Positions 1 through 58,130 of a stretch of DNA of 58,130 nucleotides are shown one piece after another (positions within the stretch are counted from its first letter, which is position 1; each line of letters opens with the position of its first letter). The stretch is from a bacterium. GTDB lineage: Bacteria; Latescibacterota; Latescibacteria; Latescibacterales; Latescibacteraceae. Under the pieces are notes generated by a model. It was not told the DNA's origin and did not search any database. It was given only the letters and a program-made list of their open reading frames with translations. The translations under genes and the position numbers were made by a program. The stretch spans positions 1 through 58,130 of the forward strand of contig JAJFUH010000219.1 in NCBI GenBank assembly GCA_021372535.1, written 5' to 3'.

Positions 1-78
1 ATATTGTTCCCCGGATTTTCTGATGATAGTATCGTAATTCAGTTGTCTGAAATATTCGATATCTTTGGTGGTGTTCAT
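1..78 (-). CDS. Partial CDS (N-terminus only), possibly HicB-like
   Basis: A minus-strand reading frame starts at an ATG at 76-78 and runs off the left edge of the window; 26 codons are visible. The start is supported by a strong AGGAGG ribosome-binding site about 6 bases upstream. The visible protein begins MNTTKDIEYFRQLNYDTIIR, which faintly resembles the opening of HicB-type antitoxins (short strand, 'Y..L.Y...I'). That is a weak guess from 26 residues. What is solid is that a well-initiated gene begins here. Confidence 0.5.
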   Translation of the reverse strand, partial: MNTTKDIEYFRQLNYDTIIRKSGEQY

Positions 79-159
79 ATTTATCCTCCTGTAAAACAAC
101 AAAATATATTGAATAATGATGTTCTGCTGATAAGCATGAGGCACATCTGCATGAGGAAT

Positions 160-267
160 TCATGATATCGACAGCTGTATGGTATTCCCCTTGCCGTTGA
201 CATCCTCCTTGTTAAGCGAGAAAAGCGGCTGGGTCGATTCAGTACCATTACAGGTAAAAGCTATTTA
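160..267 (-). other. Short coding-like stretch, possible gene fossil
   Basis: On the minus strand a 36-residue open stretch ends at a TGA at 160-162. It lies in another frame from the neighbouring membrane-protein gene and slightly overlaps its 3' end. The residues (for example NGTESTQPLFSLNKEDVNG) look protein-like, but there is no start codon with a ribosome-binding site. It may be the tail of a decayed gene or chance. The rest of 79-260 shows no feature. Confidence 0.15.
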
Positions 268-2753
268 TTCCGTAATTTCAAATATTCGGAAATCAGGTCA
301 TCGACATACAGGTTTTCCCTGTCAATAACCGTTAACAATTGTGGCTTGAAAACGGTAAATTTTGATGAGACAAAGGGTTCTTGTATCTGATAATTCTGCA
401 CAACGATGGTAATATGATTATTGTTTCCGGTGTTAATATAAAATGGATTATTATGTATCTGGGGATAAATCAGCCATGATTCGTTCTGGTCGAGTATCCC
501 TACTCTTATCTGTCCCTGGTCGACTTTTATCGGAATAACAAGCTTTAAAAAGCTTTTTTGCGGGATTTGTATGGGAGGGCTTTTTATCTGATATCCCCAC
601 TGTGATTCATCGCCGCTGACGGTTAAAACAGAATCGGTGGCAGCGAGTATTTGAGCTTCTTCACTCCGTGTGCTGAGCAGCCATTGAGAAAATGGCGGAA
701 TCGACAGGGTATCATATTCTTTTTGTAAAGAGACAACAGGTATTATGGTTTCTATCGTGAATGTTGCCTCGGGATTTCGATCTATCTGACTGACATAAAA
801 TTCACCCCCCATATGTTCTGCAATCATGAATACTTCGGATTCATAGGGGAAATAAAGTCCGGGCCAAATACCGACACCCATGTCAGTGACCTCGTTTTTA
901 TAATCCGAAGTTGAAGTGCCTATCAATATACCCGTATACAGTGTGTGCCTGTTCTCTACCCGGGCACGGATCAGATACGTTCCTTCCGGCAGCTCTGTTT
1001 TGACAGAACGGTCACATGTTTTTGTGAGAATCTGTCCGCCATATGAGATAGTCATGGTTACGGGATCGCACGGCTTGAAATCTACCGGCAGCGGATCACT
1101 CAGTTGATAGGACCACTGGGAGCTGTATCCATGATTTACTGCAACAAAAGGTGTGGATGGTGTTTCGGTTTCGGAGCTTTTATGCTGATAAATTCGTGTT
1201 GTCCCATAGGGAGGCGCATGTACTAAACCAACCAGTGAATATCGCTCTTCGGGAAAAATAAATAGAAAATTCTGCATGAGCGGAGGGGCATTTCTTACTT
1301 CAAAAATCAAGATATCTTTTAGAAGGCTGGTTCCTATGAGCAGAAAGTCTGGCACCAATTCCTTTAATTTTTCCCGATCTATACCTTGAGTCATGGTGGT
1401 GGCATTATGAAATTCAACAACATTGACCCGCTTGCCGGAGTCCAGACCAAAAACCATCTCACCCCATGCTGTGGCGCCGTCAGGCAGCAGTCTGAGGGTT
1501 TGATCCGCATAGTCGTCAAAGGCAACCCACTCCTGTGCTTTTAATGCCCATGATGATGGTTTTGCCATGACATTTTGAATGCGGTTCAGAACGAGTAGTG
1601 AAACGATGATAATCGCTGCAATTTCTACAAAATACCATTTTTGGGGGTAATAAATTGATCCAAGCGCTCCGGCTGCGGCGAATAGTGAGGCGAAAGTCCA
1701 GGCCGCAAGTGTATGGGATAAAATAGTATATCCGAGATGAAAGTTACTGTAGAAACCCAAGCTGAAAAGGTAACTCAGTCCAAAAGCCGTCGGTGGCAGG
1801 ACAAGCGCCAGAATAGAGGTTCTTTTCTCGTTCCCCATCCGGAAGGATAGTATGACCAGTATGGTCGAAACAAGGTAAATAAGCATGACAGAATAAAAAT
1901 AAGAATTCAGTCCTCCCCACGTCCATATAATATGGCTTTCCAGGATTTCCCCATACGACATCTCTTTTTGGACGAAAGAACTATATGCAGAGAAAAAGCT
2001 TAAAAGATCCTTGATTCTGAATTCAATAGCAATGAAATACACAAGAGTACTGATTATTCCGCCCAATATCAGACCTGAAAAACACGTGAATACGATCTTT
2101 TTTGACCGTTCGGTCCATCCTTCTGTTTTTATGGTATTAAAAACCCATATACCAAACACTAATCCAAGAGCTGGTATCAACCCAAATGAAATCTGGTGTG
2201 TTGTAAACGCTCCAATTGTTGAAAAAGCGGCTCCCATCCATGCTTTCCATGAATTGACGGTAAAACCATAGTAGCTGAAAAGAAATGTCAAACCACAAAA
2301 AACGGAAATCATGATATCAGGTCTTACCATGGGCCAGTGACGTAGGGTAAAAATTACCGAAAGAACAACGGCAAGAATACCACCGGCGGCAATCGAGGAT
2401 TTCCTGAAGACCCAAAAAGACATACCGACAATTGATATAAGTCCGAGGGGATGGAGAAATCTCATTATAGTAATTGAATTGCCAAACAGCCAGCACAGAA
2501 AAGCACCTATATAAAAATAAAAGGGACCGTAATTGTAAAACCCCCACGTTCTGATAGTGTAAACAGGCGCCATTATTGGTGTAGTGAGCTCTCCATAACG
2601 GCCATGAGTAACAAGGGCAAAAGAAACATTCGCAATAGTATCATCTATTGTAACATATGGGGCATTTCGTGTATATCCGAAAAACTGATGTATATGAATG
2701 GCTGCGAGAATAATGCAGAGAATGATGAGTATACTTTTAAAAACAGTTTTCAT
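261..2753 (-). CDS. Large polytopic membrane protein, GT-C glycosyltransferase-like
   Basis: This 830-residue protein begins with a hydrophobic N-terminal segment, and about ten further membrane spans fill roughly the first 400 residues. A long soluble, beta-rich C-terminal half (about residues 400-830) follows and would face the periplasm. That arrangement, with aromatic and charged residues in the first periplasmic loop, resembles GT-C enzymes such as the family 39 lipid-linked sugar transferases. I cannot identify a definite family motif. It is the first gene at the left edge of the glycan locus, so a role in transferring a sugar or other group from a polyprenyl carrier onto the polymer is an inference. 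Other classes of large membrane protein are possible. Confidence 0.55.
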   Translation of the reverse strand: MKTVFKSILIILCIILAAIHIHQFFGYTRNAPYVTIDDTIANVSFALVTHGRYGELTTPIMAPVYTIRTWGFYNYGPFYFYIGAFLCWLFGNSITIMRFLHPLGLISIVGMSFWVFRKSSIAAGGILAVVLSVIFTLRHWPMVRPDIMISVFCGLTFLFSYYGFTVNSWKAWMGAAFSTIGAFTTHQISFGLIPALGLVFGIWVFNTIKTEGWTERSKKIVFTCFSGLILGGIISTLVYFIAIEFRIKDLLSFFSAYSSFVQKEMSYGEILESHIIWTWGGLNSYFYSVMLIYLVSTILVILSFRMGNEKRTSILALVLPPTAFGLSYLFSLGFYSNFHLGYTILSHTLAAWTFASLFAAAGALGSIYYPQKWYFVEIAAIIIVSLLVLNRIQNVMAKPSSWALKAQEWVAFDDYADQTLRLLPDGATAWGEMVFGLDSGKRVNVVEFHNATTMTQGIDREKLKELVPDFLLIGTSLLKDILIFEVRNAPPLMQNFLFIFPEERYSLVGLVHAPPYGTTRIYQHKSSETETPSTPFVAVNHGYSSQWSYQLSDPLPVDFKPCDPVTMTISYGGQILTKTCDRSVKTELPEGTYLIRARVENRHTLYTGILIGTSTSDYKNEVTDMGVGIWPGLYFPYESEVFMIAEHMGGEFYVSQIDRNPEATFTIETIIPVVSLQKEYDTLSIPPFSQWLLSTRSEEAQILAATDSVLTVSGDESQWGYQIKSPPIQIPQKSFLKLVIPIKVDQGQIRVGILDQNESWLIYPQIHNNPFYINTGNNNHITIVVQNYQIQEPFVSSKFTVFKPQLLTVIDRENLYVDDLISEYLKLRNK

Positions 2754-2946
2754 ATACCGTACCTCTTATAAAAATATGGCAGATATGTCAATAATATTTT
2801 TAACCAAAATAAATAAACTACCCCGGAGTAGAACTCGAGGAATTCTTTTGAATAAAAAGACAGTGCATTAATTAAATGTCTGTATTATATTGTAGTTCTA
2901 CACAAATATCCTCAAAACCAACCCCTAAAAACAAAGAGGCACTGCC

Positions 2947-3141
2947 ATGGAAGAAAATAAACAACTTTCGCTTCAGTTTGCAAGCAATTCCGGAAAGAAA
3001 GTTACGGCTGATTTCATTGGTGGAGACGTCACATCTGAAAGTGAAGTACTGGCTATGAGATAGATAGCCTAAAAAACAGGAATAATAGAACGGCTTACAC
3101 GAGCAATACATCAGGAGATTCTGATATATTTCCGGCAGTGA
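2947..3141 (+). pseudogene. Decayed IS1380-family transposase N-terminus
   Basis: One frame from the ATG at 2947 encodes a 38-residue peptide ending in a TAG at 3061. The same frame continues through a TAA at 3070 to KTGIIERLTRAIHQE and stops at a TGA at 3139. The phrase 'VTADFIGGDVTS...VL.MR' followed by 'GIIERL..AIH' matches my memory of the conserved N-terminus of IS1380-family transposases (V.VDF.GG.ITS.GG..LLRE.D...GL..R). Two in-frame stops break it, and everything downstream of about residue 64 is gone. It marks an old insertion at the edge of the glycan locus. I could not identify terminal inverted repeats. Confidence 0.6.
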
Positions 3142-3495
3142 GGTACTTTATTTCTTTATCTCAAAACTAATCCCATTAGGAAAAATATTCTGGAAAGTTG
3201 ACTTTTTACATAAGACATCGAAAATCCATCGTTTATCATAGTATTAATGAAGAATATAAATTAGCCGTATGATGATCGTAAATCATAATATATGGGAACA
3301 AAATTTAAGAATCCATATTTAATTGTCTATTATTTCTCGGACTTGATAATTGTGATTTTTCAGAGAAAATACCTTGTTTTCTAACAATACGCTTGTATAT
3401 AACATCAAAAACTATTATACATTACGCATGAGTGGTTTATAAAAAGTTGTTCTTTTGTTGAATTTTTTTTCACAAATTACATGAGGATAAAAAAA
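3142..3495. other. AT-rich non-coding gap with weak promoter
   Basis: No gene is visible between the transposase remnant and the first plus-strand gene. The stretch is strongly AT-rich. A weak sigma70-like pair on the plus strand, TTGTTT (3374-3379) and TATATA (3396-3401) with 16-base spacing, could drive the plus-strand block that starts at 3496. Confidence 0.35.
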
Positions 3496-4332
3496 ATGTG
3501 CTCAAAAGATATTGAAAACGTCCGTCATTTCTGGGAAGAGAATCCTCTTTTCCAAGGGGAAGGTAAAAATGAAATTGGTAGCAAGGAATGGTTTATTGAA
3601 TGGGAAGATGTTTATATAAATGATTGTTATGCAGGCCATGAACCTGAATCTATCTATACCAAAGGCTTACAAAAAGAAAGCAAGATTCTGGATGTTGGCT
3701 GTGGACCCGGTTTCTGGGTCAGGTATTTTTTAAAGAAAGGTTTTGTAAATGTGTCGGCTTGTGATTTGACATCCAAGGCAGTGGAATTGACTCTTAAGAG
3801 TCTGGAATTATTTAATATCACGTGTAAACCGAATATAAAAGTGGGTAATGCCGAACAACTCTCATATCCGGACGAGTCTTTCGACCACATCAACTGCCAG
3901 GGAGTTATACATTACGTCCCCGATACTAAAAAAGCCATTGTCGAGTTTCACAGGGTATTAAAGCCTCACGGTACTGCTTGCTTCTCCGTTTATCATAAAT
4001 TCTTTCTGTTACGCCATCCTTTCCTGCTTAAAATAATTTTATTGATTTTAAGAAGAATTATCAATCTCCGTGGAAGAGGGCGTGAAACTATGTTGAACAC
4101 AGTAGAACCTGATGAAATTGTCAGGCGCTATGACGGAGAAAACAATCCAATCGGACAATCATTTACCATAAAGGAAATGAAAACGATGGTAGATGGGCTT
4201 TTTGAAATAACGGAAATCCAACACTTCTATTTTCCAGCCAGAGCTTTCCCTTTTAAAATTCCCAAAATTGTGCACCGCTGGCTCCATAAACATTATGGAT
4301 TATTAATTGTCATTCATGCAAATAAATGTTAA
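3496..4332 (+). CDS. Class I SAM-dependent methyltransferase
   Basis: A 278-residue methyltransferase of the Rossmann (Methyltransf_11/25) type. Motif I is ILDVGCGPGFW. A motif II acidic residue follows in SACDL, and the post-II segment DHINCQGVIHY marks the usual 'GVIHH' position. I chose the ATG at 3496 because GAGG lies 9 bases upstream; an ATG at 3481 in the same frame lies within that ribosome-binding site. About 60 residues precede the SAM fold, and a basic C-terminal tail ends the protein. It opens the plus-strand block with the asparagine-synthase-like gene, so it probably methylates a sugar or an attached group. The substrate cannot be read from sequence. The base composition is AT-rich compared with asnB downstream. 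Confidence 0.8.
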   Translation: MCSKDIENVRHFWEENPLFQGEGKNEIGSKEWFIEWEDVYINDCYAGHEPESIYTKGLQKESKILDVGCGPGFWVRYFLKKGFVNVSACDLTSKAVELTLKSLELFNITCKPNIKVGNAEQLSYPDESFDHINCQGVIHYVPDTKKAIVEFHRVLKPHGTACFSVYHKFFLLRHPFLLKIILLILRRIINLRGRGRETMLNTVEPDEIVRRYDGENNPIGQSFTIKEMKTMVDGLFEITEIQHFYFPARAFPFKIPKIVHRWLHKHYGLLIVIHANKC

Positions 4333-4441
4333 TAAAGATGACAATTAAATGTTCAGAAATCTTTGAAACAATGAGAAAAAAATGATTTGTTGCTGGCCAT
4401 ATAACATTCTGTTATAGCAGAGAGTTATGTAAGAGGTTCAT

Positions 4442-6322
4442 ATGTGTGGTATATGCGGATATGCCGGTATCTGTCAGGATGAGAAAAAAATCGAAGAGAT
4501 GGCGGGATACCTCGATCACCGCGGTCCCGATGATGAGGGTTATTATCAGGATAAACTTATTTCTTTCGCCCATAAAAGACTCTCCATTATCGACCTTGCC
4601 GGCGGGCATCAACCAATGTTTTCACGCGATAAACGGTATGTCATAATTTATAACGGTGAAATCTACAATTATCGGGAGTTACGGCAGCGCCTTGAAAAAA
4701 AGGGGCATGTCTTTGTTACGCAGTCAGACACCGAAGTGCTCCTTGTATGGGTGATTGAAAACGGTGTCGAGGGATTGACCGAATTGAACGGCATGTTTGC
4801 TTTTGCCCTGTGGGATTCACGGGAAAAAACCCTTCTTCTCGCGAGAGACCGTCTGGGAATAAAACCCCTCTATTATTATACGAAAGACGGTGTATTGATT
4901 TTTGCGTCGGAAATTAAAGCCATTCTGCCCGCGGTATCACAAAGAGAAGCCAACATGAGAGCAGTTTATGAATTCCTGACTTTTCAAAATATACTTGGTG
5001 AGCAGACTTTTTTTAAAAATATCTGGAAACTCTTGCCGGGAACATGGCTTTCCTGGAATCCTCATGGAATAAAAACAGGTATCTATTGGGATGTATCCTT
5101 TACGAGAGATAATGCTCGATCTTTTGAGGAGTGCCTCGAAGAATACGGCGAAACACTCAGGCAATCCGTCAAACGTCATATGATAGCCGATGTTCCGGTG
5201 GGAGCATACCTGAGCGGCGGTTTTGATTCTTCCGCTGTGGCAACACTTGCATCCAGATACCTTGACAGGCCGCTTCATACCTTTACAGGCGCTTTCAACG
5301 ACAGCAGCTACTACGATGAAAGAGTCGGCTCAAGGGCTGTTGCAAAGAGTATATCGGCTGTTCCTCATGAAGTTGAAATCAAGGCAGAGGATTATCTGGC
5401 CAATATAGGTAAGGTTATTTATCATCTGGACGAACCCACCCTGGGAACAGGGGCGTTTCCTCAATATATGGTGTCAAAACTGGTATCACAGTCGGTCAAG
5501 GTTGTTTTAACGGGTCATGGGGGCGATGAATTGTTTGCCGGATACCAGGTCAACAAAGTAGCCTTGATCAAGGAAACGTTTAAAAAAAATCCTTTAAAAC
5601 TCCTGCGGGTTTTATCAGGTATCAGGAAGGATGAATGGACGAGGGTACTGTATTTTTTGTTTTTCCCGTTATTGTATTCGGAAATCGGACATGGTTTGTT
5701 CATCATGACTCCGCGGAGAAAACGCACCTCTTTTTTCTCCCCGGATTTTCTTGCCCGTAATAAAGATTTCGAACCTTTTGATGTTCTTGCCTCATATGTG
5801 GACGGCAAAGGGTACCTGCCCGGTGAAGAGTTATTGGTATTATATCTGAAAACCTATCTGCCGACACTCTTCATCCAGGAGGATAAGGTCGGGATGGCTC
5901 ATTCAATTGAAGCAAGAACGCCGTTGTGCGATAACGAGATGGTAGAACTTGCACTCAGGATTCCCCTTCATATAAAACTCAGAAACAACACCCTGAAAGC
6001 CCTGACAAAACAGAGTATGAAAACAGAGCTGCCGGAAGTTCTTTTCAAACTTCCCAAGCGCGGTTTCCCGACACCTTTTACGCGATGGTACAGGAAAGAA
6101 CCGCTCCATACATTCATGAAAGACCTTCTCTTTGACAAAAAAACCATTCAGCGCACTATCGTCAGAACCGATTTTGTCAAAAACCTGTTCATGAAAAACC
6201 AGCAGTCCGGAATGGACACACTCTACGATTATGCCAGGGCAAATCAGCTCTATTCTATAAGTATTGTCGAGCTCTGGTTTCGGACCTTTATTGACAGCCG
6301 GATTCCTCAACCCGTTTTATAA
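4442..6322 (+). CDS. asnB: Asparagine synthase (glutamine-hydrolysing)-like amidotransferase
   Basis: A full-length 626-residue AsnB-type enzyme. The mature N-terminus is MCGICGYAG, with Cys2 as the glutaminase nucleophile after removal of Met. The Ntn glutaminase domain covers roughly residues 1-210. The ATP-pyrophosphatase domain carries the PP-loop SGGFDSS at 258-264, and GHGGDELFAGY comes later. The family converts aspartate (or another carboxylate) to an amide using glutamine and ATP. Homologues inside polysaccharide clusters often amidate uronic acids or amino-acid substituents, so a tailoring role is as likely as asparagine supply. The start has AGAGG 6 bases upstream. Confidence 0.9.
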   Translation: MCGICGYAGICQDEKKIEEMAGYLDHRGPDDEGYYQDKLISFAHKRLSIIDLAGGHQPMFSRDKRYVIIYNGEIYNYRELRQRLEKKGHVFVTQSDTEVLLVWVIENGVEGLTELNGMFAFALWDSREKTLLLARDRLGIKPLYYYTKDGVLIFASEIKAILPAVSQREANMRAVYEFLTFQNILGEQTFFKNIWKLLPGTWLSWNPHGIKTGIYWDVSFTRDNARSFEECLEEYGETLRQSVKRHMIADVPVGAYLSGGFDSSAVATLASRYLDRPLHTFTGAFNDSSYYDERVGSRAVAKSISAVPHEVEIKAEDYLANIGKVIYHLDEPTLGTGAFPQYMVSKLVSQSVKVVLTGHGGDELFAGYQVNKVALIKETFKKNPLKLLRVLSGIRKDEWTRVLYFLFFPLLYSEIGHGLFIMTPRRKRTSFFSPDFLARNKDFEPFDVLASYVDGKGYLPGEELLVLYLKTYLPTLFIQEDKVGMAHSIEARTPLCDNEMVELALRIPLHIKLRNNTLKALTKQSMKTELPEVLFKLPKRGFPTPFTRWYRKEPLHTFMKDLLFDKKTIQRTIVRTDFVKNLFMKNQQSGMDTLYDYARANQLYSISIVELWFRTFIDSRIPQPVL

Positions 6323-6378
6323 GTGAAAGAAATCGGCAATGATACATACCTCTTTGAGGATGATGAAAAGATAAAAAT

Positions 6379-7818
6379 ATGAGGTTATTATTACTGTTCC
6401 CTTCTTCGGAACAGGGCGTACAATCCCTGTTTGTGCAAACCAAGGGCGGAGGTATCGGAAACAAGCCACCGCTCGGTCTTTTATATATTGCGAGTTATGT
6501 ACTCGAAAATTCCAGCCATGAAGTTCTTGTACATGATCTGATGGCACAACCCCTCGATGATGATAAACTGATAGATAAAATCCGGGCCTTTTCACCCGAT
6601 GTCGTGGGGATTACATGCTGGACCGATTTCTGGTATCCGGTATACCGGCTGATAAAGATAATCAAGGAGAATTTCCCCCAAGTACATATCACTCTTGGCG
6701 GACCCCATGTCGGTATCTATCCCCGTGAAACGCTGGAAAATGAATATGTTGATTCTATCGTTCTGGGCGATGGAGAAAAGCCGATGCTCAACCTGCTCAA
6801 TAATCTGGAGCATGGCGAAAAACTTCTGGATGAGGGAATCTACCTTAAAAGAAATGCGCCTCCGCAAAAATTTTCATATTATATTGAAAAAGACATTGAC
6901 AGTTTGCCTTTCCCGGCCAGGACTCTTCTCCCTCTGGATGATTACACTTCCGTTCTGGCGAAAGAGTCTATGATAACAACAATGATCACCAGCCGGGGAT
7001 GCCCCTATCGCTGCGTGTACTGTAAGCTGAATTTTCAGAAGACTTTGAGCCGGAGCGCCGAAAGCGTTGTAAACGAAATGGCATTAATAGAAAACATGGG
7101 GATTCGTGAACTTGAAATTTACGATGACACATTCACATGGTCACAAAAGAGACTTGTCGATATCTGCCGGGGGATTATCGAAAAGGGAATAAAACTTAAC
7201 TGGGCTATCCGTGACAGAGTTTCGAATATCGATGAGGAAACGCTGCACCTGATGAAACAGGCGGGATGTGTCCGTATTCATCTGGGTATCGAAACCGGCA
7301 ATCCTCAGGTTCTCGAGAAGATCAAGAAAAACATTTCGCTCGAACAGGCCGGAAAATCCGTTGCCCTTGCGAAAAAAACAGGATTTAAAGTACTGACATA
7401 CTTCATGATCGGACTGCCCGACGAGACGGAAAAGGAGGTCATGGAGACCATTGATTTTGCCGTTGCGCTCGACAGTGATTACGCGGAATTCAATGTCTGC
7501 ATCCCGTATCCCGGCACCGAGATGTATAATGAGGGATTATCCGGAGGTATTATACCCGAAGATTTCTGGCGTGAATATGCCCTTCACCCGGTTCCTGACT
7601 TTGTGATGCCCTATCTCTATGAACAGCATTTACGAAAAGAAGAAATGGTGCGATTGAGTCATTATGCCACCAGAAAATTTTATTTGAGGCCGAAAGTAAT
7701 CATCCGGGAGATAGTAAAGTGTTCGTCGTTCGGAGAATTCCGAAAGAAAACCCGTATGGGATTGAATCTGATAAAAAATGTTTTAGGCGGGAAAATTCAT
7801 AATTCGGGAAAACCATAA
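6379..7818 (+). CDS. B12-binding-domain radical SAM enzyme
   Basis: A 479-residue protein with a cobalamin-binding-type N-terminal domain (about residues 1-165, including the GGPHVGIYP loop) and a radical SAM core. The 4Fe-4S motif is CPYRCVYC (Cys208, Cys212, Cys215). The later EIYDDTFTW and HLGIETGN segments are typical of the BchE/anaerobic-cyclase-like group. The classic DxHxxG cobalamin ligand motif is not evident, as in many members of this class. Known members catalyse radical methylation, cyclisation or rearrangement of unactivated carbons. Its position between an amidotransferase and a GT2 suggests tailoring of a sugar, lipid or peptide attached to the exported glycan; the reaction cannot be predicted. 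Confidence 0.88.
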   Translation: MRLLLLFPSSEQGVQSLFVQTKGGGIGNKPPLGLLYIASYVLENSSHEVLVHDLMAQPLDDDKLIDKIRAFSPDVVGITCWTDFWYPVYRLIKIIKENFPQVHITLGGPHVGIYPRETLENEYVDSIVLGDGEKPMLNLLNNLEHGEKLLDEGIYLKRNAPPQKFSYYIEKDIDSLPFPARTLLPLDDYTSVLAKESMITTMITSRGCPYRCVYCKLNFQKTLSRSAESVVNEMALIENMGIRELEIYDDTFTWSQKRLVDICRGIIEKGIKLNWAIRDRVSNIDEETLHLMKQAGCVRIHLGIETGNPQVLEKIKKNISLEQAGKSVALAKKTGFKVLTYFMIGLPDETEKEVMETIDFAVALDSDYAEFNVCIPYPGTEMYNEGLSGGIIPEDFWREYALHPVPDFVMPYLYEQHLRKEEMVRLSHYATRKFYLRPKVIIREIVKCSSFGEFRKKTRMGLNLIKNVLGGKIHNSGKP

Positions 7819-7856
7819 ATGCACATAAATATTATGAAATATAGAGGATAGAGACT

Positions 7857-8801
7857 ATGATCTCGATTGTCTGTCCATTCTACAATGAAGATTCGATTCT
7901 CGAAAACTCGGTTCTTCTCATGCTGAGTAACCTTGTAAAACTGCAGGAAGAATGGGAGCTGATCATTGTCGATGATGGTTCCGAGGATAATTCCCTGGAA
8001 ACAGCCCGTGCCCTTGAAAAGGAACACGGGAACCTGAAAGTGATCAGTTATCCGTCGAACCGGGGTCGTGGTTATGCAATCAGAACAGGAGTAGCACAGT
8101 CTCGCGGGGACATTATTGTCACCACGGAGATCGATTCTTCCTGGGGCGATGACATTGTATATGACATCGTGGAAAAATTCAAAGAGAAGCCGGACGCGGA
8201 TATAGTCATTGCATCGCCGCATCTGTCCCCGGGGGGTTATAAAAATGTTCCCCTGAAACGTGTTTTTTTGAGCAAATACGGTAATTTGCTGATTCGCATG
8301 GCATTGAGTAAAAACGTAACAATGAATACGGGCATGACGCGGGGTTACCGCCGTGAAAAATTCCTTGCCTTGCCTCTGGAAGAAGATGAAAAAGAGATGC
8401 ATCTGGAGATCGTCAACAAGGCAATTGCGCTTAATTATAAAATTTACGAGGTACCCGCCACACTCGAGTGGAAAGTGCAGAAACTCAGGAAAGATCCCGC
8501 AAAAAAACGCACTTCCTCATCGAGGATCAATAAGCTCATACGCACGCATCTGCTTTTCAGTATCGCTGTTGCCCCTTTCCGGTATATCTTTCCGGTGAGT
8601 CTGTTTCTCGGGTTTTTATCGCTTATAACGTTTATTCTGGCCCTGTATAATTTGTTTACCCCTCAACCATCAATATACTGGTTGATAACGTCATTTTTTC
8701 TCGGACTTTTCGGATTTCTCATTTTTGGCATTGGTCTTCTTGCCCAGCAGAACCGTGCCATTATGCGGGAATTGTGGATATTAAGGTCAAAAAAAATATA
8801 A
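7857..8801 (+). CDS. Family 2 glycosyltransferase, dolichyl-phosphate-sugar synthase-like
   Basis: A 314-residue GT2. The GT-A fold begins ISIVCPFYNED, carries VDDGSEDN for nucleotide binding, and a TEIDSSWGDD acidic cluster lies where the DxD motif is expected. Two hydrophobic segments at about residues 240-265 and 275-300 anchor the C-terminus. This layout matches polyprenyl-phosphate hexosyltransferases (DPM1/GtrB-like), which charge a lipid carrier for GT-C enzymes. The large membrane proteins at either end of the locus would be natural partners, which is an inference. GAGG precedes the ATG by about 10 bases, and 38 bases separate it from the radical SAM gene. Confidence 0.85.
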   Translation: MISIVCPFYNEDSILENSVLLMLSNLVKLQEEWELIIVDDGSEDNSLETARALEKEHGNLKVISYPSNRGRGYAIRTGVAQSRGDIIVTTEIDSSWGDDIVYDIVEKFKEKPDADIVIASPHLSPGGYKNVPLKRVFLSKYGNLLIRMALSKNVTMNTGMTRGYRREKFLALPLEEDEKEMHLEIVNKAIALNYKIYEVPATLEWKVQKLRKDPAKKRTSSSRINKLIRTHLLFSIAVAPFRYIFPVSLFLGFLSLITFILALYNLFTPQPSIYWLITSFFLGLFGFLIFGIGLLAQQNRAIMRELWILRSKKI

Positions 8802-8812
8802 GGCTGAAAATA

Positions 8813-9490
8813 ATGGACAATCACAACGGGTATGATTGGGATAATAAGATGTGGAAGCATGTCCGTTATGCTTCTTTTGATTATATGACGAAGTATATAT
8901 TTTCGAAGATGAATGAATTGTGTGATTTTACCGATAAAACAATACTTGAATTGGGATGCGGGCTCGGGAGATTAAGTTTTTTGTGTTTACAGAACGGTGC
9001 AAAAAGCGTTACATGCGTGGATTCATCCCAAAAAGCGTTGTCTGTCGCACGAGAGTTATTTAACAATGATGATCGGGCAACGCTGGTTGAAGATGATATT
9101 TTGAATTATCATGGCGATAAACATGATATTGTTTTTTCTTCGGGGGTGATTGAACACTTTGAAAACGAAGACAGATTCAGGGTTGTCCAAAAACATCTCG
9201 AGCTCGCGAATGAATGTGCTGTTATAATCCATCCATCGGATTCCCTGTATAACCGGTTTCTGGTGAGCAGGAAAATTTTCAAAAAGCTGTATGGTTTTCA
9301 AATGCCGTTTTCTGTCAATGAAATCAATAATTATATCGACAGATTACCCCACGGTTATTATGTTCATAAGAGATTTTATATGTTTTACTGCATTCCGCTC
9401 CTGCATAACAGCGGCACGGCAAACCGGTTTTTTCATAAACTCGAAGAGGAATATGGAGGATTGCTCGTTACCGTAATCAATCCTGCGTAA
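8813..9490 (+). CDS. Class I SAM-dependent methyltransferase
   Basis: A 225-residue methyltransferase: motif I is ILELGCGLGRLSF, VDSSQKAL covers the motif II acidic region, and SSGVIEHFEN is the post-II stretch. I chose the ATG at 8813, preceded by AAGG 9 bases upstream. A GTG at 8774 would extend the protein by 13 residues and overlap the preceding GT2. It is the last gene of the plus-strand block and ends just before a hairpin between convergent genes. The substrate is unknown; one of the block's sugar or amide products is likely. Confidence 0.8.
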   Translation: MDNHNGYDWDNKMWKHVRYASFDYMTKYIFSKMNELCDFTDKTILELGCGLGRLSFLCLQNGAKSVTCVDSSQKALSVARELFNNDDRATLVEDDILNYHGDKHDIVFSSGVIEHFENEDRFRVVQKHLELANECAVIIHPSDSLYNRFLVSRKIFKKLYGFQMPFSVNEINNYIDRLPHGYYVHKRFYMFYCIPLLHNSGTANRFFHKLEEEYGGLLVTVINPA

Positions 9491-9570
9491 CATAAACCGC
9501 CCTTCCATTCTCTCTGTCATCTTTGACTCCTTGTACCCTCATGTAAACTTATTTCAGGACAAGACATAAT

Positions 9571-9623
9571 TTCCTGCCCCCCAGTACCGGGAAGATGTCA
9601 CGAGGTGACGGAAGGGGGCTTTT
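9571..9623. repeat. Intergenic repeat, 'GATGTC...GAC' hairpin family, copy 1
   Basis: The stretch reads CCTGCC-CCC, then CCGGG, then GATGTC-N6-TGAC and GGGGGCTTTTA. The same order of blocks occurs at 41395-41457. The GTCAC/GTGAC part folds into a short hairpin. It lies between two convergent genes. It is best read as a degenerate dispersed palindromic repeat. Confidence 0.45.
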
Positions 9624-9648
9624 ATTCCCCGCAGCAAGCCCGGGGAAT
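9624..9648. terminator. Hairpin between convergent genes, likely bidirectional terminator
   Basis: A perfect 8-bp stem, ATTCCCCG (9624-9631) paired with CGGGGAAT (9641-9648), closes a 9-base loop. A pyrimidine-rich run follows. It sits exactly between the ends of the plus-strand block (9490) and the minus-strand block (9657). A long T-tract is missing, so termination is inferred from position and stem strength. Confidence 0.5.
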
Positions 9649-9656
9649 TCTTTCGA

Positions 9657-11570
9657 TTAAAAGAAATTCGTCAGATTGGAAAGAATATGGATCAGGGACT
9701 TCCATGGATCAGGCATCGGGTTTATCGAAACACCGCTTATAATTGCCAGATGGCTTAAAAATGCGGGGCGAATGAGGGCGCTGTAGAGAATGAATCCCCA
9801 GCAGCACACAACGAAACCAATATAATTGTATGTATTCCTGAACCGGGAACGGGCGGTCATCATGAGGTACGATATGAGCAGCGCCGAACCCAGGATGCCC
9901 ACCAGGACCTTGTATGAAAGATACGGTACGCTGTTCATCGGGCGGAATTTTATGAAAATGTGTGTCGGGCTGAGAACGGCGATCATGAGCATGAACACGG
10001 TGATGATGATGTAATGGGGTGATAACGTTTTAAAGGATTTCCGGATGACTTTGAACAGGAGATAATAAAAGACGACAAAAAACGCACCGGCATAATACCG
10101 CCATATGAACAGGTGATGCATGGGAACAAGGTATGTAAAAGGAGCATGATATCCATGCTGGAGCTCGATCAGCTTTTCCGCCCCGAAATGATAGAGTGAA
10201 TTGGATGACAGCATAAAAGGCGGCAGGAAATTGGTGAGCGAGAGATAGAGATAAAAAAACACGTTTGAAATCACATCTTCGGTGGCGAGCATCAGATAGG
10301 GGTAATTGAAAACGACATCGGGCTCCGATCCGGGGGCTTGGCCGTATTGGTAATACCGGGTTTTGATCAATACATAAAGAATACCGGTTATGGTCGAAGA
10401 GACAAAAATAAATATCACTCTCGGTATTCGCCAGCTCTGACCTGACTGCGCGAAAATGACAAAAAGAAAAACGGAGACTATACAGATGAAAACAAGAAAA
10501 TCAAGCCATCCCTCATAGGCCAGAGCGGTTATTAAAAGACTCAGCAAAAATAAAAATTTCCATAGTATCCGGTGTTTTTCACTCAGGAGAACTTTATATC
10601 CCGAAAAGAGAAGAAACATATAATAAATCAGGAGTAAATATAATGTCATCGTTCCGGTCACCAGATACGATAAATATAACTGCGTACCGAACCCCATGCA
10701 GATAGCCAGAGTATAGCTGAATACACGCGACCGGAACACCCACCAGGAAACAAAGAATGAGGCTATGATCACCAGCGCGTTATAGATAAACCAGATTGTT
10801 TCCGTGGATAGTATAAAAGTAAGAAAATGGGTTAAAATCAACGTGGTTGTTGTCCATGAACCTGTGAGCTCTTTAAACGGTAAAAAATATTTCCACCATT
10901 GATAGGTGGCAAGAACCTGAGCGAACTCGTTTTTGTAGAAGTAATTCATATAATTATACATGTATAGTTCTGAATGTTCTAAATAACGGCGCAATAAATA
11001 ATTCGCTATTAACAGAATCGGTATACCGGTAAAGGGGCTTATGATACGGAAATACCTGTTATTCGTCCAATGCGAGAGAGTGGTCTTTATGTTCGTCCGC
11101 CGTGAATGAATAACAATGATGTTCGTCCAATGCGAAAGGTTAGCCCTGATTTTGTAGTTGTAATGGATCAATATGATGATGATTGTTTGCAGTTCGAAAA
11201 GCAGGCTCCAGTAAAGAAATGGTTTGAAAAAATTCTGAATTGTCAGACCGATCAAACCCGAGTGGATTATCCATAATGCCGTTATTGTGAACAATCCACT
11301 GATCAATACTGATGCAATCACAACACTGACACGGTTAAACAGTTTTTCCAGCACCGTTCTTTTTGATATTTGACTGTAGCGTAGAACGACGCCACATAGT
11401 ATTGTTGCTGCAAGTGCACAACCTGTCATTCCCACATATACTGCCGGATATTTCTCATCACTCGGAGACAGATGTCTCAAAATATCAATAAGATGGTATG
11501 ATACAAATATTCCTTCAACAAATAGTAGAGTAAAGTATACATTGAGATTTCTTTTAGAAATATGTAGCAC
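9657..11570 (-). CDS. Polytopic membrane protein of unknown function
   Basis: A 637-residue protein with about 14 hydrophobic segments along its whole length and no soluble domain. It starts at a GTG with GAGG about 9 bases upstream. I do not recognise the family. By size and setting (last gene of the glycan block) it could be a GT-C transferase, polymerase or ligase. A loop at about residues 145-170 carries the phrase LSHWTN twice (encoded around 11061-11080 and 11118-11135), a short internal duplication. A protein with a similar overall profile lies at 261-2753 on the other edge of the locus. Confidence 0.6.
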   Translation of the reverse strand: MLHISKRNLNVYFTLLFVEGIFVSYHLIDILRHLSPSDEKYPAVYVGMTGCALAATILCGVVLRYSQISKRTVLEKLFNRVSVVIASVLISGLFTITALWIIHSGLIGLTIQNFFKPFLYWSLLFELQTIIIILIHYNYKIRANLSHWTNIIVIHSRRTNIKTTLSHWTNNRYFRIISPFTGIPILLIANYLLRRYLEHSELYMYNYMNYFYKNEFAQVLATYQWWKYFLPFKELTGSWTTTTLILTHFLTFILSTETIWFIYNALVIIASFFVSWWVFRSRVFSYTLAICMGFGTQLYLSYLVTGTMTLYLLLIYYMFLLFSGYKVLLSEKHRILWKFLFLLSLLITALAYEGWLDFLVFICIVSVFLFVIFAQSGQSWRIPRVIFIFVSSTITGILYVLIKTRYYQYGQAPGSEPDVVFNYPYLMLATEDVISNVFFYLYLSLTNFLPPFMLSSNSLYHFGAEKLIELQHGYHAPFTYLVPMHHLFIWRYYAGAFFVVFYYLLFKVIRKSFKTLSPHYIIITVFMLMIAVLSPTHIFIKFRPMNSVPYLSYKVLVGILGSALLISYLMMTARSRFRNTYNYIGFVVCCWGFILYSALIRPAFLSHLAIISGVSINPMPDPWKSLIHILSNLTNFF

Positions 11571-11591
11571 TTCTCAAATCCTCTATCAATA

Positions 11592-12347
11592 TTATTTGTT
11601 GATCTTGATGATTGAATAAATCATGAGCTTATACTTATTATATCCTTCCATAATTATTTGTGCGTTGCATTTTCGAGCATAATTACGGATTTCTTTTTTT
11701 GAAAATAATTTACATTGCGGAGTCATTATTGTATCCATGAAAATAATCTTCGATGTCCTTTTATCCATAATTCTACCTGTGCTAATTAACGTTAAAATTT
11801 GAAATAATAGATTTATGGGTGGATATATTATAAGTTCTATCTTTTTACTTATATTCCAGTAAAAATATCTAATGGGATAAAGAAATTTATATATCCAGTG
11901 GAACGGATTATATTTATTATAAACACCAAGTAAAATATATCCGCCCGGTTTCGTTATCCTTATAAGTTCTTGGAAAGCCTTAAAGGGATCCGGAGTAATC
12001 ATAATAACACCATTACATACTGTATTGTCAGCAGTATTATCATTAAAAGCAATTTCAAGAATATTTCCGCATATTACATTGTATCCTTTTTTATTCAATT
12101 CCTTTGCATTTTCTGGAGAAAGGTCAAGACCATATATCTTTTCAATTCTCATACCATATTCTTTATATATATCAAACCAAAACCCCCGTCCACAGCCTAT
12201 ATCGAATAAATTATCGTCCTTATCTACATGATTAAAGAAGTCTTTTAAGAGCGCAATAAAATCTAAACGTACTTTTTTACCAACACTATGGATACCGAAT
12301 CGATAAGTATTGTACATTTCAAGTGCATTTTTAATCGTTTTTTCCAT
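11592..12347 (-). CDS. Class I SAM-dependent methyltransferase (paralogue A)
   Basis: A 251-residue methyltransferase with motif I LFDIGCGRGFWFDIY, motif II GLDLSPENA and CNGVIMITPD in the post-II region. It aligns end to end with the next upstream gene (12464-13231). Shared phrases are YRFG near the start, GCGxGFWFDIY, LVRITKPGG-type text, a YPIRY.YWN segment, and an IFMD..(I/V)TP stretch near the C-terminus. The pair arose by tandem duplication and then diverged considerably. In the GVIHHT motif of the sister protein, this copy reads GVIMIT, so its active site may differ. The sequence is strongly AT-rich compared with the sugar-biosynthesis genes upstream. Confidence 0.8.
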   Translation of the reverse strand: MEKTIKNALEMYNTYRFGIHSVGKKVRLDFIALLKDFFNHVDKDDNLFDIGCGRGFWFDIYKEYGMRIEKIYGLDLSPENAKELNKKGYNVICGNILEIAFNDNTADNTVCNGVIMITPDPFKAFQELIRITKPGGYILLGVYNKYNPFHWIYKFLYPIRYFYWNISKKIELIIYPPINLLFQILTLISTGRIMDKRTSKIIFMDTIMTPQCKLFSKKEIRNYARKCNAQIIMEGYNKYKLMIYSIIKINK

Positions 12348-12463
12348 GATATCTCAAGATGTTAAATTGTTGAAAATACATGATTTATTTTATTTAATAT
12401 AGCGGAGTAATTTTAAAAAAATTTTGGTAAAAATCAAATAACCTTTGATCACTCAAGTTTAAT

Positions 12464-13231
12464 TTAATCGGATGATTCTTTTTTAATAATAAACGAAATC
12501 ATCAGATAATACATGATATACTTTGTTTTTAATATTTTAACATTACATTCAGATGCATAACGTTCCATTTTTTTAATGGAAAATAATTCCGCTTTGGGAG
12601 TAATCACCTGATCCATGAAAATTGTTTTTGCGGTTTTCTTATCCAATGATTCACCAATAGCGAAATATGAAAGGAGTTTATATAGAAAATAAAAAAAGGG
12701 GAAAAACACATTTACAATTTTTTTTGTCCAGTTCCAATAGATATATCTTATCGGGTATGTAGCTTTATATACGATATAGAAAAACGGATGCCAGACATTA
12801 TAAACACTGACATATATATCCCCTCCTGGTTTGGTTATTCTCACTAGCTCTTTAAAAGCCTGAAAACTGTTATTTGTATGATGTATTACGCCATTGCAAA
12901 TAGTAATGTCGGATATATCATTATCATAATCCAAATCAAGAACGGTTCCATACCTGACGTCATAACCTTTATTTTGTAACTGTTCAACATTGCCTGGGGC
13001 TAAATCAAGGCCATGGATAGCATTTTTAGAAAATCCATACTTCAGATAAATATCAAACCAGAAACCCGCTCCGCACCCAATATCATATATACATTTTGAT
13101 TTATTACTTTTCTCAATCAGTTCGGTAAGCAAATGATAGTATTTTACTCTTTTATCTCTGTAGCTGAATTTACCAAAACGGTAACTATCATACATATATT
13201 CTGCATTTGGACTGATTTTATCTGTCGCCAT
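12464..13231 (-). CDS. Class I SAM-dependent methyltransferase (paralogue B)
   Basis: A 255-residue methyltransferase, paralogous to the gene at 11592-12347. Motif I is IYDIGCGAGFWFDIY, motif II GLDLAPGNV, and ICNGVIHHTNN keeps the canonical post-II histidines. The conserved LVRITKPGG follows. The C-terminal third has hydrophobic segments (YPIRYIYWNW and a following aromatic stretch) that may touch the membrane or a lipid-linked substrate. The start has AAGG about 6 bases upstream. It probably methylates a glycan residue; the two copies may act on different positions or different residues. Confidence 0.82.
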   Translation of the reverse strand: MATDKISPNAEYMYDSYRFGKFSYRDKRVKYYHLLTELIEKSNKSKCIYDIGCGAGFWFDIYLKYGFSKNAIHGLDLAPGNVEQLQNKGYDVRYGTVLDLDYDNDISDITICNGVIHHTNNSFQAFKELVRITKPGGDIYVSVYNVWHPFFYIVYKATYPIRYIYWNWTKKIVNVFFPFFYFLYKLLSYFAIGESLDKKTAKTIFMDQVITPKAELFSIKKMERYASECNVKILKTKYIMYYLMISFIIKKESSD

Positions 13232-13394
13232 ATATAACCTTTTAATTATAGTATAATTATAATCTGCTAATTTATCTGTGAAGCATATTATATTTTAAAT
13301 ACTTTTTCATTTAAAAGAACATGTGGTTGACAAGAGTGATGAATGACAGGTGTTGGTGTTCCATTATAGCAATGCTTAAATTATGTTTACCAAA

Positions 13395-15104
13395 TCATAG
13401 GTTATTTTTTTCAACAAAATAATTACCGATTGCGAGCGCATCAATACCTGTCCCTAAAAAACAATTGATAGCATCCTCGGGTGTCATGACTATGGTCTCC
13501 CCTCGCACATTGAACGAAGTGTTAAGTACCACGGGGACCCCCGTCAGCTTTTCGAATTCATGTATCAGTTCCCAGTAAAGTGGATTATGTTTTTTTTCAA
13601 CCGTATGAAATCGTGCAGTACCATCAACATGGGTAACGGCTGGGATCACCGATCGCTTTTCTTCTTTGACGTTACAGATGAGAAGCATGAAAGGCGACGG
13701 GACTGGGAAATTGAAATATTCCCGATAATTCTCTATTTTACATGAAGGGGCAAACGGTCTGAAATCTTCCCTGTGCTTGATCCGGTCATTAATAATATCC
13801 ATCATTTTTCTTTGACGTGGATCCGCTAAAATTGAACGATTACCTAAAGCTCTCGGTCCCCATTCCATTTTCCCTTGATACCAACCGATAATACGTTGTT
13901 TGGCCATCTCGGCAGCTGTATCTCTGGCTATATTCTCACACTTTCTGAATGTTATATTTTCATACTTCTTTAGAGTTGATAAAATTTCCTGATCATCGGC
14001 TTCGTAACCATAATAGACATGATTCATTTCATAATTACGAGGCTGTTTATAATTAATATGGTTAATCCATAAAGCACAACCCAACGAACATGAGGCATCA
14101 TAGGAAGCTGGTTGAATATAAATATCATCATAAGAGGTGTTTTCTAAAATTTTAGCATTCATAACACAGTTCAATGCCACTCCACCTGAAAGACAAAGTT
14201 TTTTTGATTTTGTTCTTTTTTGTAAATCTTGTGCAATATGAATTCCCACTTTTTCAGTAATACTTTGAAGACTTGCAGCAATATCTTTATGATCCTGACT
14301 AATATCACTCTCAGGTTTTCTTGGTAAAAGGCCACTTTCATGAATAAAGTGCTTTGATATGTTTCCCCATTTATGTGAAAGTGCTATATATTGGGGATTA
14401 ATTCTATATATTCCATGTTCCTTAAAGTATACAATTTTTTCAAATAATTTCTTGTATTTTTCCGGATCACCATAGCTTGCCAAACCCATTACTTTATATT
14501 CATCATTATTGACACGAAACCCTAAAAAACGCGTAATCGCACTGTATAAATAGCCAATAGAATCAGGGAAACAGTGAGATTGTATACGGGTTATCATATT
14601 ATCTTTCCCTTGGCCTATAACCGTTGTTTCCCACTCTCCGATTCCATCAATTGAAATAATATCTGCCTCGGTGAAAGGTGATACAAAGAATGCTGAAGCC
14701 ATATGTGCATCGTGATGTCTTACAAAAGAAAGATTTATTCCCTTTTTTAAATATGGAAAATGCTTTTTCAAACGGGAACGCATTGTTAGAGCATTGTAGT
14801 AGAGTAATGCTCTTGAGGCAAAAAGAATTTTGTTTCTTATTGAGTACCATGGCGATAACACAAATTTCCATGCCGTGTAATTCATCAAATCTTCGGGTTT
14901 TATATAAAAACTAAAAATATTAATTTGATTTGCGTCGATACCTGCCTTTTTAAGGCAAAACGATATTGATCGAAAAGGAAATCCCCCATAATGTTTTTTA
15001 TTTCGTGTAAAACGTTCTTCCTCTATGGCTGCAACAAGTTTTCCATTGCACAGTAATGATGCGGATGCATCGTGACCTAGATAATTAAAACCAAGAATAT
15101 TCAT
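13395..15104 (-). CDS. NodU/CmcH-type carbamoyltransferase
   Basis: A 569-residue O-carbamoyltransferase. The N-terminal ASKHA-like domain opens MNILGFNYLGHDASA, includes EEERFTR, and carries RHHDAHMASAFF, the histidine-rich metal/ATP site. LCLSGGVALNCV and, in the C-terminal domain, MEWGPRALGNRSILADPR are family hallmarks. The enzyme moves a carbamoyl group from carbamoyl phosphate (through an adenylate) to a hydroxyl, as in nodulation factors, cephalosporins and some O-antigens. I used the ATG at 15102-15104, with AGGGAG about 10 bases upstream, instead of an in-frame ATG ten codons earlier that overlaps the GT2 gene. It probably decorates the exported glycan. AT-rich, like the two methyltransferases after it. 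Confidence 0.9.
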   Translation of the reverse strand: MNILGFNYLGHDASASLLCNGKLVAAIEEERFTRNKKHYGGFPFRSISFCLKKAGIDANQINIFSFYIKPEDLMNYTAWKFVLSPWYSIRNKILFASRALLYYNALTMRSRLKKHFPYLKKGINLSFVRHHDAHMASAFFVSPFTEADIISIDGIGEWETTVIGQGKDNMITRIQSHCFPDSIGYLYSAITRFLGFRVNNDEYKVMGLASYGDPEKYKKLFEKIVYFKEHGIYRINPQYIALSHKWGNISKHFIHESGLLPRKPESDISQDHKDIAASLQSITEKVGIHIAQDLQKRTKSKKLCLSGGVALNCVMNAKILENTSYDDIYIQPASYDASCSLGCALWINHINYKQPRNYEMNHVYYGYEADDQEILSTLKKYENITFRKCENIARDTAAEMAKQRIIGWYQGKMEWGPRALGNRSILADPRQRKMMDIINDRIKHREDFRPFAPSCKIENYREYFNFPVPSPFMLLICNVKEEKRSVIPAVTHVDGTARFHTVEKKHNPLYWELIHEFEKLTGVPVVLNTSFNVRGETIVMTPEDAINCFLGTGIDALAIGNYFVEKNNL

Positions 15105-15130
15105 GAATTGATACTCCCTTTTTGATTTTT

Positions 15131-15838
15131 TCAATGGTTATGAAATAATATTTTATTTTTATAAAACTTAAACATTTCTTTTATAATTAAAAAAGGAGTA
15201 AAGAGTGTAATCGTTGATTCTCCTGATTGTCTTTCTATTAGTTCGACAGGTATTTCTATATACTTTACTTTGTTTTCTGTTATCCAATAGAGAATTTCAA
15301 TATCAACAAACCAACCGTTTGAAATAAAAGTCATTTTTTGTAAGGTTGTTCTTCTGAATATCTTAAAAGCTGAACTGCTATGTTTCATTCTTAAACGAAA
15401 TATTAATTTTATCAATGCATTGAATACAAACGATTGAATTTTTCTGAAGTAACTCCTGCGATTGTCTTTCGATCGGTAACTCAACACACAGTCATTCTGT
15501 TCCAGAAGCGGAAGCGCGCGAACGATCGTATCTAAAGGAAATGGCATGTCGGCAGTTATCACGCATACAATATCTTTCGCCGCATTATTGAATCCCAATT
15601 TCAGCGCAGACCCGAATCCATTCCGGCTGCCTTCATGTATCACCGTTATCCTGTCATAACGGCCCGAAAGCCTGTCGCAGATTTCCCCGGACCGATCGGT
15701 GCTTCCGCTTTCGATAATGAGTATCTCGTAATCGGTGAAATGCCGTGAAAGAAATGTATCGATCAGGGCAATGGATTCCTCCAGCAGCGTTTCTTCGTTA
15801 TAAACGGGCGTCACAACGGTGATGGAATATGGTGTCAT
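15131..15838 (-). CDS. Family 2 glycosyltransferase
   Basis: A 235-residue GT2 with the GT-A start ITVVTPVYNEETLLEESI, ESGSTDRSG in the nucleotide-binding region and CVITADMPFP around the catalytic acidic residue. It has no membrane anchor, so it acts at the inner face of the membrane. Its start overlaps the stop of the acetyltransferase gene (ATGA), which points to translational coupling. Composition changes inside the gene. The first 60% (from 15838 down to about 15450) has the GC content of the sugar-biosynthesis genes, and the last third is strongly AT-rich like the carbamoyltransferase that follows. This may mark a recombination junction. Confidence 0.85.
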   Translation of the reverse strand: MTPYSITVVTPVYNEETLLEESIALIDTFLSRHFTDYEILIIESGSTDRSGEICDRLSGRYDRITVIHEGSRNGFGSALKLGFNNAAKDIVCVITADMPFPLDTIVRALPLLEQNDCVLSYRSKDNRRSYFRKIQSFVFNALIKLIFRLRMKHSSSAFKIFRRTTLQKMTFISNGWFVDIEILYWITENKVKYIEIPVELIERQSGESTITLFTPFLIIKEMFKFYKNKILFHNH

Positions 15839-16332
15839 CGATTGTTTTTCGTTGTCTGGCGGGTTTCGATATAAGCCTTCAGTTCCGCAAGGCCGGCAAA
15901 CGTACGGATGGTCTTTGCGGGATTGCCGGCGACAATGGAAAAGTCCTGGACATCGTCTGTCACTACCGCACCCGCTCCGACGATAGCATGACGCCCGATG
16001 GTCACCCCGGGTACTATCGTTGCGTTGGAGCCTATGCTCGCCCCCTGCTTAACGAGCGTTTTTTTGTATTCGACATGACGGTCGGTGCGGGGATAGATAT
16101 CGTTGGTGAACATGACGCCATGGCCGATAAAAACGGCATCCTCGACAGTCACGGAATCACAGATGAAAGAATGGCTTTCGATGATGCAACTCTTCCCGAT
16201 CTTCACATTTCTCGTGATTTCGACGAAGGGCCCGACAAAGGTGTTGTCCCCGATTTCGCATCCGAAAATATTCACCAGGCCGGGATCGAAAATCCTGACA
16301 TTGTTTCCCAGAATAACATCCGGATCAATCAT
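15835..16332 (-). CDS. Hexapeptide-repeat (LbH) sugar N-acetyltransferase
   Basis: A 165-residue left-handed beta-helix acyltransferase with successive hexapeptide turns (for example CEIGDNTFVGPFVEI and IGSNATIVPGVTIG). A loop holding NDIYPRTDR breaks the helix, as in the WlbB/FdtC group that N-acetylates 3-amino sugars on a nucleotide carrier. It is coupled by ATGA overlaps to the aminotransferase before it and the GT2 after it. The natural reading is that the aminotransferase makes the amino sugar and this enzyme acylates it. Acetyl-CoA is the likely donor, although other acyl groups are possible. Confidence 0.85.
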   Translation of the reverse strand: MIDPDVILGNNVRIFDPGLVNIFGCEIGDNTFVGPFVEITRNVKIGKSCIIESHSFICDSVTVEDAVFIGHGVMFTNDIYPRTDRHVEYKKTLVKQGASIGSNATIVPGVTIGRHAIVGAGAVVTDDVQDFSIVAGNPAKTIRTFAGLAELKAYIETRQTTKNNR

Positions 16333-17432
16333 GCCGCACCATAGAATTCTTTGATGGTTTGTGCAACGAGTTCTATCGTTGCGGGTGACATTTCAGAATA
16401 AAACGGAAGCGCAATGATGCTTCGCGCCGTTTCCTCTGCATGCGCCAGGTTATAGGTCCTGTCAAACATACCCTGATAGGCCTTCTGGTGGTACAGAGGT
16501 TTGGGATAATATACGTTACACTGGATTTCACGGCTTTCAAGATGTGCGAGAAGCTCATCACGTCCCGATGAACAGCGGGCGCTGTATACATGATACACCG
16601 GTCGCACTCCTTCGGAAGCACATTGCGGGCGGATGAATTCCCCGGGCAGCTGACGTTCATAAAGCGACGCAAGTTCAATGCGCCGTTCGTTCATGGCATC
16701 GAGGTATTTCAGCTTGACCCTGAGTATCGAGGCCTGCAGCTCGTCGAGACGGCTGTTTATACCGTCGAATTCGAACTCGTCTTTGTTGATCATCCCGTAC
16801 ATGCGCTTTTTCTTCAGCATGTCGGCAGTTTCCTTATCGTTAACCGTGATCAATCCCCCGTCACCATAACCACCCAGATTCTTCGTGGGGTAAAAGCTGA
16901 AAGCTCCAAAATCCCCGAGCGACCCCGTCTTTTTGCCTCTCACCTCCGCGCCATGAGCCTGTGCACAATCCTCGACAATGAAAATATCATTTCCGATAAG
17001 GTCTCTGAGCAGCTTGATATCCACGGCATTCCCGAACAGATGAACGGGAACGACTGCCTTCGTCCGTTTCGTAATCGCATCGGGTACCCGGTGAACATCG
17101 ATCAGAAAGGTGTCAGGGTTGATGTCGACAAAAACCGGCACTGCGCCTGCACGGCGGATGGCCGAATAGGTGGGAATAGCGGTAAACGGTGTCGTAATGA
17201 CTTCGTCGCCTTCATGAATATCGCACATCTCGAGCGCCAGAATCAGCGCATCGGTGCCGCTGTTGACACCCACCGCATACCCGGTACCGATATATGATGC
17301 GAATTCGCGCTCGAAAGCCGCAACCTCGGAGGCCAATGTATACCGTCCCGAAGAAAGAACCCGCGTGATTGCGCCCTGTATTTCTTCTTTATATGCCTCG
17401 TATTGAGGGACGAGATCACATCTCCAGATCAT
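16329..17432 (-). CDS. DegT/DnrJ/EryC1 family PLP sugar aminotransferase
   Basis: A 367-residue aminotransferase of the DegT family. GVNSGTDALILALE is the phosphate-binding region, VPVHLFGNAVD and VEDCAQAHGA follow, and the internal-aldimine lysine lies in FSFYPTKNLGGYGDGG. The protein ends with the usual YYPKPLYHQKAY and LPFYSEM segments. It transfers an amino group from glutamate to a keto-deoxysugar nucleotide. The 4,6-dehydratase upstream would supply the keto sugar and the coupled acetyltransferase would finish the acetamido sugar. Whether the amine goes to C3 or C4 cannot be decided. The start has AAGGAA about 10 bases upstream. Confidence 0.9.
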   Translation of the reverse strand: MIWRCDLVPQYEAYKEEIQGAITRVLSSGRYTLASEVAAFEREFASYIGTGYAVGVNSGTDALILALEMCDIHEGDEVITTPFTAIPTYSAIRRAGAVPVFVDINPDTFLIDVHRVPDAITKRTKAVVPVHLFGNAVDIKLLRDLIGNDIFIVEDCAQAHGAEVRGKKTGSLGDFGAFSFYPTKNLGGYGDGGLITVNDKETADMLKKKRMYGMINKDEFEFDGINSRLDELQASILRVKLKYLDAMNERRIELASLYERQLPGEFIRPQCASEGVRPVYHVYSARCSSGRDELLAHLESREIQCNVYYPKPLYHQKAYQGMFDRTYNLAHAEETARSIIALPFYSEMSPATIELVAQTIKEFYGAA

Positions 17433-17527
17433 GTTTGTCTGTTCCTTTTGTGGAGATCATGCTATTTTTGGTGCCGGCAGGTGTTGATGAAAACTCCCGG
17501 ATTATGGTGGAAAATCCGTATATATGG

Positions 17528-18487
17528 TCAACCTGAAACAGTCTGTGATATGAAATAATCCACCGTGCTTCTGAAAGAATCCCCGAGAGGAGTAACCGGT
17601 ATTTCTCCCAACATTCCCTTGAGTACCGAACAATCGAAATCGGCGTACCCGATGTCTGTCTTCCGAACATGGATCGGCATATCCACTTTACGGTACGTGC
17701 CATAACCGACTGTTTCTGTTATGGTTTTCATGATGTCTTCGATCGGAATATTCCAGCAGCATACGTTCAGGGCATGGAAACCCTGCAATGGAACGGCGCC
17801 CAGTCTGAATACGATTTCCGCAAGGTCTTTTACATATATGACCGGCCTTTTTCGCGCGGTATCGTATATATCGATCGTTTTCCCATCTAGTATCGACCGT
17901 ATGAATGTTCCCACGAGGCCGATATCCGGACCGTTGACCGGTTGATTTTCACCATAACAATTGCCGATTCGCAGGCTCATGACGGGAATGTTGTACAGTT
18001 TGGAATATATGCGGAAATACGATTCCGCCGCGACCTTGTCGATTCCCTGAATATCTTCGGGCACCATCGGTGTATCCTCGGTAATGGTTTCGACCCGAGG
18101 ACTCCCATATTGACCCCGTGAGCCCAGAAATACGATCTTTATGCCGGATTTGTCTTTTACTGCATCAAGCAGCGGCAGATGGGACAGAATATTCAGTTCG
18201 ATATCGTAAAGGGGATTTTCAAGCGCACTGTTGTGCGCTGTCCATGCCATGCAGTCGATAATGAGGGCATTGTTATGTACAAGATCATGTAATGGTTCAT
18301 AAGCTTCAATACGTGACTGAATAAAATGTATATCGTGAAGGATATTCCAAATATTTTCGATCCGACCGCCTGTCTGTTCGAGCAGACCGTCTACAACGGT
18401 AACATTCCAGCCGGCATTGACATACCATTCGGCTATGTTACTGCCGATGAAACCGGCTCCGCCTAATATAAGAACATTGGATTTCAT
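17528..18487 (-). CDS. Extended SDR (NAD-dependent epimerase/dehydratase-like), atypical active site
   Basis: A 319-residue extended SDR with the nucleotide-binding motif GGAGFIGSN at the N-terminus. The conserved Ser is at 123 (FLGSRGQYG) and the Lys at 151, but the position four residues before that Lys, normally the catalytic Tyr of YxxxK, is Gln147. RIGNCYGENQ marks the usual family region near residue 180. The start at 18487 follows the nucleotidyltransferase gene by 10 bases; a longer reading would overlap it. It probably acts on a nucleotide sugar. Loss of the Tyr means it may reduce or epimerise by another route, or serve a binding role. Confidence 0.78.
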   Translation of the reverse strand: MKSNVLILGGAGFIGSNIAEWYVNAGWNVTVVDGLLEQTGGRIENIWNILHDIHFIQSRIEAYEPLHDLVHNNALIIDCMAWTAHNSALENPLYDIELNILSHLPLLDAVKDKSGIKIVFLGSRGQYGSPRVETITEDTPMVPEDIQGIDKVAAESYFRIYSKLYNIPVMSLRIGNCYGENQPVNGPDIGLVGTFIRSILDGKTIDIYDTARKRPVIYVKDLAEIVFRLGAVPLQGFHALNVCCWNIPIEDIMKTITETVGYGTYRKVDMPIHVRKTDIGYADFDCSVLKGMLGEIPVTPLGDSFRSTVDYFISQTVSG

Positions 18488-18497
18488 GCGCCTCTTC

Positions 18498-19205
18498 TTA
18501 CAGGTGCTGCTGCTGTCCGAAATGTTTTTTATATGCTTCCTGCGCATCCTGATAATCAGTGAATTGTCCGATATCGAGCCAGTATTCCTTCATCAGATAT
18601 CTGCCGATTTTTTCCCCCTTACGGAGCATGTCCATGATAAGCGAATCGATGCCGTAATACGTATCTTCGGGAATAAACCGAAAGATATCCGGATGCATGA
18701 AATAAATCCCGGAGAGTATTTCGTGTTTGAAATTGGGTTTTTCCTGAACTTCGACGATAAAATTATCTTTACAGATGACTTTGCCGAAATTGAAAGGCAG
18801 GAGAATTTCTTTCGTTACGACAACCAGGCTTGCATCTATTTTTTTGCTGGCTTTATACGCTCTGTTGAAATTGAGGTTGGTAAGGATGTCGCCGTTCATG
18901 AGCAGAAACGGTTCCTGCAGATGCTCTTTCAGCAATGTCAGGGGACCGCAGGTCCCCATTGGCTGGGTTTCGGTGCTGAAAGTCAGCGTAACACCATACT
19001 TACTGCCATTGCCGAGGTAAGCCTTGATGTATTCGGACATGTAATTTGTCGCGATAAAAACATCGTTGAAACCGGAGGCGCTCAGGTTTCGTATCTGGAT
19101 CTCGAGTACTGAGCTCTCTCCGATAGGCAAAAGCGGCTTCGGTATTATTTCCGTAAACGGTTTTAGACGGGTTCCGAGACCGCCTGCTAAAATGACTGCT
19201 TTCAT
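18498..19205 (-). CDS. Sugar-1-phosphate nucleotidyltransferase
   Basis: A 235-residue NTP_transferase-fold enzyme. The pyrophosphorylase signature LAGGLGTRLKPFTE starts at residue 6, IPKPLLPIG follows, and LLMNGDILTNL holds the metal-binding Asp. It has only the catalytic domain, with no left-handed helix or CBS extension. The relatives I would expect are glucose-1-phosphate or glucosamine-1-phosphate nucleotidylyltransferases, including PtmE-like enzymes. Directly downstream of a LegB-like dehydratase, it may make the activated hexose that starts the deoxysugar pathway. The nucleotide used cannot be read from sequence. Confidence 0.85.
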   Translation of the reverse strand: MKAVILAGGLGTRLKPFTEIIPKPLLPIGESSVLEIQIRNLSASGFNDVFIATNYMSEYIKAYLGNGSKYGVTLTFSTETQPMGTCGPLTLLKEHLQEPFLLMNGDILTNLNFNRAYKASKKIDASLVVVTKEILLPFNFGKVICKDNFIVEVQEKPNFKHEILSGIYFMHPDIFRFIPEDTYYGIDSLIMDMLRKGEKIGRYLMKEYWLDIGQFTDYQDAQEAYKKHFGQQQHL

Positions 19206-19221
19206 CGCTGTGTTTTTTCAC

Positions 19222-20202
19222 TTATATGTTATACAGGGTATGTTTATAATGCGATATATTATCTTTCAGCCATGCCACGGTCTCTCTGAGTCCGTTTTCG
19301 AGACTGTACTCAGGTTTCCATGGAGTGGATGCAAGGATTTTCGAATTATCGCACATAAGCCGCTCAACTTCGCTGGCTGATGGTCTCATACGGTTTTCAG
19401 CCATGGAAACTGTAATGTTCCTGTTCATCACCTGTGCTATTTTCTCTACAAGATTTCCAACGGAAATTTCCTTGTTCATGCCAATATTCACGACCTCGCC
19501 CAGAAAGGTATCACACCCGGCAATAGCCAGAAATCCCCGCACCGTATCCTTCACATATGTAAAATCCCGTGTCGGATCGATATTACCCAGTTTTATCTCA
19601 TCCATCCCGTTTAAAATTTGACTTATCACAGTGGGAATGACAGCCCGGGCAGACTGCCGTGGCCCGAAAGTATTGAAAGGCCGTGCAATTTTTACCGGTA
19701 ATTGAAATGAACGGTAAAAACTTAAGGCAAGCTGATCCGCCGCAATTTTCGTAGCAGCATAAGGCGATTGAGCCGAAAGCGGATGTTTTTCATCGATCGG
19801 CACATACTGCGCTGTACCATATACCTCGCTTGTAGAGGTAACAACAACATTTCCAACCGCATGCATGAGCGATGCCTGGAGGATGTTATTTGTTCCTTCG
19901 ATATTTGTTTTTATATAAGCCGCTGGGGATTCGTACGAATACGGTATTCCGATGAGAGCCGCGAGATGAAAGACACTGTCAACCCCTTTGACAGCTTTGG
20001 ATACTGAATCGAAATCACGGATATCACCGGTAATAACCTCGATATCCTTCAGATACCGGGAATTTTCCAGCCAGCCCCAGTAATTCTTCGAGTTATATCT
20101 CACAAACGCTTTTACCTGAATACCGGAATCGACACAGTATTCGACAAGGTGCGAGCCGATAAAACCTCCTGCACCAGTTATTAATACTTTTAAAATGTTC
20201 AT
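19222..20202 (-). CDS. legB: LegB-like nucleotide-sugar 4,6-dehydratase
   Basis: A 326-residue extended SDR. GAGGFIGSH binds NAD(P), AALIGIPYSYESP is characteristic of the LegB/PglF-independent dehydratase group, STSEVYGTAQYVP carries the catalytic Ser/Thr, and PYAATK holds Tyr148 and Lys152. Later come FNTFGPRQSARAV and PTRDFTYVKDTV, both strongly LegB-like. LegB removes water across C4-C6 of a GlcNAc nucleotide to give a 4-keto-6-deoxy sugar, the first step toward legionaminic acid or N-acetyl amino-dideoxyhexoses. No nonulosonate synthase (LegI/NeuB) or CMP transferase is present here. The keto sugar therefore probably goes to the DegT aminotransferase downstream. Confidence 0.85.
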   Translation of the reverse strand: MNILKVLITGAGGFIGSHLVEYCVDSGIQVKAFVRYNSKNYWGWLENSRYLKDIEVITGDIRDFDSVSKAVKGVDSVFHLAALIGIPYSYESPAAYIKTNIEGTNNILQASLMHAVGNVVVTSTSEVYGTAQYVPIDEKHPLSAQSPYAATKIAADQLALSFYRSFQLPVKIARPFNTFGPRQSARAVIPTVISQILNGMDEIKLGNIDPTRDFTYVKDTVRGFLAIAGCDTFLGEVVNIGMNKEISVGNLVEKIAQVMNRNITVSMAENRMRPSASEVERLMCDNSKILASTPWKPEYSLENGLRETVAWLKDNISHYKHTLYNI

Positions 20203-20354
20203 GGGTCAATCGTACGTGAGATATTTTCTATGAAATAAGAATTAGAATAAACAACTTTTTTTAAAGACATGATTGTTTAAATATAGTTGAAAAAAAAAAC
20301 AAGTCAATAATCAAAGAACGAGGGATGTTTTTCGGTATTCATTGTCAGCCTTAT

Positions 20355-21428
20355 TCATTCATGTACGTTTGTATTATCTTCTTTTAATACCATTTCCCGG
20401 GGGATTGATCGCAACTGAGTTATTGATTGAAATGACAATTTTTTTCTTCCCAGACTCCAGATACCTGCAATCAGGAATGTTATAATAAACATTGCGTGAG
20501 TTACAACCGCATATCCCATAGCCATGCTTTTATCAGGAAGCCAAACTGATAAAGACAATATGGCCAGATAGTGATATATGCCAATTGATCCCGGAGAAGA
20601 TGGTATGAGACTGCCAAGAGATGTTGTGAGCAAAACAAAAAATCCGGCATACCATGGAACCTGGAAACGAAACGCAATTACGTTGCATAAGGTACCTATT
20701 CCAAATACTGCCCATGCCAATAATCCTAACAACAGAACCGCCATGAATTGTCTGATGCTCGAAATAATTTTCAGTCCTTTTGTAAAAAACTGCAACTGAT
20801 TGAGTATGAATTGTGAAATCGACAGGGGAAAAAAGCTAAGAAGACGACGCACAGAATGAGTAAAAAATACCTCGTTATAATTCAAAAAAACAACAACCAC
20901 AACGGCCACAGACAAACCCGTTGTCAGCACGACAACACCCGTTTGGATAAGAGCTGGGAAATTGATCACAAATGACAGAGACAATGCGAAAATAAGTAAA
21001 GTCAAGGTATCGAAGATACGTTCGAGTATAATGCTTCCTAACACGTAACTTACACTGATTTTTACATAACGGCCTGTCATTAATGCCCTGGCCAGATCAC
21101 CCAGCCGTGAAGGCAATATCAGGTTTGCACAATTGGTGATCATGATAAAATCATATGCATCGTTAACGGAAAGGCCGGATGATCTGCCCAAAAGTACCCG
21201 CCACCGTACGGCAAAAAGGAAATAGGCTCCGATAATACACAGTGAACCGAGTATCAAAAAAAGAGGATTGGTCTGCTGCAGAGAGGTTACGAAACTGTGC
21301 CAATTCAGTTTTCTTAACGATAAATATAGAAAAAAACTGCTGAAAAATATACCCAGAACGATATTCAATAATGACCGTTTTTGTACGGTCCCATTTGCAG
21401 TATCATCTGATGTATTTGTATAATTCAT
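20355..21428 (-). CDS. LPG-synthase-like transmembrane protein (UPF0104/AglD family)
   Basis: A 357-residue integral membrane protein with about eight spans. The family signatures RWRVLLG, LPSRLGDLARALMTGRY and LIPSSPGSIGIYHY, in order, mark the lysylphosphatidylglycerol synthetase transmembrane domain. It lacks the soluble aminoacyl-transferase half of MprF. Stand-alone members are thought to move lipids or glycolipids, or to assist polyprenyl-linked glycan assembly (AglD in archaea). Between the exporter genes and the sugar genes, a lipid-linked intermediate flippase or transferase role is plausible. Confidence 0.82.
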   Translation of the reverse strand: MNYTNTSDDTANGTVQKRSLLNIVLGIFFSSFFLYLSLRKLNWHSFVTSLQQTNPLFLILGSLCIIGAYFLFAVRWRVLLGRSSGLSVNDAYDFIMITNCANLILPSRLGDLARALMTGRYVKISVSYVLGSIILERIFDTLTLLIFALSLSFVINFPALIQTGVVVLTTGLSVAVVVVVFLNYNEVFFTHSVRRLLSFFPLSISQFILNQLQFFTKGLKIISSIRQFMAVLLLGLLAWAVFGIGTLCNVIAFRFQVPWYAGFFVLLTTSLGSLIPSSPGSIGIYHYLAILSLSVWLPDKSMAMGYAVVTHAMFIITFLIAGIWSLGRKKLSFQSITQLRSIPREMVLKEDNTNVHE

Positions 21429-21539
21429 CTGGATATAATTGTCATTTTTTGTTTTGTACCGAGATATACGGCATCATAAAGTATTGTTATATTTGTTGGA
21501 ACAGAGAAGATCAGCATGCGGAACCGGTTCATAAACCGT

Positions 21540-22955
21540 TCATGTTCTCCGAGTTATTCCATTCTTTAATGAAACCAGCTTTTTACTTACATAACATGCT
21601 AATTTTACTAAAGGATAGCTCAGTTTCCTTTTTGCATTCGTGAGCTCATTGTTTGCATTGGTAAGTTCATTGTTTAACATGTTGATATCACTGTAATAAC
21701 TCTGCAATGTATCATTCATTGTCAGAATATCGTTCTTGCCTTTAATCGCTTGTGCCTTTATGATGATATCCTCAAGGATTTTTCCGCGATAATGATTTGA
21801 TATTTCCTTAAAAACATGCTCCTTACCCTTTTTACAGGCAACAATTTTCAGTATGGGCAGTTTCAGGCTTAAACGATATACCAGTGAGATCGATGGCCAC
21901 AGAAGGTTGAGAATATCCTCTGTTGTTTTGGTAAATGTCGTATTGTCCCCCTGATTGAGCAAGTAATCCCGGGCGCCATGGTGTAAACCGGACAAATAGG
22001 AAAAAAGTTCAAAGGGATTATCGGTGAACTGGACATCGGCGCATAAAAGACTCAATCCGGTTCTGCCGAGCAATTCCGTCATGTTATTTACATTGAACAG
22101 ATTTATATGACCAGAGGTGTTATAACCGCCAAAAACATAACTGCAATCACCGCGGAGAAGACGCACAATGGGAGAATCCAGATTGGGAACTGTCAGGGCT
22201 ATAATCCCGTGATCGTCAAGATACTGAACATACCTTTTCAATTCTTCCGCCGGAGCATTCATATGCTCCATCGTTTCCCAGAAGCTTATCAGTCCATAGG
22301 GTTTCGACTGGTTGAAGGCTTCGGGATGACAAATCAGCAAGCCTTTCTTCTGCGCAAGATTTACAGCAGTTTGATCAATCTCAACACCCTCGGGAAGAAA
22401 TCCGTGTTCCTGTGCTGCAATAAGGGAATGACCAAGTCCGCACCCAACATCAAGATAGGAAAAGTTCTGAGATACTGTTTCGATAAAAGGGCGAAGCTCC
22501 CCAAGATATTCTCCGATTCTGTTAACATCGTCATGGATATTGGTCTGAAACGTACGTTTTTCAACCATTAATCCGGCAAGTACTCTGGCTTTCGGACAGC
22601 TTACGAAAAATTGCTCAAACAGAGAGGCAGTAATCGTTTTGGGTACGAACCAGCAGCCGCACTTCCCGCATTCGGAAAAAGGATATCCGTCATAACTGAA
22701 GAACAGGAAACGATTGATACTGCTTCCACAGGAAGGACAGGGGCGGTCGGCCAGTGATTTGATCAATGGCGCTCCGTGCTCGAGCCATAATGAAACAGCA
22801 ATAGCCCAGTCCTTCTGTTCCATTGTGGTAAACGGGAGTTTGATATAGTGCTGATTCTGTGTTCCGGCAGGATCATCGACTGTATAATTTTCACACGCTT
22901 CGATTATACCCGCCAGAATATTGTCAGACAGGGCATTCAGAATATCACAATTCAT
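21540..22955 (-). CDS. Zinc-ribbon class I methyltransferase with coiled-coil tail
   Basis: A 471-residue protein. A zinc-ribbon-like cluster lies at about residues 75-105: CPSCG, then CGKCGCW. A SAM Rossmann fold with motif I LDVGCGLGHS follows, and EGVEIDQTA covers motif II. FWETMEHMNAP and ALTVPNLDSP are typical of Methyltransf_23-type enzymes. The C-terminus (about 400-460) is a predicted coiled coil that contains a repeated heptad-like phrase, NNELTNA twice in tandem. Zinc-ribbon methyltransferases of this class modify nucleotide sugars or glycan termini. Its location next to Wzt, with a coiled coil, recalls chain-terminating methyltransferases that measure O-antigen length, which is an inference. 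GGAAAGG precedes the start. Confidence 0.8.
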   Translation of the reverse strand: MNCDILNALSDNILAGIIEACENYTVDDPAGTQNQHYIKLPFTTMEQKDWAIAVSLWLEHGAPLIKSLADRPCPSCGSSINRFLFFSYDGYPFSECGKCGCWFVPKTITASLFEQFFVSCPKARVLAGLMVEKRTFQTNIHDDVNRIGEYLGELRPFIETVSQNFSYLDVGCGLGHSLIAAQEHGFLPEGVEIDQTAVNLAQKKGLLICHPEAFNQSKPYGLISFWETMEHMNAPAEELKRYVQYLDDHGIIALTVPNLDSPIVRLLRGDCSYVFGGYNTSGHINLFNVNNMTELLGRTGLSLLCADVQFTDNPFELFSYLSGLHHGARDYLLNQGDNTTFTKTTEDILNLLWPSISLVYRLSLKLPILKIVACKKGKEHVFKEISNHYRGKILEDIIIKAQAIKGKNDILTMNDTLQSYYSDINMLNNELTNANNELTNAKRKLSYPLVKLACYVSKKLVSLKNGITRRT

Positions 22956-23047
22956 GTATGGCGTTACCTTTCCGCGTCATACTGAGTAAATCCGGTTTTT
23001 GCTGAAGGAAATGCTCGCATGGATTATTAAAATTATAGAATATCATA

Positions 23048-24856
23048 CTATTCATTGCTATTCCCGGGGATTTCTACATTCCAGATACCGGGGATGTGGA
23101 ATATTGTTCCTGCAAATATCGGATCGTTCCCGGTAATCTCAAATTCGAAACTCTTGTCAATAAGGTCATAACGTTGTGATTCCTCAACAGCCTCGCCGAA
23201 TAGTCCGACAGAAAACACATAATACCCATTCCCAAATTTCGGAGAACCCATATCGAGAAGGATAATCCTTTTCTGGTCCTTCTCGAGTTGTACCGAACAG
23301 ATTGGTCGTTGTTCAAGGTAGTGTGTGACAAGAATACCGTCAAGCCGATAAATTGAAACAGCCGGTAATAAAGGGAACAGCCCGGTTTTATGTGCCTTTA
23401 TCAATATCTTGACTATGATGGGCTCGCCAACCTCAAAAACAGTCTGTTCCTTGTTTTCACCGTTGACTGTTGAGACTTGTTCAATAGCCAGTGAACCCTC
23501 GCTTGGCCAACGCCTCACAGAAATGGTTTTTTCATTGAGATTCATGTGTGTCTGGGGAATATTCTCCGAATCGGCGCCTGCTGCTCCCGAAACGAGGTTT
23601 TTGAGCTCTATACAGCTCTTTGCCCATCCCTGCGTTTCGTTCAGCACATCTTCCTTATGAATGAGGGTATACCCGTTTTTCCATATTTCTACAGACAACG
23701 TGCAGGCATTTTCGCAGCGATAATCTATTTCTAAATCATATTTGGTATTATCGAAGAGCGCGTGAAACAGGAACGCTGCTTTCCCCGTCACCATACCTTG
23801 CTTCTTTGGAATATTAAGGCTCCTCCAGGTAACTTTTTCCTTTTTTTGCGGACTTGACCAATCACCTTCTTCGATCATCACAAAAGAAGAATGAAACGGA
23901 TTGTTGTCCTGCGAACTGCCAACCATGAGCCGTTCTTCGATTTCCCCGTTTTTCAGCAGCCTTATTTCCGAAATATCACAGCATGCCTGATACTGTCCCT
24001 CAAGTTTGAAGACCACAAAAATATAATCGCCAAAAATATCATATGTATCGCTGCCGTATCGGGATGACATCCTCTTGTAATTCCGTGCTTTTATCCGACG
24101 GTCAGACAGCATGCGGACATACTGTTCATATGCTTTGACTACCTCAATGCTCGCCCCAAACATGACAATTCGGCCCCGATCCAGCCAGATAGTCTCTTCA
24201 CAGAACCTCATGATCTGTTCAAGCGCATGCGATACGAGCAAAATGGTTGCGCCGCTTTCAGCCATCTTAAGCATGCGCTGGCTCGATTTTCGTAAAAAGT
24301 ACGCGTCACCGGCGCCCAGAACTTCATCGATAATCAATATTTCAGGCTTGATTACCGTCGCAGTGGCAAAAGCGAGACGTGCCTTCATGCCGTCCGAATA
24401 GGTTTTGAAAGGCTGTGATAAAAATTGCCCGATTTCAGTAAAATCCGCTATCTCCTGTTCCGCTTTTTTTATTTCATTGAGGGTGAAACCCTGGTACGCA
24501 AGCGAAGCGCGAATATTCTCATATCCGGTGAATTCCGGGTGGAATCCTGTCCCGAGCTCCATCAGCGCCTGGATGTTGCCGTTTACTTCGACAGTCCCCA
24601 CACTGGGAGGAATATTTCCGGAAATGACTTTGAGCAGCGTGCTTTTACCGGCGCCATTCGGGCCGATAATTCCGAGCCGGCTTCCCTTTTTCAATTCAAA
24701 ATTAACATCCTGCAAAGCCCAGAATTCCCGGAATTTATACTTTTTCCAGAACGCCCATTCCAGAACGCCAAAAGCATCGAGGATTTTATCGCCCGGACTT
24801 CTGAACAATTTGTACATCTTGCCCAGATTATAAGCTTTGACAGCTGTTTCAGACAT
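23048..24856 (-). CDS. wzt: Wzt-type polysaccharide ABC exporter ATPase with long C-terminal region
   Basis: A 602-residue protein. The ATPase domain (1-240) has Walker A GPNGAGKST at 65-73, signature YSDGM at 153-157 and Walker B ILIIDE at 173-178. The C-terminal beta-rich module at about 450-600 (FEVGEPIIVKILI...) matches the Wzt substrate-binding domain that recognises the capped chain end. Between them, residues about 265-425 form an additional beta-rich segment not found in short Wzt proteins; it could be a second carbohydrate-binding domain. The ATG at 24856 overlaps the wzm stop codon by 8 bases, so the two are coupled. It powers export of the finished polymer across the inner membrane. 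Confidence 0.92.
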   Translation of the reverse strand: MSETAVKAYNLGKMYKLFRSPGDKILDAFGVLEWAFWKKYKFREFWALQDVNFELKKGSRLGIIGPNGAGKSTLLKVISGNIPPSVGTVEVNGNIQALMELGTGFHPEFTGYENIRASLAYQGFTLNEIKKAEQEIADFTEIGQFLSQPFKTYSDGMKARLAFATATVIKPEILIIDEVLGAGDAYFLRKSSQRMLKMAESGATILLVSHALEQIMRFCEETIWLDRGRIVMFGASIEVVKAYEQYVRMLSDRRIKARNYKRMSSRYGSDTYDIFGDYIFVVFKLEGQYQACCDISEIRLLKNGEIEERLMVGSSQDNNPFHSSFVMIEEGDWSSPQKKEKVTWRSLNIPKKQGMVTGKAAFLFHALFDNTKYDLEIDYRCENACTLSVEIWKNGYTLIHKEDVLNETQGWAKSCIELKNLVSGAAGADSENIPQTHMNLNEKTISVRRWPSEGSLAIEQVSTVNGENKEQTVFEVGEPIIVKILIKAHKTGLFPLLPAVSIYRLDGILVTHYLEQRPICSVQLEKDQKRIILLDMGSPKFGNGYYVFSVGLFGEAVEESQRYDLIDKSFEFEITGNDPIFAGTIFHIPGIWNVEIPGNSNE

Positions 24857-25661
24857 TATCGACAAAAATCACTTTCATTTTTGAAAAAAAGTAATACCCA
24901 ACCATAAACATGACAATACCTATGCCGAAGGCAATAAACAGTGTCCCCTCACGGGGAAAACGGTTAAGCATGAGCGCATCCTGATAGGCTGTAACGTAAT
25001 AATACAAAGGGTTTAACAGCAGGAAGGGCTTCATTGCTGCGGGTATCATATCGGGAGTATATGCTATGGGTGTGACAAACAGGAGCATAATGGAAAAGAC
25101 AGGAACAATACTCTGTAAATCCCTGAAATATACATTCAGGCTGCTCAGTATCCATATCAATCCTATTGAGAAAAGAATCTGAGAAAACCAGATGACCGGC
25201 AGCAGAAACCCCCATATTCCCAGTTTATTGAGGATAATAAGTGCTATAAGAAGCAAACCCATTCCGGGAAACTGAGTGGACTGGCTGACAAGAACTGCTT
25301 TAACCGGAATGAGTTCGATGGGAAACAAGGTGTTTTTTATCAGGTTCCTGTTGGCAACAACAGAGGATACACCCATACCGAGCGCTTCGGAAAAACCAAT
25401 GTAGGGGATGAGACCGCAGAAAATCAGGGCAACATACTCATAGGAATTGAATATCGCAAATCTTATATTAAAAATCACTATGTAGATAAAAGCATAAGAA
25501 CCGAGCAGAAGAAGCGGGTATAACACTATCCACAGAAGACCCATTATCGAACCGGCAAAACGACCTCGAATATCATTGAATGTAGTCTGGAGAAGGAGGT
25601 GACGATTCTCCAGAATACTGTATATAGGTTTCCCCATGTTGTTTATATTGAATTTGGGCAT
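24849..25661 (-). CDS. wzm: Wzm-type polysaccharide ABC exporter permease
   Basis: A 270-residue ABC-2 permease with six membrane spans. The N-terminal amphipathic segment carries LLLQTTFNDIRGRFAGS, typical of TagG/Wzm, and FVTPIAY plus LLNPLYYYVTAY follow in the second half. I start it at the ATG at 25659-25661. An upstream in-frame ATG at 25742 would require translating through a dispersed repeat (25681-25768) and is unlikely. Ribosome-binding sequence is weak; GGAAAG about 14 bases upstream straddles the boundary of that repeat. It pairs with Wzt to export the glycan and leads the minus-strand block. Confidence 0.9.
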   Translation of the reverse strand: MPKFNINNMGKPIYSILENRHLLLQTTFNDIRGRFAGSIMGLLWIVLYPLLLLGSYAFIYIVIFNIRFAIFNSYEYVALIFCGLIPYIGFSEALGMGVSSVVANRNLIKNTLFPIELIPVKAVLVSQSTQFPGMGLLLIALIILNKLGIWGFLLPVIWFSQILFSIGLIWILSSLNVYFRDLQSIVPVFSIMLLFVTPIAYTPDMIPAAMKPFLLLNPLYYYVTAYQDALMLNRFPREGTLFIAFGIGIVMFMVGYYFFSKMKVIFVDNV

Positions 25662-25680
25662 GATTATGATTATTATCTTT

Positions 25681-25768
25681 CCGGTGGTTAAACAGTGATA
25701 TCGGATAGCGTCATGCCAAACATGTTTCGGCATCGATTCCAATATAAGTATCGTTATTTATTCGCCGG
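25681..25768. repeat. Dispersed palindromic element, copy 1
   Basis: An 88-base element bounded by CCGG at both ends, with a central hairpin TGCCAAACATGTTTCGGCA. It aligns along its length with 49301-49390: identical first 17 bases after the left boundary, the same hairpin, and the same last 15 or so bases ending TTTATTCGCCGG. The outer terminal repeats seen in the other copy have decayed here. It ends 19 bases from the wzm start codon and so lies in the leader of the minus-strand glycan block. Confidence 0.75.
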
Positions 25769-26125
25769 ATTAACAGTTTAATTGTGTTATTATGCAAATA
25801 TTAATTGGAAAAATTCAATACTCCACTGATTATTCTGATATTACATACTTTAAAACCATCTTCAGTGCTTAGTATAATACGTAATTTCAGGATAATATCA
25901 CACTGATTTTTTCACATGAATTCACTTGTTGAACCCGATAAGCCCACATGCTATGATCAATTGATACAGGATGTTCATAAAATATATCGTCATAAAACAT
26001 TCATCGCTGCAACAGGAAAAATTGACCTTTTATAAAATGCTTACCGTAGATATATTGAAAAGCACACATTTATTTCAGGTATCACTTTATAAGTGTTGTG
26101 ATAAACGCCATTTACGTGGATATAA
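25769..26125. other. AT-rich divergent intergenic region
   Basis: No gene is visible between the divergent wzm and GT4 genes. The DNA is AT-rich and must hold the promoters for both directions, but I see no near-consensus pair. A 10-base palindrome ATCAATTGAT (25956-25965) is the only dyad worth noting. Confidence 0.35.
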
Positions 26126-26172
26126 GCTGTCAAGGGTCGGCACGAAGTGCTGATTTACATACCCTTGACAGC
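26126..26172. repeat. Composite inverted repeat (12-bp stem with inner hairpin)
   Basis: GCTGTCAAGGGT (26126-26137) and ACCCTTGACAGC (26161-26172) are perfect inverted repeats around a 23-base loop. The loop itself contains GCAC-GAA-GTGC, another perfect small hairpin (26140-26150). The whole folds into a nested stem-loop. No T-tract follows, so it is not a classical terminator. It lies upstream of the GT4 gene. Confidence 0.6.
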
Positions 26173-26196
26173 AACAAAACAACACATTTCGTCCCG

Positions 26197-26227
26197 GGGC
26201 TCGTGAAAAATATACTTTTTCACAGCC
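26197..26227. repeat. Inverted repeat with 13-bp stem before the GT4 gene
   Basis: GGGCTCGTGAAAAA (26197-26210) pairs with TTTTTCACAGCCC (26215-26227) with a single bulged base. It begins 24 bases after the preceding composite hairpin and ends 34 bases before the GT4 start codon, so it would be transcribed in the 5' leader. It could attenuate or stabilise the message, or be a dispersed repeat. Confidence 0.5.
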
Positions 26228-26261
26228 CTCTTAACAATTCCACTTAATAAGGTATTAATGC

Positions 26262-27944
26262 ATGGCTATCAAAAACCTAACGATAATTCATAATCCAAAC
26301 AACTATATATTCATGTGTGATAGTCATAAAATTGAAATTACACGAAAGAACTTTTTGAACCATATATTCAGGTATGACAGTATTACCTATTATTCGACAG
26401 AAAAGAAACTATCTCATATTTCCCTACGAACATTTATTATGCTAAAAATGTTAGGCAGAGGAAGTATTCTCATCCATTTTTCTGATTCCATTGAAGAAAA
26501 CTTTAGCAATATAAAAATATTAAAGCGTATCGTTAGATATTTACTTAAGGTTCTGATACGATTTATAAAAAAAATTGGTCGCTTTTTACTGAAAATCAGG
26601 TTCTTATTTAAAAAAATTAAAAATGCAATACACTATTATTTCCACTATTATAATCGGGAACTGCTTATAAGAGAGGTCAAAAATCAGGTACGAGTACTGG
26701 CCAACACTGTTCCTTCAAAAGGTAATAAAAAGACTCTCGATTTATCAAAACCTCCCGCTTACCTGCGTACCATTCTTTCCTTTAACGTCCGCGCCGGCGG
26801 CTCGGTTGGTCATATTTCAGGAATACTCAACAATCTTGGGTATTTTACTCCACTCCCTCTTTTTTTGACTACGGATTACAGCCCGATGGTAAAAAAAGAA
26901 ATCGAAACATTTCTTATCAAACCCCAGAAAAAGTTCATGAATATGGGGGTTGAATTATGGTATATGAATTCTTGCGGCACATTTATCAAAGAAGCTTTAT
27001 CCATATTGAAAAACACAAAACCATCGTTTATCTATCAGAGGTGCAGTTTATTCGACTATTCCGGGGCAAAGCTGTCACGGCTTCTTGGTGTACCCTTTGT
27101 TTTCGAATATAATGGTTCCGAGGTCTGGGTGTGCAGAAACTGGGGGAATCCTTTGAAATATGAATCCCTGGCTCGGGATATTGAAGTGTGCAATTTCAAA
27201 GCCGCCGATTTGATCGTGGTGGTGAGCAAACCGTTACAGGATGAGTTGATGGAGCGCGGGATCGAACAGGACAAAATACTGTTGAACCCGAACGGAGTCG
27301 ATCCGGATATCTACTCCCCGGAGGTCGACGGCACCGAAGTACGCAATAAATACGCTCTTTCCGATAAAACCGTTCTGGGATTTATCGGTACGTTCGGCCG
27401 CTGGCATGGCGCAGAAGTACTCGCCGAGGCATTCGGTGTGTTGTTGAACACATATCCCGGTTATAAGGATCGGGTCAGATTGCTCATGATCGGAGATGGC
27501 CTTACCATGCCGCTCGTGAAGGAAAATCTGAAAAAACACACTGTCGACGATTTCAGTATTCTTACAGGACTCCGTCCCCAGGAAGAGGGACCGCAATATC
27601 TCGCCGCATGTGATATCCTCGTTTCTCCTCATGTCCCCAATCCGGATGGTACTCCCTTTTTCGGCTCCCCGACAAAGCTCTTCGAGTATATGGCGACCGG
27701 AAAAGGAATTGTCGCATCCGACATGGACCAGATAGGTGAAATTCTCGAACACAAAAAGACAGCATGGCTGGTAAAACCACATGATATCGATGCTCTTGTC
27801 GAGGGTCTGAAAATGCTGATCGACAACAGGGAATTGAGGATAAGCATGGGTCAGGCAGCTCGGAAAGAAGTGGTTGAAAAGTACACATGGAAAGAACATA
27901 CGGGAAAAATAATTGTCAAATTGAAGGAAATCGTCAATACATGA
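26262..27944 (+). CDS. Family 4 glycosyltransferase with basic N-terminal extension
   Basis: A 560-residue GT-B enzyme. The GT4 body occupies about residues 170-560. It includes a NPNGVDPDIYSPE acceptor/donor loop, LGFIGTFGRWHG at the start of the C-terminal Rossmann domain, and a conserved PTKLFEYMATGKGIVASD segment where the donor phosphate is bound. The first 165 or so residues are a strongly basic, aromatic extension with hydrophobic stretches (around KVLIRFIKKIGRFLLKIRFL) that may associate with the membrane. Composition changes with the domain border: the extension is very AT-rich, the GT4 body is not. This suggests a fusion or recombination. It transcribes away from wzm. Sugar donor unknown. 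Confidence 0.85.
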   Translation: MAIKNLTIIHNPNNYIFMCDSHKIEITRKNFLNHIFRYDSITYYSTEKKLSHISLRTFIMLKMLGRGSILIHFSDSIEENFSNIKILKRIVRYLLKVLIRFIKKIGRFLLKIRFLFKKIKNAIHYYFHYYNRELLIREVKNQVRVLANTVPSKGNKKTLDLSKPPAYLRTILSFNVRAGGSVGHISGILNNLGYFTPLPLFLTTDYSPMVKKEIETFLIKPQKKFMNMGVELWYMNSCGTFIKEALSILKNTKPSFIYQRCSLFDYSGAKLSRLLGVPFVFEYNGSEVWVCRNWGNPLKYESLARDIEVCNFKAADLIVVVSKPLQDELMERGIEQDKILLNPNGVDPDIYSPEVDGTEVRNKYALSDKTVLGFIGTFGRWHGAEVLAEAFGVLLNTYPGYKDRVRLLMIGDGLTMPLVKENLKKHTVDDFSILTGLRPQEEGPQYLAACDILVSPHVPNPDGTPFFGSPTKLFEYMATGKGIVASDMDQIGEILEHKKTAWLVKPHDIDALVEGLKMLIDNRELRISMGQAARKEVVEKYTWKEHTGKIIVKLKEIVNT

Positions 27945-28138
27945 AACAGTGATTCCATACCTGTAGTAAACACACACTGTTCCACTGCCGGGCACAAAAA
28001 AAAATCCTTTTTCACCACCCTTTAATGGATTATGTTATTCCCTTGTCATACAATTTGAAAACTCGGTTCAAAAAGAAGTTGAATTATCATATTTATTGTG
28101 CTGTTTCATAAAAAATAAACATATCGGAGTGTTTTCGG

Positions 28139-28963
28139 ATGAATGAAGAGGAATTAAAAGCCCAGGTAAAACAATATTGGAATAAACGGGCCTGCGGCAC
28201 AGAAGGCTCGGATTCTGAAAAGCATTCGCGCAAATATTTCGATGAACTCGAGGATTACAAGTACAGTCTGGAATCAGAAATATTCTCATTCGCCCAGTTC
28301 ACACGTTTTCATGGCCAGAAAGTACTGGAAGTCGGAGTTGGAACAGGAACCGATTTTTTGCAGTGGGTCAGGGCCGGTGCGGAGGCATACGGTCTCGATC
28401 TTACTGAGGAGGCTGTCGAACATGTCAGGAACCGGCTCAATGTTTATGGACTGGAAGCGAAAGAAATCATTGTCGGGGATGCCGAAAATATTCCCTATCC
28501 CGATAATATGTTCGATCTCGTGTATTCCTGGGGTGTTATCCACCATTCACCCGATACCATAAAAGCCCTCGAAGAGATTATTCGTGTTACCCGTCCCGGA
28601 GGTAAAATAAAAATCATGGTGTACAACAGGAGGTCGCTCATTACGTTCTTCCTGTATCTGCACTATGGTCTCTTTGTGAAGAAACCGTTCAGAACCATTT
28701 CCGATATTCTCTATCATGACATTGAAAGCATCGGAACCAAAGCGTATACCATTCAGGAATTCAAAAATATTCTGGCACGGTTACCGGTTCAGCTAAAGGA
28801 CATAAGCGCCAAATTGCGGAAAGTCGAACTGAAATGGATTGTCCCGGGTTACGTCCGCTTCCTGCTTCGCATGGTGGGTTTTTTCATGGGGCACGATAAA
28901 ACCGGATATTTTATGACAATAAATCTTGAAAAAAACGATGATATTCCCCCGGAAAAACAATAA
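28139..28963 (+). CDS. Class I SAM-dependent methyltransferase
   Basis: A 274-residue methyltransferase with motif I VLEVGVGTGTDFLQW, motif II GLDLTEEAV and the canonical YSWGVIHHSPDT. VTRPGGKIKIMVYN follows. An N-terminal cap (about residues 1-55) and a C-terminal region with ISDILYHD...GTKAYT...F give it the same layout as the enzyme at 3496-4332, which also has a late 'T..E...M/I' segment; the two are probably distant paralogues. GGAG precedes the start by 9 bases. It lies downstream of the GT4 gene on the same strand and is likely another glycan tailoring enzyme. Confidence 0.82.
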   Translation: MNEEELKAQVKQYWNKRACGTEGSDSEKHSRKYFDELEDYKYSLESEIFSFAQFTRFHGQKVLEVGVGTGTDFLQWVRAGAEAYGLDLTEEAVEHVRNRLNVYGLEAKEIIVGDAENIPYPDNMFDLVYSWGVIHHSPDTIKALEEIIRVTRPGGKIKIMVYNRRSLITFFLYLHYGLFVKKPFRTISDILYHDIESIGTKAYTIQEFKNILARLPVQLKDISAKLRKVELKWIVPGYVRFLLRMVGFFMGHDKTGYFMTINLEKNDDIPPEKQ

Positions 28964-29064
28964 GAATCCATCAATCTCCGCTCTGTATTACATGCAGCGC
29001 TAAAATACCGTATAACTTTATTACATATTGTAATATACTACATAATGCGGGCGGGAGACCGGGA

Positions 29065-30180
29065 TTATCCGAAATCGCTCATGATCTCGACAATCCTGTT
29101 TCCCGCATGTCCGTCACCGTACAGGTCCGGGTGTTCGGTGTCGATTGTATCTGTGTTTATAAGTCTTCCTGCTTCACTGATGAGACGGTCGACATCCGTG
29201 TCGACGAGCACACTCCAGCCGGACTCGATAAGCTCCACCCACTCGGTTTCTTTCCTGAGAATGATACAGGGCACACGGTGGAAAAACGCCTCTTTTTGAA
29301 CGCCCCCCGAATCGGTTATTATGACCCTTGCATTCTGTTCGAGCATGACCATATCAAGGTATCCCACCGGCTCGATGATTGTGAGTCCGGTGGATATCTC
29401 ATCGAAAAAATCCATTTTTTTCAGCATGTTCGCGGTTCGAGGATGAAGCGGTACCACTACGGGCATTTCCTGAGCGAGAACTGCCAGACCATTGAAGATC
29501 GAGCGGAGCCGGGTCTCGTTATCGGTATTTTCCGCCCGGTGCACCGTTGCGAGAAGGTATTGCCCGGGCTCAAGATCAAGCTGCGTGATAATACGGCTTT
29601 TTTCGCGTGCCTTTAATCCGAAATACAAGCAGGCATCGAACATGACATCTCCCGTCCGGTGAATCATCGTACTATCAATGCCTTCATGCTGTAAATTTTT
29701 CACCGACCTTTCTGTCGGGCAGAACAGCAGGCTCGATATATGATCGGTCAGCACCCGGTTTATCTCTTCGGGCATGGTACGGTTGAAACTTCGCAGACCT
29801 GCCTCGACATGCGCCACCGGAATGTTCAGTTTCGCGGCTGCCAGCGCCCCCGCCAGCGTTGAATTGGTATCCCCGTATACCAGGACAATATCCGGATTTT
29901 CGTCGAGGATAACCTTTTCGATGTTTTCGAGCATCCTTCCCGTCATAGCGCCGTGACTGCATTCATTGATACCGAGATTATAGTGCGGTTCCGGGATACC
30001 GAGTTCCTGAAAGAAAATCCGTGACATGGTATCATCAAAATGCTGACCGGTATGCACCAGAATTTCCGTAACATGACGGGGCTGCGATGACTGGTTATCA
30101 TTATAATCCGCCAGTGCCCGTGAAACGACCGCGGCTTTGATAAACTGAGGTCGTGCACCGACAACCGTAACGATTTTCAT
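29065..30180 (-). CDS. wecB: UDP-N-acetylglucosamine 2-epimerase (non-hydrolysing)
   Basis: A 371-residue WecB/MnaA enzyme. It starts MKIVTVVGARPQFIKAA, contains HVEAGLRSFNRTMPEEINR in the UDP/allosteric site region, and DSGGVQKEAFF plus LRKETEWVELIESG in the C-terminal domain. It interconverts UDP-GlcNAc and UDP-ManNAc, the precursor for ManNAc-containing surface polymers. I placed the start at 30178-30180, preceded by AAGGGA 7 bases upstream; an ATG 23 codons earlier lacks such a site. It sits at the right edge of the glycan locus and points toward it. No UDP-ManNAc dehydrogenase is present in the window, so ManNAc itself may be the building block. Confidence 0.93.
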   Translation of the reverse strand: MKIVTVVGARPQFIKAAVVSRALADYNDNQSSQPRHVTEILVHTGQHFDDTMSRIFFQELGIPEPHYNLGINECSHGAMTGRMLENIEKVILDENPDIVLVYGDTNSTLAGALAAAKLNIPVAHVEAGLRSFNRTMPEEINRVLTDHISSLLFCPTERSVKNLQHEGIDSTMIHRTGDVMFDACLYFGLKAREKSRIITQLDLEPGQYLLATVHRAENTDNETRLRSIFNGLAVLAQEMPVVVPLHPRTANMLKKMDFFDEISTGLTIIEPVGYLDMVMLEQNARVIITDSGGVQKEAFFHRVPCIILRKETEWVELIESGWSVLVDTDVDRLISEAGRLINTDTIDTEHPDLYGDGHAGNRIVEIMSDFG

Positions 30181-30345
30181 GACGGTTCCCTTTCGAATCG
30201 TTCGATACCCCAGAAAAATATGGGTATGCTGTGATGATTTATAATACAATTATATATTTACGAAAAAAACAAAAATCGCATGTCTCATCATCAGGTTAAT
30301 CGGCAATACTTGTCTTTCGGAGAATTAATCGGGAACTCCGGGGAC

Positions 30346-30373
30346 TTGACTGAGTCTTACACATGATTATCAT
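30346..30373 (+). promoter_or_regulatory. Possible sigma70 promoter for the PepSY-like gene
   Basis: TTGACT (30346-30351) and TATCAT (30368-30373) are separated by 16 bases and lie about 85 bases before the GTG start at 30458. Both hexamers are close to consensus. No other feature is visible between the divergent wecB and this gene. Confidence 0.45.
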
Positions 30374-30457
30374 CTCTCGTCAAAGGGCGAAAATCGACCT
30401 CTTTTCTCTCAGTCATTGAGTGGAAGCACAAGAGAAAAAATTTTAAAGGAGATTTAT

Positions 30458-30961
30458 GTGAAGACAGTACAGAACTTTGCTTGGATTGGAATAGTCGCTC
30501 TGATGGTTTTTGCCTTTTCGCTGCCGGTGTATTCCCGGAAAGTCGCGAAAAAAGATATTCCCGCTGCCATTACTTCCGCCTTTACAACAAGCTATCCGAA
30601 CGCGGTGATAAAAAAAGTATCAAAGGAGAAGGAGGACAGCAGGGTGCTTTATGAAGTGGAAAGCACAAATGGCGAATTCTCTCTCGACATCGTTTACTCT
30701 GCAGATGGAACCGCGCTGGAAATAGAGGAAGGTATTCCCCAAGAAGATTTAACGGCTCCGGTAAAAGCGGCGGTTCAGAAAGCATATCCCAAAGGGAAAA
30801 TCACAAAAGCGGAAAAACTTACCCGTGGAAACCGGAGTGGATATGAAATCACCGTAGCTGTCGGCAAAAAAGTTCGTGCATTGGCACTTGATGCGAATGG
30901 AAATGCCCTCAAATCCAATGAGGAAGATGAGAAGGCGGAGCAGGAAGAAGGCAGGAAGTAA
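30458..30961 (+). CDS. Secreted PepSY-like (BLIP-like) two-repeat protein
   Basis: A 167-residue exported protein. It starts at a GTG with a strong AAAGGAG 7 bases upstream; an earlier in-frame ATG has no such site. A signal peptide runs to about residue 26 (FAFSLPVYS). Two related repeats follow (about 30-90 and 95-145). Each has a 'P.A...A....YP...I.K......' helix and then a 'YE...' strand, the pattern of PepSY-like beta-lactamase-inhibitor-like domains. The tail is highly acidic/basic and low-complexity. Such small periplasmic proteins often bind peptidases or metal sensors; the function here is unknown. It is a single-gene unit with its own promoter and terminator hairpin. Confidence 0.7.
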   Translation: MKTVQNFAWIGIVALMVFAFSLPVYSRKVAKKDIPAAITSAFTTSYPNAVIKKVSKEKEDSRVLYEVESTNGEFSLDIVYSADGTALEIEEGIPQEDLTAPVKAAVQKAYPKGKITKAEKLTRGNRSGYEITVAVGKKVRALALDANGNALKSNEEDEKAEQEEGRK

Positions 30962-30999
30962 AATAACAGGGGGTAGATAACGATTATTCGTACAATGAA

Positions 31000-31029
31000 A
31001 AAGGACTCACGAATTATCGTAAGCCCTTT
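31000..31029. terminator. Hairpin between PepSY-like gene and tRNA-Tyr
   Basis: AAAGGACTCACGA (31000-31012) can pair with TCGTAAGCCCTTT (31017-31029) with two mismatches and a 4-base loop. It lies just after the PepSY-like gene on the plus strand and just after tRNA-Tyr on the minus strand. Flanking A-rich (left) and T/A-rich (right) DNA would let it act in both directions. Confidence 0.5.
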
Positions 31030-31039
31030 ATAATCTCAA

Positions 31040-31124
<85 letters not shown>

Positions 31125-31176
31125 ACCTTAAAAAGCAGGTGTTAAATATAATAGTATATATTTTATGGCGCAAGTA

Positions 31177-34100
31177 TCATTTGTTCTGGCGATCCCTGAA
31201 ATACTGATCGCTCCGCCCGAGGATCATGTACATGCTCGGCACGACCACGAGCGTCAGTAAAGTAGCCACCGTAAGCCCGTAAATTACCGCAACCGCCATC
31301 GGCGCCCACCATTGCGACGATGAACCGCCCGCAACGAACCTGAAGGTATGAATGTCGATCGCCCAGCCGGTTGCAAGCGGAATGAGTCCGACAATGGTGG
31401 TGATCGCCGTCAGAAGAACCGGCCTGAACCGGGTCTTTCCGGCCTCGATGACCGCCTCCAGTTTCGACCTTCCCCAGAAACGAAGCTTCATGGTGTAGTC
31501 GAGGAGCACGATGGCGTTGTTGACCACCACACCGGCAAGACTGATGACGCCGACACCGGTCATGATGATACCGAACGGCAGCTGCGAAATCATGAGCCCC
31601 CAGAATACACCGATAAGCGACAATATCACGCTGGTCATGATGATAAACGGCAGCACGAGTGAATCGAACTGGGTCACGAGAACCAGGGCGATGAGAAAAA
31701 TGGCAATAACAAACGCTTTCACGAGGAATTGTCCTGCCTCCTGTGAAGCCTCGTCCTCACCGCGGTATTTTATATCATATCCCGATGGGAGTTTGTAGCT
31801 TGCCAGTTTCGCCTTGACATCGGTAAGAATGTCGTTTGCGAGCCGGCCGTGATTGCTGCCGGTGATAGTGACCACACGTTTGAGGTCAGCACGGCGGATC
31901 GATCCGAAACCCGCGGCAGGCTTGAATTCCGCCACACTTGAAAGCGGAATCTGTTTCCCCTCGTCAAATATGAAAATCTTGTCGAGATCGGGAATCGAGC
32001 TGCGATCCTGTTTTGCGAATCTGACGGTGATATCGTAGTCCTCGTCCTTCTCACGGAAATCTCCGGCATCGAAACCGTTGATCGCATTCCGCACCGCCAG
32101 CGCCACACTCATGGTCGAAATACCGAGCATGGCGGCTTTTTCCCTGTCGACGACAAGACGGATTTCCGGCTTCGAGCTTTCAAAATCATCCTTGAGATCG
32201 ACAAGCCCGGGTATATCCTTGATGGTGTTGCGGATATCCTTGGCGAGGTCCCCCAGGAGGAGGAAATCGTCGCCCGAAATCTGTATTTCGACAGGCTCGC
32301 CGACCGGCGGTCCGTTTTCCTCTTTGTCCAGCTTGACCTCGGCGCCCGTGATGTACTTGATCTTGTTCACCGATTCGTTGAACGTTTTGAGCGAGGGCTG
32401 GCTCCGTTTTTCGAAATCGACAAAATCCATATAAATTCGCCCCTCGTTGGAGGTATCGAAACCGGGTGCAAGCCCGCTGGAACTCGTCGAGACCCCGACA
32501 TTGGTAAGGATGTTCTCAATATCGGGGAATTCGGCGCATGTTTTTTCGAGCTGACGGGCGATTGCATCGGTCGTCTCGATGCGTGTTCCGACAGGTGCTT
32601 TGATATCTATATACATTGAATCGGGGTCCGAATTAGGGAAAAGCTCGACTCCGAGCCCGGCAACACTGTATACACCGATCGTGATAATCAGAATGAGAAA
32701 AGAAATCCCGAGCGTTATTTTTGGGTGTGTAACCGCTCTTGTAAGCAGCCTTTCATACTGACCGAGTACCAGCTTGAACAATCCTTTTCCATTCGAATCC
32801 GTCGCATCGTCCTTCACTTTCATGAACCGGTAACAGAGCACGGGATTGATAAAAATCGCCACAAAGAGTGAGGACAAGAGGGTAATGATAACCGTTATGG
32901 GCAGATATTTCATGAACTCGCCCATGATCCCCGGCCAGAAAATAATCGGGGCAAACGCACATACCGTCGTCAGCGTCGAAGTCGTTACCGCCATCGCCAC
33001 TTCATTGGTCGCCTCTTCCGAACCGCGGAGGGCGTCTTTACCTGTATGACGGTGTCTGTAAATGTTCTCGACAATAACAATGGCGTTGTCGACAAGCATT
33101 CCGAGCGCCATGATGAGACTGAACAGAACGATAAAATTGAGCGAAATCCCCATAAGATCAAGCACGATAAAGGAAATGAGCATACTGAAGGGGATCGAAA
33201 TCGCCACGAATATGGAATTGGTAAAGCCGAGGAAAAGAAATATACAGAGCATAACAAGAATAAAACCGTTGAATATGTTATTCTCGAGATCGGCAACCAT
33301 GACACGGATAAACTTTGACATGTCCCCCTGGACAGTGATATGAGTTCCTTTGGGGAGTGACGGCTCGCGGCGTTTCAGGATTTCCTTCACACCGTCCGCG
33401 ATATGTATGATATTTTCCCCGGTACGTTTGGTTACACTGACGGAAATCGAGGGTTTGCCGTCCAGACGGGCGATCGAGGTACGATCCTTGAAACCGTACT
33501 GAACCTCTGCTATATCACGGATATAAACCGGCCCCTGCGATGTCGCGGTAACGACGAGATCGTTGAACGTGTACGGATTCTTGATCTCACCGGGAACACG
33601 GACCGTGTAGGAGTTGTCACCGATATCGATGTTACCGCCCGGGATGGTTACATGCTCTTCCATTATCGTTTTCGTTATATCGCCGAGCCCTAAATTGTAA
33701 TCTTTGAGCCGTTCGGGATCGACGTTTATCTGTACTTCACGTTCGAGGGCGCCGTTCACCTTCGCTTCGAGCACACCCTGAATGGTCTCGATTTCGTCGG
33801 ACAGATCATCCGCCACTTCCTTGAGCTTGACAAGATCGTAATCGGCGGTGAGCACGACATTGATGATCGGCATGTTTTCAAAATCGATTTCGGTAACCGT
33901 CGGCTCCTCTGCTTCATCGGGAAGATTCGGTTTCGCTTTATCAACCTTGTCCTTGACCCGCTGGAGAGCAAAATCGAGATCAACATCCGGATTGAACTCG
34001 ATGGCAATCACCGAAACGCTCTCCGACGAGTTCGATGTGATTTCCTTGACATCCTTGAGGTTCTTCAGTTCTTTTTCGATCTCTCTCGTAATGAGCGTTT

Positions 34101-34278
34101 CGATATCTTCAGGCGAAACACCCGAATAAATCGTCGTGATGATCATGAACGGTATATTGACATCCGGCGCCGCTTCTCTCGGAAGAGTAAAGTAACTCAC
34201 AAGTCCCATGATCGTAATCAAGACAATAAATACATAAACTGTCGTATATTTACGTAATGCAAACCCAGTCAGCGTCAT
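31177..34278 (-). CDS. RND efflux transporter, inner-membrane pump (AcrB-like)
   Basis: A 1,033-residue RND permease of full length: 12 spans in the usual 1+5+1+5 layout with two large periplasmic loops. Span 4 holds GMLVDNAIVIVEN, where AcrB has Asp407-Asp408; the second Asp is Asn here. Span 10 reads GVVVNNAIVLLDY, where AcrB has Lys940; Asn takes its place. Both changes are common in the MdtBC/CusA-unlike 'VNNAIV' HAE-1 subgroup. The protein exports small molecules with proton-motive force through the adaptor and TolC. Its start overlaps the adaptor's stop (ATGA). Substrate unknown; the TetR regulator suggests a xenobiotic or metabolite inducer. Confidence 0.95.
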   Translation of the reverse strand: MTLTGFALRKYTTVYVFIVLITIMGLVSYFTLPREAAPDVNIPFMIITTIYSGVSPEDIETLITREIEKELKNLKDVKEITSNSSESVSVIAIEFNPDVDLDFALQRVKDKVDKAKPNLPDEAEEPTVTEIDFENMPIINVVLTADYDLVKLKEVADDLSDEIETIQGVLEAKVNGALEREVQINVDPERLKDYNLGLGDITKTIMEEHVTIPGGNIDIGDNSYTVRVPGEIKNPYTFNDLVVTATSQGPVYIRDIAEVQYGFKDRTSIARLDGKPSISVSVTKRTGENIIHIADGVKEILKRREPSLPKGTHITVQGDMSKFIRVMVADLENNIFNGFILVMLCIFLFLGFTNSIFVAISIPFSMLISFIVLDLMGISLNFIVLFSLIMALGMLVDNAIVIVENIYRHRHTGKDALRGSEEATNEVAMAVTTSTLTTVCAFAPIIFWPGIMGEFMKYLPITVIITLLSSLFVAIFINPVLCYRFMKVKDDATDSNGKGLFKLVLGQYERLLTRAVTHPKITLGISFLILIITIGVYSVAGLGVELFPNSDPDSMYIDIKAPVGTRIETTDAIARQLEKTCAEFPDIENILTNVGVSTSSSGLAPGFDTSNEGRIYMDFVDFEKRSQPSLKTFNESVNKIKYITGAEVKLDKEENGPPVGEPVEIQISGDDFLLLGDLAKDIRNTIKDIPGLVDLKDDFESSKPEIRLVVDREKAAMLGISTMSVALAVRNAINGFDAGDFREKDEDYDITVRFAKQDRSSIPDLDKIFIFDEGKQIPLSSVAEFKPAAGFGSIRRADLKRVVTITGSNHGRLANDILTDVKAKLASYKLPSGYDIKYRGEDEASQEAGQFLVKAFVIAIFLIALVLVTQFDSLVLPFIIMTSVILSLIGVFWGLMISQLPFGIIMTGVGVISLAGVVVNNAIVLLDYTMKLRFWGRSKLEAVIEAGKTRFRPVLLTAITTIVGLIPLATGWAIDIHTFRFVAGGSSSQWWAPMAVAVIYGLTVATLLTLVVVPSMYMILGRSDQYFRDRQNK

Positions 34279-35357
34279 TGTCCGGTACCCTCCCTGCCAG
34301 CAGCAGTGTACTCACCCGTAATATTGATTTTTTCGCCTTCAACGAGATCGTGCTGGCCTTTAACTATTACGCGGTCACCGGAAAAAATCCCCGAAAGTAT
34401 CATAACATCGGTCGTACCCGCGGGTCCCATTTCAACCGAGCGCTTCTCGGCGGTATTGTCATTCCGGGCAACATACACGATACGGCCGTTCTGGGTTTCG
34501 ATCAAAGCATTGATGGGAATCATGAGTGAATCATTATAGACCATCCTCAGGATTGAAGCATTCCCCATGATACCGGCCCTGATAAGACCCTCACGGTTGT
34601 CGACGACGATCTCGGCCTGAAAGGTTCTCACCGAGGAGTTGGCTTCCGGGGCAATATAGTTGATCTTACCCCTGAAAACCTTTCCGGGGATAGCATCGAG
34701 CTTGACCTCGACATCGTTGCCGACCTTGAAATCGGTGATATATTTCTCCGGAATCCCGGCCTGCACTTTAACACGGCTTATGTCGATAATCCTGAAAGCG
34801 GGAGTTCCGGGACCGAGAATATCGCCAACTTCGACATGCCGCTGGGTTATCACACCATCGAAGGGAGCCTCGAGCACCGCATCCTCAAGCTGTTTTTTGG
34901 AAATTTCAAACGCGCTTTGCGCCTGGGAAAGCTGAAGTTTCGTGGCATCATGGACAGCTTCGGTGATACTCCCGTCCTTGAACAGCTTTTCGCTCCGGGC
35001 AGATTCCTTCTCCTGATATTCGAGATTTGCCTGCGCAACATTGAACTGCGCCTTGAGCATCACATCGTCGGTTTCAAGCAGGACCATATTCTGCTTTACC
35101 CGGTCACCTTTATCGGCATGCAGTTTAACAACCTTGCCTCCGCCCGTGATACCGAGATTCACTTCCTTGTTCGGTAAAACGACAACGGGAAGATTGATAT
35201 AATCCCTGAACTGCGAGGGTTTGACCGTGAAAATCTCGACATTGGTAATTTTTTCCGGATCAGCCTGACTGTCGGCTTCCTGCTTTTTCCCGCAGCCGGC
35301 AGCGGCAATCACGAGTAATAAAAGCACCAGCGCTTTTTTTACAATGTTTTTCATCAT
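34275..35357 (-). CDS. RND periplasmic adaptor lipoprotein (MFP)
   Basis: A 360-residue membrane fusion protein. The signal peptide ends in the lipobox AAAGC (Cys about residue 22), so it is anchored to the inner membrane. The body follows the HlyD/AcrA order: barrel-sandwich half (ITGGGKVVKLHADKGDRV), alpha-hairpin with coiled coil (about 95-165), second lipoyl half with EAPFDGVITQRHVEVGD, beta-barrel, then the membrane-proximal domain. It couples the RND pump to the TolC-like channel encoded upstream. AAAGGAAA precedes the ATG pair at the start. Translationally coupled to the pump gene. Confidence 0.94.
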   Translation of the reverse strand: MMKNIVKKALVLLLLVIAAAGCGKKQEADSQADPEKITNVEIFTVKPSQFRDYINLPVVVLPNKEVNLGITGGGKVVKLHADKGDRVKQNMVLLETDDVMLKAQFNVAQANLEYQEKESARSEKLFKDGSITEAVHDATKLQLSQAQSAFEISKKQLEDAVLEAPFDGVITQRHVEVGDILGPGTPAFRIIDISRVKVQAGIPEKYITDFKVGNDVEVKLDAIPGKVFRGKINYIAPEANSSVRTFQAEIVVDNREGLIRAGIMGNASILRMVYNDSLMIPINALIETQNGRIVYVARNDNTAEKRSVEMGPAGTTDVMILSGIFSGDRVIVKGQHDLVEGEKINITGEYTAAGREGTGQ

Positions 35358-35369
35358 GCGTTTCCTTTC

Positions 35370-36722
35370 TTACAGGTCGGTATCTAGAATCCCGAGATTC
35401 TTCTTAAGGGCTATTTCTGCGATTGTTCCTTCATAGAGCGAAACCACCATGTTTGTCTTTGCCACCTCGAGCGCCAGCTGTGCATCGAGTACTTCGAGCT
35501 GGGTCGCCTTACCGTTCGTATAGAGCGATTCGGCCATCTCAAGCGCTTTCTGCGCTTCCTCCACATTCATACGCTGGCTTTCTATACTGTTTACCGCCTT
35601 GCGCAGATTGAGAACGCTCTCACGGACATCTATGAGAACAGTATCATGTATTTTTTTGAAATCGGTCTTCGCCTTGTAGAAATCGTTTTTTGCCTGCCTG
35701 TATTTTGAATAATTCTTGAATCCGTCGAAAATCGGAAATGTAAGGGTGACACTTGCTGTCCAGTACCTGTTCCAGTCCTCCCGGTCATAGGTGAAAACAT
35801 CGAAATTACCGTTATAGGCAAAGTTTGATCCTGCCGAGAGAACGGGCAGAAAATCACCCTTGGCAAGTTGTATGCCCTTTTCGTAAAGGTCCACATTGTA
35901 TTCGCTCGCCTTGAGGTCGGGCCGCATCTCCATGGCAGTTTCGAACGTGGCCTGCTTGAAAACCGACGTATCGGGCTCGGCAAACTTCCCCGTGATGGTC
36001 AACGGCGAATCGGGCGCAACACCCATGACCTCCTTGAGCCTGAGCAGTGAAATCGTCACCTTGTTTTCGGCATCGAGAAGATCGGGTTTCATGTTTGCAA
36101 CCTGCACACGGGCCCGGAGAAGGTCATAGTCGGTCGCCCGCCCCGCATTGAAAAGGTTCTTCACATTTTCGAGGTGTTTTTCCGCCTGTGCGAGCGATTC
36201 TTTGTTTATGGAACACATTTCCTCAGACAGGAGCGCGGAATTAAAGGCCTGAACAACTCCCGCAACCACATTCTGCCTGACAGACTGGAGCGTCTCTTCG
36301 GCCATGTTTTTATAGATTTTTGCCGCTTTGAGCGCGGTGCCGACCTTCCCGCCCACATAGATCGGCTGGGTAAGGCTCGCTCCGAGACTCATCGTGTTGT
36401 CGGTTCCTACCTTGAGACGGTTCTTTACGAGCACACCGTTACTGTCGGGAAAGGATATAACAAAAACCATTGGCTTGAGATTCCGCTCGTAATTCCAACT
36501 CCCGTTGATCTGCGGATAAGCAGCCGATGCCGCCTCGGTAATGCGGTTATTGGCCTTGGAAGCTTCTTCCCCGGCATTGATGACATCTTTATTTTTTTCA
36601 AGCGCAATTTTGACCGCACGTTCAACGGACAGGTCCATGTAACTCTCCGACTGTGCCCATCCAGCCTCCGGAATAACAACCGAACACAGGATTAAAGCGT
36701 ACAACAGCATTTTATCGATCAC
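35370..36722 (-). CDS. TolC-like outer-membrane efflux protein
   Basis: A 450-residue outer-membrane factor with a cleavable signal peptide (ending about AGWAQ at residue 24) and two OEP repeats rich in long coiled coils. 'A...N..V..A......A.N.I..A.SAAYPQI' opens the first repeat, and the second ends with a typical NGKATQLEVLDAQLAL segment. It forms the trimeric channel of the tripartite pump. The GTG at 36722 has AGGAGG 6 bases upstream and lies inside the tetR 3' end (11-base overlap). An ATG at 36710 is a second possibility. Twelve bases separate it from the adaptor gene. Confidence 0.93.
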   Translation of the reverse strand: MIDKMLLYALILCSVVIPEAGWAQSESYMDLSVERAVKIALEKNKDVINAGEEASKANNRITEAASAAYPQINGSWNYERNLKPMVFVISFPDSNGVLVKNRLKVGTDNTMSLGASLTQPIYVGGKVGTALKAAKIYKNMAEETLQSVRQNVVAGVVQAFNSALLSEEMCSINKESLAQAEKHLENVKNLFNAGRATDYDLLRARVQVANMKPDLLDAENKVTISLLRLKEVMGVAPDSPLTITGKFAEPDTSVFKQATFETAMEMRPDLKASEYNVDLYEKGIQLAKGDFLPVLSAGSNFAYNGNFDVFTYDREDWNRYWTASVTLTFPIFDGFKNYSKYRQAKNDFYKAKTDFKKIHDTVLIDVRESVLNLRKAVNSIESQRMNVEEAQKALEMAESLYTNGKATQLEVLDAQLALEVAKTNMVVSLYEGTIAEIALKKNLGILDTDL

Positions 36723-37392
36723 TGACTACCTCCTCCCTCGCTGCTATTCCGTTGAGCAGGATATCGGCGAAAATCCGTGATACCTTTTCTATATCCTTGG
36801 AATTTTTACACTTGTAACTACATATGGAAAACAAACCGTTCAGGGCAACAAATATCGCTTCCAGGAGGGCGTCGGGCGGATATTCCTTCAATTGCTTATC
36901 TGAGATTGCCCGTGTAAAACGATCCATCATCCACCGGTTACCCTGATTGATAATTACGTGGAGTTCCTTTCCTTTTTCATCGGACAATCCAATGAAACCC
37001 ATAGATCGCTGAATCTCAAGCACCTTGACAAGATCGGGGTTCGAAAACGCGAATTTCGCCGCTCCCACGAGGAAATCGACCAGCTCCTCCGTAAAAGGTT
37101 TTTTCCCCGAAAACGCCACCGAAAAAGCACTGTTCCGACTGAAAATTACCGTCTTCATGATACTGAAGAGAAGGTCTTCCTTGCTTGAAAAGTAGTTGTA
37201 CAACGAAGCCTTCGAAAACTCGGCTTCCTGCGCAACCTCATCGAGCGTCGCGTGGAAATACCCTTTCCGCGCAAAAACACGGGTCGCCGCCGCCAGAATT
37301 TCCAGACGGTGGGTTTCCTTTTCGCGTTCTCTGCGTGGAAGCGTTTCATCAGTCTGCTCGAAAGGGTAATACAGATAATCAAATTTGTTCAT
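36712..37392 (-). CDS. TetR/AcrR-family repressor of the efflux operon
   Basis: A 226-residue TetR regulator. The N-terminal helix-turn-helix, preceded by a basic RREREKETHRLEILAAATRVF helix, includes GYFHATLDEVAQEAEFSKASLYNYFSSKED broken over residues about 35-65, a classic TetR signature. The ligand-binding C-terminal domain has no recognisable effector family. I chose the ATG at 37390-37392, with GGAG about 6 bases upstream. It heads the TolC-adaptor-RND operon and probably represses it from the dyads at 37445-37473 until an efflux substrate binds. Confidence 0.92.
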   Translation of the reverse strand: MNKFDYLYYPFEQTDETLPRREREKETHRLEILAAATRVFARKGYFHATLDEVAQEAEFSKASLYNYFSSKEDLLFSIMKTVIFSRNSAFSVAFSGKKPFTEELVDFLVGAAKFAFSNPDLVKVLEIQRSMGFIGLSDEKGKELHVIINQGNRWMMDRFTRAISDKQLKEYPPDALLEAIFVALNGLFSICSYKCKNSKDIEKVSRIFADILLNGIAAREEVVSDR

Positions 37393-37444
37393 GGCGCCTC
37401 CGTAAACTTCATTTTTAGTATATTGACACAGCATATTATTAATG

Positions 37445-37473
37445 ACTAATTAGTAAATTACTGACCAGTCAGT
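37445..37473. promoter_or_regulatory. Candidate TetR operators upstream of the efflux operon
   Basis: Two perfect dyads lie 53-81 bases before the tetR start: ACTAATTAGT (37445-37454) and ACTGAC-CA-GTCAGT (37460-37473). The second has 6-bp arms around a 2-base centre, a usual TetR-family operator layout. On the minus strand TTTACT followed by TATGCT with about 16-base spacing lies across the same region. Repression by the adjacent TetR is the natural inference. Confidence 0.6.
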
Positions 37474-37662
37474 CATAATATATACAGGGCAGTTTTTGAA
37501 TGCAAGCGTTTTTTTCACTCATTGATTTTTCACGGTTTTTTTACTATGTTTTAATAGCGTGGTCAAACCTTTGGCCTCTTTTTCAGTATCGTAATACACA
37601 GTATATACCGCCGCACGAGATTCTTTATTCAATCATAATTACCAATAGAAAGGTATTACATC

Positions 37663-38748
37663 ATGGAGACAAAATCGTTCAGGGGAATGAAGTGCCGAAG
37701 AATGGGTAATTCCGGGCTCTGGGTTTCGGAAGCAGGCCTCGGAACATGGAAGTGGGGCGATCCGAGCTATGATGGCTCCCGTGTGGGGGATCACGAGGGC
37801 TTCGACATCCTCGACCGTGCCCTCGAACTCGGGATCATCCACTGGGACACGGCTAATTCGTACAACCTCGCTTCGGGAAATTCGGAGCGCCTGCTCGGCC
37901 GTTACTTTGCGCGGCGCCCTGCTTCGGTTCGTGACATGGTCGTGCTTGCAACGAAGATTTCCAACTCGGCTCGCGAGGAACACGAGATGAAACGCGATTT
38001 CTCCCCCCATGAACGCGGCGCTTCGCGGAAGTATATCATGCGCGAGACGGAGCGCTGTCTCGAACGGCTCCAGACCGACCGAATCGACATTCTCTATGTG
38101 CATCAGCCATCGCTTATGGCGGACGGTTCGTGGGAGGCGCCCCTCGATGAGACCTGGGCAGCGATGGATGACCTCGTGAGCATGGGCATGGTCAACTATC
38201 TCGCCGTCTCCAACCGTACAGCGGCGCAGATCGGGGAGGAGATGGATGTCCTCCGTTCGGTTGCATCGAATTCATCGAGACGGATTATCGCGGTGCAGAA
38301 CTGGTACAACCTCGCTGAACGCATAAAAGTGGCGACCGAAGGCGAGGACCGCACGGGGGGCGACGAGTCGGCATTCCTTAAATTCGTGGCGGAAAAGCAT
38401 ATCGGGCTCGTTCCGTTCTTCCCTCTTGCGAGCGGACTTCTGACCGGGCGGTACCGGAAAGGGAACATGGACGAATCGGGACGGATAATCAAGGATGGCG
38501 ATTACTGGAAGAATCTCTTCCTCACCGAGCGTAATCTCAGGCTTGTCGAAGGGCTTGCCCCGATTGCAGAACGCAAGGAGTGCTCGATGGCGCAGCTTGC
38601 GATCGCATGGCTCCTGTCTCATAATGTTGTCTCCTCCGTCATAGCGGGCGTCACCCGTATGAGCCAGCTCGAGGACAATGCAGGCGCCGTCAAGGTCGAG
38701 CTTACCCCGGACGATCTGGAGGAGATTGACAGAATAACCGCGCCGTAA
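37663..38748 (+). CDS. Aldo/keto reductase
   Basis: A 361-residue AKR with the (beta/alpha)8 signature. The catalytic tetrad can be traced: Asp and Tyr in HWDTANSYNLASG, Lys in VLATKISN and His in DILYVHQPS. NADPH-binding sequence near the C-terminus (VIAGVTRMSQLEDN) is also typical. Relatives of the YghZ/oxidoreductase group reduce aldehydes or ketones; the substrate is not evident. AAAGG precedes the start. It is a single gene between the efflux operon and the propeller genes, divergent from tetR, so sharing the operator region is conceivable though nearly 190 bases separate them. Confidence 0.93.
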   Translation: METKSFRGMKCRRMGNSGLWVSEAGLGTWKWGDPSYDGSRVGDHEGFDILDRALELGIIHWDTANSYNLASGNSERLLGRYFARRPASVRDMVVLATKISNSAREEHEMKRDFSPHERGASRKYIMRETERCLERLQTDRIDILYVHQPSLMADGSWEAPLDETWAAMDDLVSMGMVNYLAVSNRTAAQIGEEMDVLRSVASNSSRRIIAVQNWYNLAERIKVATEGEDRTGGDESAFLKFVAEKHIGLVPFFPLASGLLTGRYRKGNMDESGRIIKDGDYWKNLFLTERNLRLVEGLAPIAERKECSMAQLAIAWLLSHNVVSSVIAGVTRMSQLEDNAGAVKVELTPDDLEEIDRITAP

Positions 38749-38763
38749 TCGCGCCGTAAAAAC

Positions 38764-38791
38764 GGAGGCGCCCGTTTTTTCGGGCGCCTCC
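38764..38791. terminator. Strong hairpin between convergent genes
   Basis: GGAGGCGCCCG (38764-38774) and CGGGCGCCTCC (38781-38791) form a perfect 11-bp stem around a T6 loop. It lies between the convergent aldo/keto reductase and propeller genes and can stop transcription from both. A T-tract after the stem is missing, but the loop T6 after the left arm could serve a shorter self-paired arm (GGCGCC). Confidence 0.65.
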
Positions 38792-38819
38792 ATGAATCGT
38801 AAATTGAGAGACGGCCGGA

Positions 38820-41222
38820 TTACTTGAGCAGCATCATCCGTTTCGTACTCACCTTGTCTCCCAGCTTCAGGTGTGAGAAATAAATTCCCGACGATACGGT
38901 CGACCCGTTACAGTCGCGGCCGTCCCATCTGATTGTGTATGTCCCGCGGATCATATTCCCCGAAACGAGCTCGCGGATTTTCTGTCCCATGACATTGTAT
39001 ACGGAGAGCGTGATGAATCCGTTTTCAGGAAGGATATACTCTATCGTGGTGTTCATGTTGAAGGGATTGGGATAAATCCCGGTAATGGCGAAATCGACCG
39101 GCATTTCACTGTCGACCGCCGACGGCTTGAGATAGACGTCCGGATCGAAACCGGCTGTGTAGATGTGTTTGAACATATGGCCGATTTCATCGGTGCCATA
39201 CTTTTCAAGAAGGGCATAGCAGATTTTACTCCCGTCGGGAGAGAACGAGCATTCCGATGCCTTGATATACTCGAAGGGAGGCACAAAATTGAAAATCGCC
39301 CCGGTTTTAAGGTTGATTGCCCGCAGCCACTGATCCTTCCCCGCACTTTCGGAGCTCCCCGATTTGTCGACAACCTCGCATATGAGCCATGTACCGTCGC
39401 TTGTGATTCTCGGATTATACCACGTGAGCGATGTCGTCATCTGCACCGGCGCGCCGCCGTTGACCGGTGCTCTGAATATCTGGCTGCTGCCGTTGACACG
39501 GGCGGCATAGTAAACGGTGGAACCGTCGGGAGACACAACGGGCGACCGTCCGCTTTCCGACAACCGGTTTTCCTCGTTCGTCTGAATGTCACGAACGACA
39601 ATCCCCGCCTCATACGAATACGGATTTTTCAAATCCCTGTTCTTATTGAATGAGGCATAGACGATTTTGCTGCCATCGGGTGTAAAGCTCAGCTCGTAAG
39701 CGCCTCTGACAAGCATGCGTGCTTCATGAGTCGCGGGATTGACCGCATTGATGACGGGTATCAGTTCGCCGGTGCTCAGAACATTGCCATGATCGTCCGT
39801 CACGACATTCGAACCCCAGTCTTCGTCGAAAACATACTCTCTGAAAACGACTTCCTCTCCGTCCGGAGTGAAGCACAGAGGCTGCTTGAGATAACCGCGG
39901 GTATAGAAATCGACATTATTGGTTTCGGATTTCACCCGCTGTGCGCTGATATAAAAGAGACTGGCTTTCCTGTCGGCAAGCGAGAGAGACCAGAGCCCGC
40001 ATCCCGAATTGTCCGTAAAAACGATGCCTGAGCCGTCGGGGAAATAAACGGGAAACTGCTGACCCCGTTCGAGATACCAGTCGAAAGCGTCGGTCTGAGA
40101 ACCCGAGGGATTCCTGTCAGTCCACTGAGTCGAAACATCGATTCGCCCACCTGTCGTTATATCGACAGCCGTTGTGGGTCCGATTTCCTCGTTATACTGA
40201 TCGTACTCCGTTCCCTTGAATACGGTAACCGTGTTTCCCGGCTCATCGAGATCGATATTGAATGAGGTCAGCTCGACCAGCTCACCGGGATTGAAACCGA
40301 TGACGTGGATTTCGGTCGAAAGCGAAGGAATATAACGGATTTCCTTGCAGCCGGGTGACCAGGCGATATACGAGAGTATTTCTTCTTCCTGCCAGTCCAT
40401 GACGACATAATGCTTGCCGGATGCGATATTATACGCCAGCAGCGCGTATTTGAAAACGGTTTCTCCATCCGATTCTATTCTGTAGCTGTGTGTATAAAGT
40501 ATGTACTTCCCGTCAGGGGAATACGCCATATCGGACACACCGCCGTGATTGAAAAAGGTTATCTGCTTCTTCGTTCCGTCGAGGTTGTATATGCACAGAT
40601 CATGGACGATTTCTTCGTCGAATACTTCATAATATATACCCGCGACGGAGGAATTATCGGTGCTCACCGAATAGGGTGGAGTGCGGGAACCCGGCGTCAT
40701 GTCTTTGGCTTTCATGATATTTTCCACACCGCCCGTCGAAGTATTGTAACGGTCGAGTATATATGACTTTACATCCGTCGCGTCCTTGCTGTAATAGTAG
40801 ATATACTTGCCGTCCTGCGTCCACTGCGACATTATTGCATCGTCCGCAAAAACGGCGTGTTCCCCCGTGGCAACGGTGATATATTCGAGCCGGTAGAGCA
40901 CGTCGTCGCCATTTTTATATACGCGGGTATACCAGAGCTCGCTGTCGTCCGCGGAAAAACTGCACAATCCCACCGTTTCCTCGGGATATTTCGTATTGGA
41001 CAGCACTTTTACTGCTTCCCCATCGCTGCCGGGGATTATCCATATCCCTGTCTCAGACGATACCGCTGTCATTTTCCCGTTGTGTGAAATGGCAAATGAT
41101 GAAATCCAGGTATCCGGAGCGATTATATCCGCAACCTGGATTTCACTCCTGTCTGCAGCTACCGATACGGCAGCCAGCAGCAGAAGAACGAACACTGTGA
41201 TGAAGCGTTTTCGGGGTTTCAT
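38820..41222 (-). CDS. Secreted double TolB-like beta-propeller protein with FlgD/T9SS-type tail
   Basis: An 800-residue exported protein. The signal peptide ends near residue 23 (AAVSVAA). Module P1 (about 25-330) and module P2 (about 360-715) are TolB/WD40-like propellers built of 'SPDGK.I.Y' blades (for example YSPDGKYILYTHS and CFTPDGEEVVF). A C-terminal FlgD-Ig/T9SS-type domain starts GIYPNPFN at about 721 and ends KRMMLLK. P1 resembles the 425-residue neighbour and P2 resembles the ectodomain of the BlaR1-like protein, so this gene looks like the sum of the other two. GAGGAGGG precedes the start. It is the last gene behind blaI-blaR1 and is probably displayed on or released from the surface. 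The ligand is unknown. Confidence 0.82.
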   Translation of the reverse strand: MKPRKRFITVFVLLLLAAVSVAADRSEIQVADIIAPDTWISSFAISHNGKMTAVSSETGIWIIPGSDGEAVKVLSNTKYPEETVGLCSFSADDSELWYTRVYKNGDDVLYRLEYITVATGEHAVFADDAIMSQWTQDGKYIYYYSKDATDVKSYILDRYNTSTGGVENIMKAKDMTPGSRTPPYSVSTDNSSVAGIYYEVFDEEIVHDLCIYNLDGTKKQITFFNHGGVSDMAYSPDGKYILYTHSYRIESDGETVFKYALLAYNIASGKHYVVMDWQEEEILSYIAWSPGCKEIRYIPSLSTEIHVIGFNPGELVELTSFNIDLDEPGNTVTVFKGTEYDQYNEEIGPTTAVDITTGGRIDVSTQWTDRNPSGSQTDAFDWYLERGQQFPVYFPDGSGIVFTDNSGCGLWSLSLADRKASLFYISAQRVKSETNNVDFYTRGYLKQPLCFTPDGEEVVFREYVFDEDWGSNVVTDDHGNVLSTGELIPVINAVNPATHEARMLVRGAYELSFTPDGSKIVYASFNKNRDLKNPYSYEAGIVVRDIQTNEENRLSESGRSPVVSPDGSTVYYAARVNGSSQIFRAPVNGGAPVQMTTSLTWYNPRITSDGTWLICEVVDKSGSSESAGKDQWLRAINLKTGAIFNFVPPFEYIKASECSFSPDGSKICYALLEKYGTDEIGHMFKHIYTAGFDPDVYLKPSAVDSEMPVDFAITGIYPNPFNMNTTIEYILPENGFITLSVYNVMGQKIRELVSGNMIRGTYTIRWDGRDCNGSTVSSGIYFSHLKLGDKVSTKRMMLLK

Positions 41223-41362
41223 TCGAACCCTCCTCTGTTTATGCTGAAGCGGGGAGAAAAGCCTGTGATTGATGGTATTTCCATAAATCCCGATGATACA
41301 TCCTATTCCTGAAGTTATTGTATTTCTTTCAGTCTCTTTTCACTCATTCTCTATTTTTCCTT

Positions 41363-41457
41363 GGTGGAGGCAGAGGAGTAGTAAATCCTGTCGATTCCTG
41401 CCTCCACCGGGGGAAAGGATGTCGCTGAGCGACAGAAAGGGAGCTTTAAAAGCCTCC
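41363..41457. repeat. Intergenic hairpin cluster, 'GATGTC' family copy 2
   Basis: GGTGGAGGCAG (41363-41373) and CTGCCTCCACC (41398-41408) are perfect 11-bp inverted repeats around a 24-base loop. Next comes TGTCGC-TGA-GCGACA (41420-41434), a perfect 6-bp hairpin, then a GGAGCTTT/AAAGCCTCC pairing. The order of blocks from 41395 matches 9571-9623. It fills the gap between the two propeller genes and could separate their transcripts. Confidence 0.55.
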
Positions 41458-41471
41458 ATAAAATCGATTTT

Positions 41472-42749
41472 TTACTTTACATAGAGCATTTTATGCGTCG
41501 CCGCATTTCCTCCGGCCGTCAGTTTCAGAACATACTGTCCCGAAACGATCGCCCTGCCGGTGTCGTCCACCCCGTTCCATGCAATCCGGTGAATTCCGGG
41601 ATCGACAGTATCCGAAAGAAGCACCCGTATCTTCTGGCCAAGAATGTTATACACTTCGAGACGCGTGTCTACCGCAATATCCGCCGAAAAGAGTACTGTT
41701 GTCACACCGTTGAACGGATTCGGATAATTACCGATCAGGGTGAATTCATGCGGTTTCATGGATCCGGCGCCGTCCGGATTCATTAAGGCGCCAGGATCGA
41801 AATCGATGGAGCAGACTTTCGACAGTACATTTCCTTCATTTTCCAAAAGAAGGATATACCAGACACTCTTTCCGTCGGGCGCCCATGCCGGCTCGATTCC
41901 GTGGAATGTCCCGTCGTTTCCGACAAGCGGATAGTATTCACGGGATTCAACGCTGTAAACCATAAGCTCCGGCCTGTATTTTTTACCATCTTCCTCTTCC
42001 GGAATTATGCTCGTGTGGGTAAAAAGCAGCCATGAACCGTCCGGCGAATACATCGGAGAATCGGTATACCCTTCCGTGAACGCCGTTACAGGTTCACGGT
42101 CGCCGGAAACGAGGTCAACGCGGTACAGATTGACCGGATTATTCGGGCCGGTTTCCTCTACATTGATTACAACATGCGAGTTGTCGGGGCTTATACAGTA
42201 AGGAACGCTGAAATACCAGTAACCTCCCAGCTCTTCGGTGGAAAGCACCACCCTTTTCGTCTCGTTTTCCCTGTCGTACAGTTTCAATGCCCAGACGCCG
42301 TACATGATTTCCTCGAAATACATAAAATAGCCGCCGTCACTGCTCCATCTGCCGTCTGTTGCATTTTCTTCGACAATAGTATGCTCTCCCGATTCTATAC
42401 TCACCGACTCGATGACAAAACGACCCGGTTTTTCCACATCCATGGTATTGGATCGGGTAAAAATTATCTCACGGTCATCGTGTGAAAAGCTCGTATACGT
42501 CAGCTCTTCGCTCACACTGTCACTCATGACGAGCCTGTATGGCAGCAACCCGTTGAAGGTCGCAATCCATATTCCGTCGCTGGCAGTGACCGCAAGCATG
42601 TTTCCCTCATGAGACCATGCCAGTTCACGGAGCGTGCGGTTTCCGCCGTCGAGTTCACCGCTTAGATTTATCTCTTTCCCCCCGGCCGTACACAGCCCGA
42701 CAAAAGCGAACACGATAAGTGTCAATCCAATGCTTCTTATGGTTTTCAT
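41472..42749 (-). CDS. Secreted single TolB-like beta-propeller protein with FlgD/T9SS-type tail
   Basis: A 425-residue exported protein with a signal peptide ending about residue 22 (FVGLCTA). It has a single propeller module (about 25-335) with blades such as WSHEGNMLAVTASDGIWIA and MYSPDGSWLLFTHTS. A C-terminal FlgD-like domain starts GNYPNPFN and ends HKMLYVK. The propeller aligns with the N-terminal half (P1) of the 800-residue neighbour: compare SHEGNMLAV..SDGIWI with SHNGKMTAV..TGIWII. AGGGAA lies about 8 bases before the start. It follows the BlaR1-like gene by 93 bases on the same strand and may belong to its regulon. Confidence 0.82.
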   Translation of the reverse strand: MKTIRSIGLTLIVFAFVGLCTAGGKEINLSGELDGGNRTLRELAWSHEGNMLAVTASDGIWIATFNGLLPYRLVMSDSVSEELTYTSFSHDDREIIFTRSNTMDVEKPGRFVIESVSIESGEHTIVEENATDGRWSSDGGYFMYFEEIMYGVWALKLYDRENETKRVVLSTEELGGYWYFSVPYCISPDNSHVVINVEETGPNNPVNLYRVDLVSGDREPVTAFTEGYTDSPMYSPDGSWLLFTHTSIIPEEEDGKKYRPELMVYSVESREYYPLVGNDGTFHGIEPAWAPDGKSVWYILLLENEGNVLSKVCSIDFDPGALMNPDGAGSMKPHEFTLIGNYPNPFNGVTTVLFSADIAVDTRLEVYNILGQKIRVLLSDTVDPGIHRIAWNGVDDTGRAIVSGQYVLKLTAGGNAATHKMLYVK

Positions 42750-42842
42750 ACATGATTTCCCTAAAACAGTATCAATCCGTGTAAATCCACGTTTTATCGA
42801 ACCATATAAATGGAATGGGTTGCTTTCACACTGTTCTTTCTT

Positions 42843-45800
42843 TTACTTCACGAGCGCCATTCTGTGCGTTTTCATCCTGGAACCCATTCTGAGACGGGCG
42901 ATATAGGTTCCCGACGCCGCGCGCTGCCTGTTGTCGTTGTTCCCGTCCCATTGCACTTTATACAGTCCGGCTCGTTTAGGCTCTTCGACCAGTGTGCGAA
43001 TACGCTGACCCGTTATGTTGAAGACTTCCACGGTTACAGGGCCGTCTGTATCGAGCACGAATTCAATGGTGGTGCTCATGTTGAACGGATTCGGATAGTT
43101 TCCTTTCAGTGCAAACTCAAGCGGCATGATCTCATCGGTGTTTACCGGCTTTTCAGAGCCGCTCCCCGAAAATTCCCCTATATACAGGTGACAATCGTAC
43201 TTTTTATATTCGTCGTTTTCCCAGTTTTTGAGGAGATGATAGCAGAACCCGGTCCCGTCGGGCAAAAAGTTGCCCATCGCCGCGAATACGAAATTTTCGG
43301 TAGGATAGAAGTCCCTGATATCGCCATTCTCAAGGTTGACAGCCCTGAACCAGGTGTCCTTTTCGTACGGCAGAGTGCTGTCGTAGACAAGACTCATGAC
43401 CCATTTACCGTCGGGAGTACAGCTCGGCTGATGCCAGTACCCTTCCATGGTCAGCTGCTCGCTCTCTCCGCCTTCGAATGGAATTCTGAAAAGCTGGGGA
43501 TTGTCCGAGTAATTTTCAACATAAATGACATGCGAGCCGGACGGAGTTACAGAGGGCGAATGAGCGTTTTCCGCCAGCATCCGCTCTTTTCCCGTCACTG
43601 TATCGAGCACCATGATACAGGATAACGTTATGGTTTCTGTCTGCCGGTCACCGGTTGCTCCGGTTCTGGTTCTGGTATAAATGAAAAACCGTCCGTCCGG
43701 ATGCCAGCACCCGCTGCTCGCTTCCTCGGCAATTGTCCGGCATGCCCCGGTTTCAAGATTCACGCTCCTGATAACCGGTATATACCCCGAAGTCGAGCGG
43801 AGATGGCCGGATTCGTCTACAAGTGCCCTCGATCCCCGGGATTCATCGTACAGTTCATCGCGAAACGTTATTTCTTTCCCGTCGGGAGTAAAACAGATAG
43901 GTTGTTTGTGCTGACCGCGAACCGTGTATTCAAATCCGTGTTCCTCCGATTTTAGCAGCTTGGTGTCCGAATAGGCGAGAGACGGCTTGTAATCCTTCAC
44001 AGGAAGCGTCCATATCCCGCACCCTGACCAGTCGGTAAATGCGATAACCGAACCATCAGGCGACAGTACAGGATATTTCTGGCCTCTGCTGAGATACCAT
44101 TCGAGCTCGTCACGGGCGGTGAGGTCGTTGGTGTATTCATACTGCTTTTTATCCCATCTGGTGATGACATTCACTTTCCCCGGTTCGATTGTCGTATTCG
44201 ATTCATAATCATAACCGATAAGGCTGTATCCGGGATCGTGTATTTCAAAATCCGTCAGTACCAAGTCCGGTTCACCGCCGGTCAATTCCGGTTCCAAAAC
44301 CACCTGTTCGATGCTGCTCTTATCGCCCGGGCGAAAATCCTGAGGAAGCTGTATTCTCAGAGCGCTTTTATCGGAGTTCGATACATCGGCCGACCGATTA
44401 TCCGGTTTCGGGCGTCCCGATTCTTTTCTGTCCGTCCCTGTTTCAACTATCGCCCGCGCACCACCGGTATCGGTCCCGGCTGTTTCCGCAATCTTACCTG
44501 TTACCTTGATTTCCGCATTGGTATCAAGGTTCTCTGAATGCGAATCCTCATTGAAATCTATAGCGGATATGATTTTCCTGCTCTCTATAACTGAGACAGG
44601 CGACGGTTCGGATGGCGTGCCCTGTTCTGCGGGTATGTCCCCGGACTCTGTGATCGTACGGGAAACAATCTCCGAATCATTGCCGGCATCGGACAGCACC
44701 GTCCGGTCATCGGCAGGATGGGTATATTGCGGCTGCTGTTCTCCCTTTATCCGCAGCTCTTTCATCGTGTAGTCGGGGTTTTCGGAAGCCTGGCTCTCGG
44801 TGATCATGGGTTTCCCCTTTATACCGATAAGACCACCGAAGAAAGACGAGATAAGCGAAAGGGAGGAAATAAGCACGAGCACGAGCGTACTCACCCGCAG
44901 GTACAGCCGCCGCGACCGGTCAAGAATCCTGAGAATACGGCGCTGCAGGGAGGATTTGAACGATATGAATCCTACACCAGCCGCCCTTTCAGGACGGGAT
45001 ACCTGAAAGCTCTCGGCAATATGGGCAAGGCTGTAGGCGTACGATTTATGGCTTTTCCCGTGATTCAGCACAAAATCGTCGCACACATAATCACTCATCT
45101 CTTCTATCCAGTGTGAGAGTACCCACAAGAGCGGCTGAAACGGGAGCAGGGCGGTTGCGATCTGCCTGAGCTGGTTCCACAGAGGATCCCGTCTCTTCAG
45201 ATGCGAAAGCTCATGGTAAAAAACATCCTCCATGGGAATGGTGGAATCGAAATCATGTACGGGCATGATGATGACAGGACTCAACACACCGGTCAGCAGC
45301 GGTGTTTTCGTGAGTGGAGACCGTAAAACTTGCGGCGGTGCAATGCCGAGCTCGCCCGATACAGCCCTGCACAGGTCACTGTGGGATGTCTTTGCCTGAA
45401 AGGCTGAACGGCGTATATACTGGATGTACAGGTTCGCTCCGAGCAGCCTGACCAGAAGGAAAAACGTCCACGCAAACCATGCAAGCGTGCCTGCGATATA
45501 GAGGCCTGCCAGCATTCTCGTCTTCGTCGCTCGTACCGGTGCTGTCGGACCGGCGCCGCTTTCTGCTGTTCTCTCAGGGTTGTCCTGAACGGCATGGAGT
45601 CCGGTTCGCTGGCTGAGTTGGGGTGTGCCGGGAGAATTCGACTGCGGCGCCGAAGAAACGGGTTTGTCGGTACGCTTTTCACCGCGCTGTGTTTCCGCAG
45701 ATTGTTCAGGGGAAGCGATGACAGTTTCCGGCGCTGTACTGTTGACAATCCCGGTGTCACGGTTGTATTCCCGGCGTTGTTCCCGGGATTGCTTCAGGGG

Positions 45801-46136
45801 GTTTTCTTCGGGACGGGAGGGCATATCCCCGACTGTGCGGAGCGCCGCAGACGAGTCTTTTTTCAGCGCATTACCCGGTATGCGCGGAATATACACCGTC
45901 ACCTCGAGGATTCCCGCTTTTTTCAGGATGAATGACACCGGCGGACCCAGAAACACCGCGATGAGGAAAATCCTCAGAATGATCGATTGAAGGGCGGCTC
46001 CCCTTTTTCTCAAACCATAGGCTGCTCCCAAACCGACTGACAGAATAACGGTGGACTGTATCAACAGGTATATACCGATCGAAACGGTTCCATTTGCAAC
46101 ACCGGGCAGCCATTCAACCAATCGGGTTCCCCACAT
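42843..46136 (-). CDS. BlaR1/MecR1-type M56 metalloprotease fused to TolB-like propeller and FlgD/T9SS-type tail
   Basis: A 1,097-residue fusion. Membrane spans lie near 18-40, 50-70, 208-233 and 413-440. The M56 zinc protease domain has HELSH at 308-312, with a downstream EEMSDYVCDD (345-354) supplying the third ligand. A low-complexity linker (about 440-600) leads to a TolB-like propeller (about 600-1000), then a FlgD-type domain from NYPNPFN (1013-1019) to the last residue. Canonical BlaR1 ends in a penicillin-binding sensor; none is present here. The propeller aligns with P2 of the 800-residue neighbour. A 135-residue polar loop between spans 2 and 3 is also unusually long. It starts 2 bases after blaI and should cleave or inactivate BlaI when the propeller senses its cue. 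Confidence 0.85.
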   Translation of the reverse strand: MWGTRLVEWLPGVANGTVSIGIYLLIQSTVILSVGLGAAYGLRKRGAALQSIILRIFLIAVFLGPPVSFILKKAGILEVTVYIPRIPGNALKKDSSAALRTVGDMPSRPEENPLKQSREQRREYNRDTGIVNSTAPETVIASPEQSAETQRGEKRTDKPVSSAPQSNSPGTPQLSQRTGLHAVQDNPERTAESGAGPTAPVRATKTRMLAGLYIAGTLAWFAWTFFLLVRLLGANLYIQYIRRSAFQAKTSHSDLCRAVSGELGIAPPQVLRSPLTKTPLLTGVLSPVIIMPVHDFDSTIPMEDVFYHELSHLKRRDPLWNQLRQIATALLPFQPLLWVLSHWIEEMSDYVCDDFVLNHGKSHKSYAYSLAHIAESFQVSRPERAAGVGFISFKSSLQRRILRILDRSRRLYLRVSTLVLVLISSLSLISSFFGGLIGIKGKPMITESQASENPDYTMKELRIKGEQQPQYTHPADDRTVLSDAGNDSEIVSRTITESGDIPAEQGTPSEPSPVSVIESRKIISAIDFNEDSHSENLDTNAEIKVTGKIAETAGTDTGGARAIVETGTDRKESGRPKPDNRSADVSNSDKSALRIQLPQDFRPGDKSSIEQVVLEPELTGGEPDLVLTDFEIHDPGYSLIGYDYESNTTIEPGKVNVITRWDKKQYEYTNDLTARDELEWYLSRGQKYPVLSPDGSVIAFTDWSGCGIWTLPVKDYKPSLAYSDTKLLKSEEHGFEYTVRGQHKQPICFTPDGKEITFRDELYDESRGSRALVDESGHLRSTSGYIPVIRSVNLETGACRTIAEEASSGCWHPDGRFFIYTRTRTGATGDRQTETITLSCIMVLDTVTGKERMLAENAHSPSVTPSGSHVIYVENYSDNPQLFRIPFEGGESEQLTMEGYWHQPSCTPDGKWVMSLVYDSTLPYEKDTWFRAVNLENGDIRDFYPTENFVFAAMGNFLPDGTGFCYHLLKNWENDEYKKYDCHLYIGEFSGSGSEKPVNTDEIMPLEFALKGNYPNPFNMSTTIEFVLDTDGPVTVEVFNITGQRIRTLVEEPKRAGLYKVQWDGNNDNRQRAASGTYIARLRMGSRMKTHRMALVK

Positions 46137-46138
46137 GG

Positions 46139-46516
46139 CTATTTCTCCTCTTTATCACCGTCCAGCATCTCGAATATCTTTTCAAGCTCTTTCCGGGAAA
46201 CGGATTTGTTCCTGACAAGCGATGAAACCAGATTCGCCACCGACCCGCCGAACACGGTATCGATCAATTCCCGGATACCATTGTTGATGACCTTTTTTTC
46301 CATTATTAACGGGTAGTAGATATGAGTCCTGTCCTGTATATCGTAGCCGATGGCGCCTTTTTTCTCCAGCGCCCTGATGAGAAGTTGAACGTTGTTGTGC
46401 GCAACAGGCTCGATCTCGTTGAGCGCTTTTGAGATTTCACGGGCGGTTGCGTGTTTTTTCTCCCATAGAATCTGCATGATCATCAGCTGGATTCTTCCCA
46501 ATTGTACGTCTGTCAT
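46139..46516 (-). CDS. blaI: BlaI/MecI/CopY-family repressor (paired with BlaR1-like fusion)
   Basis: A 125-residue winged-helix repressor. The N-terminal domain reads QLMIMQILWEKKHATAREISKAL, and the recognition-helix region is VAHNNVQLLIRALEKKGAIGY. The C-terminal third is the dimerisation region, within which BlaI proteins are cleaved by BlaR1. It lies 2 bases upstream of the M56 fusion gene and should control the operon from its own promoter. A near-consensus promoter and a perfect 10-bp dyad lie 37-85 bases upstream. There is no beta-lactamase gene nearby. Confidence 0.9.
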   Translation of the reverse strand: MTDVQLGRIQLMIMQILWEKKHATAREISKALNEIEPVAHNNVQLLIRALEKKGAIGYDIQDRTHIYYPLIMEKKVINNGIRELIDTVFGGSVANLVSSLVRNKSVSRKELEKIFEMLDGDKEEK

Positions 46517-46552
46517 GTCGTTTCTCCCGGATATGTTTTGATTACCAGTTTA

Positions 46553-46581
46553 AATTTACTGTACTACGTTATTTCTGTCAA
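46553..46581 (-). promoter_or_regulatory. Sigma70 promoter of the blaI operon
   Basis: On the minus strand TTGACA (46576-46581) is followed 17 bases later by TAAATT (46553-46558). The spacing is optimal and the -35 matches consensus. It lies 37 bases upstream of the blaI ATG. Confidence 0.7.
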
Positions 46582-46601
46582 GCACTTTTATACAGAAATA
46601 A
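46569..46601. promoter_or_regulatory. Candidate BlaI operator (10-bp dyad)
   Basis: TTATTTCTGT (46569-46578) and ACAGAAATAA (46592-46601) are perfect inverted repeats with a 13-base centre. One arm overlaps the -35 hexamer of the blaI promoter. BlaI/MecI operators are dyads with TACA/TGTA cores; the ACAG/CTGT core here differs, so direct binding is an inference from position and symmetry. Confidence 0.6.
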
Positions 46602-46748
46602 ATAATCACTTTAACATATTGATAACCAGTGCTATATAATGTTTCAGCACGGTCGTTTCAATGGAAATTTTCTCGTCTCCTGTTTACTGAACAACGTGTT
46701 AATCCCGCATGATATGCGTACATTTCCCCGAAGTCCGCACAATAAAAA

Positions 46749-46770
46749 AGGCCCCTATCCACCGGCGCCT
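46749..46770 (-). terminator. Rho-independent terminator-like hairpin
   Basis: On the minus strand AGGCGCC (46770-46764) pairs with GGGGCCT (46755-46749), with one mismatch and an 8-base loop, and is followed by T6. It lies about 250 bases downstream of the stop of the 641-residue chemoreceptor-like gene and probably ends that transcript after an inserted repeat element (46859-47003). Confidence 0.6.
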
Positions 46771-46858
46771 CTTTGGTAAATTCATTGATTGACTGCAGAA
46801 TTATCCGCCAAATATCTATAATCCGAAAAACTACGCCTCAACTCCCCCACAAAGCTTT

Positions 46859-47003
46859 GAACCGGGATTCTCAGGATTATATGGATTACCACGATGCATA
46901 ATACACCGGCAATCACGGTATGGCTCACACAATATAAACTGGACCGGGATTTCTCACGATGAAAAAATCCCGGTAATCCTTTAAATCATGGGAATCCCGG
47001 TTC
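46859..47003. repeat. 145-bp element with 32-base imperfect terminal inverted repeats
   Basis: The first 32 bases (46859-46890, starting GAACCGGGATT) and the last 32 (46972-47003, ending AATCCCGGTTC) are inverted copies that match at most positions, perfectly at the outer 11-12 and inner 8. Inside, ACCGGGATTT (46943-46952) and AAATCCCGGT (46965-46974) form a further perfect 10-bp stem. There is no coding capacity. It sits just after the stop codon of the chemoreceptor-like gene and looks like a MITE or a dispersed palindrome. Confidence 0.6.
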
Positions 47004-47016
47004 AGGTTCCCCCTCT

Positions 47017-48942
47017 CTATTCCTCAACATCGGGATAGAGCTCGTCGGCGCGGGCAAGGAGCTTCTCTCCGGCCTCGAAAGCCCGCTCCAGTATCTGCAT
47101 CTGCTCCTGCGCCAGCCCGGCGGCATCCTGCACCATGCTGACAGCGGATTCGACGGATACGGTGATGTCCTTCATACTGTCGCGGCTTTTATCGATGAGC
47201 TTCACGAGCTTCTGGGCGGCTGTGACGGTTGCCGAGGCCTTTTCGAGAACGGCGGGCACATCGCTGTCTGATGTTTCGGAAATCTCCTCCAGTATCCCGG
47301 TCATGGCATCGGCGCTGTCCCGCCACCTGACATCGTCGCCGCTCGATATGATGCCGAGGGTTTCATGGCGAAGAGAATCGGAATACTCCTCGAGCGTTTT
47401 CACCGTGCCCGCTATCCGGACAGCGATGGCGTCGAGATGCCCGGGAATGGAGGCAAATCCGGAACCGTGCTGTCCTGCACGGGTAACCTCGAGCGCGCTG
47501 TGCAGCGATATGCTGTCGAGCCTGGCCGCGCATACCGCCCAGGCGTTCGCAATCCGCAGGATGGACTGAGCCTTACGGTCGAAGGCCTGCATATCCCGGA
47601 TAAAAGTACGGGTATCCTCATGAAGCAGCCCGATTTCGCCCGTTATCCCCTTGAGGGCGGTTTTCGATTCACCGATGGTTCCCCGCAGCTCTTCGAGCTT
47701 CTTCCTGATTTTTCCCGATGCATCCAGGATATCGGCGGCGTTACGGGCCATTATACCGAGCCGCTCACCGGTGTTTTCGACAATCCGCTCCATGCTCTCC
47801 ATTTCACTGGCCGCTTCGGCAAGTTTATCGTCCGCGGACTGGAGCTCGTCACCGGTATCCTCGGTAACTCCCATGAAATCATCGGCGATGTTCATGATCT
47901 CGTCCAGCAGGTCGGGGATATTTTCCCCGGCGGCGAGCTGCGAAACAGCAGCGGATATTTTCCCTGCCTGTTCCAGCGCCGGAGCGAATGCGTTTTCACG
48001 GATTTCGAAGGCTGTTATGGCAACATCAGTCAGCCCTGCCGCACGGTCGATTGTATCGAGAACAGGCCCGTTGCAGGGAAGTGCGCTTTCATCGTCCGCA
48101 AAGGAATCGAGCGCATTGTCGGTCACGGTTCCGGACAATCCCGCCAGCTCCGTAAGTTCAGTGCGCACATCTGAATACGCGTTTCTTACTCCCTTCACCA
48201 TAACCAGAATCGTCCGGATTCTGTCACCGAGACCTTTCTGTTTTTCAGCGAGTTCCTGCACGTCTGTTTTAAGGTCTCCAAAGAAAACACCTGATTCCTC
48301 GGCATTTTTTTCACATACGGCCGATGCCTGACGGATACGGCCTGTGATGACGGTAAATTCTCCGCTGTGTCCGCCCGAACGGTCCGCTTCGAGAGAAGCG
48401 TTGAGTCCGGCAACATCCAGAAGACCAGCGATTCCTGTAATATCCTCTATGATTCCGCTTGCTTTATCCTCGAGTTTCGCAAGATTTTCCAGCCGTTTCT
48501 GAGTGGAGCTCTGGGCCTGTGCGGCGCCATTGATTTCATCGATGATATCCGATAGAAAGCCGGAATCCTCTTCGAAAAAACGTCCCAGAAAATCAACCGA
48601 GGCAAAGATTTCGGAAACATCCCTGTACATCTCCCCCGAGCTTTCGTCGAGCGTTTCGGAGAGATGCCCCGCCGACCGTATTTCGGTTTTCATGGAATCA
48701 AGGGCTTTCCTGCCGGTATCGAGAGATTTTTTTATCCTGTCCGTCAGGCCTGCGAAATCTTCGATTGCGGAAGAGACTTCCGCGCTGAGAGAAGCGATCT
48801 GCCCTGCCTTCCGGAGCTGCCGGGCGAGAGCACGGTCGCGGGTTTTTCCCTCCGCGGCTTTGTTGATGACCGTGTTTTCTCCCCCGGAAGCCGTGGAAGC
48901 GGCATCCGCTTTTTTATCTGTATTCGCCAAACCTTTTTTCAT
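47017..48942 (-). CDS. Soluble chemoreceptor-like protein with two degenerate signalling-tip segments
   Basis: A 641-residue, almost wholly helical acidic protein with no membrane span, HAMP or sensor domain. Two segments resemble the methyl-accepting chemotaxis hairpin tip ('LNA.IEA.RAGE.G.GF.VVA.EIR.LA'). Tip 1 is near residues 167-208 (LNASLEADRSGGHSGEFTVI) and tip 2 near 461-510 (LHSALEVTRAGQHGSGFASI). Both have lost the usual QTN before the first helix turn. Long heptad-rich arms join and follow them. I chose the ATG at 48940-48942, with AAAGGA 8 bases upstream. No CheA/CheW gene is nearby. It may be a cytoplasmic scaffold or degenerate signal transducer. Confidence 0.7.
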   Translation of the reverse strand: MKKGLANTDKKADAASTASGGENTVINKAAEGKTRDRALARQLRKAGQIASLSAEVSSAIEDFAGLTDRIKKSLDTGRKALDSMKTEIRSAGHLSETLDESSGEMYRDVSEIFASVDFLGRFFEEDSGFLSDIIDEINGAAQAQSSTQKRLENLAKLEDKASGIIEDITGIAGLLDVAGLNASLEADRSGGHSGEFTVITGRIRQASAVCEKNAEESGVFFGDLKTDVQELAEKQKGLGDRIRTILVMVKGVRNAYSDVRTELTELAGLSGTVTDNALDSFADDESALPCNGPVLDTIDRAAGLTDVAITAFEIRENAFAPALEQAGKISAAVSQLAAGENIPDLLDEIMNIADDFMGVTEDTGDELQSADDKLAEAASEMESMERIVENTGERLGIMARNAADILDASGKIRKKLEELRGTIGESKTALKGITGEIGLLHEDTRTFIRDMQAFDRKAQSILRIANAWAVCAARLDSISLHSALEVTRAGQHGSGFASIPGHLDAIAVRIAGTVKTLEEYSDSLRHETLGIISSGDDVRWRDSADAMTGILEEISETSDSDVPAVLEKASATVTAAQKLVKLIDKSRDSMKDITVSVESAVSMVQDAAGLAQEQMQILERAFEAGEKLLARADELYPDVEE

Positions 48943-49083
48943 CGTTCGGTCCTTTCTGCAATACCGACAGTCATAAACAGGATGTATATACACCCTCTTT
49001 TGCGCCTCCAGATGCCGCCGTTATCATTACCGTATTTCTACGGTTTTCGTCATATATGGGATTTCCCCCGGCGTACAGGGTTA

Positions 49084-49113
49084 ATATTACGAAGAATGCA
49101 CCTCGATTGTCAA
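49084..49113 (-). promoter_or_regulatory. Sigma70 promoter for the chemoreceptor-like gene
   Basis: On the minus strand TTGACA (49108-49113) and TAATAT (49084-49089) are 18 bases apart. The pair lies about 140 bases before the ATG at 48942. Both hexamers are near consensus. Confidence 0.65.
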
Positions 49114-49193
49114 GGTCAAGAGCAGTCCGGCTGTATCATTTTTACATTTTGCGGAATCCGATGCAGATAAATTACTTAACCGGGAGTATTCAT

Positions 49194-49230
49194 GAAAATA
49201 TTCAACCACGAAGTCACGAAGACACAAATA
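49194..49230. repeat. Degenerate 'ACCACGAAGTCACGAAG' intergenic repeat
   Basis: The stretch has CAACCACGAAGTCACGAAG followed by ACACAAATAT. A shortened relative, TACCACAAAGACACGG, is at 52951-52966. These are internally repetitive (ACGAAG twice) and non-coding. They look like members of a dispersed intergenic family. Confidence 0.4.
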
Positions 49231-49290
49231 TATATAACATATTATTTATACTATTATTAGCAATTATTAAACGCTGACACCTGAAAAAGG

Positions 49291-49400
49291 TATTATTGCT
49301 CCGGTGGTTAAACAGTGACATAAGCATTGTATCATGCCGAACTTGTTTCGGCATCTATTCCAAATATTAGTATCAATATTTATTCGCCGGAGCAATAATA
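49291..49400. repeat. 110-bp MITE-like palindromic element, complete copy
   Basis: TATTATTGCTCCGG (49291-49304) and CCGGAGCAATAATA (49387-49400) are perfect 14-bp terminal inverted repeats. The inside carries the hairpin TGCCGAACTTGTTTCGGCA. The internal 90 bases align with 25681-25768. The hairpin also recurs at 57071-57096. There is no open reading frame. Size, terminal repeats and copies at unrelated loci fit a non-autonomous mobile or REP-type element. Confidence 0.75.
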
Positions 49401-49633
49401 AAAACAAATCCGCGAAAATCCGCGTTCTATTTAAATTTATGAATAACTTCCATGACTACAGATAATCACATCGAAGGATGAAAAATCTATTCAGGCTGCA
49501 TATGGATTCCCGATTAATGATTCGGGAATGACGGTGTCACAGGGACTCCAGACATCGGATATGGGCTTATGTACCGGGAACCGCAAATGCATTTTCAGCT
49601 AAAAATCCTTGTTCTATTTAAAATTATGAATAG
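49398..49633. repeat. Cluster of short intergenic repeats ('AATCCGCG' family and hairpin)
   Basis: A 22-base string, ATAAAAACAAATCCGCGAAA plus AT (49398-49419), recurs exactly at 53017-53038. GTTCTATTTAAA.TTATGAATA occurs at 49423-49444 and again at 49610-49631 with one difference. Between them ATTCCCGA (49506-49513) and TCGGGAAT (49522-49529) form a perfect 8-bp hairpin. Looser relatives of the AATCCGCG repeat lie at 42771-42797 and 51171-51215. No gene is visible between 48943 and 49746. Confidence 0.5.
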
Positions 49634-49672
49634 ATCGGGTTGAATCTGATCGAACATTCAGGCTCTTTCTTC

Positions 49673-49701
49673 TTGACAAATCGCCCGGGAAACCATATTG
49701 T
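49673..49701 (+). promoter_or_regulatory. Sigma70 promoter of the orphan blaI-type gene
   Basis: TTGACA (49673-49678), 17 bases, TATTGT (49696-49701). It lies about 46 bases before the ATG at 49747. Confidence 0.7.
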
Positions 49702-49719
49702 TCGAGAAATAATTCTCGA
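49702..49719. promoter_or_regulatory. Candidate autoregulatory operator (TCGAGAA dyad)
   Basis: TCGAGAA-ATAA-TTCTCGA is a perfect dyad with 7-bp arms and a 4-base centre. It begins one base after the -10 hexamer and so covers the expected transcription start of the orphan BlaI gene. Binding there would block initiation. The sequence differs from the dyad in front of the other blaI. Confidence 0.6.
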
Positions 49720-49746
49720 CATTCAACCTTCAGGGGGAGGTAGTAT

Positions 49747-50154
49747 ATGGCTGCTCGTCGAAGATCACGGACATTCACCGAAGTCGAGCTTGAGTTCATG
49801 AACATTGTCTGGGAACTCGGGGAAGCAACTTCGGAACAGGTCCGGTCGGCTCTCCGCGACAAGGGAACGGAGCTTACGGACGGTTCCGTGCGCAAGGTGC
49901 TTTCAATCCTCGAGGCCAAGGGGCATATCGAACGCCATCGTGAGGGAAGAGGATTCATATACAGCGCTATTGTGCACCGGACGGATGCGAACCGTTCCAT
50001 GGTAATGGACCTTCTCGGGCGGGCGTTTGATGGCTCGGCATTGCTATTGGTAGCTTCGCTCCTCGACAGCCGTAATATTTCATCCGATGACATGGAAAAA
50101 ATCGAAAAGCTGATCGCCGAACATAAAAAGAAAAACCTCATACAGCCTGTATAA
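49747..50154 (+). CDS. Orphan BlaI/MecI/CopY-family repressor
   Basis: A 135-residue winged-helix repressor. FTEVELEFMNIVWELGEATSEQ begins helix 1 and 2, and TDGSVRKVLSILEAKGHIERH is the recognition-helix and wing region. The C-terminal dimerisation part follows. Unlike the other copy it has no M56 protease gene beside it; another protease would have to release it, or it responds to a different cue. GGGGGAGG precedes the start. The first gene downstream (bacterioferritin) has its own promoter, so its regulon beyond itself is unknown. Confidence 0.88.
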   Translation: MAARRRSRTFTEVELEFMNIVWELGEATSEQVRSALRDKGTELTDGSVRKVLSILEAKGHIERHREGRGFIYSAIVHRTDANRSMVMDLLGRAFDGSALLLVASLLDSRNISSDDMEKIEKLIAEHKKKNLIQPV

Positions 50155-50189
50155 ATCCCGGGGATAAGTAACAAAACGGGAAATTAGTG

Positions 50190-50219
50190 TTGACATGACG
50201 CTTTCATCTGTGGTATGAT
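50190..50219 (+). promoter_or_regulatory. Sigma70 promoter of the bacterioferritin gene
   Basis: TTGACA (50190-50195) and TATGAT (50214-50219) are 18 bases apart. A small palindrome TATCA-TG-TGATA (50225-50236) lies at the expected transcription start and could bind a regulator. The leader before the ATG at 50366 is about 140 bases. Confidence 0.7.
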
Positions 50220-50365
50220 TTTATTATCATGTGATATAATTCCGAAAAGATGTTTACCTGAATGTATATAAAGTTCGGCCGCACACAGGTAACAGAAATA
50301 TCTGTTTTCGGGAATCGATAGTGCGAAGTACAGTTAAATTCTTTCGAGAATCCGGAGGTCCCCCT

Positions 50366-50923
50366 ATGGCACAGAGTACAAAAGAACTGCGCAGAAGAAA
50401 GGTCATCGAAGTCCTCAACAAGGCCCGCGCCATGGAACTGCAGGCAATCACACAGTACATGAACCAGCACTACAATCTGGACGACATGGATTACGGCGAT
50501 ATGGCGGCGAAGATCAAGCTCATTGCGGTCGATGAAATGCGCCATGCGGAGATGTTCGCCGAACGGATCAAAGAGCTCGGAGGCGAGCCGACCATCGATC
50601 CGACAGCAAAAGCAGTAAAAGGCCAGGAAATCCGGACTGTCTTCGCTTTTGACGCCCAGCTCGAGGACGACACGATCGACACGTACAACCAGTACCTGCT
50701 CGTATGCAGGGAGAACGGCGACAGCACGAGCCTGAAAATCTTCGAAGCGGTCATCGACGAAGAACAGATACACTTCAACTACTTCGACAATGTGAACGAC
50801 CACATCGAGAAGCTTGGCGAGACCTACCTCGCCCAGATCGCCGGGACACCGTCCGCCACCGGCCTGCAGACACTGGGCTTCGTCGCCCGTCAGGGATCGG
50901 GAGCTCCACAGGGCGGCGCGTGA
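50366..50923 (+). CDS. bfr: Bacterioferritin
   Basis: A 185-residue ferritin-fold iron-storage protein. Diiron ligands can be traced by the bacterioferritin spacing: Glu24, Glu57 and His60 (in DEMRH), Glu100, Glu133 and His136 (DEEQIH). Met58 sits where E. coli bacterioferritin has the haem-binding Met52. It stores iron as a mineral and oxidises Fe(II) at the ferroxidase site. The start has GGAGG 7 bases upstream; a longer reading has no such site. The family is usually about 155-160 residues; the extra 25-residue Gly/Ala/Gln-rich tail is not part of the fold. Confidence 0.93.
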   Translation: MAQSTKELRRRKVIEVLNKARAMELQAITQYMNQHYNLDDMDYGDMAAKIKLIAVDEMRHAEMFAERIKELGGEPTIDPTAKAVKGQEIRTVFAFDAQLEDDTIDTYNQYLLVCRENGDSTSLKIFEAVIDEEQIHFNYFDNVNDHIEKLGETYLAQIAGTPSATGLQTLGFVARQGSGAPQGGA

Positions 50924-50945
50924 CAGCAAATTGAGGAGGTGCAGA

Positions 50946-51113
50946 ATGCACTACAGTAAATTTATGATTCTCTTACTACTGTTATTACCGATTGGATTCA
51001 TTACTTTCAGGAATGGGAAGAAAAAGGATTCGCTGTCATTGATCATTGGTGGTTCAGCAATTATGTTCGTACCCGCTATATTATTATTTTTATTATACTA
51101 TTTTCAGGGTTAA
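50946..51113 (+). CDS. Small two-span membrane protein after bacterioferritin
   Basis: A 55-residue protein starting MHYSKFMILLLLL, with GAGGAGGTG 5-6 bases upstream. Two hydrophobic segments (about residues 6-20 and 34-52) are joined by a short basic, polar loop (FRNGKKKDS). I do not recognise it. It lies 22 bases after bfr and before a terminator, so the two are co-transcribed; a role in iron handling is possible but not shown. Confidence 0.65.
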   Translation: MHYSKFMILLLLLLPIGFITFRNGKKKDSLSLIIGGSAIMFVPAILLFLLYYFQG

Positions 51114-51130
51114 CCGTGTTGTAGAGGTTC

Positions 51131-51162
51131 AAAGGGGTGTATTTATAAATTGCCCCTTTTTT
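51131..51162 (+). terminator. Rho-independent terminator after bfr and small membrane gene
   Basis: AAAGGGG (51131-51137) pairs with CCCCTTT (51153-51159) around a 15-base AT-rich loop that holds ATTTATAAAT. A T6 run begins at 51157. It lies 18 bases after the small gene's stop. Confidence 0.75.
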
Positions 51163-51240
51163 ACAAAGGTAATCCATGATAATCCGCTTCATCCGCGATA
51201 ATCTACGTTCTATTCTCATGCCTGTAAGCGTTTATGAAAT

Positions 51241-51678
51241 CTAACGGCGTTCCGAAAAATAATCGTGCAGAATGATTCCGTGGTCGAACGCGAGGGGTGA
51301 TGGAAGGTGGTCCGGGTCGAACAGTCCGGTCTCTGCGGCATCGTCTCCCGCAACCGGTGTTTCCGTGCTCGCTGCTCCGAACACCACGGTGATGGTGTGA
51401 AAGCGCGGGTCACGGCCCGGGTCGGAATAGCAGCGGAACTGCCTGAGACCGATGATACTTATCCCCGTTTCTTCTTTTATTTCACGGACAGCAGCTTCTT
51501 CCGCCGATTCGCCGTACTCGATAAACCCGCCGGGGAGCGCCCAGCCGGACGGTGGATTTTTGCGTCTGATCAGGAGCACTTTGCCGTCAATTTCGATGAT
51601 GACGTCAACAGTCGGAAACGGGTTCTTGTGACGCTCTATGATATGTCCGCATACGGGGCAGATTATTTTTTCTTTCAC
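51241..51678 (-). CDS. Nudix hydrolase with N-terminal CxxC
   Basis: A 145-residue Nudix enzyme. The Nudix box [24 protein letters not shown] has the conserved G...E...RE..EE.G spacing and binds the metal for diphosphate cleavage. A CPVCG motif just after the start suggests half of a zinc ribbon, as in NudC-like or YeaB-like proteins. The GTG at 51678 has AGAGG about 11 bases upstream; a GTG 4 codons earlier is also possible. Substrate unknown: a nucleoside diphosphate derivative. Single gene. Confidence 0.88.
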
Positions 51679-51914
51679 AGTCTGATACACCTCTCATCAT
51701 ATAGAATACTTAATAACAGGGTGGAAAACTGAAAACTAAAATGGTTTCCGTGCGAATATTCCTGCAGAATCCACTTCACACACGCCTGTTTCAGGGTTCC
51801 CGATCAAGCTGACAGCGACAACTCAGTTGATAAAATATTGCCGTCACCATAGTGTCATAATGACGTCATTGTCGCTATTGTACTATTCGGTCATTTCTCA
51901 GCTCATGGAGCTCA

Positions 51915-52841
51915 TCATGCGCTCACCTGTGCAAAGAGTTCGGTCGACAGATACCGCTCGCCCGTGTCGCATCCGATGGTTATGATGAGTTTGCCGTGGT
52001 TCTCCGGGCGTTCCGCCACCCTGAGCGCCGCCCACACATTCGCCCCGGCGCTTATTCCGACGAGGATGCCCTCCTCGCGGGCAAGACGGCGTGATGTTTC
52101 CATGGCATCCTCGTTGGTAACCATGACAATTTCATCGAGGATTTCCCTGTTGAGCACATCCGGTACAAATCCGGCGCCGATGCCCTGGATTTTATGCGAT
52201 CCTGGTTTCCCGCCCGAAAGCACCGGCGAGGCCGAGGGCTCTACCGCTATGACCCGGAGCGAGGGCTTTTTTTTCTTGAGAACTTCGCCGATGCCGGTAA
52301 CCGTGCCGCCGGTTCCCACACCCGCAACAAACACATCCACACCGCCATCCGTATCCTTCCAGATTTCCTCGGCTGTGGTGATGCGGTGAATTTCGGGGTT
52401 CGCGGGATTGCCGAACTGGTTGAGCATAAGGGCATTTTTTGTGGTTCCGACTATCTCCTCCGCCTTGCCGATCGCGCCTTTCATACCCTCGGCCGCAGGA
52501 GTGAGCACGAGCTCAGCGCCTAAAAACGCCAGAAGCTTCCGCCGTTCGAGACTCATGCTCTCGGGCATGGTCAGTATCAGCCGATACCCCCGTGAAGCGC
52601 AGACAAACGCGAGCGCGATACCGGTGTTTCCCGATGTCGGCTCAACCAGCACGCTGCCGGGGCCGATTTTCCCCGCCTGCTCGGCCGCGACTATCATGTT
52701 GAGACCGATTCTGTCTTTCACCGAAGAGAGGGGATTGAACGATTCGAGCTTGACCGCGACCCGTGCGTCGGGAACAGCCATACGGTTGAGCATCACGAGC
52801 GGTGTGTTGCCGATTGTCTGTGTTATATCCTTATAAATCAT
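51915..52841 (-). CDS. cysK: Cysteine synthase (O-acetylserine sulfhydrylase)
   Basis: A 308-residue PLP enzyme of the CysK type. The PLP lysine is Lys42 in PLSSVKDR, the substrate loop is TSGNTGIA and the phosphate cup is [10 protein letters not shown]. It makes cysteine from O-acetylserine and sulfide. AAAAGGAG lies 8 bases before the ATG at 52839-52841; a longer reading has no ribosome site. It is transcribed in the same direction as metW but lies over 200 bases after it, across repeats, so it has probably its own promoter. It shares sulfide supply with the met operon upstream. Confidence 0.95.
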
Positions 52842-52950
52842 TATGATACTCCTTTTCTGTCCGAACACATGTCCTCTCAAAATATGGACATATACTGGTC
52901 TTTTTCATCTTTCATACAGATGTTATTCCGGATTACTCATGAAAATTTTT

Positions 52951-53047
52951 TACCACAAAGACACGGATTATGGGTAATTAATGAATGATCCCTACAATGT
53001 TACATCGGTCAGATATATAAAAACAAATCCGCGAAAATACGTTCGGA
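52951..53047. repeat. Degenerate repeats between cysK and metW
   Basis: TACCACAAAGACACGG (52951-52966) is related to 49203-49225. ATAAAAACAAATCCGCGAAA plus AT (53017-53038) is identical with 49398-49419. The second runs to within 13 bases of the metW stop codon. No coding potential. Confidence 0.45.
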
Positions 53048-53050
53048 TTC

Positions 53051-53692
53051 TTACCGCGTGCGGGTGATCACGAACATGCCGGTCAGGGCAAGCACATTCG
53101 CCAGCGGATTGACCAGCGTCGACCACCGCCATTTCCCGAGCATGAAATACTCTTCCCTGATAATCGAAATATCCTCTTCCCTGCAGAAATCCTTGAAGTC
53201 TTTTATCGTGAGTTGATGTATGTTCGGCGTGTCGTGCCATTCGAACGGAAGCCTCCGGGATTTCGGCATCCGTCCCCGCAGAAGAAGGCTGAGCCGAAGA
53301 TGCCAGTGCCCGAAGTTGGGAAATCCCACGATGCCGCACTTTCCGACACGGAGCATCTCCTTTATCACCGTCCGCGGCTTCGTAATGACCTGGAGCGTCT
53401 GGTTGAGAATCACATAATCGTACGCGTTATCGGGAAAATCCGCAAGCCCCTCGTCCAGGTTGCCGTGGTACACAGAAAGCCCCCGCTCCATGGCGTTGAT
53501 AAGGCTCTGCCAGTTGATGTCGACACCACGGCCTGCAACGCCCTTTTTATCCGTAAGCTCGGCAAGCAGACCACCGTCGCCGCACCCGAGATCGAGCACA
53601 TGAGCCCCCTCGGGAACGATTGCCCCTATGATGTCGCGGTCAGCCCGTGTGAGCCTGTCTATGTGGTTGTTATTCAAGGATATTCCATTCAT
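53051..53692 (-). CDS. metW: Methionine biosynthesis protein MetW
   Basis: A 213-residue class I methyltransferase-fold protein with motif I VLDLGCGDGGLLAEL and GVDINWQSL. The conserved YDYVILNQTLQVI and GFPNFGHWHLRLSLLLRGRMP are MetW hallmarks. MetW works with MetX in homoserine acylation in many bacteria. The start codon follows the metX stop directly (TGAATG), so the two are coupled. Confidence 0.93.
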   Translation of the reverse strand: MNGISLNNNHIDRLTRADRDIIGAIVPEGAHVLDLGCGDGGLLAELTDKKGVAGRGVDINWQSLINAMERGLSVYHGNLDEGLADFPDNAYDYVILNQTLQVITKPRTVIKEMLRVGKCGIVGFPNFGHWHLRLSLLLRGRMPKSRRLPFEWHDTPNIHQLTIKDFKDFCREEDISIIREEYFMLGKWRWSTLVNPLANVLALTGMFVITRTR

Positions 53693-54823
53693 TCATTTGG
53701 CGACACTGTCCAGAAACGCCGTGACTATTCTCGTTAGCTGCTCCTCTTCGATGAGAAAAGCATCATGACCGTAGGAGGAATCGATTTCGATAAAAGATAC
53801 ATCCTTGTCATTCGCAAGGAGCGCCCGGACAATCTCTCTTGACTGCTCGGTCGTGAACAGCCAGTCCGAGCTGTAGGACACAAAGAGATATTTCGCAAGC
53901 ACATCGGCGAAAGCCCGTGTAAGAGGACCGTAACTTCTTGAAATATCGAAATAGTCCATGGCTTTGGTGATATAGAGGTAGCTGTTGGCGTCGAAACGCT
54001 CGGTGAACCGGTGTCCCTGGTAATTGAGGTACGATTCGACAGCGAATTCGGTGGTGAAATCGTAGCTGAAACGGTCGCCCGACTGGAGACGCCGCCCGAA
54101 TTTAGAATCCATGCTCAGTTCCGACAGGTATGTTATATGTCCCACCATGCGTGCGATTGCAAGACCGTGCAGCGGCCCCGGAGTGCCATAGTAGTGACCT
54201 CCCATCCAGTCCGGATCGCTCGTGATGGCGTGACGGCCGACGGCGTTGAACGCTATCCCCTGCGCGGAAAGCTGTGCACAGGATGCAACGGGAATCGCCG
54301 ACCTGACCATCCCGGGATACCGGAGCGTCCACTCGAGCACCTGGAAACCGCCCATCGATCCGCCTGCCATCGAATAGAGCTTCGTGATGCCGAGATGGTC
54401 GATAAGCCGCTTCTGGGCATCCACCATGTCACCGATCGTGATAATGGGAAAATCGAGGCCGTACGGTTTTCCGGTCGCGGGATTCCTCGATCCCGGCCCG
54501 GTCGATCCTTTGCATCCGCCGATGATGTTCGAGCAGATAACCCAGTATTTCCGGGTATCGAATCCTTTTCCCGGCCCGATCATGCCGTCCCACCACCCCG
54601 TCCGGCGGTCACGGGGCTGATGGTATCCCGCAGCATGGGCGTCGCCTGACAGGGCATGGAGAATGAGGATGGCGTTCGAACGGTCGGCGTTCGGCTCCCC
54701 GTAGGTTTCGTATACGATATCTACCGGGCCGAGGGTTTCGCCCGATTCGAGCGTCATGGGATTATCGGCGGAACCGAAAGAAAATTTCTGCTCCTTCACA
54801 AGTCCGACTGAATTCTTTTCCAT
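53693..54823 (-). CDS. metX: Homoserine O-acyltransferase MetX
   Basis: A 376-residue alpha/beta-hydrolase-fold enzyme. The nucleophile is Ser156 in the elbow GGSMGG, with Asp320 (YSSDWLF) and His353 (SSYGHDAF) completing the triad. The HALSGDAHAAG oxyanion region and NIIGGCKGSTGP segment match MetX. It transfers an acetyl (possibly succinyl) group from its CoA ester to homoserine. Which acyl donor is used cannot be settled here, though the adjacent O-acetylhomoserine sulfhydrylase favours acetyl. It lies 88 bases after metY. Confidence 0.95.
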   Translation of the reverse strand: MEKNSVGLVKEQKFSFGSADNPMTLESGETLGPVDIVYETYGEPNADRSNAILILHALSGDAHAAGYHQPRDRRTGWWDGMIGPGKGFDTRKYWVICSNIIGGCKGSTGPGSRNPATGKPYGLDFPIITIGDMVDAQKRLIDHLGITKLYSMAGGSMGGFQVLEWTLRYPGMVRSAIPVASCAQLSAQGIAFNAVGRHAITSDPDWMGGHYYGTPGPLHGLAIARMVGHITYLSELSMDSKFGRRLQSGDRFSYDFTTEFAVESYLNYQGHRFTERFDANSYLYITKAMDYFDISRSYGPLTRAFADVLAKYLFVSYSSDWLFTTEQSREIVRALLANDKDVSFIEIDSSYGHDAFLIEEEQLTRIVTAFLDSVAK

Positions 54824-54911
54824 GAACCGGTCAGCTCCTCACATACAGCATTTCATCACTCACATGCCCATCGTTCGACAGGACGGCTTCACCAATCGAG
54901 AGAATTGCTCA

Positions 54912-56207
54912 TCACGTACAACCGACACTCATCGTGAGCGCACGGTCAAGATCGCCGATGATATCGTCGACATCCTCGATACCGATGCTCAGGCGAATGA
55001 AATCCGGAGTCACTCCGGCCGCGAGCTGTTCTTCTTCCGTGAGCTGCTCGTGCGTTGTAGTCGCGGGATGGATCACGAGGCTTTTTGCGTCGCCGATGTT
55101 GGCAAGATGACTGAACAGCCTGACTCCCTCGATAAACTTCACCGCTGACTGCTTTCCGCCCCTTATACCGAACCCGATGAGCGCGCCCTGGCCGTTGGAA
55201 AGATACTTGTCCCTGAGATGGTATGTCGGCGATGATTCGAGCCCGGGATACCGCACCCATGTCACGCAGGAATGCCCTTCGAGGAACCGCGCCACCTTCA
55301 GCGCATTTTCGGAGTGACGTTCCATCCTGAGGTGAAGTGTTTCGAGCCCCTGAAGAAACATCCACGAGTTGAACGGGCTCAGCGCCGGGCCCATATCACG
55401 GAGTCCGATAACCCGTGCCCTGATGATAAACGCCAGATTTCCGAAGGTTTCCACAAACTTCAAGCCATGGTAAGCGGGATCGGGCTGGACAAACGACGGA
55501 AACCGGCCGGAGCCGGCCCAGTCGAACGTCCCCGAATCGACAATCAGGCCGCCTATGGATGTGCCGTGGCCGCCGATGAATTTCGTTGCCGAATGAACCA
55601 CGACCGCTGTGCCGAATTCGAACGGCCGTTCAAGATATGGCGTGGTGAAAGTGCTGTCCACTACGAGCGGTATACCGTGACGGCGCCCGATTGCAGTAAT
55701 CTTTTCGATATCGCAGATTTCGAGTTTCGGATTGCCGATGGTTTCGGTATAAAACGCCTTCGTTTTATCGGTCACAGCCCGTTCCCATGCATCGAAATCG
55801 TTGGGCGGAACATAGGTCACTTTTATGCCCAGTTTGCTGAATGTGTGGGTGAACAGGCTCACCGTCCCGCCGTACAGGTCGGTGGATGATACGATCTCGT
55901 CGCCCGCTCCGGCAAGGGTAAGGAGCGCTATGGTTTCCGCTGCCTGACCCGACGCGACCGCAAGGGCTCCCACTCCCCCTTCGAGCGAGGCAATCCGCTG
56001 TTCGAGCGCATCCGAAGTCGGGTTCATGATGCGGGTATAGATATTCCCGAATTGTCTCAGCGCGAACAGGTCCGCCGCATGCTGTGTATCGTCAAAAAGA
56101 AACGATGTAGTCTGATAAATGGGAACCGCGCGCGCATGTGTGGTGCTGTCGGGCGTATGCCCGGCATGGACAGCCCTGGTTCCGAAACCCTTAAAATGTT
56201 CATCCAT
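54912..56207 (-). CDS. metY: O-acetylhomoserine sulfhydrylase MetY
   Basis: A 431-residue PLP enzyme of the Cys/Met metabolism family. It starts with [11 protein letters not shown] and has [13 protein letters not shown] and [12 protein letters not shown] in the cofactor region. The PLP lysine is in [12 protein letters not shown]. An internal insertion (about 340-360) and the length of about 430 fit MetY, not the shorter CGS/MetB. It makes homocysteine from O-acetylhomoserine and sulfide. AAAGGA precedes the start and 22 bases separate it from the Rrf2 gene, so they form one operon. Confidence 0.95.
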
Positions 56208-56229
56208 GATTTTGTCCTTTCAGTATACT

Positions 56230-56670
56230 TCAGATGATATATTCATACGCCCTTTTTCTATTGAGCTCGTGGTGTCTTCTGACCATCTCCGCGAGTGTCA
56301 GTTCATCGAGTACACCATCGATGGCGAGTTTGACCTCGGTCCAGATGTCGCACATGATGCATTCCGGGATTCTCCCGCAGTCCCTGTCGCCTGTGCACGA
56401 GACAATGTCCATGGGACCCTCGAGAGCGCGTACGATCTCACCGAGCGTAATATCCGATGGCTGCTTTGCGAGCTCGTAGCCGCCCTGGGCTCCACGGGTA
56501 CTCTTGACAATTCCCGCGGCGCGGAGTGCGTTCAGTATGTGTTCGAGGTACCGTACCGATATGTCCTGGCTCTCGGCGATCTGGCGAACCATGACTACTC
56601 CCTCGCCATACCTGAGCGCCAGCTCGAGTGCGGCCCGTGCGCCATATCGTCCTTTTGTCGAAAGCTTCAT
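56230..56670 (-). CDS. Rrf2-family regulator with IscR-type cysteine cluster
   Basis: A 146-residue winged-helix regulator. The start MKLSTKGRYGARA and recognition region ISVRYLEHILNALRAAGIVKSTRGAQGGYEL are typical. Cys92, Cys98 and Cys104 fall at the same positions as the E. coli IscR [2Fe-2S] ligands, and residue 107, His in IscR, is Cys107 here. It probably binds a cluster and senses iron-sulfur status, or cysteine in the manner of CymR. It leads the metY-metX-metW operon with GAGG before its start, and so likely autoregulates methionine/cysteine sulfur assimilation. Confidence 0.9.
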   Translation of the reverse strand: MKLSTKGRYGARAALELALRYGEGVVMVRQIAESQDISVRYLEHILNALRAAGIVKSTRGAQGGYELAKQPSDITLGEIVRALEGPMDIVSCTGDRDCGRIPECIMCDIWTEVKLAIDGVLDELTLAEMVRRHHELNRKRAYEYII

Positions 56671-56717
56671 CTTTTCCTCTTTTTTACCCTTTAAAAAACA
56701 GAATTAATGCACCATGC

Positions 56718-56746
56718 ATAATAGTGTTATCCGGTTATCCAGCTAA
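56718..56746 (-). promoter_or_regulatory. Possible promoter of the rrf2-met operon
   Basis: On the minus strand TTAGCT (56741-56746) and TATTAT (56718-56723) are 17 bases apart, about 48 bases before the rrf2 start. The -10 is good, the -35 weak, as expected if activated or tightly regulated. The spacer carries GGATAAC twice (direct repeat). No SAM-riboswitch-like fold is evident in the leader. Confidence 0.4.
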
Positions 56747-56785
56747 GCCAGCTGACATCATTAATCCCACTCGGCTTCGCCGTGT

Positions 56786-56877
56786 CTCCCTTACAAAACA
56801 AAGGGGGAACCAACCCATTCCCCTGTCCGTTTTTTCCTCCCTTAACAAGGGGGGATGCCGCAGGCAGGGGGGATCAC
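56786..56877. repeat. CCCTT...AAGGG hairpin repeat
   Basis: Two related palindromes lie in tandem: CTCCCTTACAAAACAAAGGGGG (split across 56786-56807) and CCCTT-AAC-AAGGG (56839-56851), then ATGCCGCAGGCAGGGGGGAT. They are non-coding and match a widespread type of 'cccttaacaaggggg' intergenic repeat. Confidence 0.45.
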
Positions 56878-57046
56878 ATAGTGTCGAAGAAATCATATAT
56901 TTCTGACTAAAACGTTTCCCATGCTTATCAAAAGGGATATCCAGTATTTTTTATATTTCAGATAATCCACATACCAATCGATTGAAAAGCACCAGTAATA
57001 CATACAACACACATACTAACTGCATAATGAAAGGGAAAAATATCCT

Positions 57047-57096
57047 GAAACGAGTTCAGAACACCTGTCATACCGAACTCGTTTCGGCATCTTTCT
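57047..57096. repeat. Twin hairpins, core copy 3 of the dispersed palindrome
   Basis: GAAACGAGTTC (57047-57057) and GAACTCGTTTC (57075-57085) are perfect 11-bp inverted repeats. The right arm belongs to the palindrome ACCGAACTCGTTTCGGCATC, the same hairpin as in 25681-25768 and 49291-49400. Only the hairpin, not the full element, is conserved here. Confidence 0.6.
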
Positions 57097-57179
57097 CCGA
57101 AACAATACACCGTAAGTAACGGTGCCACAAAACACTTTTCAGATAACCGGTCTTAATTATTACTATTTCAGTAGGAATA

Positions 57180-57208
57180 ATGATATTAAAAAGCGGGTGA
57201 TTTGTCAA
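57180..57208 (-). promoter_or_regulatory. Near-consensus sigma70 promoter in a gene-free gap
   Basis: On the minus strand TTGACA (57203-57208) is followed after 17 bases by TATCAT (57180-57185). It points toward rrf2, about 500 bases away, across the hairpin repeats. No gene or ribosome site follows within 400 bases. Either rrf2 has a very long leader, or this makes an untranslated RNA. The rest of 56671-57267 shows only the repeats listed. Confidence 0.55.
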
Positions 57209-57267
57209 GCGGTTTTTACATTGCATGATCTTGGGGGAGCATTATCCGGAGAAAACCGCCGAAAGCT

Positions 57268-57531
57268 TTATTCTTCGGGAAATTCGTCCGATTCCGAAAG
57301 CGACGAGGATGGGTCTTCCGAAAAACGCGCCGCGATTATCTCCAGCGCCTGATCCGCCTCGTTTTCGGGGACACGTATCTCGATCTCCCCGAGACCGTCC
57401 ATGGTGAACGGATAGACCGACCGTGGAACATCGGCCAGTTTGGTGGCATTCAATCCCTCAGCACGGAGAAGACCAACCGCCATGTCCGCGGTCGGTTCAT
57501 CCCAGGTGCGGAATACCGTTATCTCTTCCAC
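57268..57531 (-). CDS. DUF2007-type small cytoplasmic protein
   Basis: An 87-residue protein with a ferredoxin-like compact fold pattern: 'VFRTWDEPTADMAVGLLRAEGL.A' followed by IEIRVPENEADQALEII. This matches DUF2007 ('putative signal-transducing protein'), a conserved family without known biochemical function. An acidic/serine-rich tail ends it. It starts at a GTG with AGGAG 7 bases upstream inside the 3' end of the preceding gene, so the two are coupled. Confidence 0.75.
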   Translation of the reverse strand: MEEITVFRTWDEPTADMAVGLLRAEGLNATKLADVPRSVYPFTMDGLGEIEIRVPENEADQALEIIAARFSEDPSSSLSESDEFPEE

Positions 57532-57534
57532 AAT

Positions 57535-57846
57535 CTACTCCTCTTTCCCTGAACCGGTTTCCGCCATACGCTGGCATACATACCGTCGGCAGTTTTCCGG
57601 TCTGTTGTCATAATTCATGCACCTGAGACCATCCTCCGAAACATACCTGCAGCGCATGGGCCACTGAATGTAACGAACGCCGTCCTCCTCGTACAGGCGG
57701 GCGCCCTCATGGAGGAGCCACCATTCGCGGAAGGTGGCGTCGTGATACTCATGTTCTGAGATACGCCAGCGGACTGTCGTACAGCACTCTGCACGTTCGG
57801 GGCAGTCCACATCTTCGCACCGTATGCGTTCAAATATGCTTTTCAC
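57535..57846 (-). CDS. YkgJ-like cysteine-cluster protein
   Basis: A 103-residue protein with eight cysteines (10, 15, 21, 22, 66, 76, 86, 91). The CC pair and the later C....R...C spacing match YkgJ-type zinc/iron-chelating proteins, which have a C..........CC...C pattern. A metal site is likely; the function is unknown. The GTG start has only a weak ribosome site. Three bases separate it from the DUF2007 gene. Confidence 0.75.
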   Translation of the reverse strand: MKSIFERIRCEDVDCPERAECCTTVRWRISEHEYHDATFREWWLLHEGARLYEEDGVRYIQWPMRCRYVSEDGLRCMNYDNRPENCRRYVCQRMAETGSGKEE

Positions 57847-58130
57847 AGGTAATCATCCGGTGTGGATTTTACATCATCTGCACAATGGATACATAAATAT
57901 AGCGGTTATTCACGTTTAAGTGAAGATAAAAAACGTTGTATTGATTCCATGCGTAAGCTGAATACGGTTTGCTGGCGACCCCAAATACCACATTGAAATG
58001 AATTGTAATACATTGTTTACAAATAGAATATAGAACATCAACGCCTGTGATTTTATAAACCCGTTGAAAAGCCCCGCGGTCACAACCGGTTTTCGGAAAA
58101 AGAATGGGTGCTGTTCGAGCGAGCCGAAGG
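57847..58130. other. Right-edge intergenic DNA
   Basis: No gene is visible. A small hairpin TTCAC-GTTTAA-GTGAA lies near 57909-57924. The last 45 bases (…TGCTGTTCGAGCGAGCC…) look like the beginning of another short GC-rich intergenic repeat, cut by the window edge. Confidence 0.3.

Follow-up and report, generated by a model that had tools for sequence, protein, structure and literature searches.

What could a BlaI-type repressor and its membrane protease respond to when the protease carries a beta-propeller and a type IX secretion system (T9SS) tail instead of a penicillin-binding domain? This question is raised by a locus in 58,130 nt of contig sequence from a bacterium of the Latescibacteraceae, and here we call this whole stretch of DNA the window. 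Based on gene order, domains, catalytic-site residues, a promoter signature, kinship between sensor and secreted propellers, and T9SS components, we consider it rather likely that the locus belongs to a family of BlaI/M56 induction circuits found in one lineage of the Latescibacterota. The features are listed in Table 1.

Table 1. Features of the operon in the window
Feature	Position	Strand	Basis
Sigma70-type promoter TTGACA ... TAAATTTA, 65 nt upstream of blaI	46551..46581	-	CTTGACA conservation, genome pattern search
blaI, BlaI/MecI-type winged-helix repressor, 125 aa	46139..46516	-	Pfam Penicillinase_R
Sensor gene, M56 protease + propeller + T9SS-type tail, 1,097 aa	42843..46136	-	Pfam, NCBIfam, 11 further full-length homologues
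Residues 15-75, TM1 + TM2	45912..46094	-	Hydropathy; AlphaFold2 helices 3-41 and 47-73
Residues 80-205, long low-complexity TM2-TM3 loop at the place of BlaR1 EL1	45522..45899	-	Conservation 0.24; mostly pLDDT <50
Residues 206-440, TM3 + cytoplasmic M56 protease core + TM4	44817..45521	-	Pfam M56; BlaR1 8exp alignment
HELSH zinc-binding motif, residues 308-312	45201..45215	-	H, E, H invariant in 12/12
D349, at position of BlaR1 zinc ligand E242	45090..45092	-	Alignment; subfamily count
Residues 445-649, disordered TM4-propeller linker	44190..44804	-	pLDDT <50 throughout (AlphaFold2)
Residues 685-990, TolB-like (PD40) propeller	43167..44084	-	Pfam, NCBIfam, sequence and fold searches
Residues 1005-1097, FlgD-Ig/T9SS type A sorting tail (NYPNPFN ... 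K)	42846..43124	-	TIGR04183
Secreted propeller-tail protein, 425 aa, signal-like N-terminus	41472..42749	-	Pfam, NCBIfam, hydropathy; L141 orthologue 60% identical
Secreted protein, two propellers + tail, 800 aa	38820..41222	-	C-terminal half 39% identical to sensor ectodomain

The blaI repressor gene and its promoter

The preliminary description of this DNA had placed blaI 2 bases from a gene for an M56-propeller-tail protein, and we found blaI to be intact, with 2 bp between its stop codon and the ATG of the sensor. Its product (P0002) belonged to the Penicillinase_R family (Pfam; 85.5 bits, E = 4.4e-24, cut-off 22.6, residues 6-119 of 125) and matched S. aureus BlaI (1sd4; phmmer, E = 1.9e-9), with S99|L100 aligned to the cleavage site of the latter. 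It also matched CopY_TcrY and BlaI models, in each case under the curated cut-offs of all specific models, and its best NCBIfam score of 49.7 bits was below the cut-off of 180 for BlaI/MecI proper. Upstream, CTTGACA was present at -64 to -117 in all 17 blaI genes of the subfamily (shuffle mean 0.7), and the promoter here is the presumed site of BlaI repression. The motif TTTACNNNNGTAAA occurred exactly in three of the 17 upstream regions (0.02 expected); because it was devised from the same sequences in which it was counted, it is only a lead to a putative BlaI operator.

The protease domain and its zinc site

Peptidase_M56 covered sensor residues 202-402 (Pfam; E = 2.5e-20, 73.3 bits, cut-off 31), and BlaR1 (8exp) aligned to the protease part (E = 3.7e-17) of this protein, which has four membrane helices. 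The blaR1_generic model of NCBIfam scored 52.1 bits (cut-off 400) and covered the protease part alone. Equivalents of BlaR1 H201, E202, H205, D210, D246, Y261 and R294 were invariant in all 12 full-length members of the family, and a small|hydrophobic residue pair was kept at the autocleavage position. The M56 domain had previously been described as complete on the basis of HELSH. The motif and the domain are indeed present, but D349 places an Asp where gluzincins have Glu as their third zinc ligand (BlaR1 E242 in ExxxD). Asp occupied this position in 15 of 16 subfamily members, whereas Glu was found in BlaR1 and in all 85 other M56 proteins examined. Such a substitution may impair or alter catalysis, and it would fit an inactive M56 domain that regulates BlaI by binding or anchors the propeller in the membrane. 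However, the other catalytic residues, including the general-base Glu309, are all invariant, more of them would be expected to have been lost from a dead enzyme, and the one subfamily member that retains Glu is otherwise unchanged at these residues. Zinc can also be coordinated by Asp. Thus, a loss of activity appears quite improbable to us.

The propeller and the tail of the ectodomain

Pfam, NCBIfam, sequence and fold searches all agreed with the earlier proposal that a TolB-like propeller and a FlgD/T9SS tail have replaced the penicillin sensor. PD40 repeats were identified by Pfam and a TolB propeller by NCBIfam (residues 787-913), and the similarity to TolB was significant in both Foldseek (E = 1.7e-12) and profile (E = 1e-21) searches, with 13-15% identity over the structural alignment. 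When the full-length model was used, Foldseek matched the propeller alone among the matches listed and was silent on the protease. The C-terminal part contained a TolB-like propeller and an Ig-like tail and no penicillin-binding (class D beta-lactamase-like) domain; a hidden PBP-like sensor could be ruled out, as ectodomain sequence and fold searches returned TolB-type propellers. A Pfam scan of 25 proteins of the window, including those of all operon genes, revealed neither a beta-lactamase, as had been noted before, nor PBP2a. The linker before the propeller was 168-239 aa long in all 12 full-length members; in the predicted structure, a flexible segment of ~200 aa rules out rigid sensor-to-EL1 coupling of the BlaR1 style as such.

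The tail matched FlgD_ig (Pfam; residues 1022-1078) and the T9SS type A sorting domain TIGR04183 (NCBIfam; residues 1014-1093, 33.0 bits, cut-off 23). SprA (E = 2e-145) and PorV (E = 9e-76) are encoded in the genome, whereas a model search for GldM, run without a positive control, gave no match in it. Because SprA and PorV are present, the sensor tail is plausible as a working T9SS signal, judging from sequence. The sensor begins with M56 transmembrane helices and has no cleavable N-terminal signal peptide. The preliminary description had missed SprA and PorV, the two downstream secreted propeller-tail genes and the six such operons of the genome.

The tail could also be an Ig-like fold with no role in T9SS, carried along when a propeller-tail gene was fused to an M56 gene, in which case the protein would be a plain periplasmic ligand sensor. 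FlgD_ig domains and T9SS tails have the same fold, the Pfam models of both match here, and tail-less M56-propeller proteins of the phylum (L197 and L179-L184) could act as simple sensors. However, the tail is the best conserved segment of the sensor, above the propeller, and its exact C-terminus is kept, with a final Lys in 12 of 12 full-length members, although a passenger would be expected to drift. This explanation is therefore doubtful.

Distribution of the sensor family

We identified 12 full-length sensors: the window protein, four more in the same genome and seven in three further genomes from its Latescibacterota family, which answered the earlier suggestion to look elsewhere for M56 proteases with C-terminal propellers beside blaI. 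An assembly or gene-call artefact that fused separate M56 and propeller-tail genes might be suspected from the draft genome (236 contigs) and from the 39% identity between the C-terminal half of the sensor and a neighbouring gene, but its probability is negligible, as one architecture was found in 12 full-length proteins at independent loci of four genomes. Thus, of the two objections that the preliminary description had itself raised, joined genes were refuted by these homologues and a PBP-like ectodomain by the propeller matches. The data support a genuine family of sensors and not an oddity.

Other M56 fusions in Latescibacterota comprised M56-Reg_prop, M56-PD40 and M56-tail proteins, which are likewise paired with blaI and end in a propeller or a tail; none of those inspected combined M56, a PD40 propeller and a tail. 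Among the matches listed in a limited search of 162 genomes of two other phylum groups, none spanned both protease and propeller, and the candidate limits of this search leave room for missed fusions. A contig scan of genomes with a single sensor protein as query gave no match, and with the alignment as query mostly tails. We found no description of M56-propeller fusions, or of T9SS in Latescibacterota, in the open-access papers searched.

Secreted neighbours and propeller kinship

The order blaI, sensor, secreted propeller-tail protein occurred at six loci in this genome and again in three related ones, and the gene after the sensor nearly always encoded a secreted propeller-plus-tail protein. 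For the two neighbours in the window, the signal-like N-termini were assigned by hydropathy only. In the window and its orthologue L141, the closest relative of the sensor propeller was a secreted propeller encoded in the same operon, in the window that of the 800-aa protein (support 100/99); L145 showed the same pairing (100/99). The pairing was weak in L014, L015 and L144, and the partners in L016-L018 and L142 were of the Reg_prop type. Reg_prop genes also occurred on their own (C196 and C206). A single origin of the sensor propellers was rejected, as they did not form one clade (p-AU 6e-56). The window BlaI and M56 sequences grouped with L140 (95/96), whereas the ectodomain and secreted proteins grouped with L141; a window-L141 clade for BlaI and M56 was not rejected (p = 0.135), and the trees do no more than suggest an exchange of the front module between operons.

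Proposed circuit

In the resting state, BlaI would repress the strong promoter just upstream of its own gene, and the membrane protease would bear the propeller and tail on the outer side of the inner membrane. A signal could reach this ectodomain when it binds what the secreted propellers bind, or when the export machinery takes hold of its tail, and would cause the M56 protease to inactivate BlaI, presumably by cleavage. If the propeller does bind a ligand, this might be a glycan, peptide or surface polymer, as proposed in the preliminary description. Loss of BlaI would then induce the operon and raise the output of both the sensor and the secreted propeller-tail protein. By analogy, the circuit would most likely resemble that of BlaR1, in which the sensor domain is also a relative of beta-lactamases. 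Our results suggest that the sensors watch for whatever the co-encoded secreted proteins meet, or for their export.

A version of the latter needs no external ligand: the tail would mimic cargo, and the sensor would adjust the output of tail-bearing cargo to the state of T9SS (PorV/SprA), free or jammed. The conserved, Lys-terminated tail resembles that of cargo, the operons encode such cargo, SprA and PorV are present, and in P. gingivalis PorV is a binding partner of C-terminal domains (CTDs), while PorA, itself a CTD protein, gives input to the control of T9SS by PorXY-SigP (PMC7712824). On the other hand, paralogue C218 (L018) contains TPRs and no tail, yet belongs to an operon of the same kind, and the match of sensors to their own secreted propellers would be left unexplained. 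We therefore consider pure export surveillance unlikely.

The preliminary description had found a FlgD/T9SS tail on an inner-membrane protein puzzling. Candidate answers are that the tail engages T9SS from the periplasm, or that export is tethered. In the latter case, T9SS would recognise the ectodomain of a repressor-cleaving inner-membrane protease and carry it to the outer membrane or surface on its ~200-aa linker, where it would sample the contacts of the secreted propellers or report export and signal back through the tether; such a trans-envelope sensor seems a rather slim prospect.

If the induction circuit proposed here is correct, BlaI/M56 regulated proteolysis would be a general chassis beyond antibiotic resistance, with an ectodomain exchangeable for relatives of the controlled proteins, and it would be linked to type IX cargo in a phylum that has hardly been studied by experiment. 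With several paralogous circuits per genome, comparison can test how they work, including the match between a sensor and its secreted partner and a possible exchange of the front module. The tail raises the question of whether T9SS can accept an inner-membrane protein as a client, or whether such a protein can report on T9SS activity.

Comparison with known systems

The closest resemblance is to BlaR1-BlaI and MecR1-MecI of S. aureus and B. licheniformis, in which blaI also adjoins a four-TM M56 membrane protease with HExxH and the D210, D246, Y261 and R294 equivalents; the C-terminal domain is likewise extracytoplasmic, and the sensor domain is kin to the controlled product. The BlaR1 sensor is kin to class D beta-lactamases, and BlaI is cleaved directly (PMC9834060). 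In contrast, the sensor described here has a propeller and T9SS tail and no penicillin-binding domain, Asp for the zinc-ligand Glu, a ~200-aa disordered linker and a ~125-aa loop at the EL1 position, in a Gram-negative-type envelope. Like CopY/TcrY-BlaI repressors, P0002 matched the CopY_TcrY, BlaI and Penicillinase_R models, but it is under the cut-offs of the specific models and paired with an M56 protease and not with metal sensing. The propeller fold is shared with TolB, whereas the sensor propeller is joined to M56 and a tail, with no Tol-Pal neighbours seen among the scanned window genes. The propeller forms of other Latescibacterota M56 fusions differ in their linkers (33-53 aa) and in having Glu as third ligand. 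Finally, a complete C-terminal sorting tail is shared with T9SS type A proteins and with the PorA-PorXY-SigP system of P. gingivalis, in which the CTD protein PorA binds PorV and relays a signal to T9SS regulation (PMC7712824); unlike in that system, the operon here contains no two-component system or sigma factor, and the tail sits on an inner-membrane protease that would itself act as the signal transducer.

Architecture of the sensor and its protease core

The preliminary description had placed a blaI gene 2 bases from a 1,097-aa gene encoding a complete M56 protease, a propeller and a FlgD/T9SS-type tail. Both ORFs were recovered on the minus strand (42843-46136 and 46139-46516), with 2 bases between the blaI stop and the sensor start. 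In the sensor, Pfam and NCBIfam scans recognised Peptidase_M56 at residues 202-402, a propeller (PD40/TolB) and a tail (FlgD_ig / T9SS type A). Hydropathy analysis revealed four transmembrane (TM) segments (18-36, 52-70, 211-229 and 419-437). AlphaFold2 modelling with 12 family members confidently predicted the membrane/protease part, the propeller and the tail, and left two disordered stretches, namely most of 94-202 (TM2-TM3) and 445-649 (TM4-propeller). The ectodomain modelled alone (mean pLDDT 81) had 26 strands in the propeller region, suggesting about six to seven blades. Its top structural matches were TolB (E 1.7e-12) rather than penicillin-binding proteins.

Completeness of the protease was borne out only in part. 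In alignment with BlaR1 (8exp; E 4e-17), the counterparts of H201, E202, H205, D210, D246, Y261 and R294 were invariant, and the autocleavage site S283/F284 corresponded to G389/F390, a conserved small/hydrophobic pair; the zinc-ligand Glu (E242), however, is D349 in the sensor. Of the 16 subfamily members among all M56 proteins collected, 15 had Asp at this third-ligand position and one had Glu; the other 85 proteins all had Glu. At the sequence level, Asp at the E242 position cleanly marks out the subfamily.

Distribution and secreted partners

The window's genome (G000; 5.35 Mb, 236 contigs) contained 13 M56 genes, five of which combined M56, propeller and tail (window, C152, C75, C88 and C59); a sixth subfamily member, on C218, had TPRs instead of the propeller-tail ectodomain. 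At all six loci the sensor gene stood after blaI and before a gene for a secreted tail protein whose propeller was of PD40 or Reg_prop type. Searching other genomes, as had been proposed, revealed the combination next to blaI in three further genomes of the family, with the same arrangement: G001 (L139, L140, L141, L145, fragments L146 and L147, and the TPR form L148), G002 (L143) and G003 (L142 and L144). The gene next after the sensor encoded a secreted-kind propeller protein in 12 of the 13 loci whose contig continues (exception L148), counting L143, whose next gene leaves the contig before the tail. Gene calls were longest ORFs annotated with family-built profiles, with a Pfam check on 18 proteins.

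Elsewhere in the phylum Latescibacterota (64 species), M56 ectodomains differed: one family (L179-L184) had Reg_prop with further domains, L197 of G054 had PD40 but no tail, and others (L199 and L201) had a tail but no recognised propeller; no M56 + PD40 + tail combination was found among the inspected M56 proteins. In L179-L184 the M56 protein, paired with blaI, is about 1,340 aa long and combines a Reg_prop propeller with carboxypeptidase-regulatory domains and, at the C-terminus, a thioredoxin/AhpC-like domain; in L201 the stretch from protease to tail matched ExbD/TolR weakly (E 3e-4). With an M56+propeller profile, no protein spanning both parts was among the matches listed for 80 genomes of the phylum of a Krumholzibacteriota MAG (G069) or 82 genomes of that of a KSB1 MAG (G067). 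Since about ten candidates were scored per genome and the best matches listed, the fusion is likely, rather than proven, to be absent from these phyla.

The two genes 3' of the window sensor (425 and 800 aa, same strand) encode propeller(s) and a tail like the sensor's (Pfam, NCBIfam), behind a signal-like hydrophobic N-terminal stretch (hydropathy). Sensor residues 653-1097 and the C-terminal half of the larger neighbour (800 aa) shared 39% identity over 448 aa, indicating that ectodomain and secreted products are one kind of protein. A tree of 32 propellers grouped the window sensor in one clade with the C-terminal propeller of its 800-aa neighbour and the orthologous pair of L141 (100/99), and the sensor of L145 in another with the gene that follows it (100/99); in the remaining operons, a match between the sensor and its own operon's secreted propeller was absent or unresolved. 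A single clade of all sensor propellers was rejected (p-AU 6e-56). In L140, blaI was preceded on its own strand by secreted Reg_prop-tail and PD40-tail genes; the PD40-tail protein was nearest to the sensor propeller of a different operon, L016.

Between the window and L141, identity was 73% for the propeller, 72% for the tail and 60% for the secreted proteins, and 47% for BlaI and 43% for M56, the latter two near the inter-paralogue medians (43 and 41). Judged from these identities, the front module (BlaI and M56) would have been either exchanged between operons or much faster evolving, the formal test giving no decision. Values for the L017/L139 operon pair (BlaI/M56/propeller/tail, 66/56/71/71) lean towards exchange.

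Locations of features in the window and at other loci
Feature	Location	Strand	Annotation
Sensor ORF	42843-46136	-	1,097 aa
blaI	46139-46516	-	Penicillinase_R (Pfam and NCBIfam scan)
Methyl-accepting-type gene	47017-48993	-	658 aa
Second BlaI-type repressor	49747-50154	+	
Ferritin-like gene	50321-50923	+	
RND efflux operon	31177-38748	-	
Surface-polysaccharide type cluster	4442-30249		
Stand-alone Reg_prop gene	L225:2390-2536 (G000 C196)		preceded by TTGACA-TAAATTTA pattern
Stand-alone Reg_prop gene	L226:2110-2185 (G000 C206)		preceded by TTGACA-TAAATTTA pattern
M56 protease with tail	L021:7411-8775 (G000 C38)		454 aa
Secreted genes upstream of blaI	L140:4027-7448 (G001)	-	Reg_prop-tail, PD40-tail
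blaI-M56 protein	L179:11010-15032		
M56-tail protein	L201:8974-10794		

Promoter and neighbouring genes

CTTGACA was present 64-117 nt 5' of blaI in all 17 subfamily operons, against a mean of 0.7 and a maximum of 3 for TTGACA in shuffles. The pattern TTGACA-N13-19-TAAATTTA had eight matches in G000 versus one in the reversed control, four of the eight preceding subfamily blaI genes from which it was devised. Two of the other four precede stand-alone Reg_prop proteins, on C196 and on C206 (with tail); these genes are candidate distant regulon members, and a wider regulon is a lead.

On the strand of the blaI operon and just 5' of it lay a gene for a protein with a methyl-accepting-type signalling domain. 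The second BlaI-type repressor, which has no adjoining M56 gene and is directly followed by a ferritin-like gene on the same strand, is a family orphan that may control iron or oxidative-stress functions. The window also carried a complete RND efflux operon (TetR, outer-membrane factor, adaptor and AcrB-type pump), adjoined by a plus-strand aldo-keto reductase gene, and a polysaccharide-type cluster (asparagine synthase, carbamoyltransferase, DegT aminotransferase, LPG-synthase-type membrane protein, ABC transporter with Wzt_C domain, glycosyltransferase and UDP-GlcNAc 2-epimerase).

Proposed signal transfer and comparison with known systems

Conservation within the sensor peaked in the tail, with a mean majority fraction of 0.65 (protease 0.60, propeller 0.46, linker 0.26), and the tail's C-terminal residue was Lys in all 12 full-length members. 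G000 encodes the T9SS components SprA (E 2e-145) and PorV (E 9e-76); GldM gave no match there with the model used, run without positive control. All 12 full-length members had linkers of 168-239 aa and the M56-tail proteins of another family had linkers of 174-353 aa, against 33-53 aa in M56-propeller proteins without tail; this association of long linker and tail is confounded by phylogeny and has an exception in L021 (10 aa and a tail). The L021 protein has neither linker nor propeller, and with its T9SS-type tail about 10 aa past the last membrane helix its topology is odder than that of the window sensor.

The sensor domain of BlaR1 lies close to the membrane and, on shifting, acts on EL1 and TM3 (PMC9834060). 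Such rigid coupling appears unlikely in the propeller sensors because of their 200-aa flexible linker, so the signal would need the long TM2-TM3 loop, tethering or ectodomain removal. The reading we favour, and consider reasonably probable, is a BlaR1-like induction circuit whose ectodomain is kin to the module of the product itself, so that both would encounter the same thing. The cue may be a ligand or the condition of the export machinery; the ectodomain may or may not remain in the periplasm.

PorA of P. gingivalis offers a precedent for T9SS regulation fed by a CTD protein, and several CTDs bind PorV (PMC7712824). At family level the operon's front module belongs to BlaI and M56, the Glu ligand being the one M56 feature lacking. 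Neither a penicillin-binding domain in the sensor nor, among the 25 window proteins scanned with Pfam, a linked beta-lactamase was found, which places the sensor outside BlaR1 proper. The sensor may be likened to BlaR1 in its working, but BlaR1 has a penicillin-binding domain that the sensor lacks, and the zinc-ligand signature, the tailed propeller ectodomain and the matched secreted partners set it apart from BlaR1.
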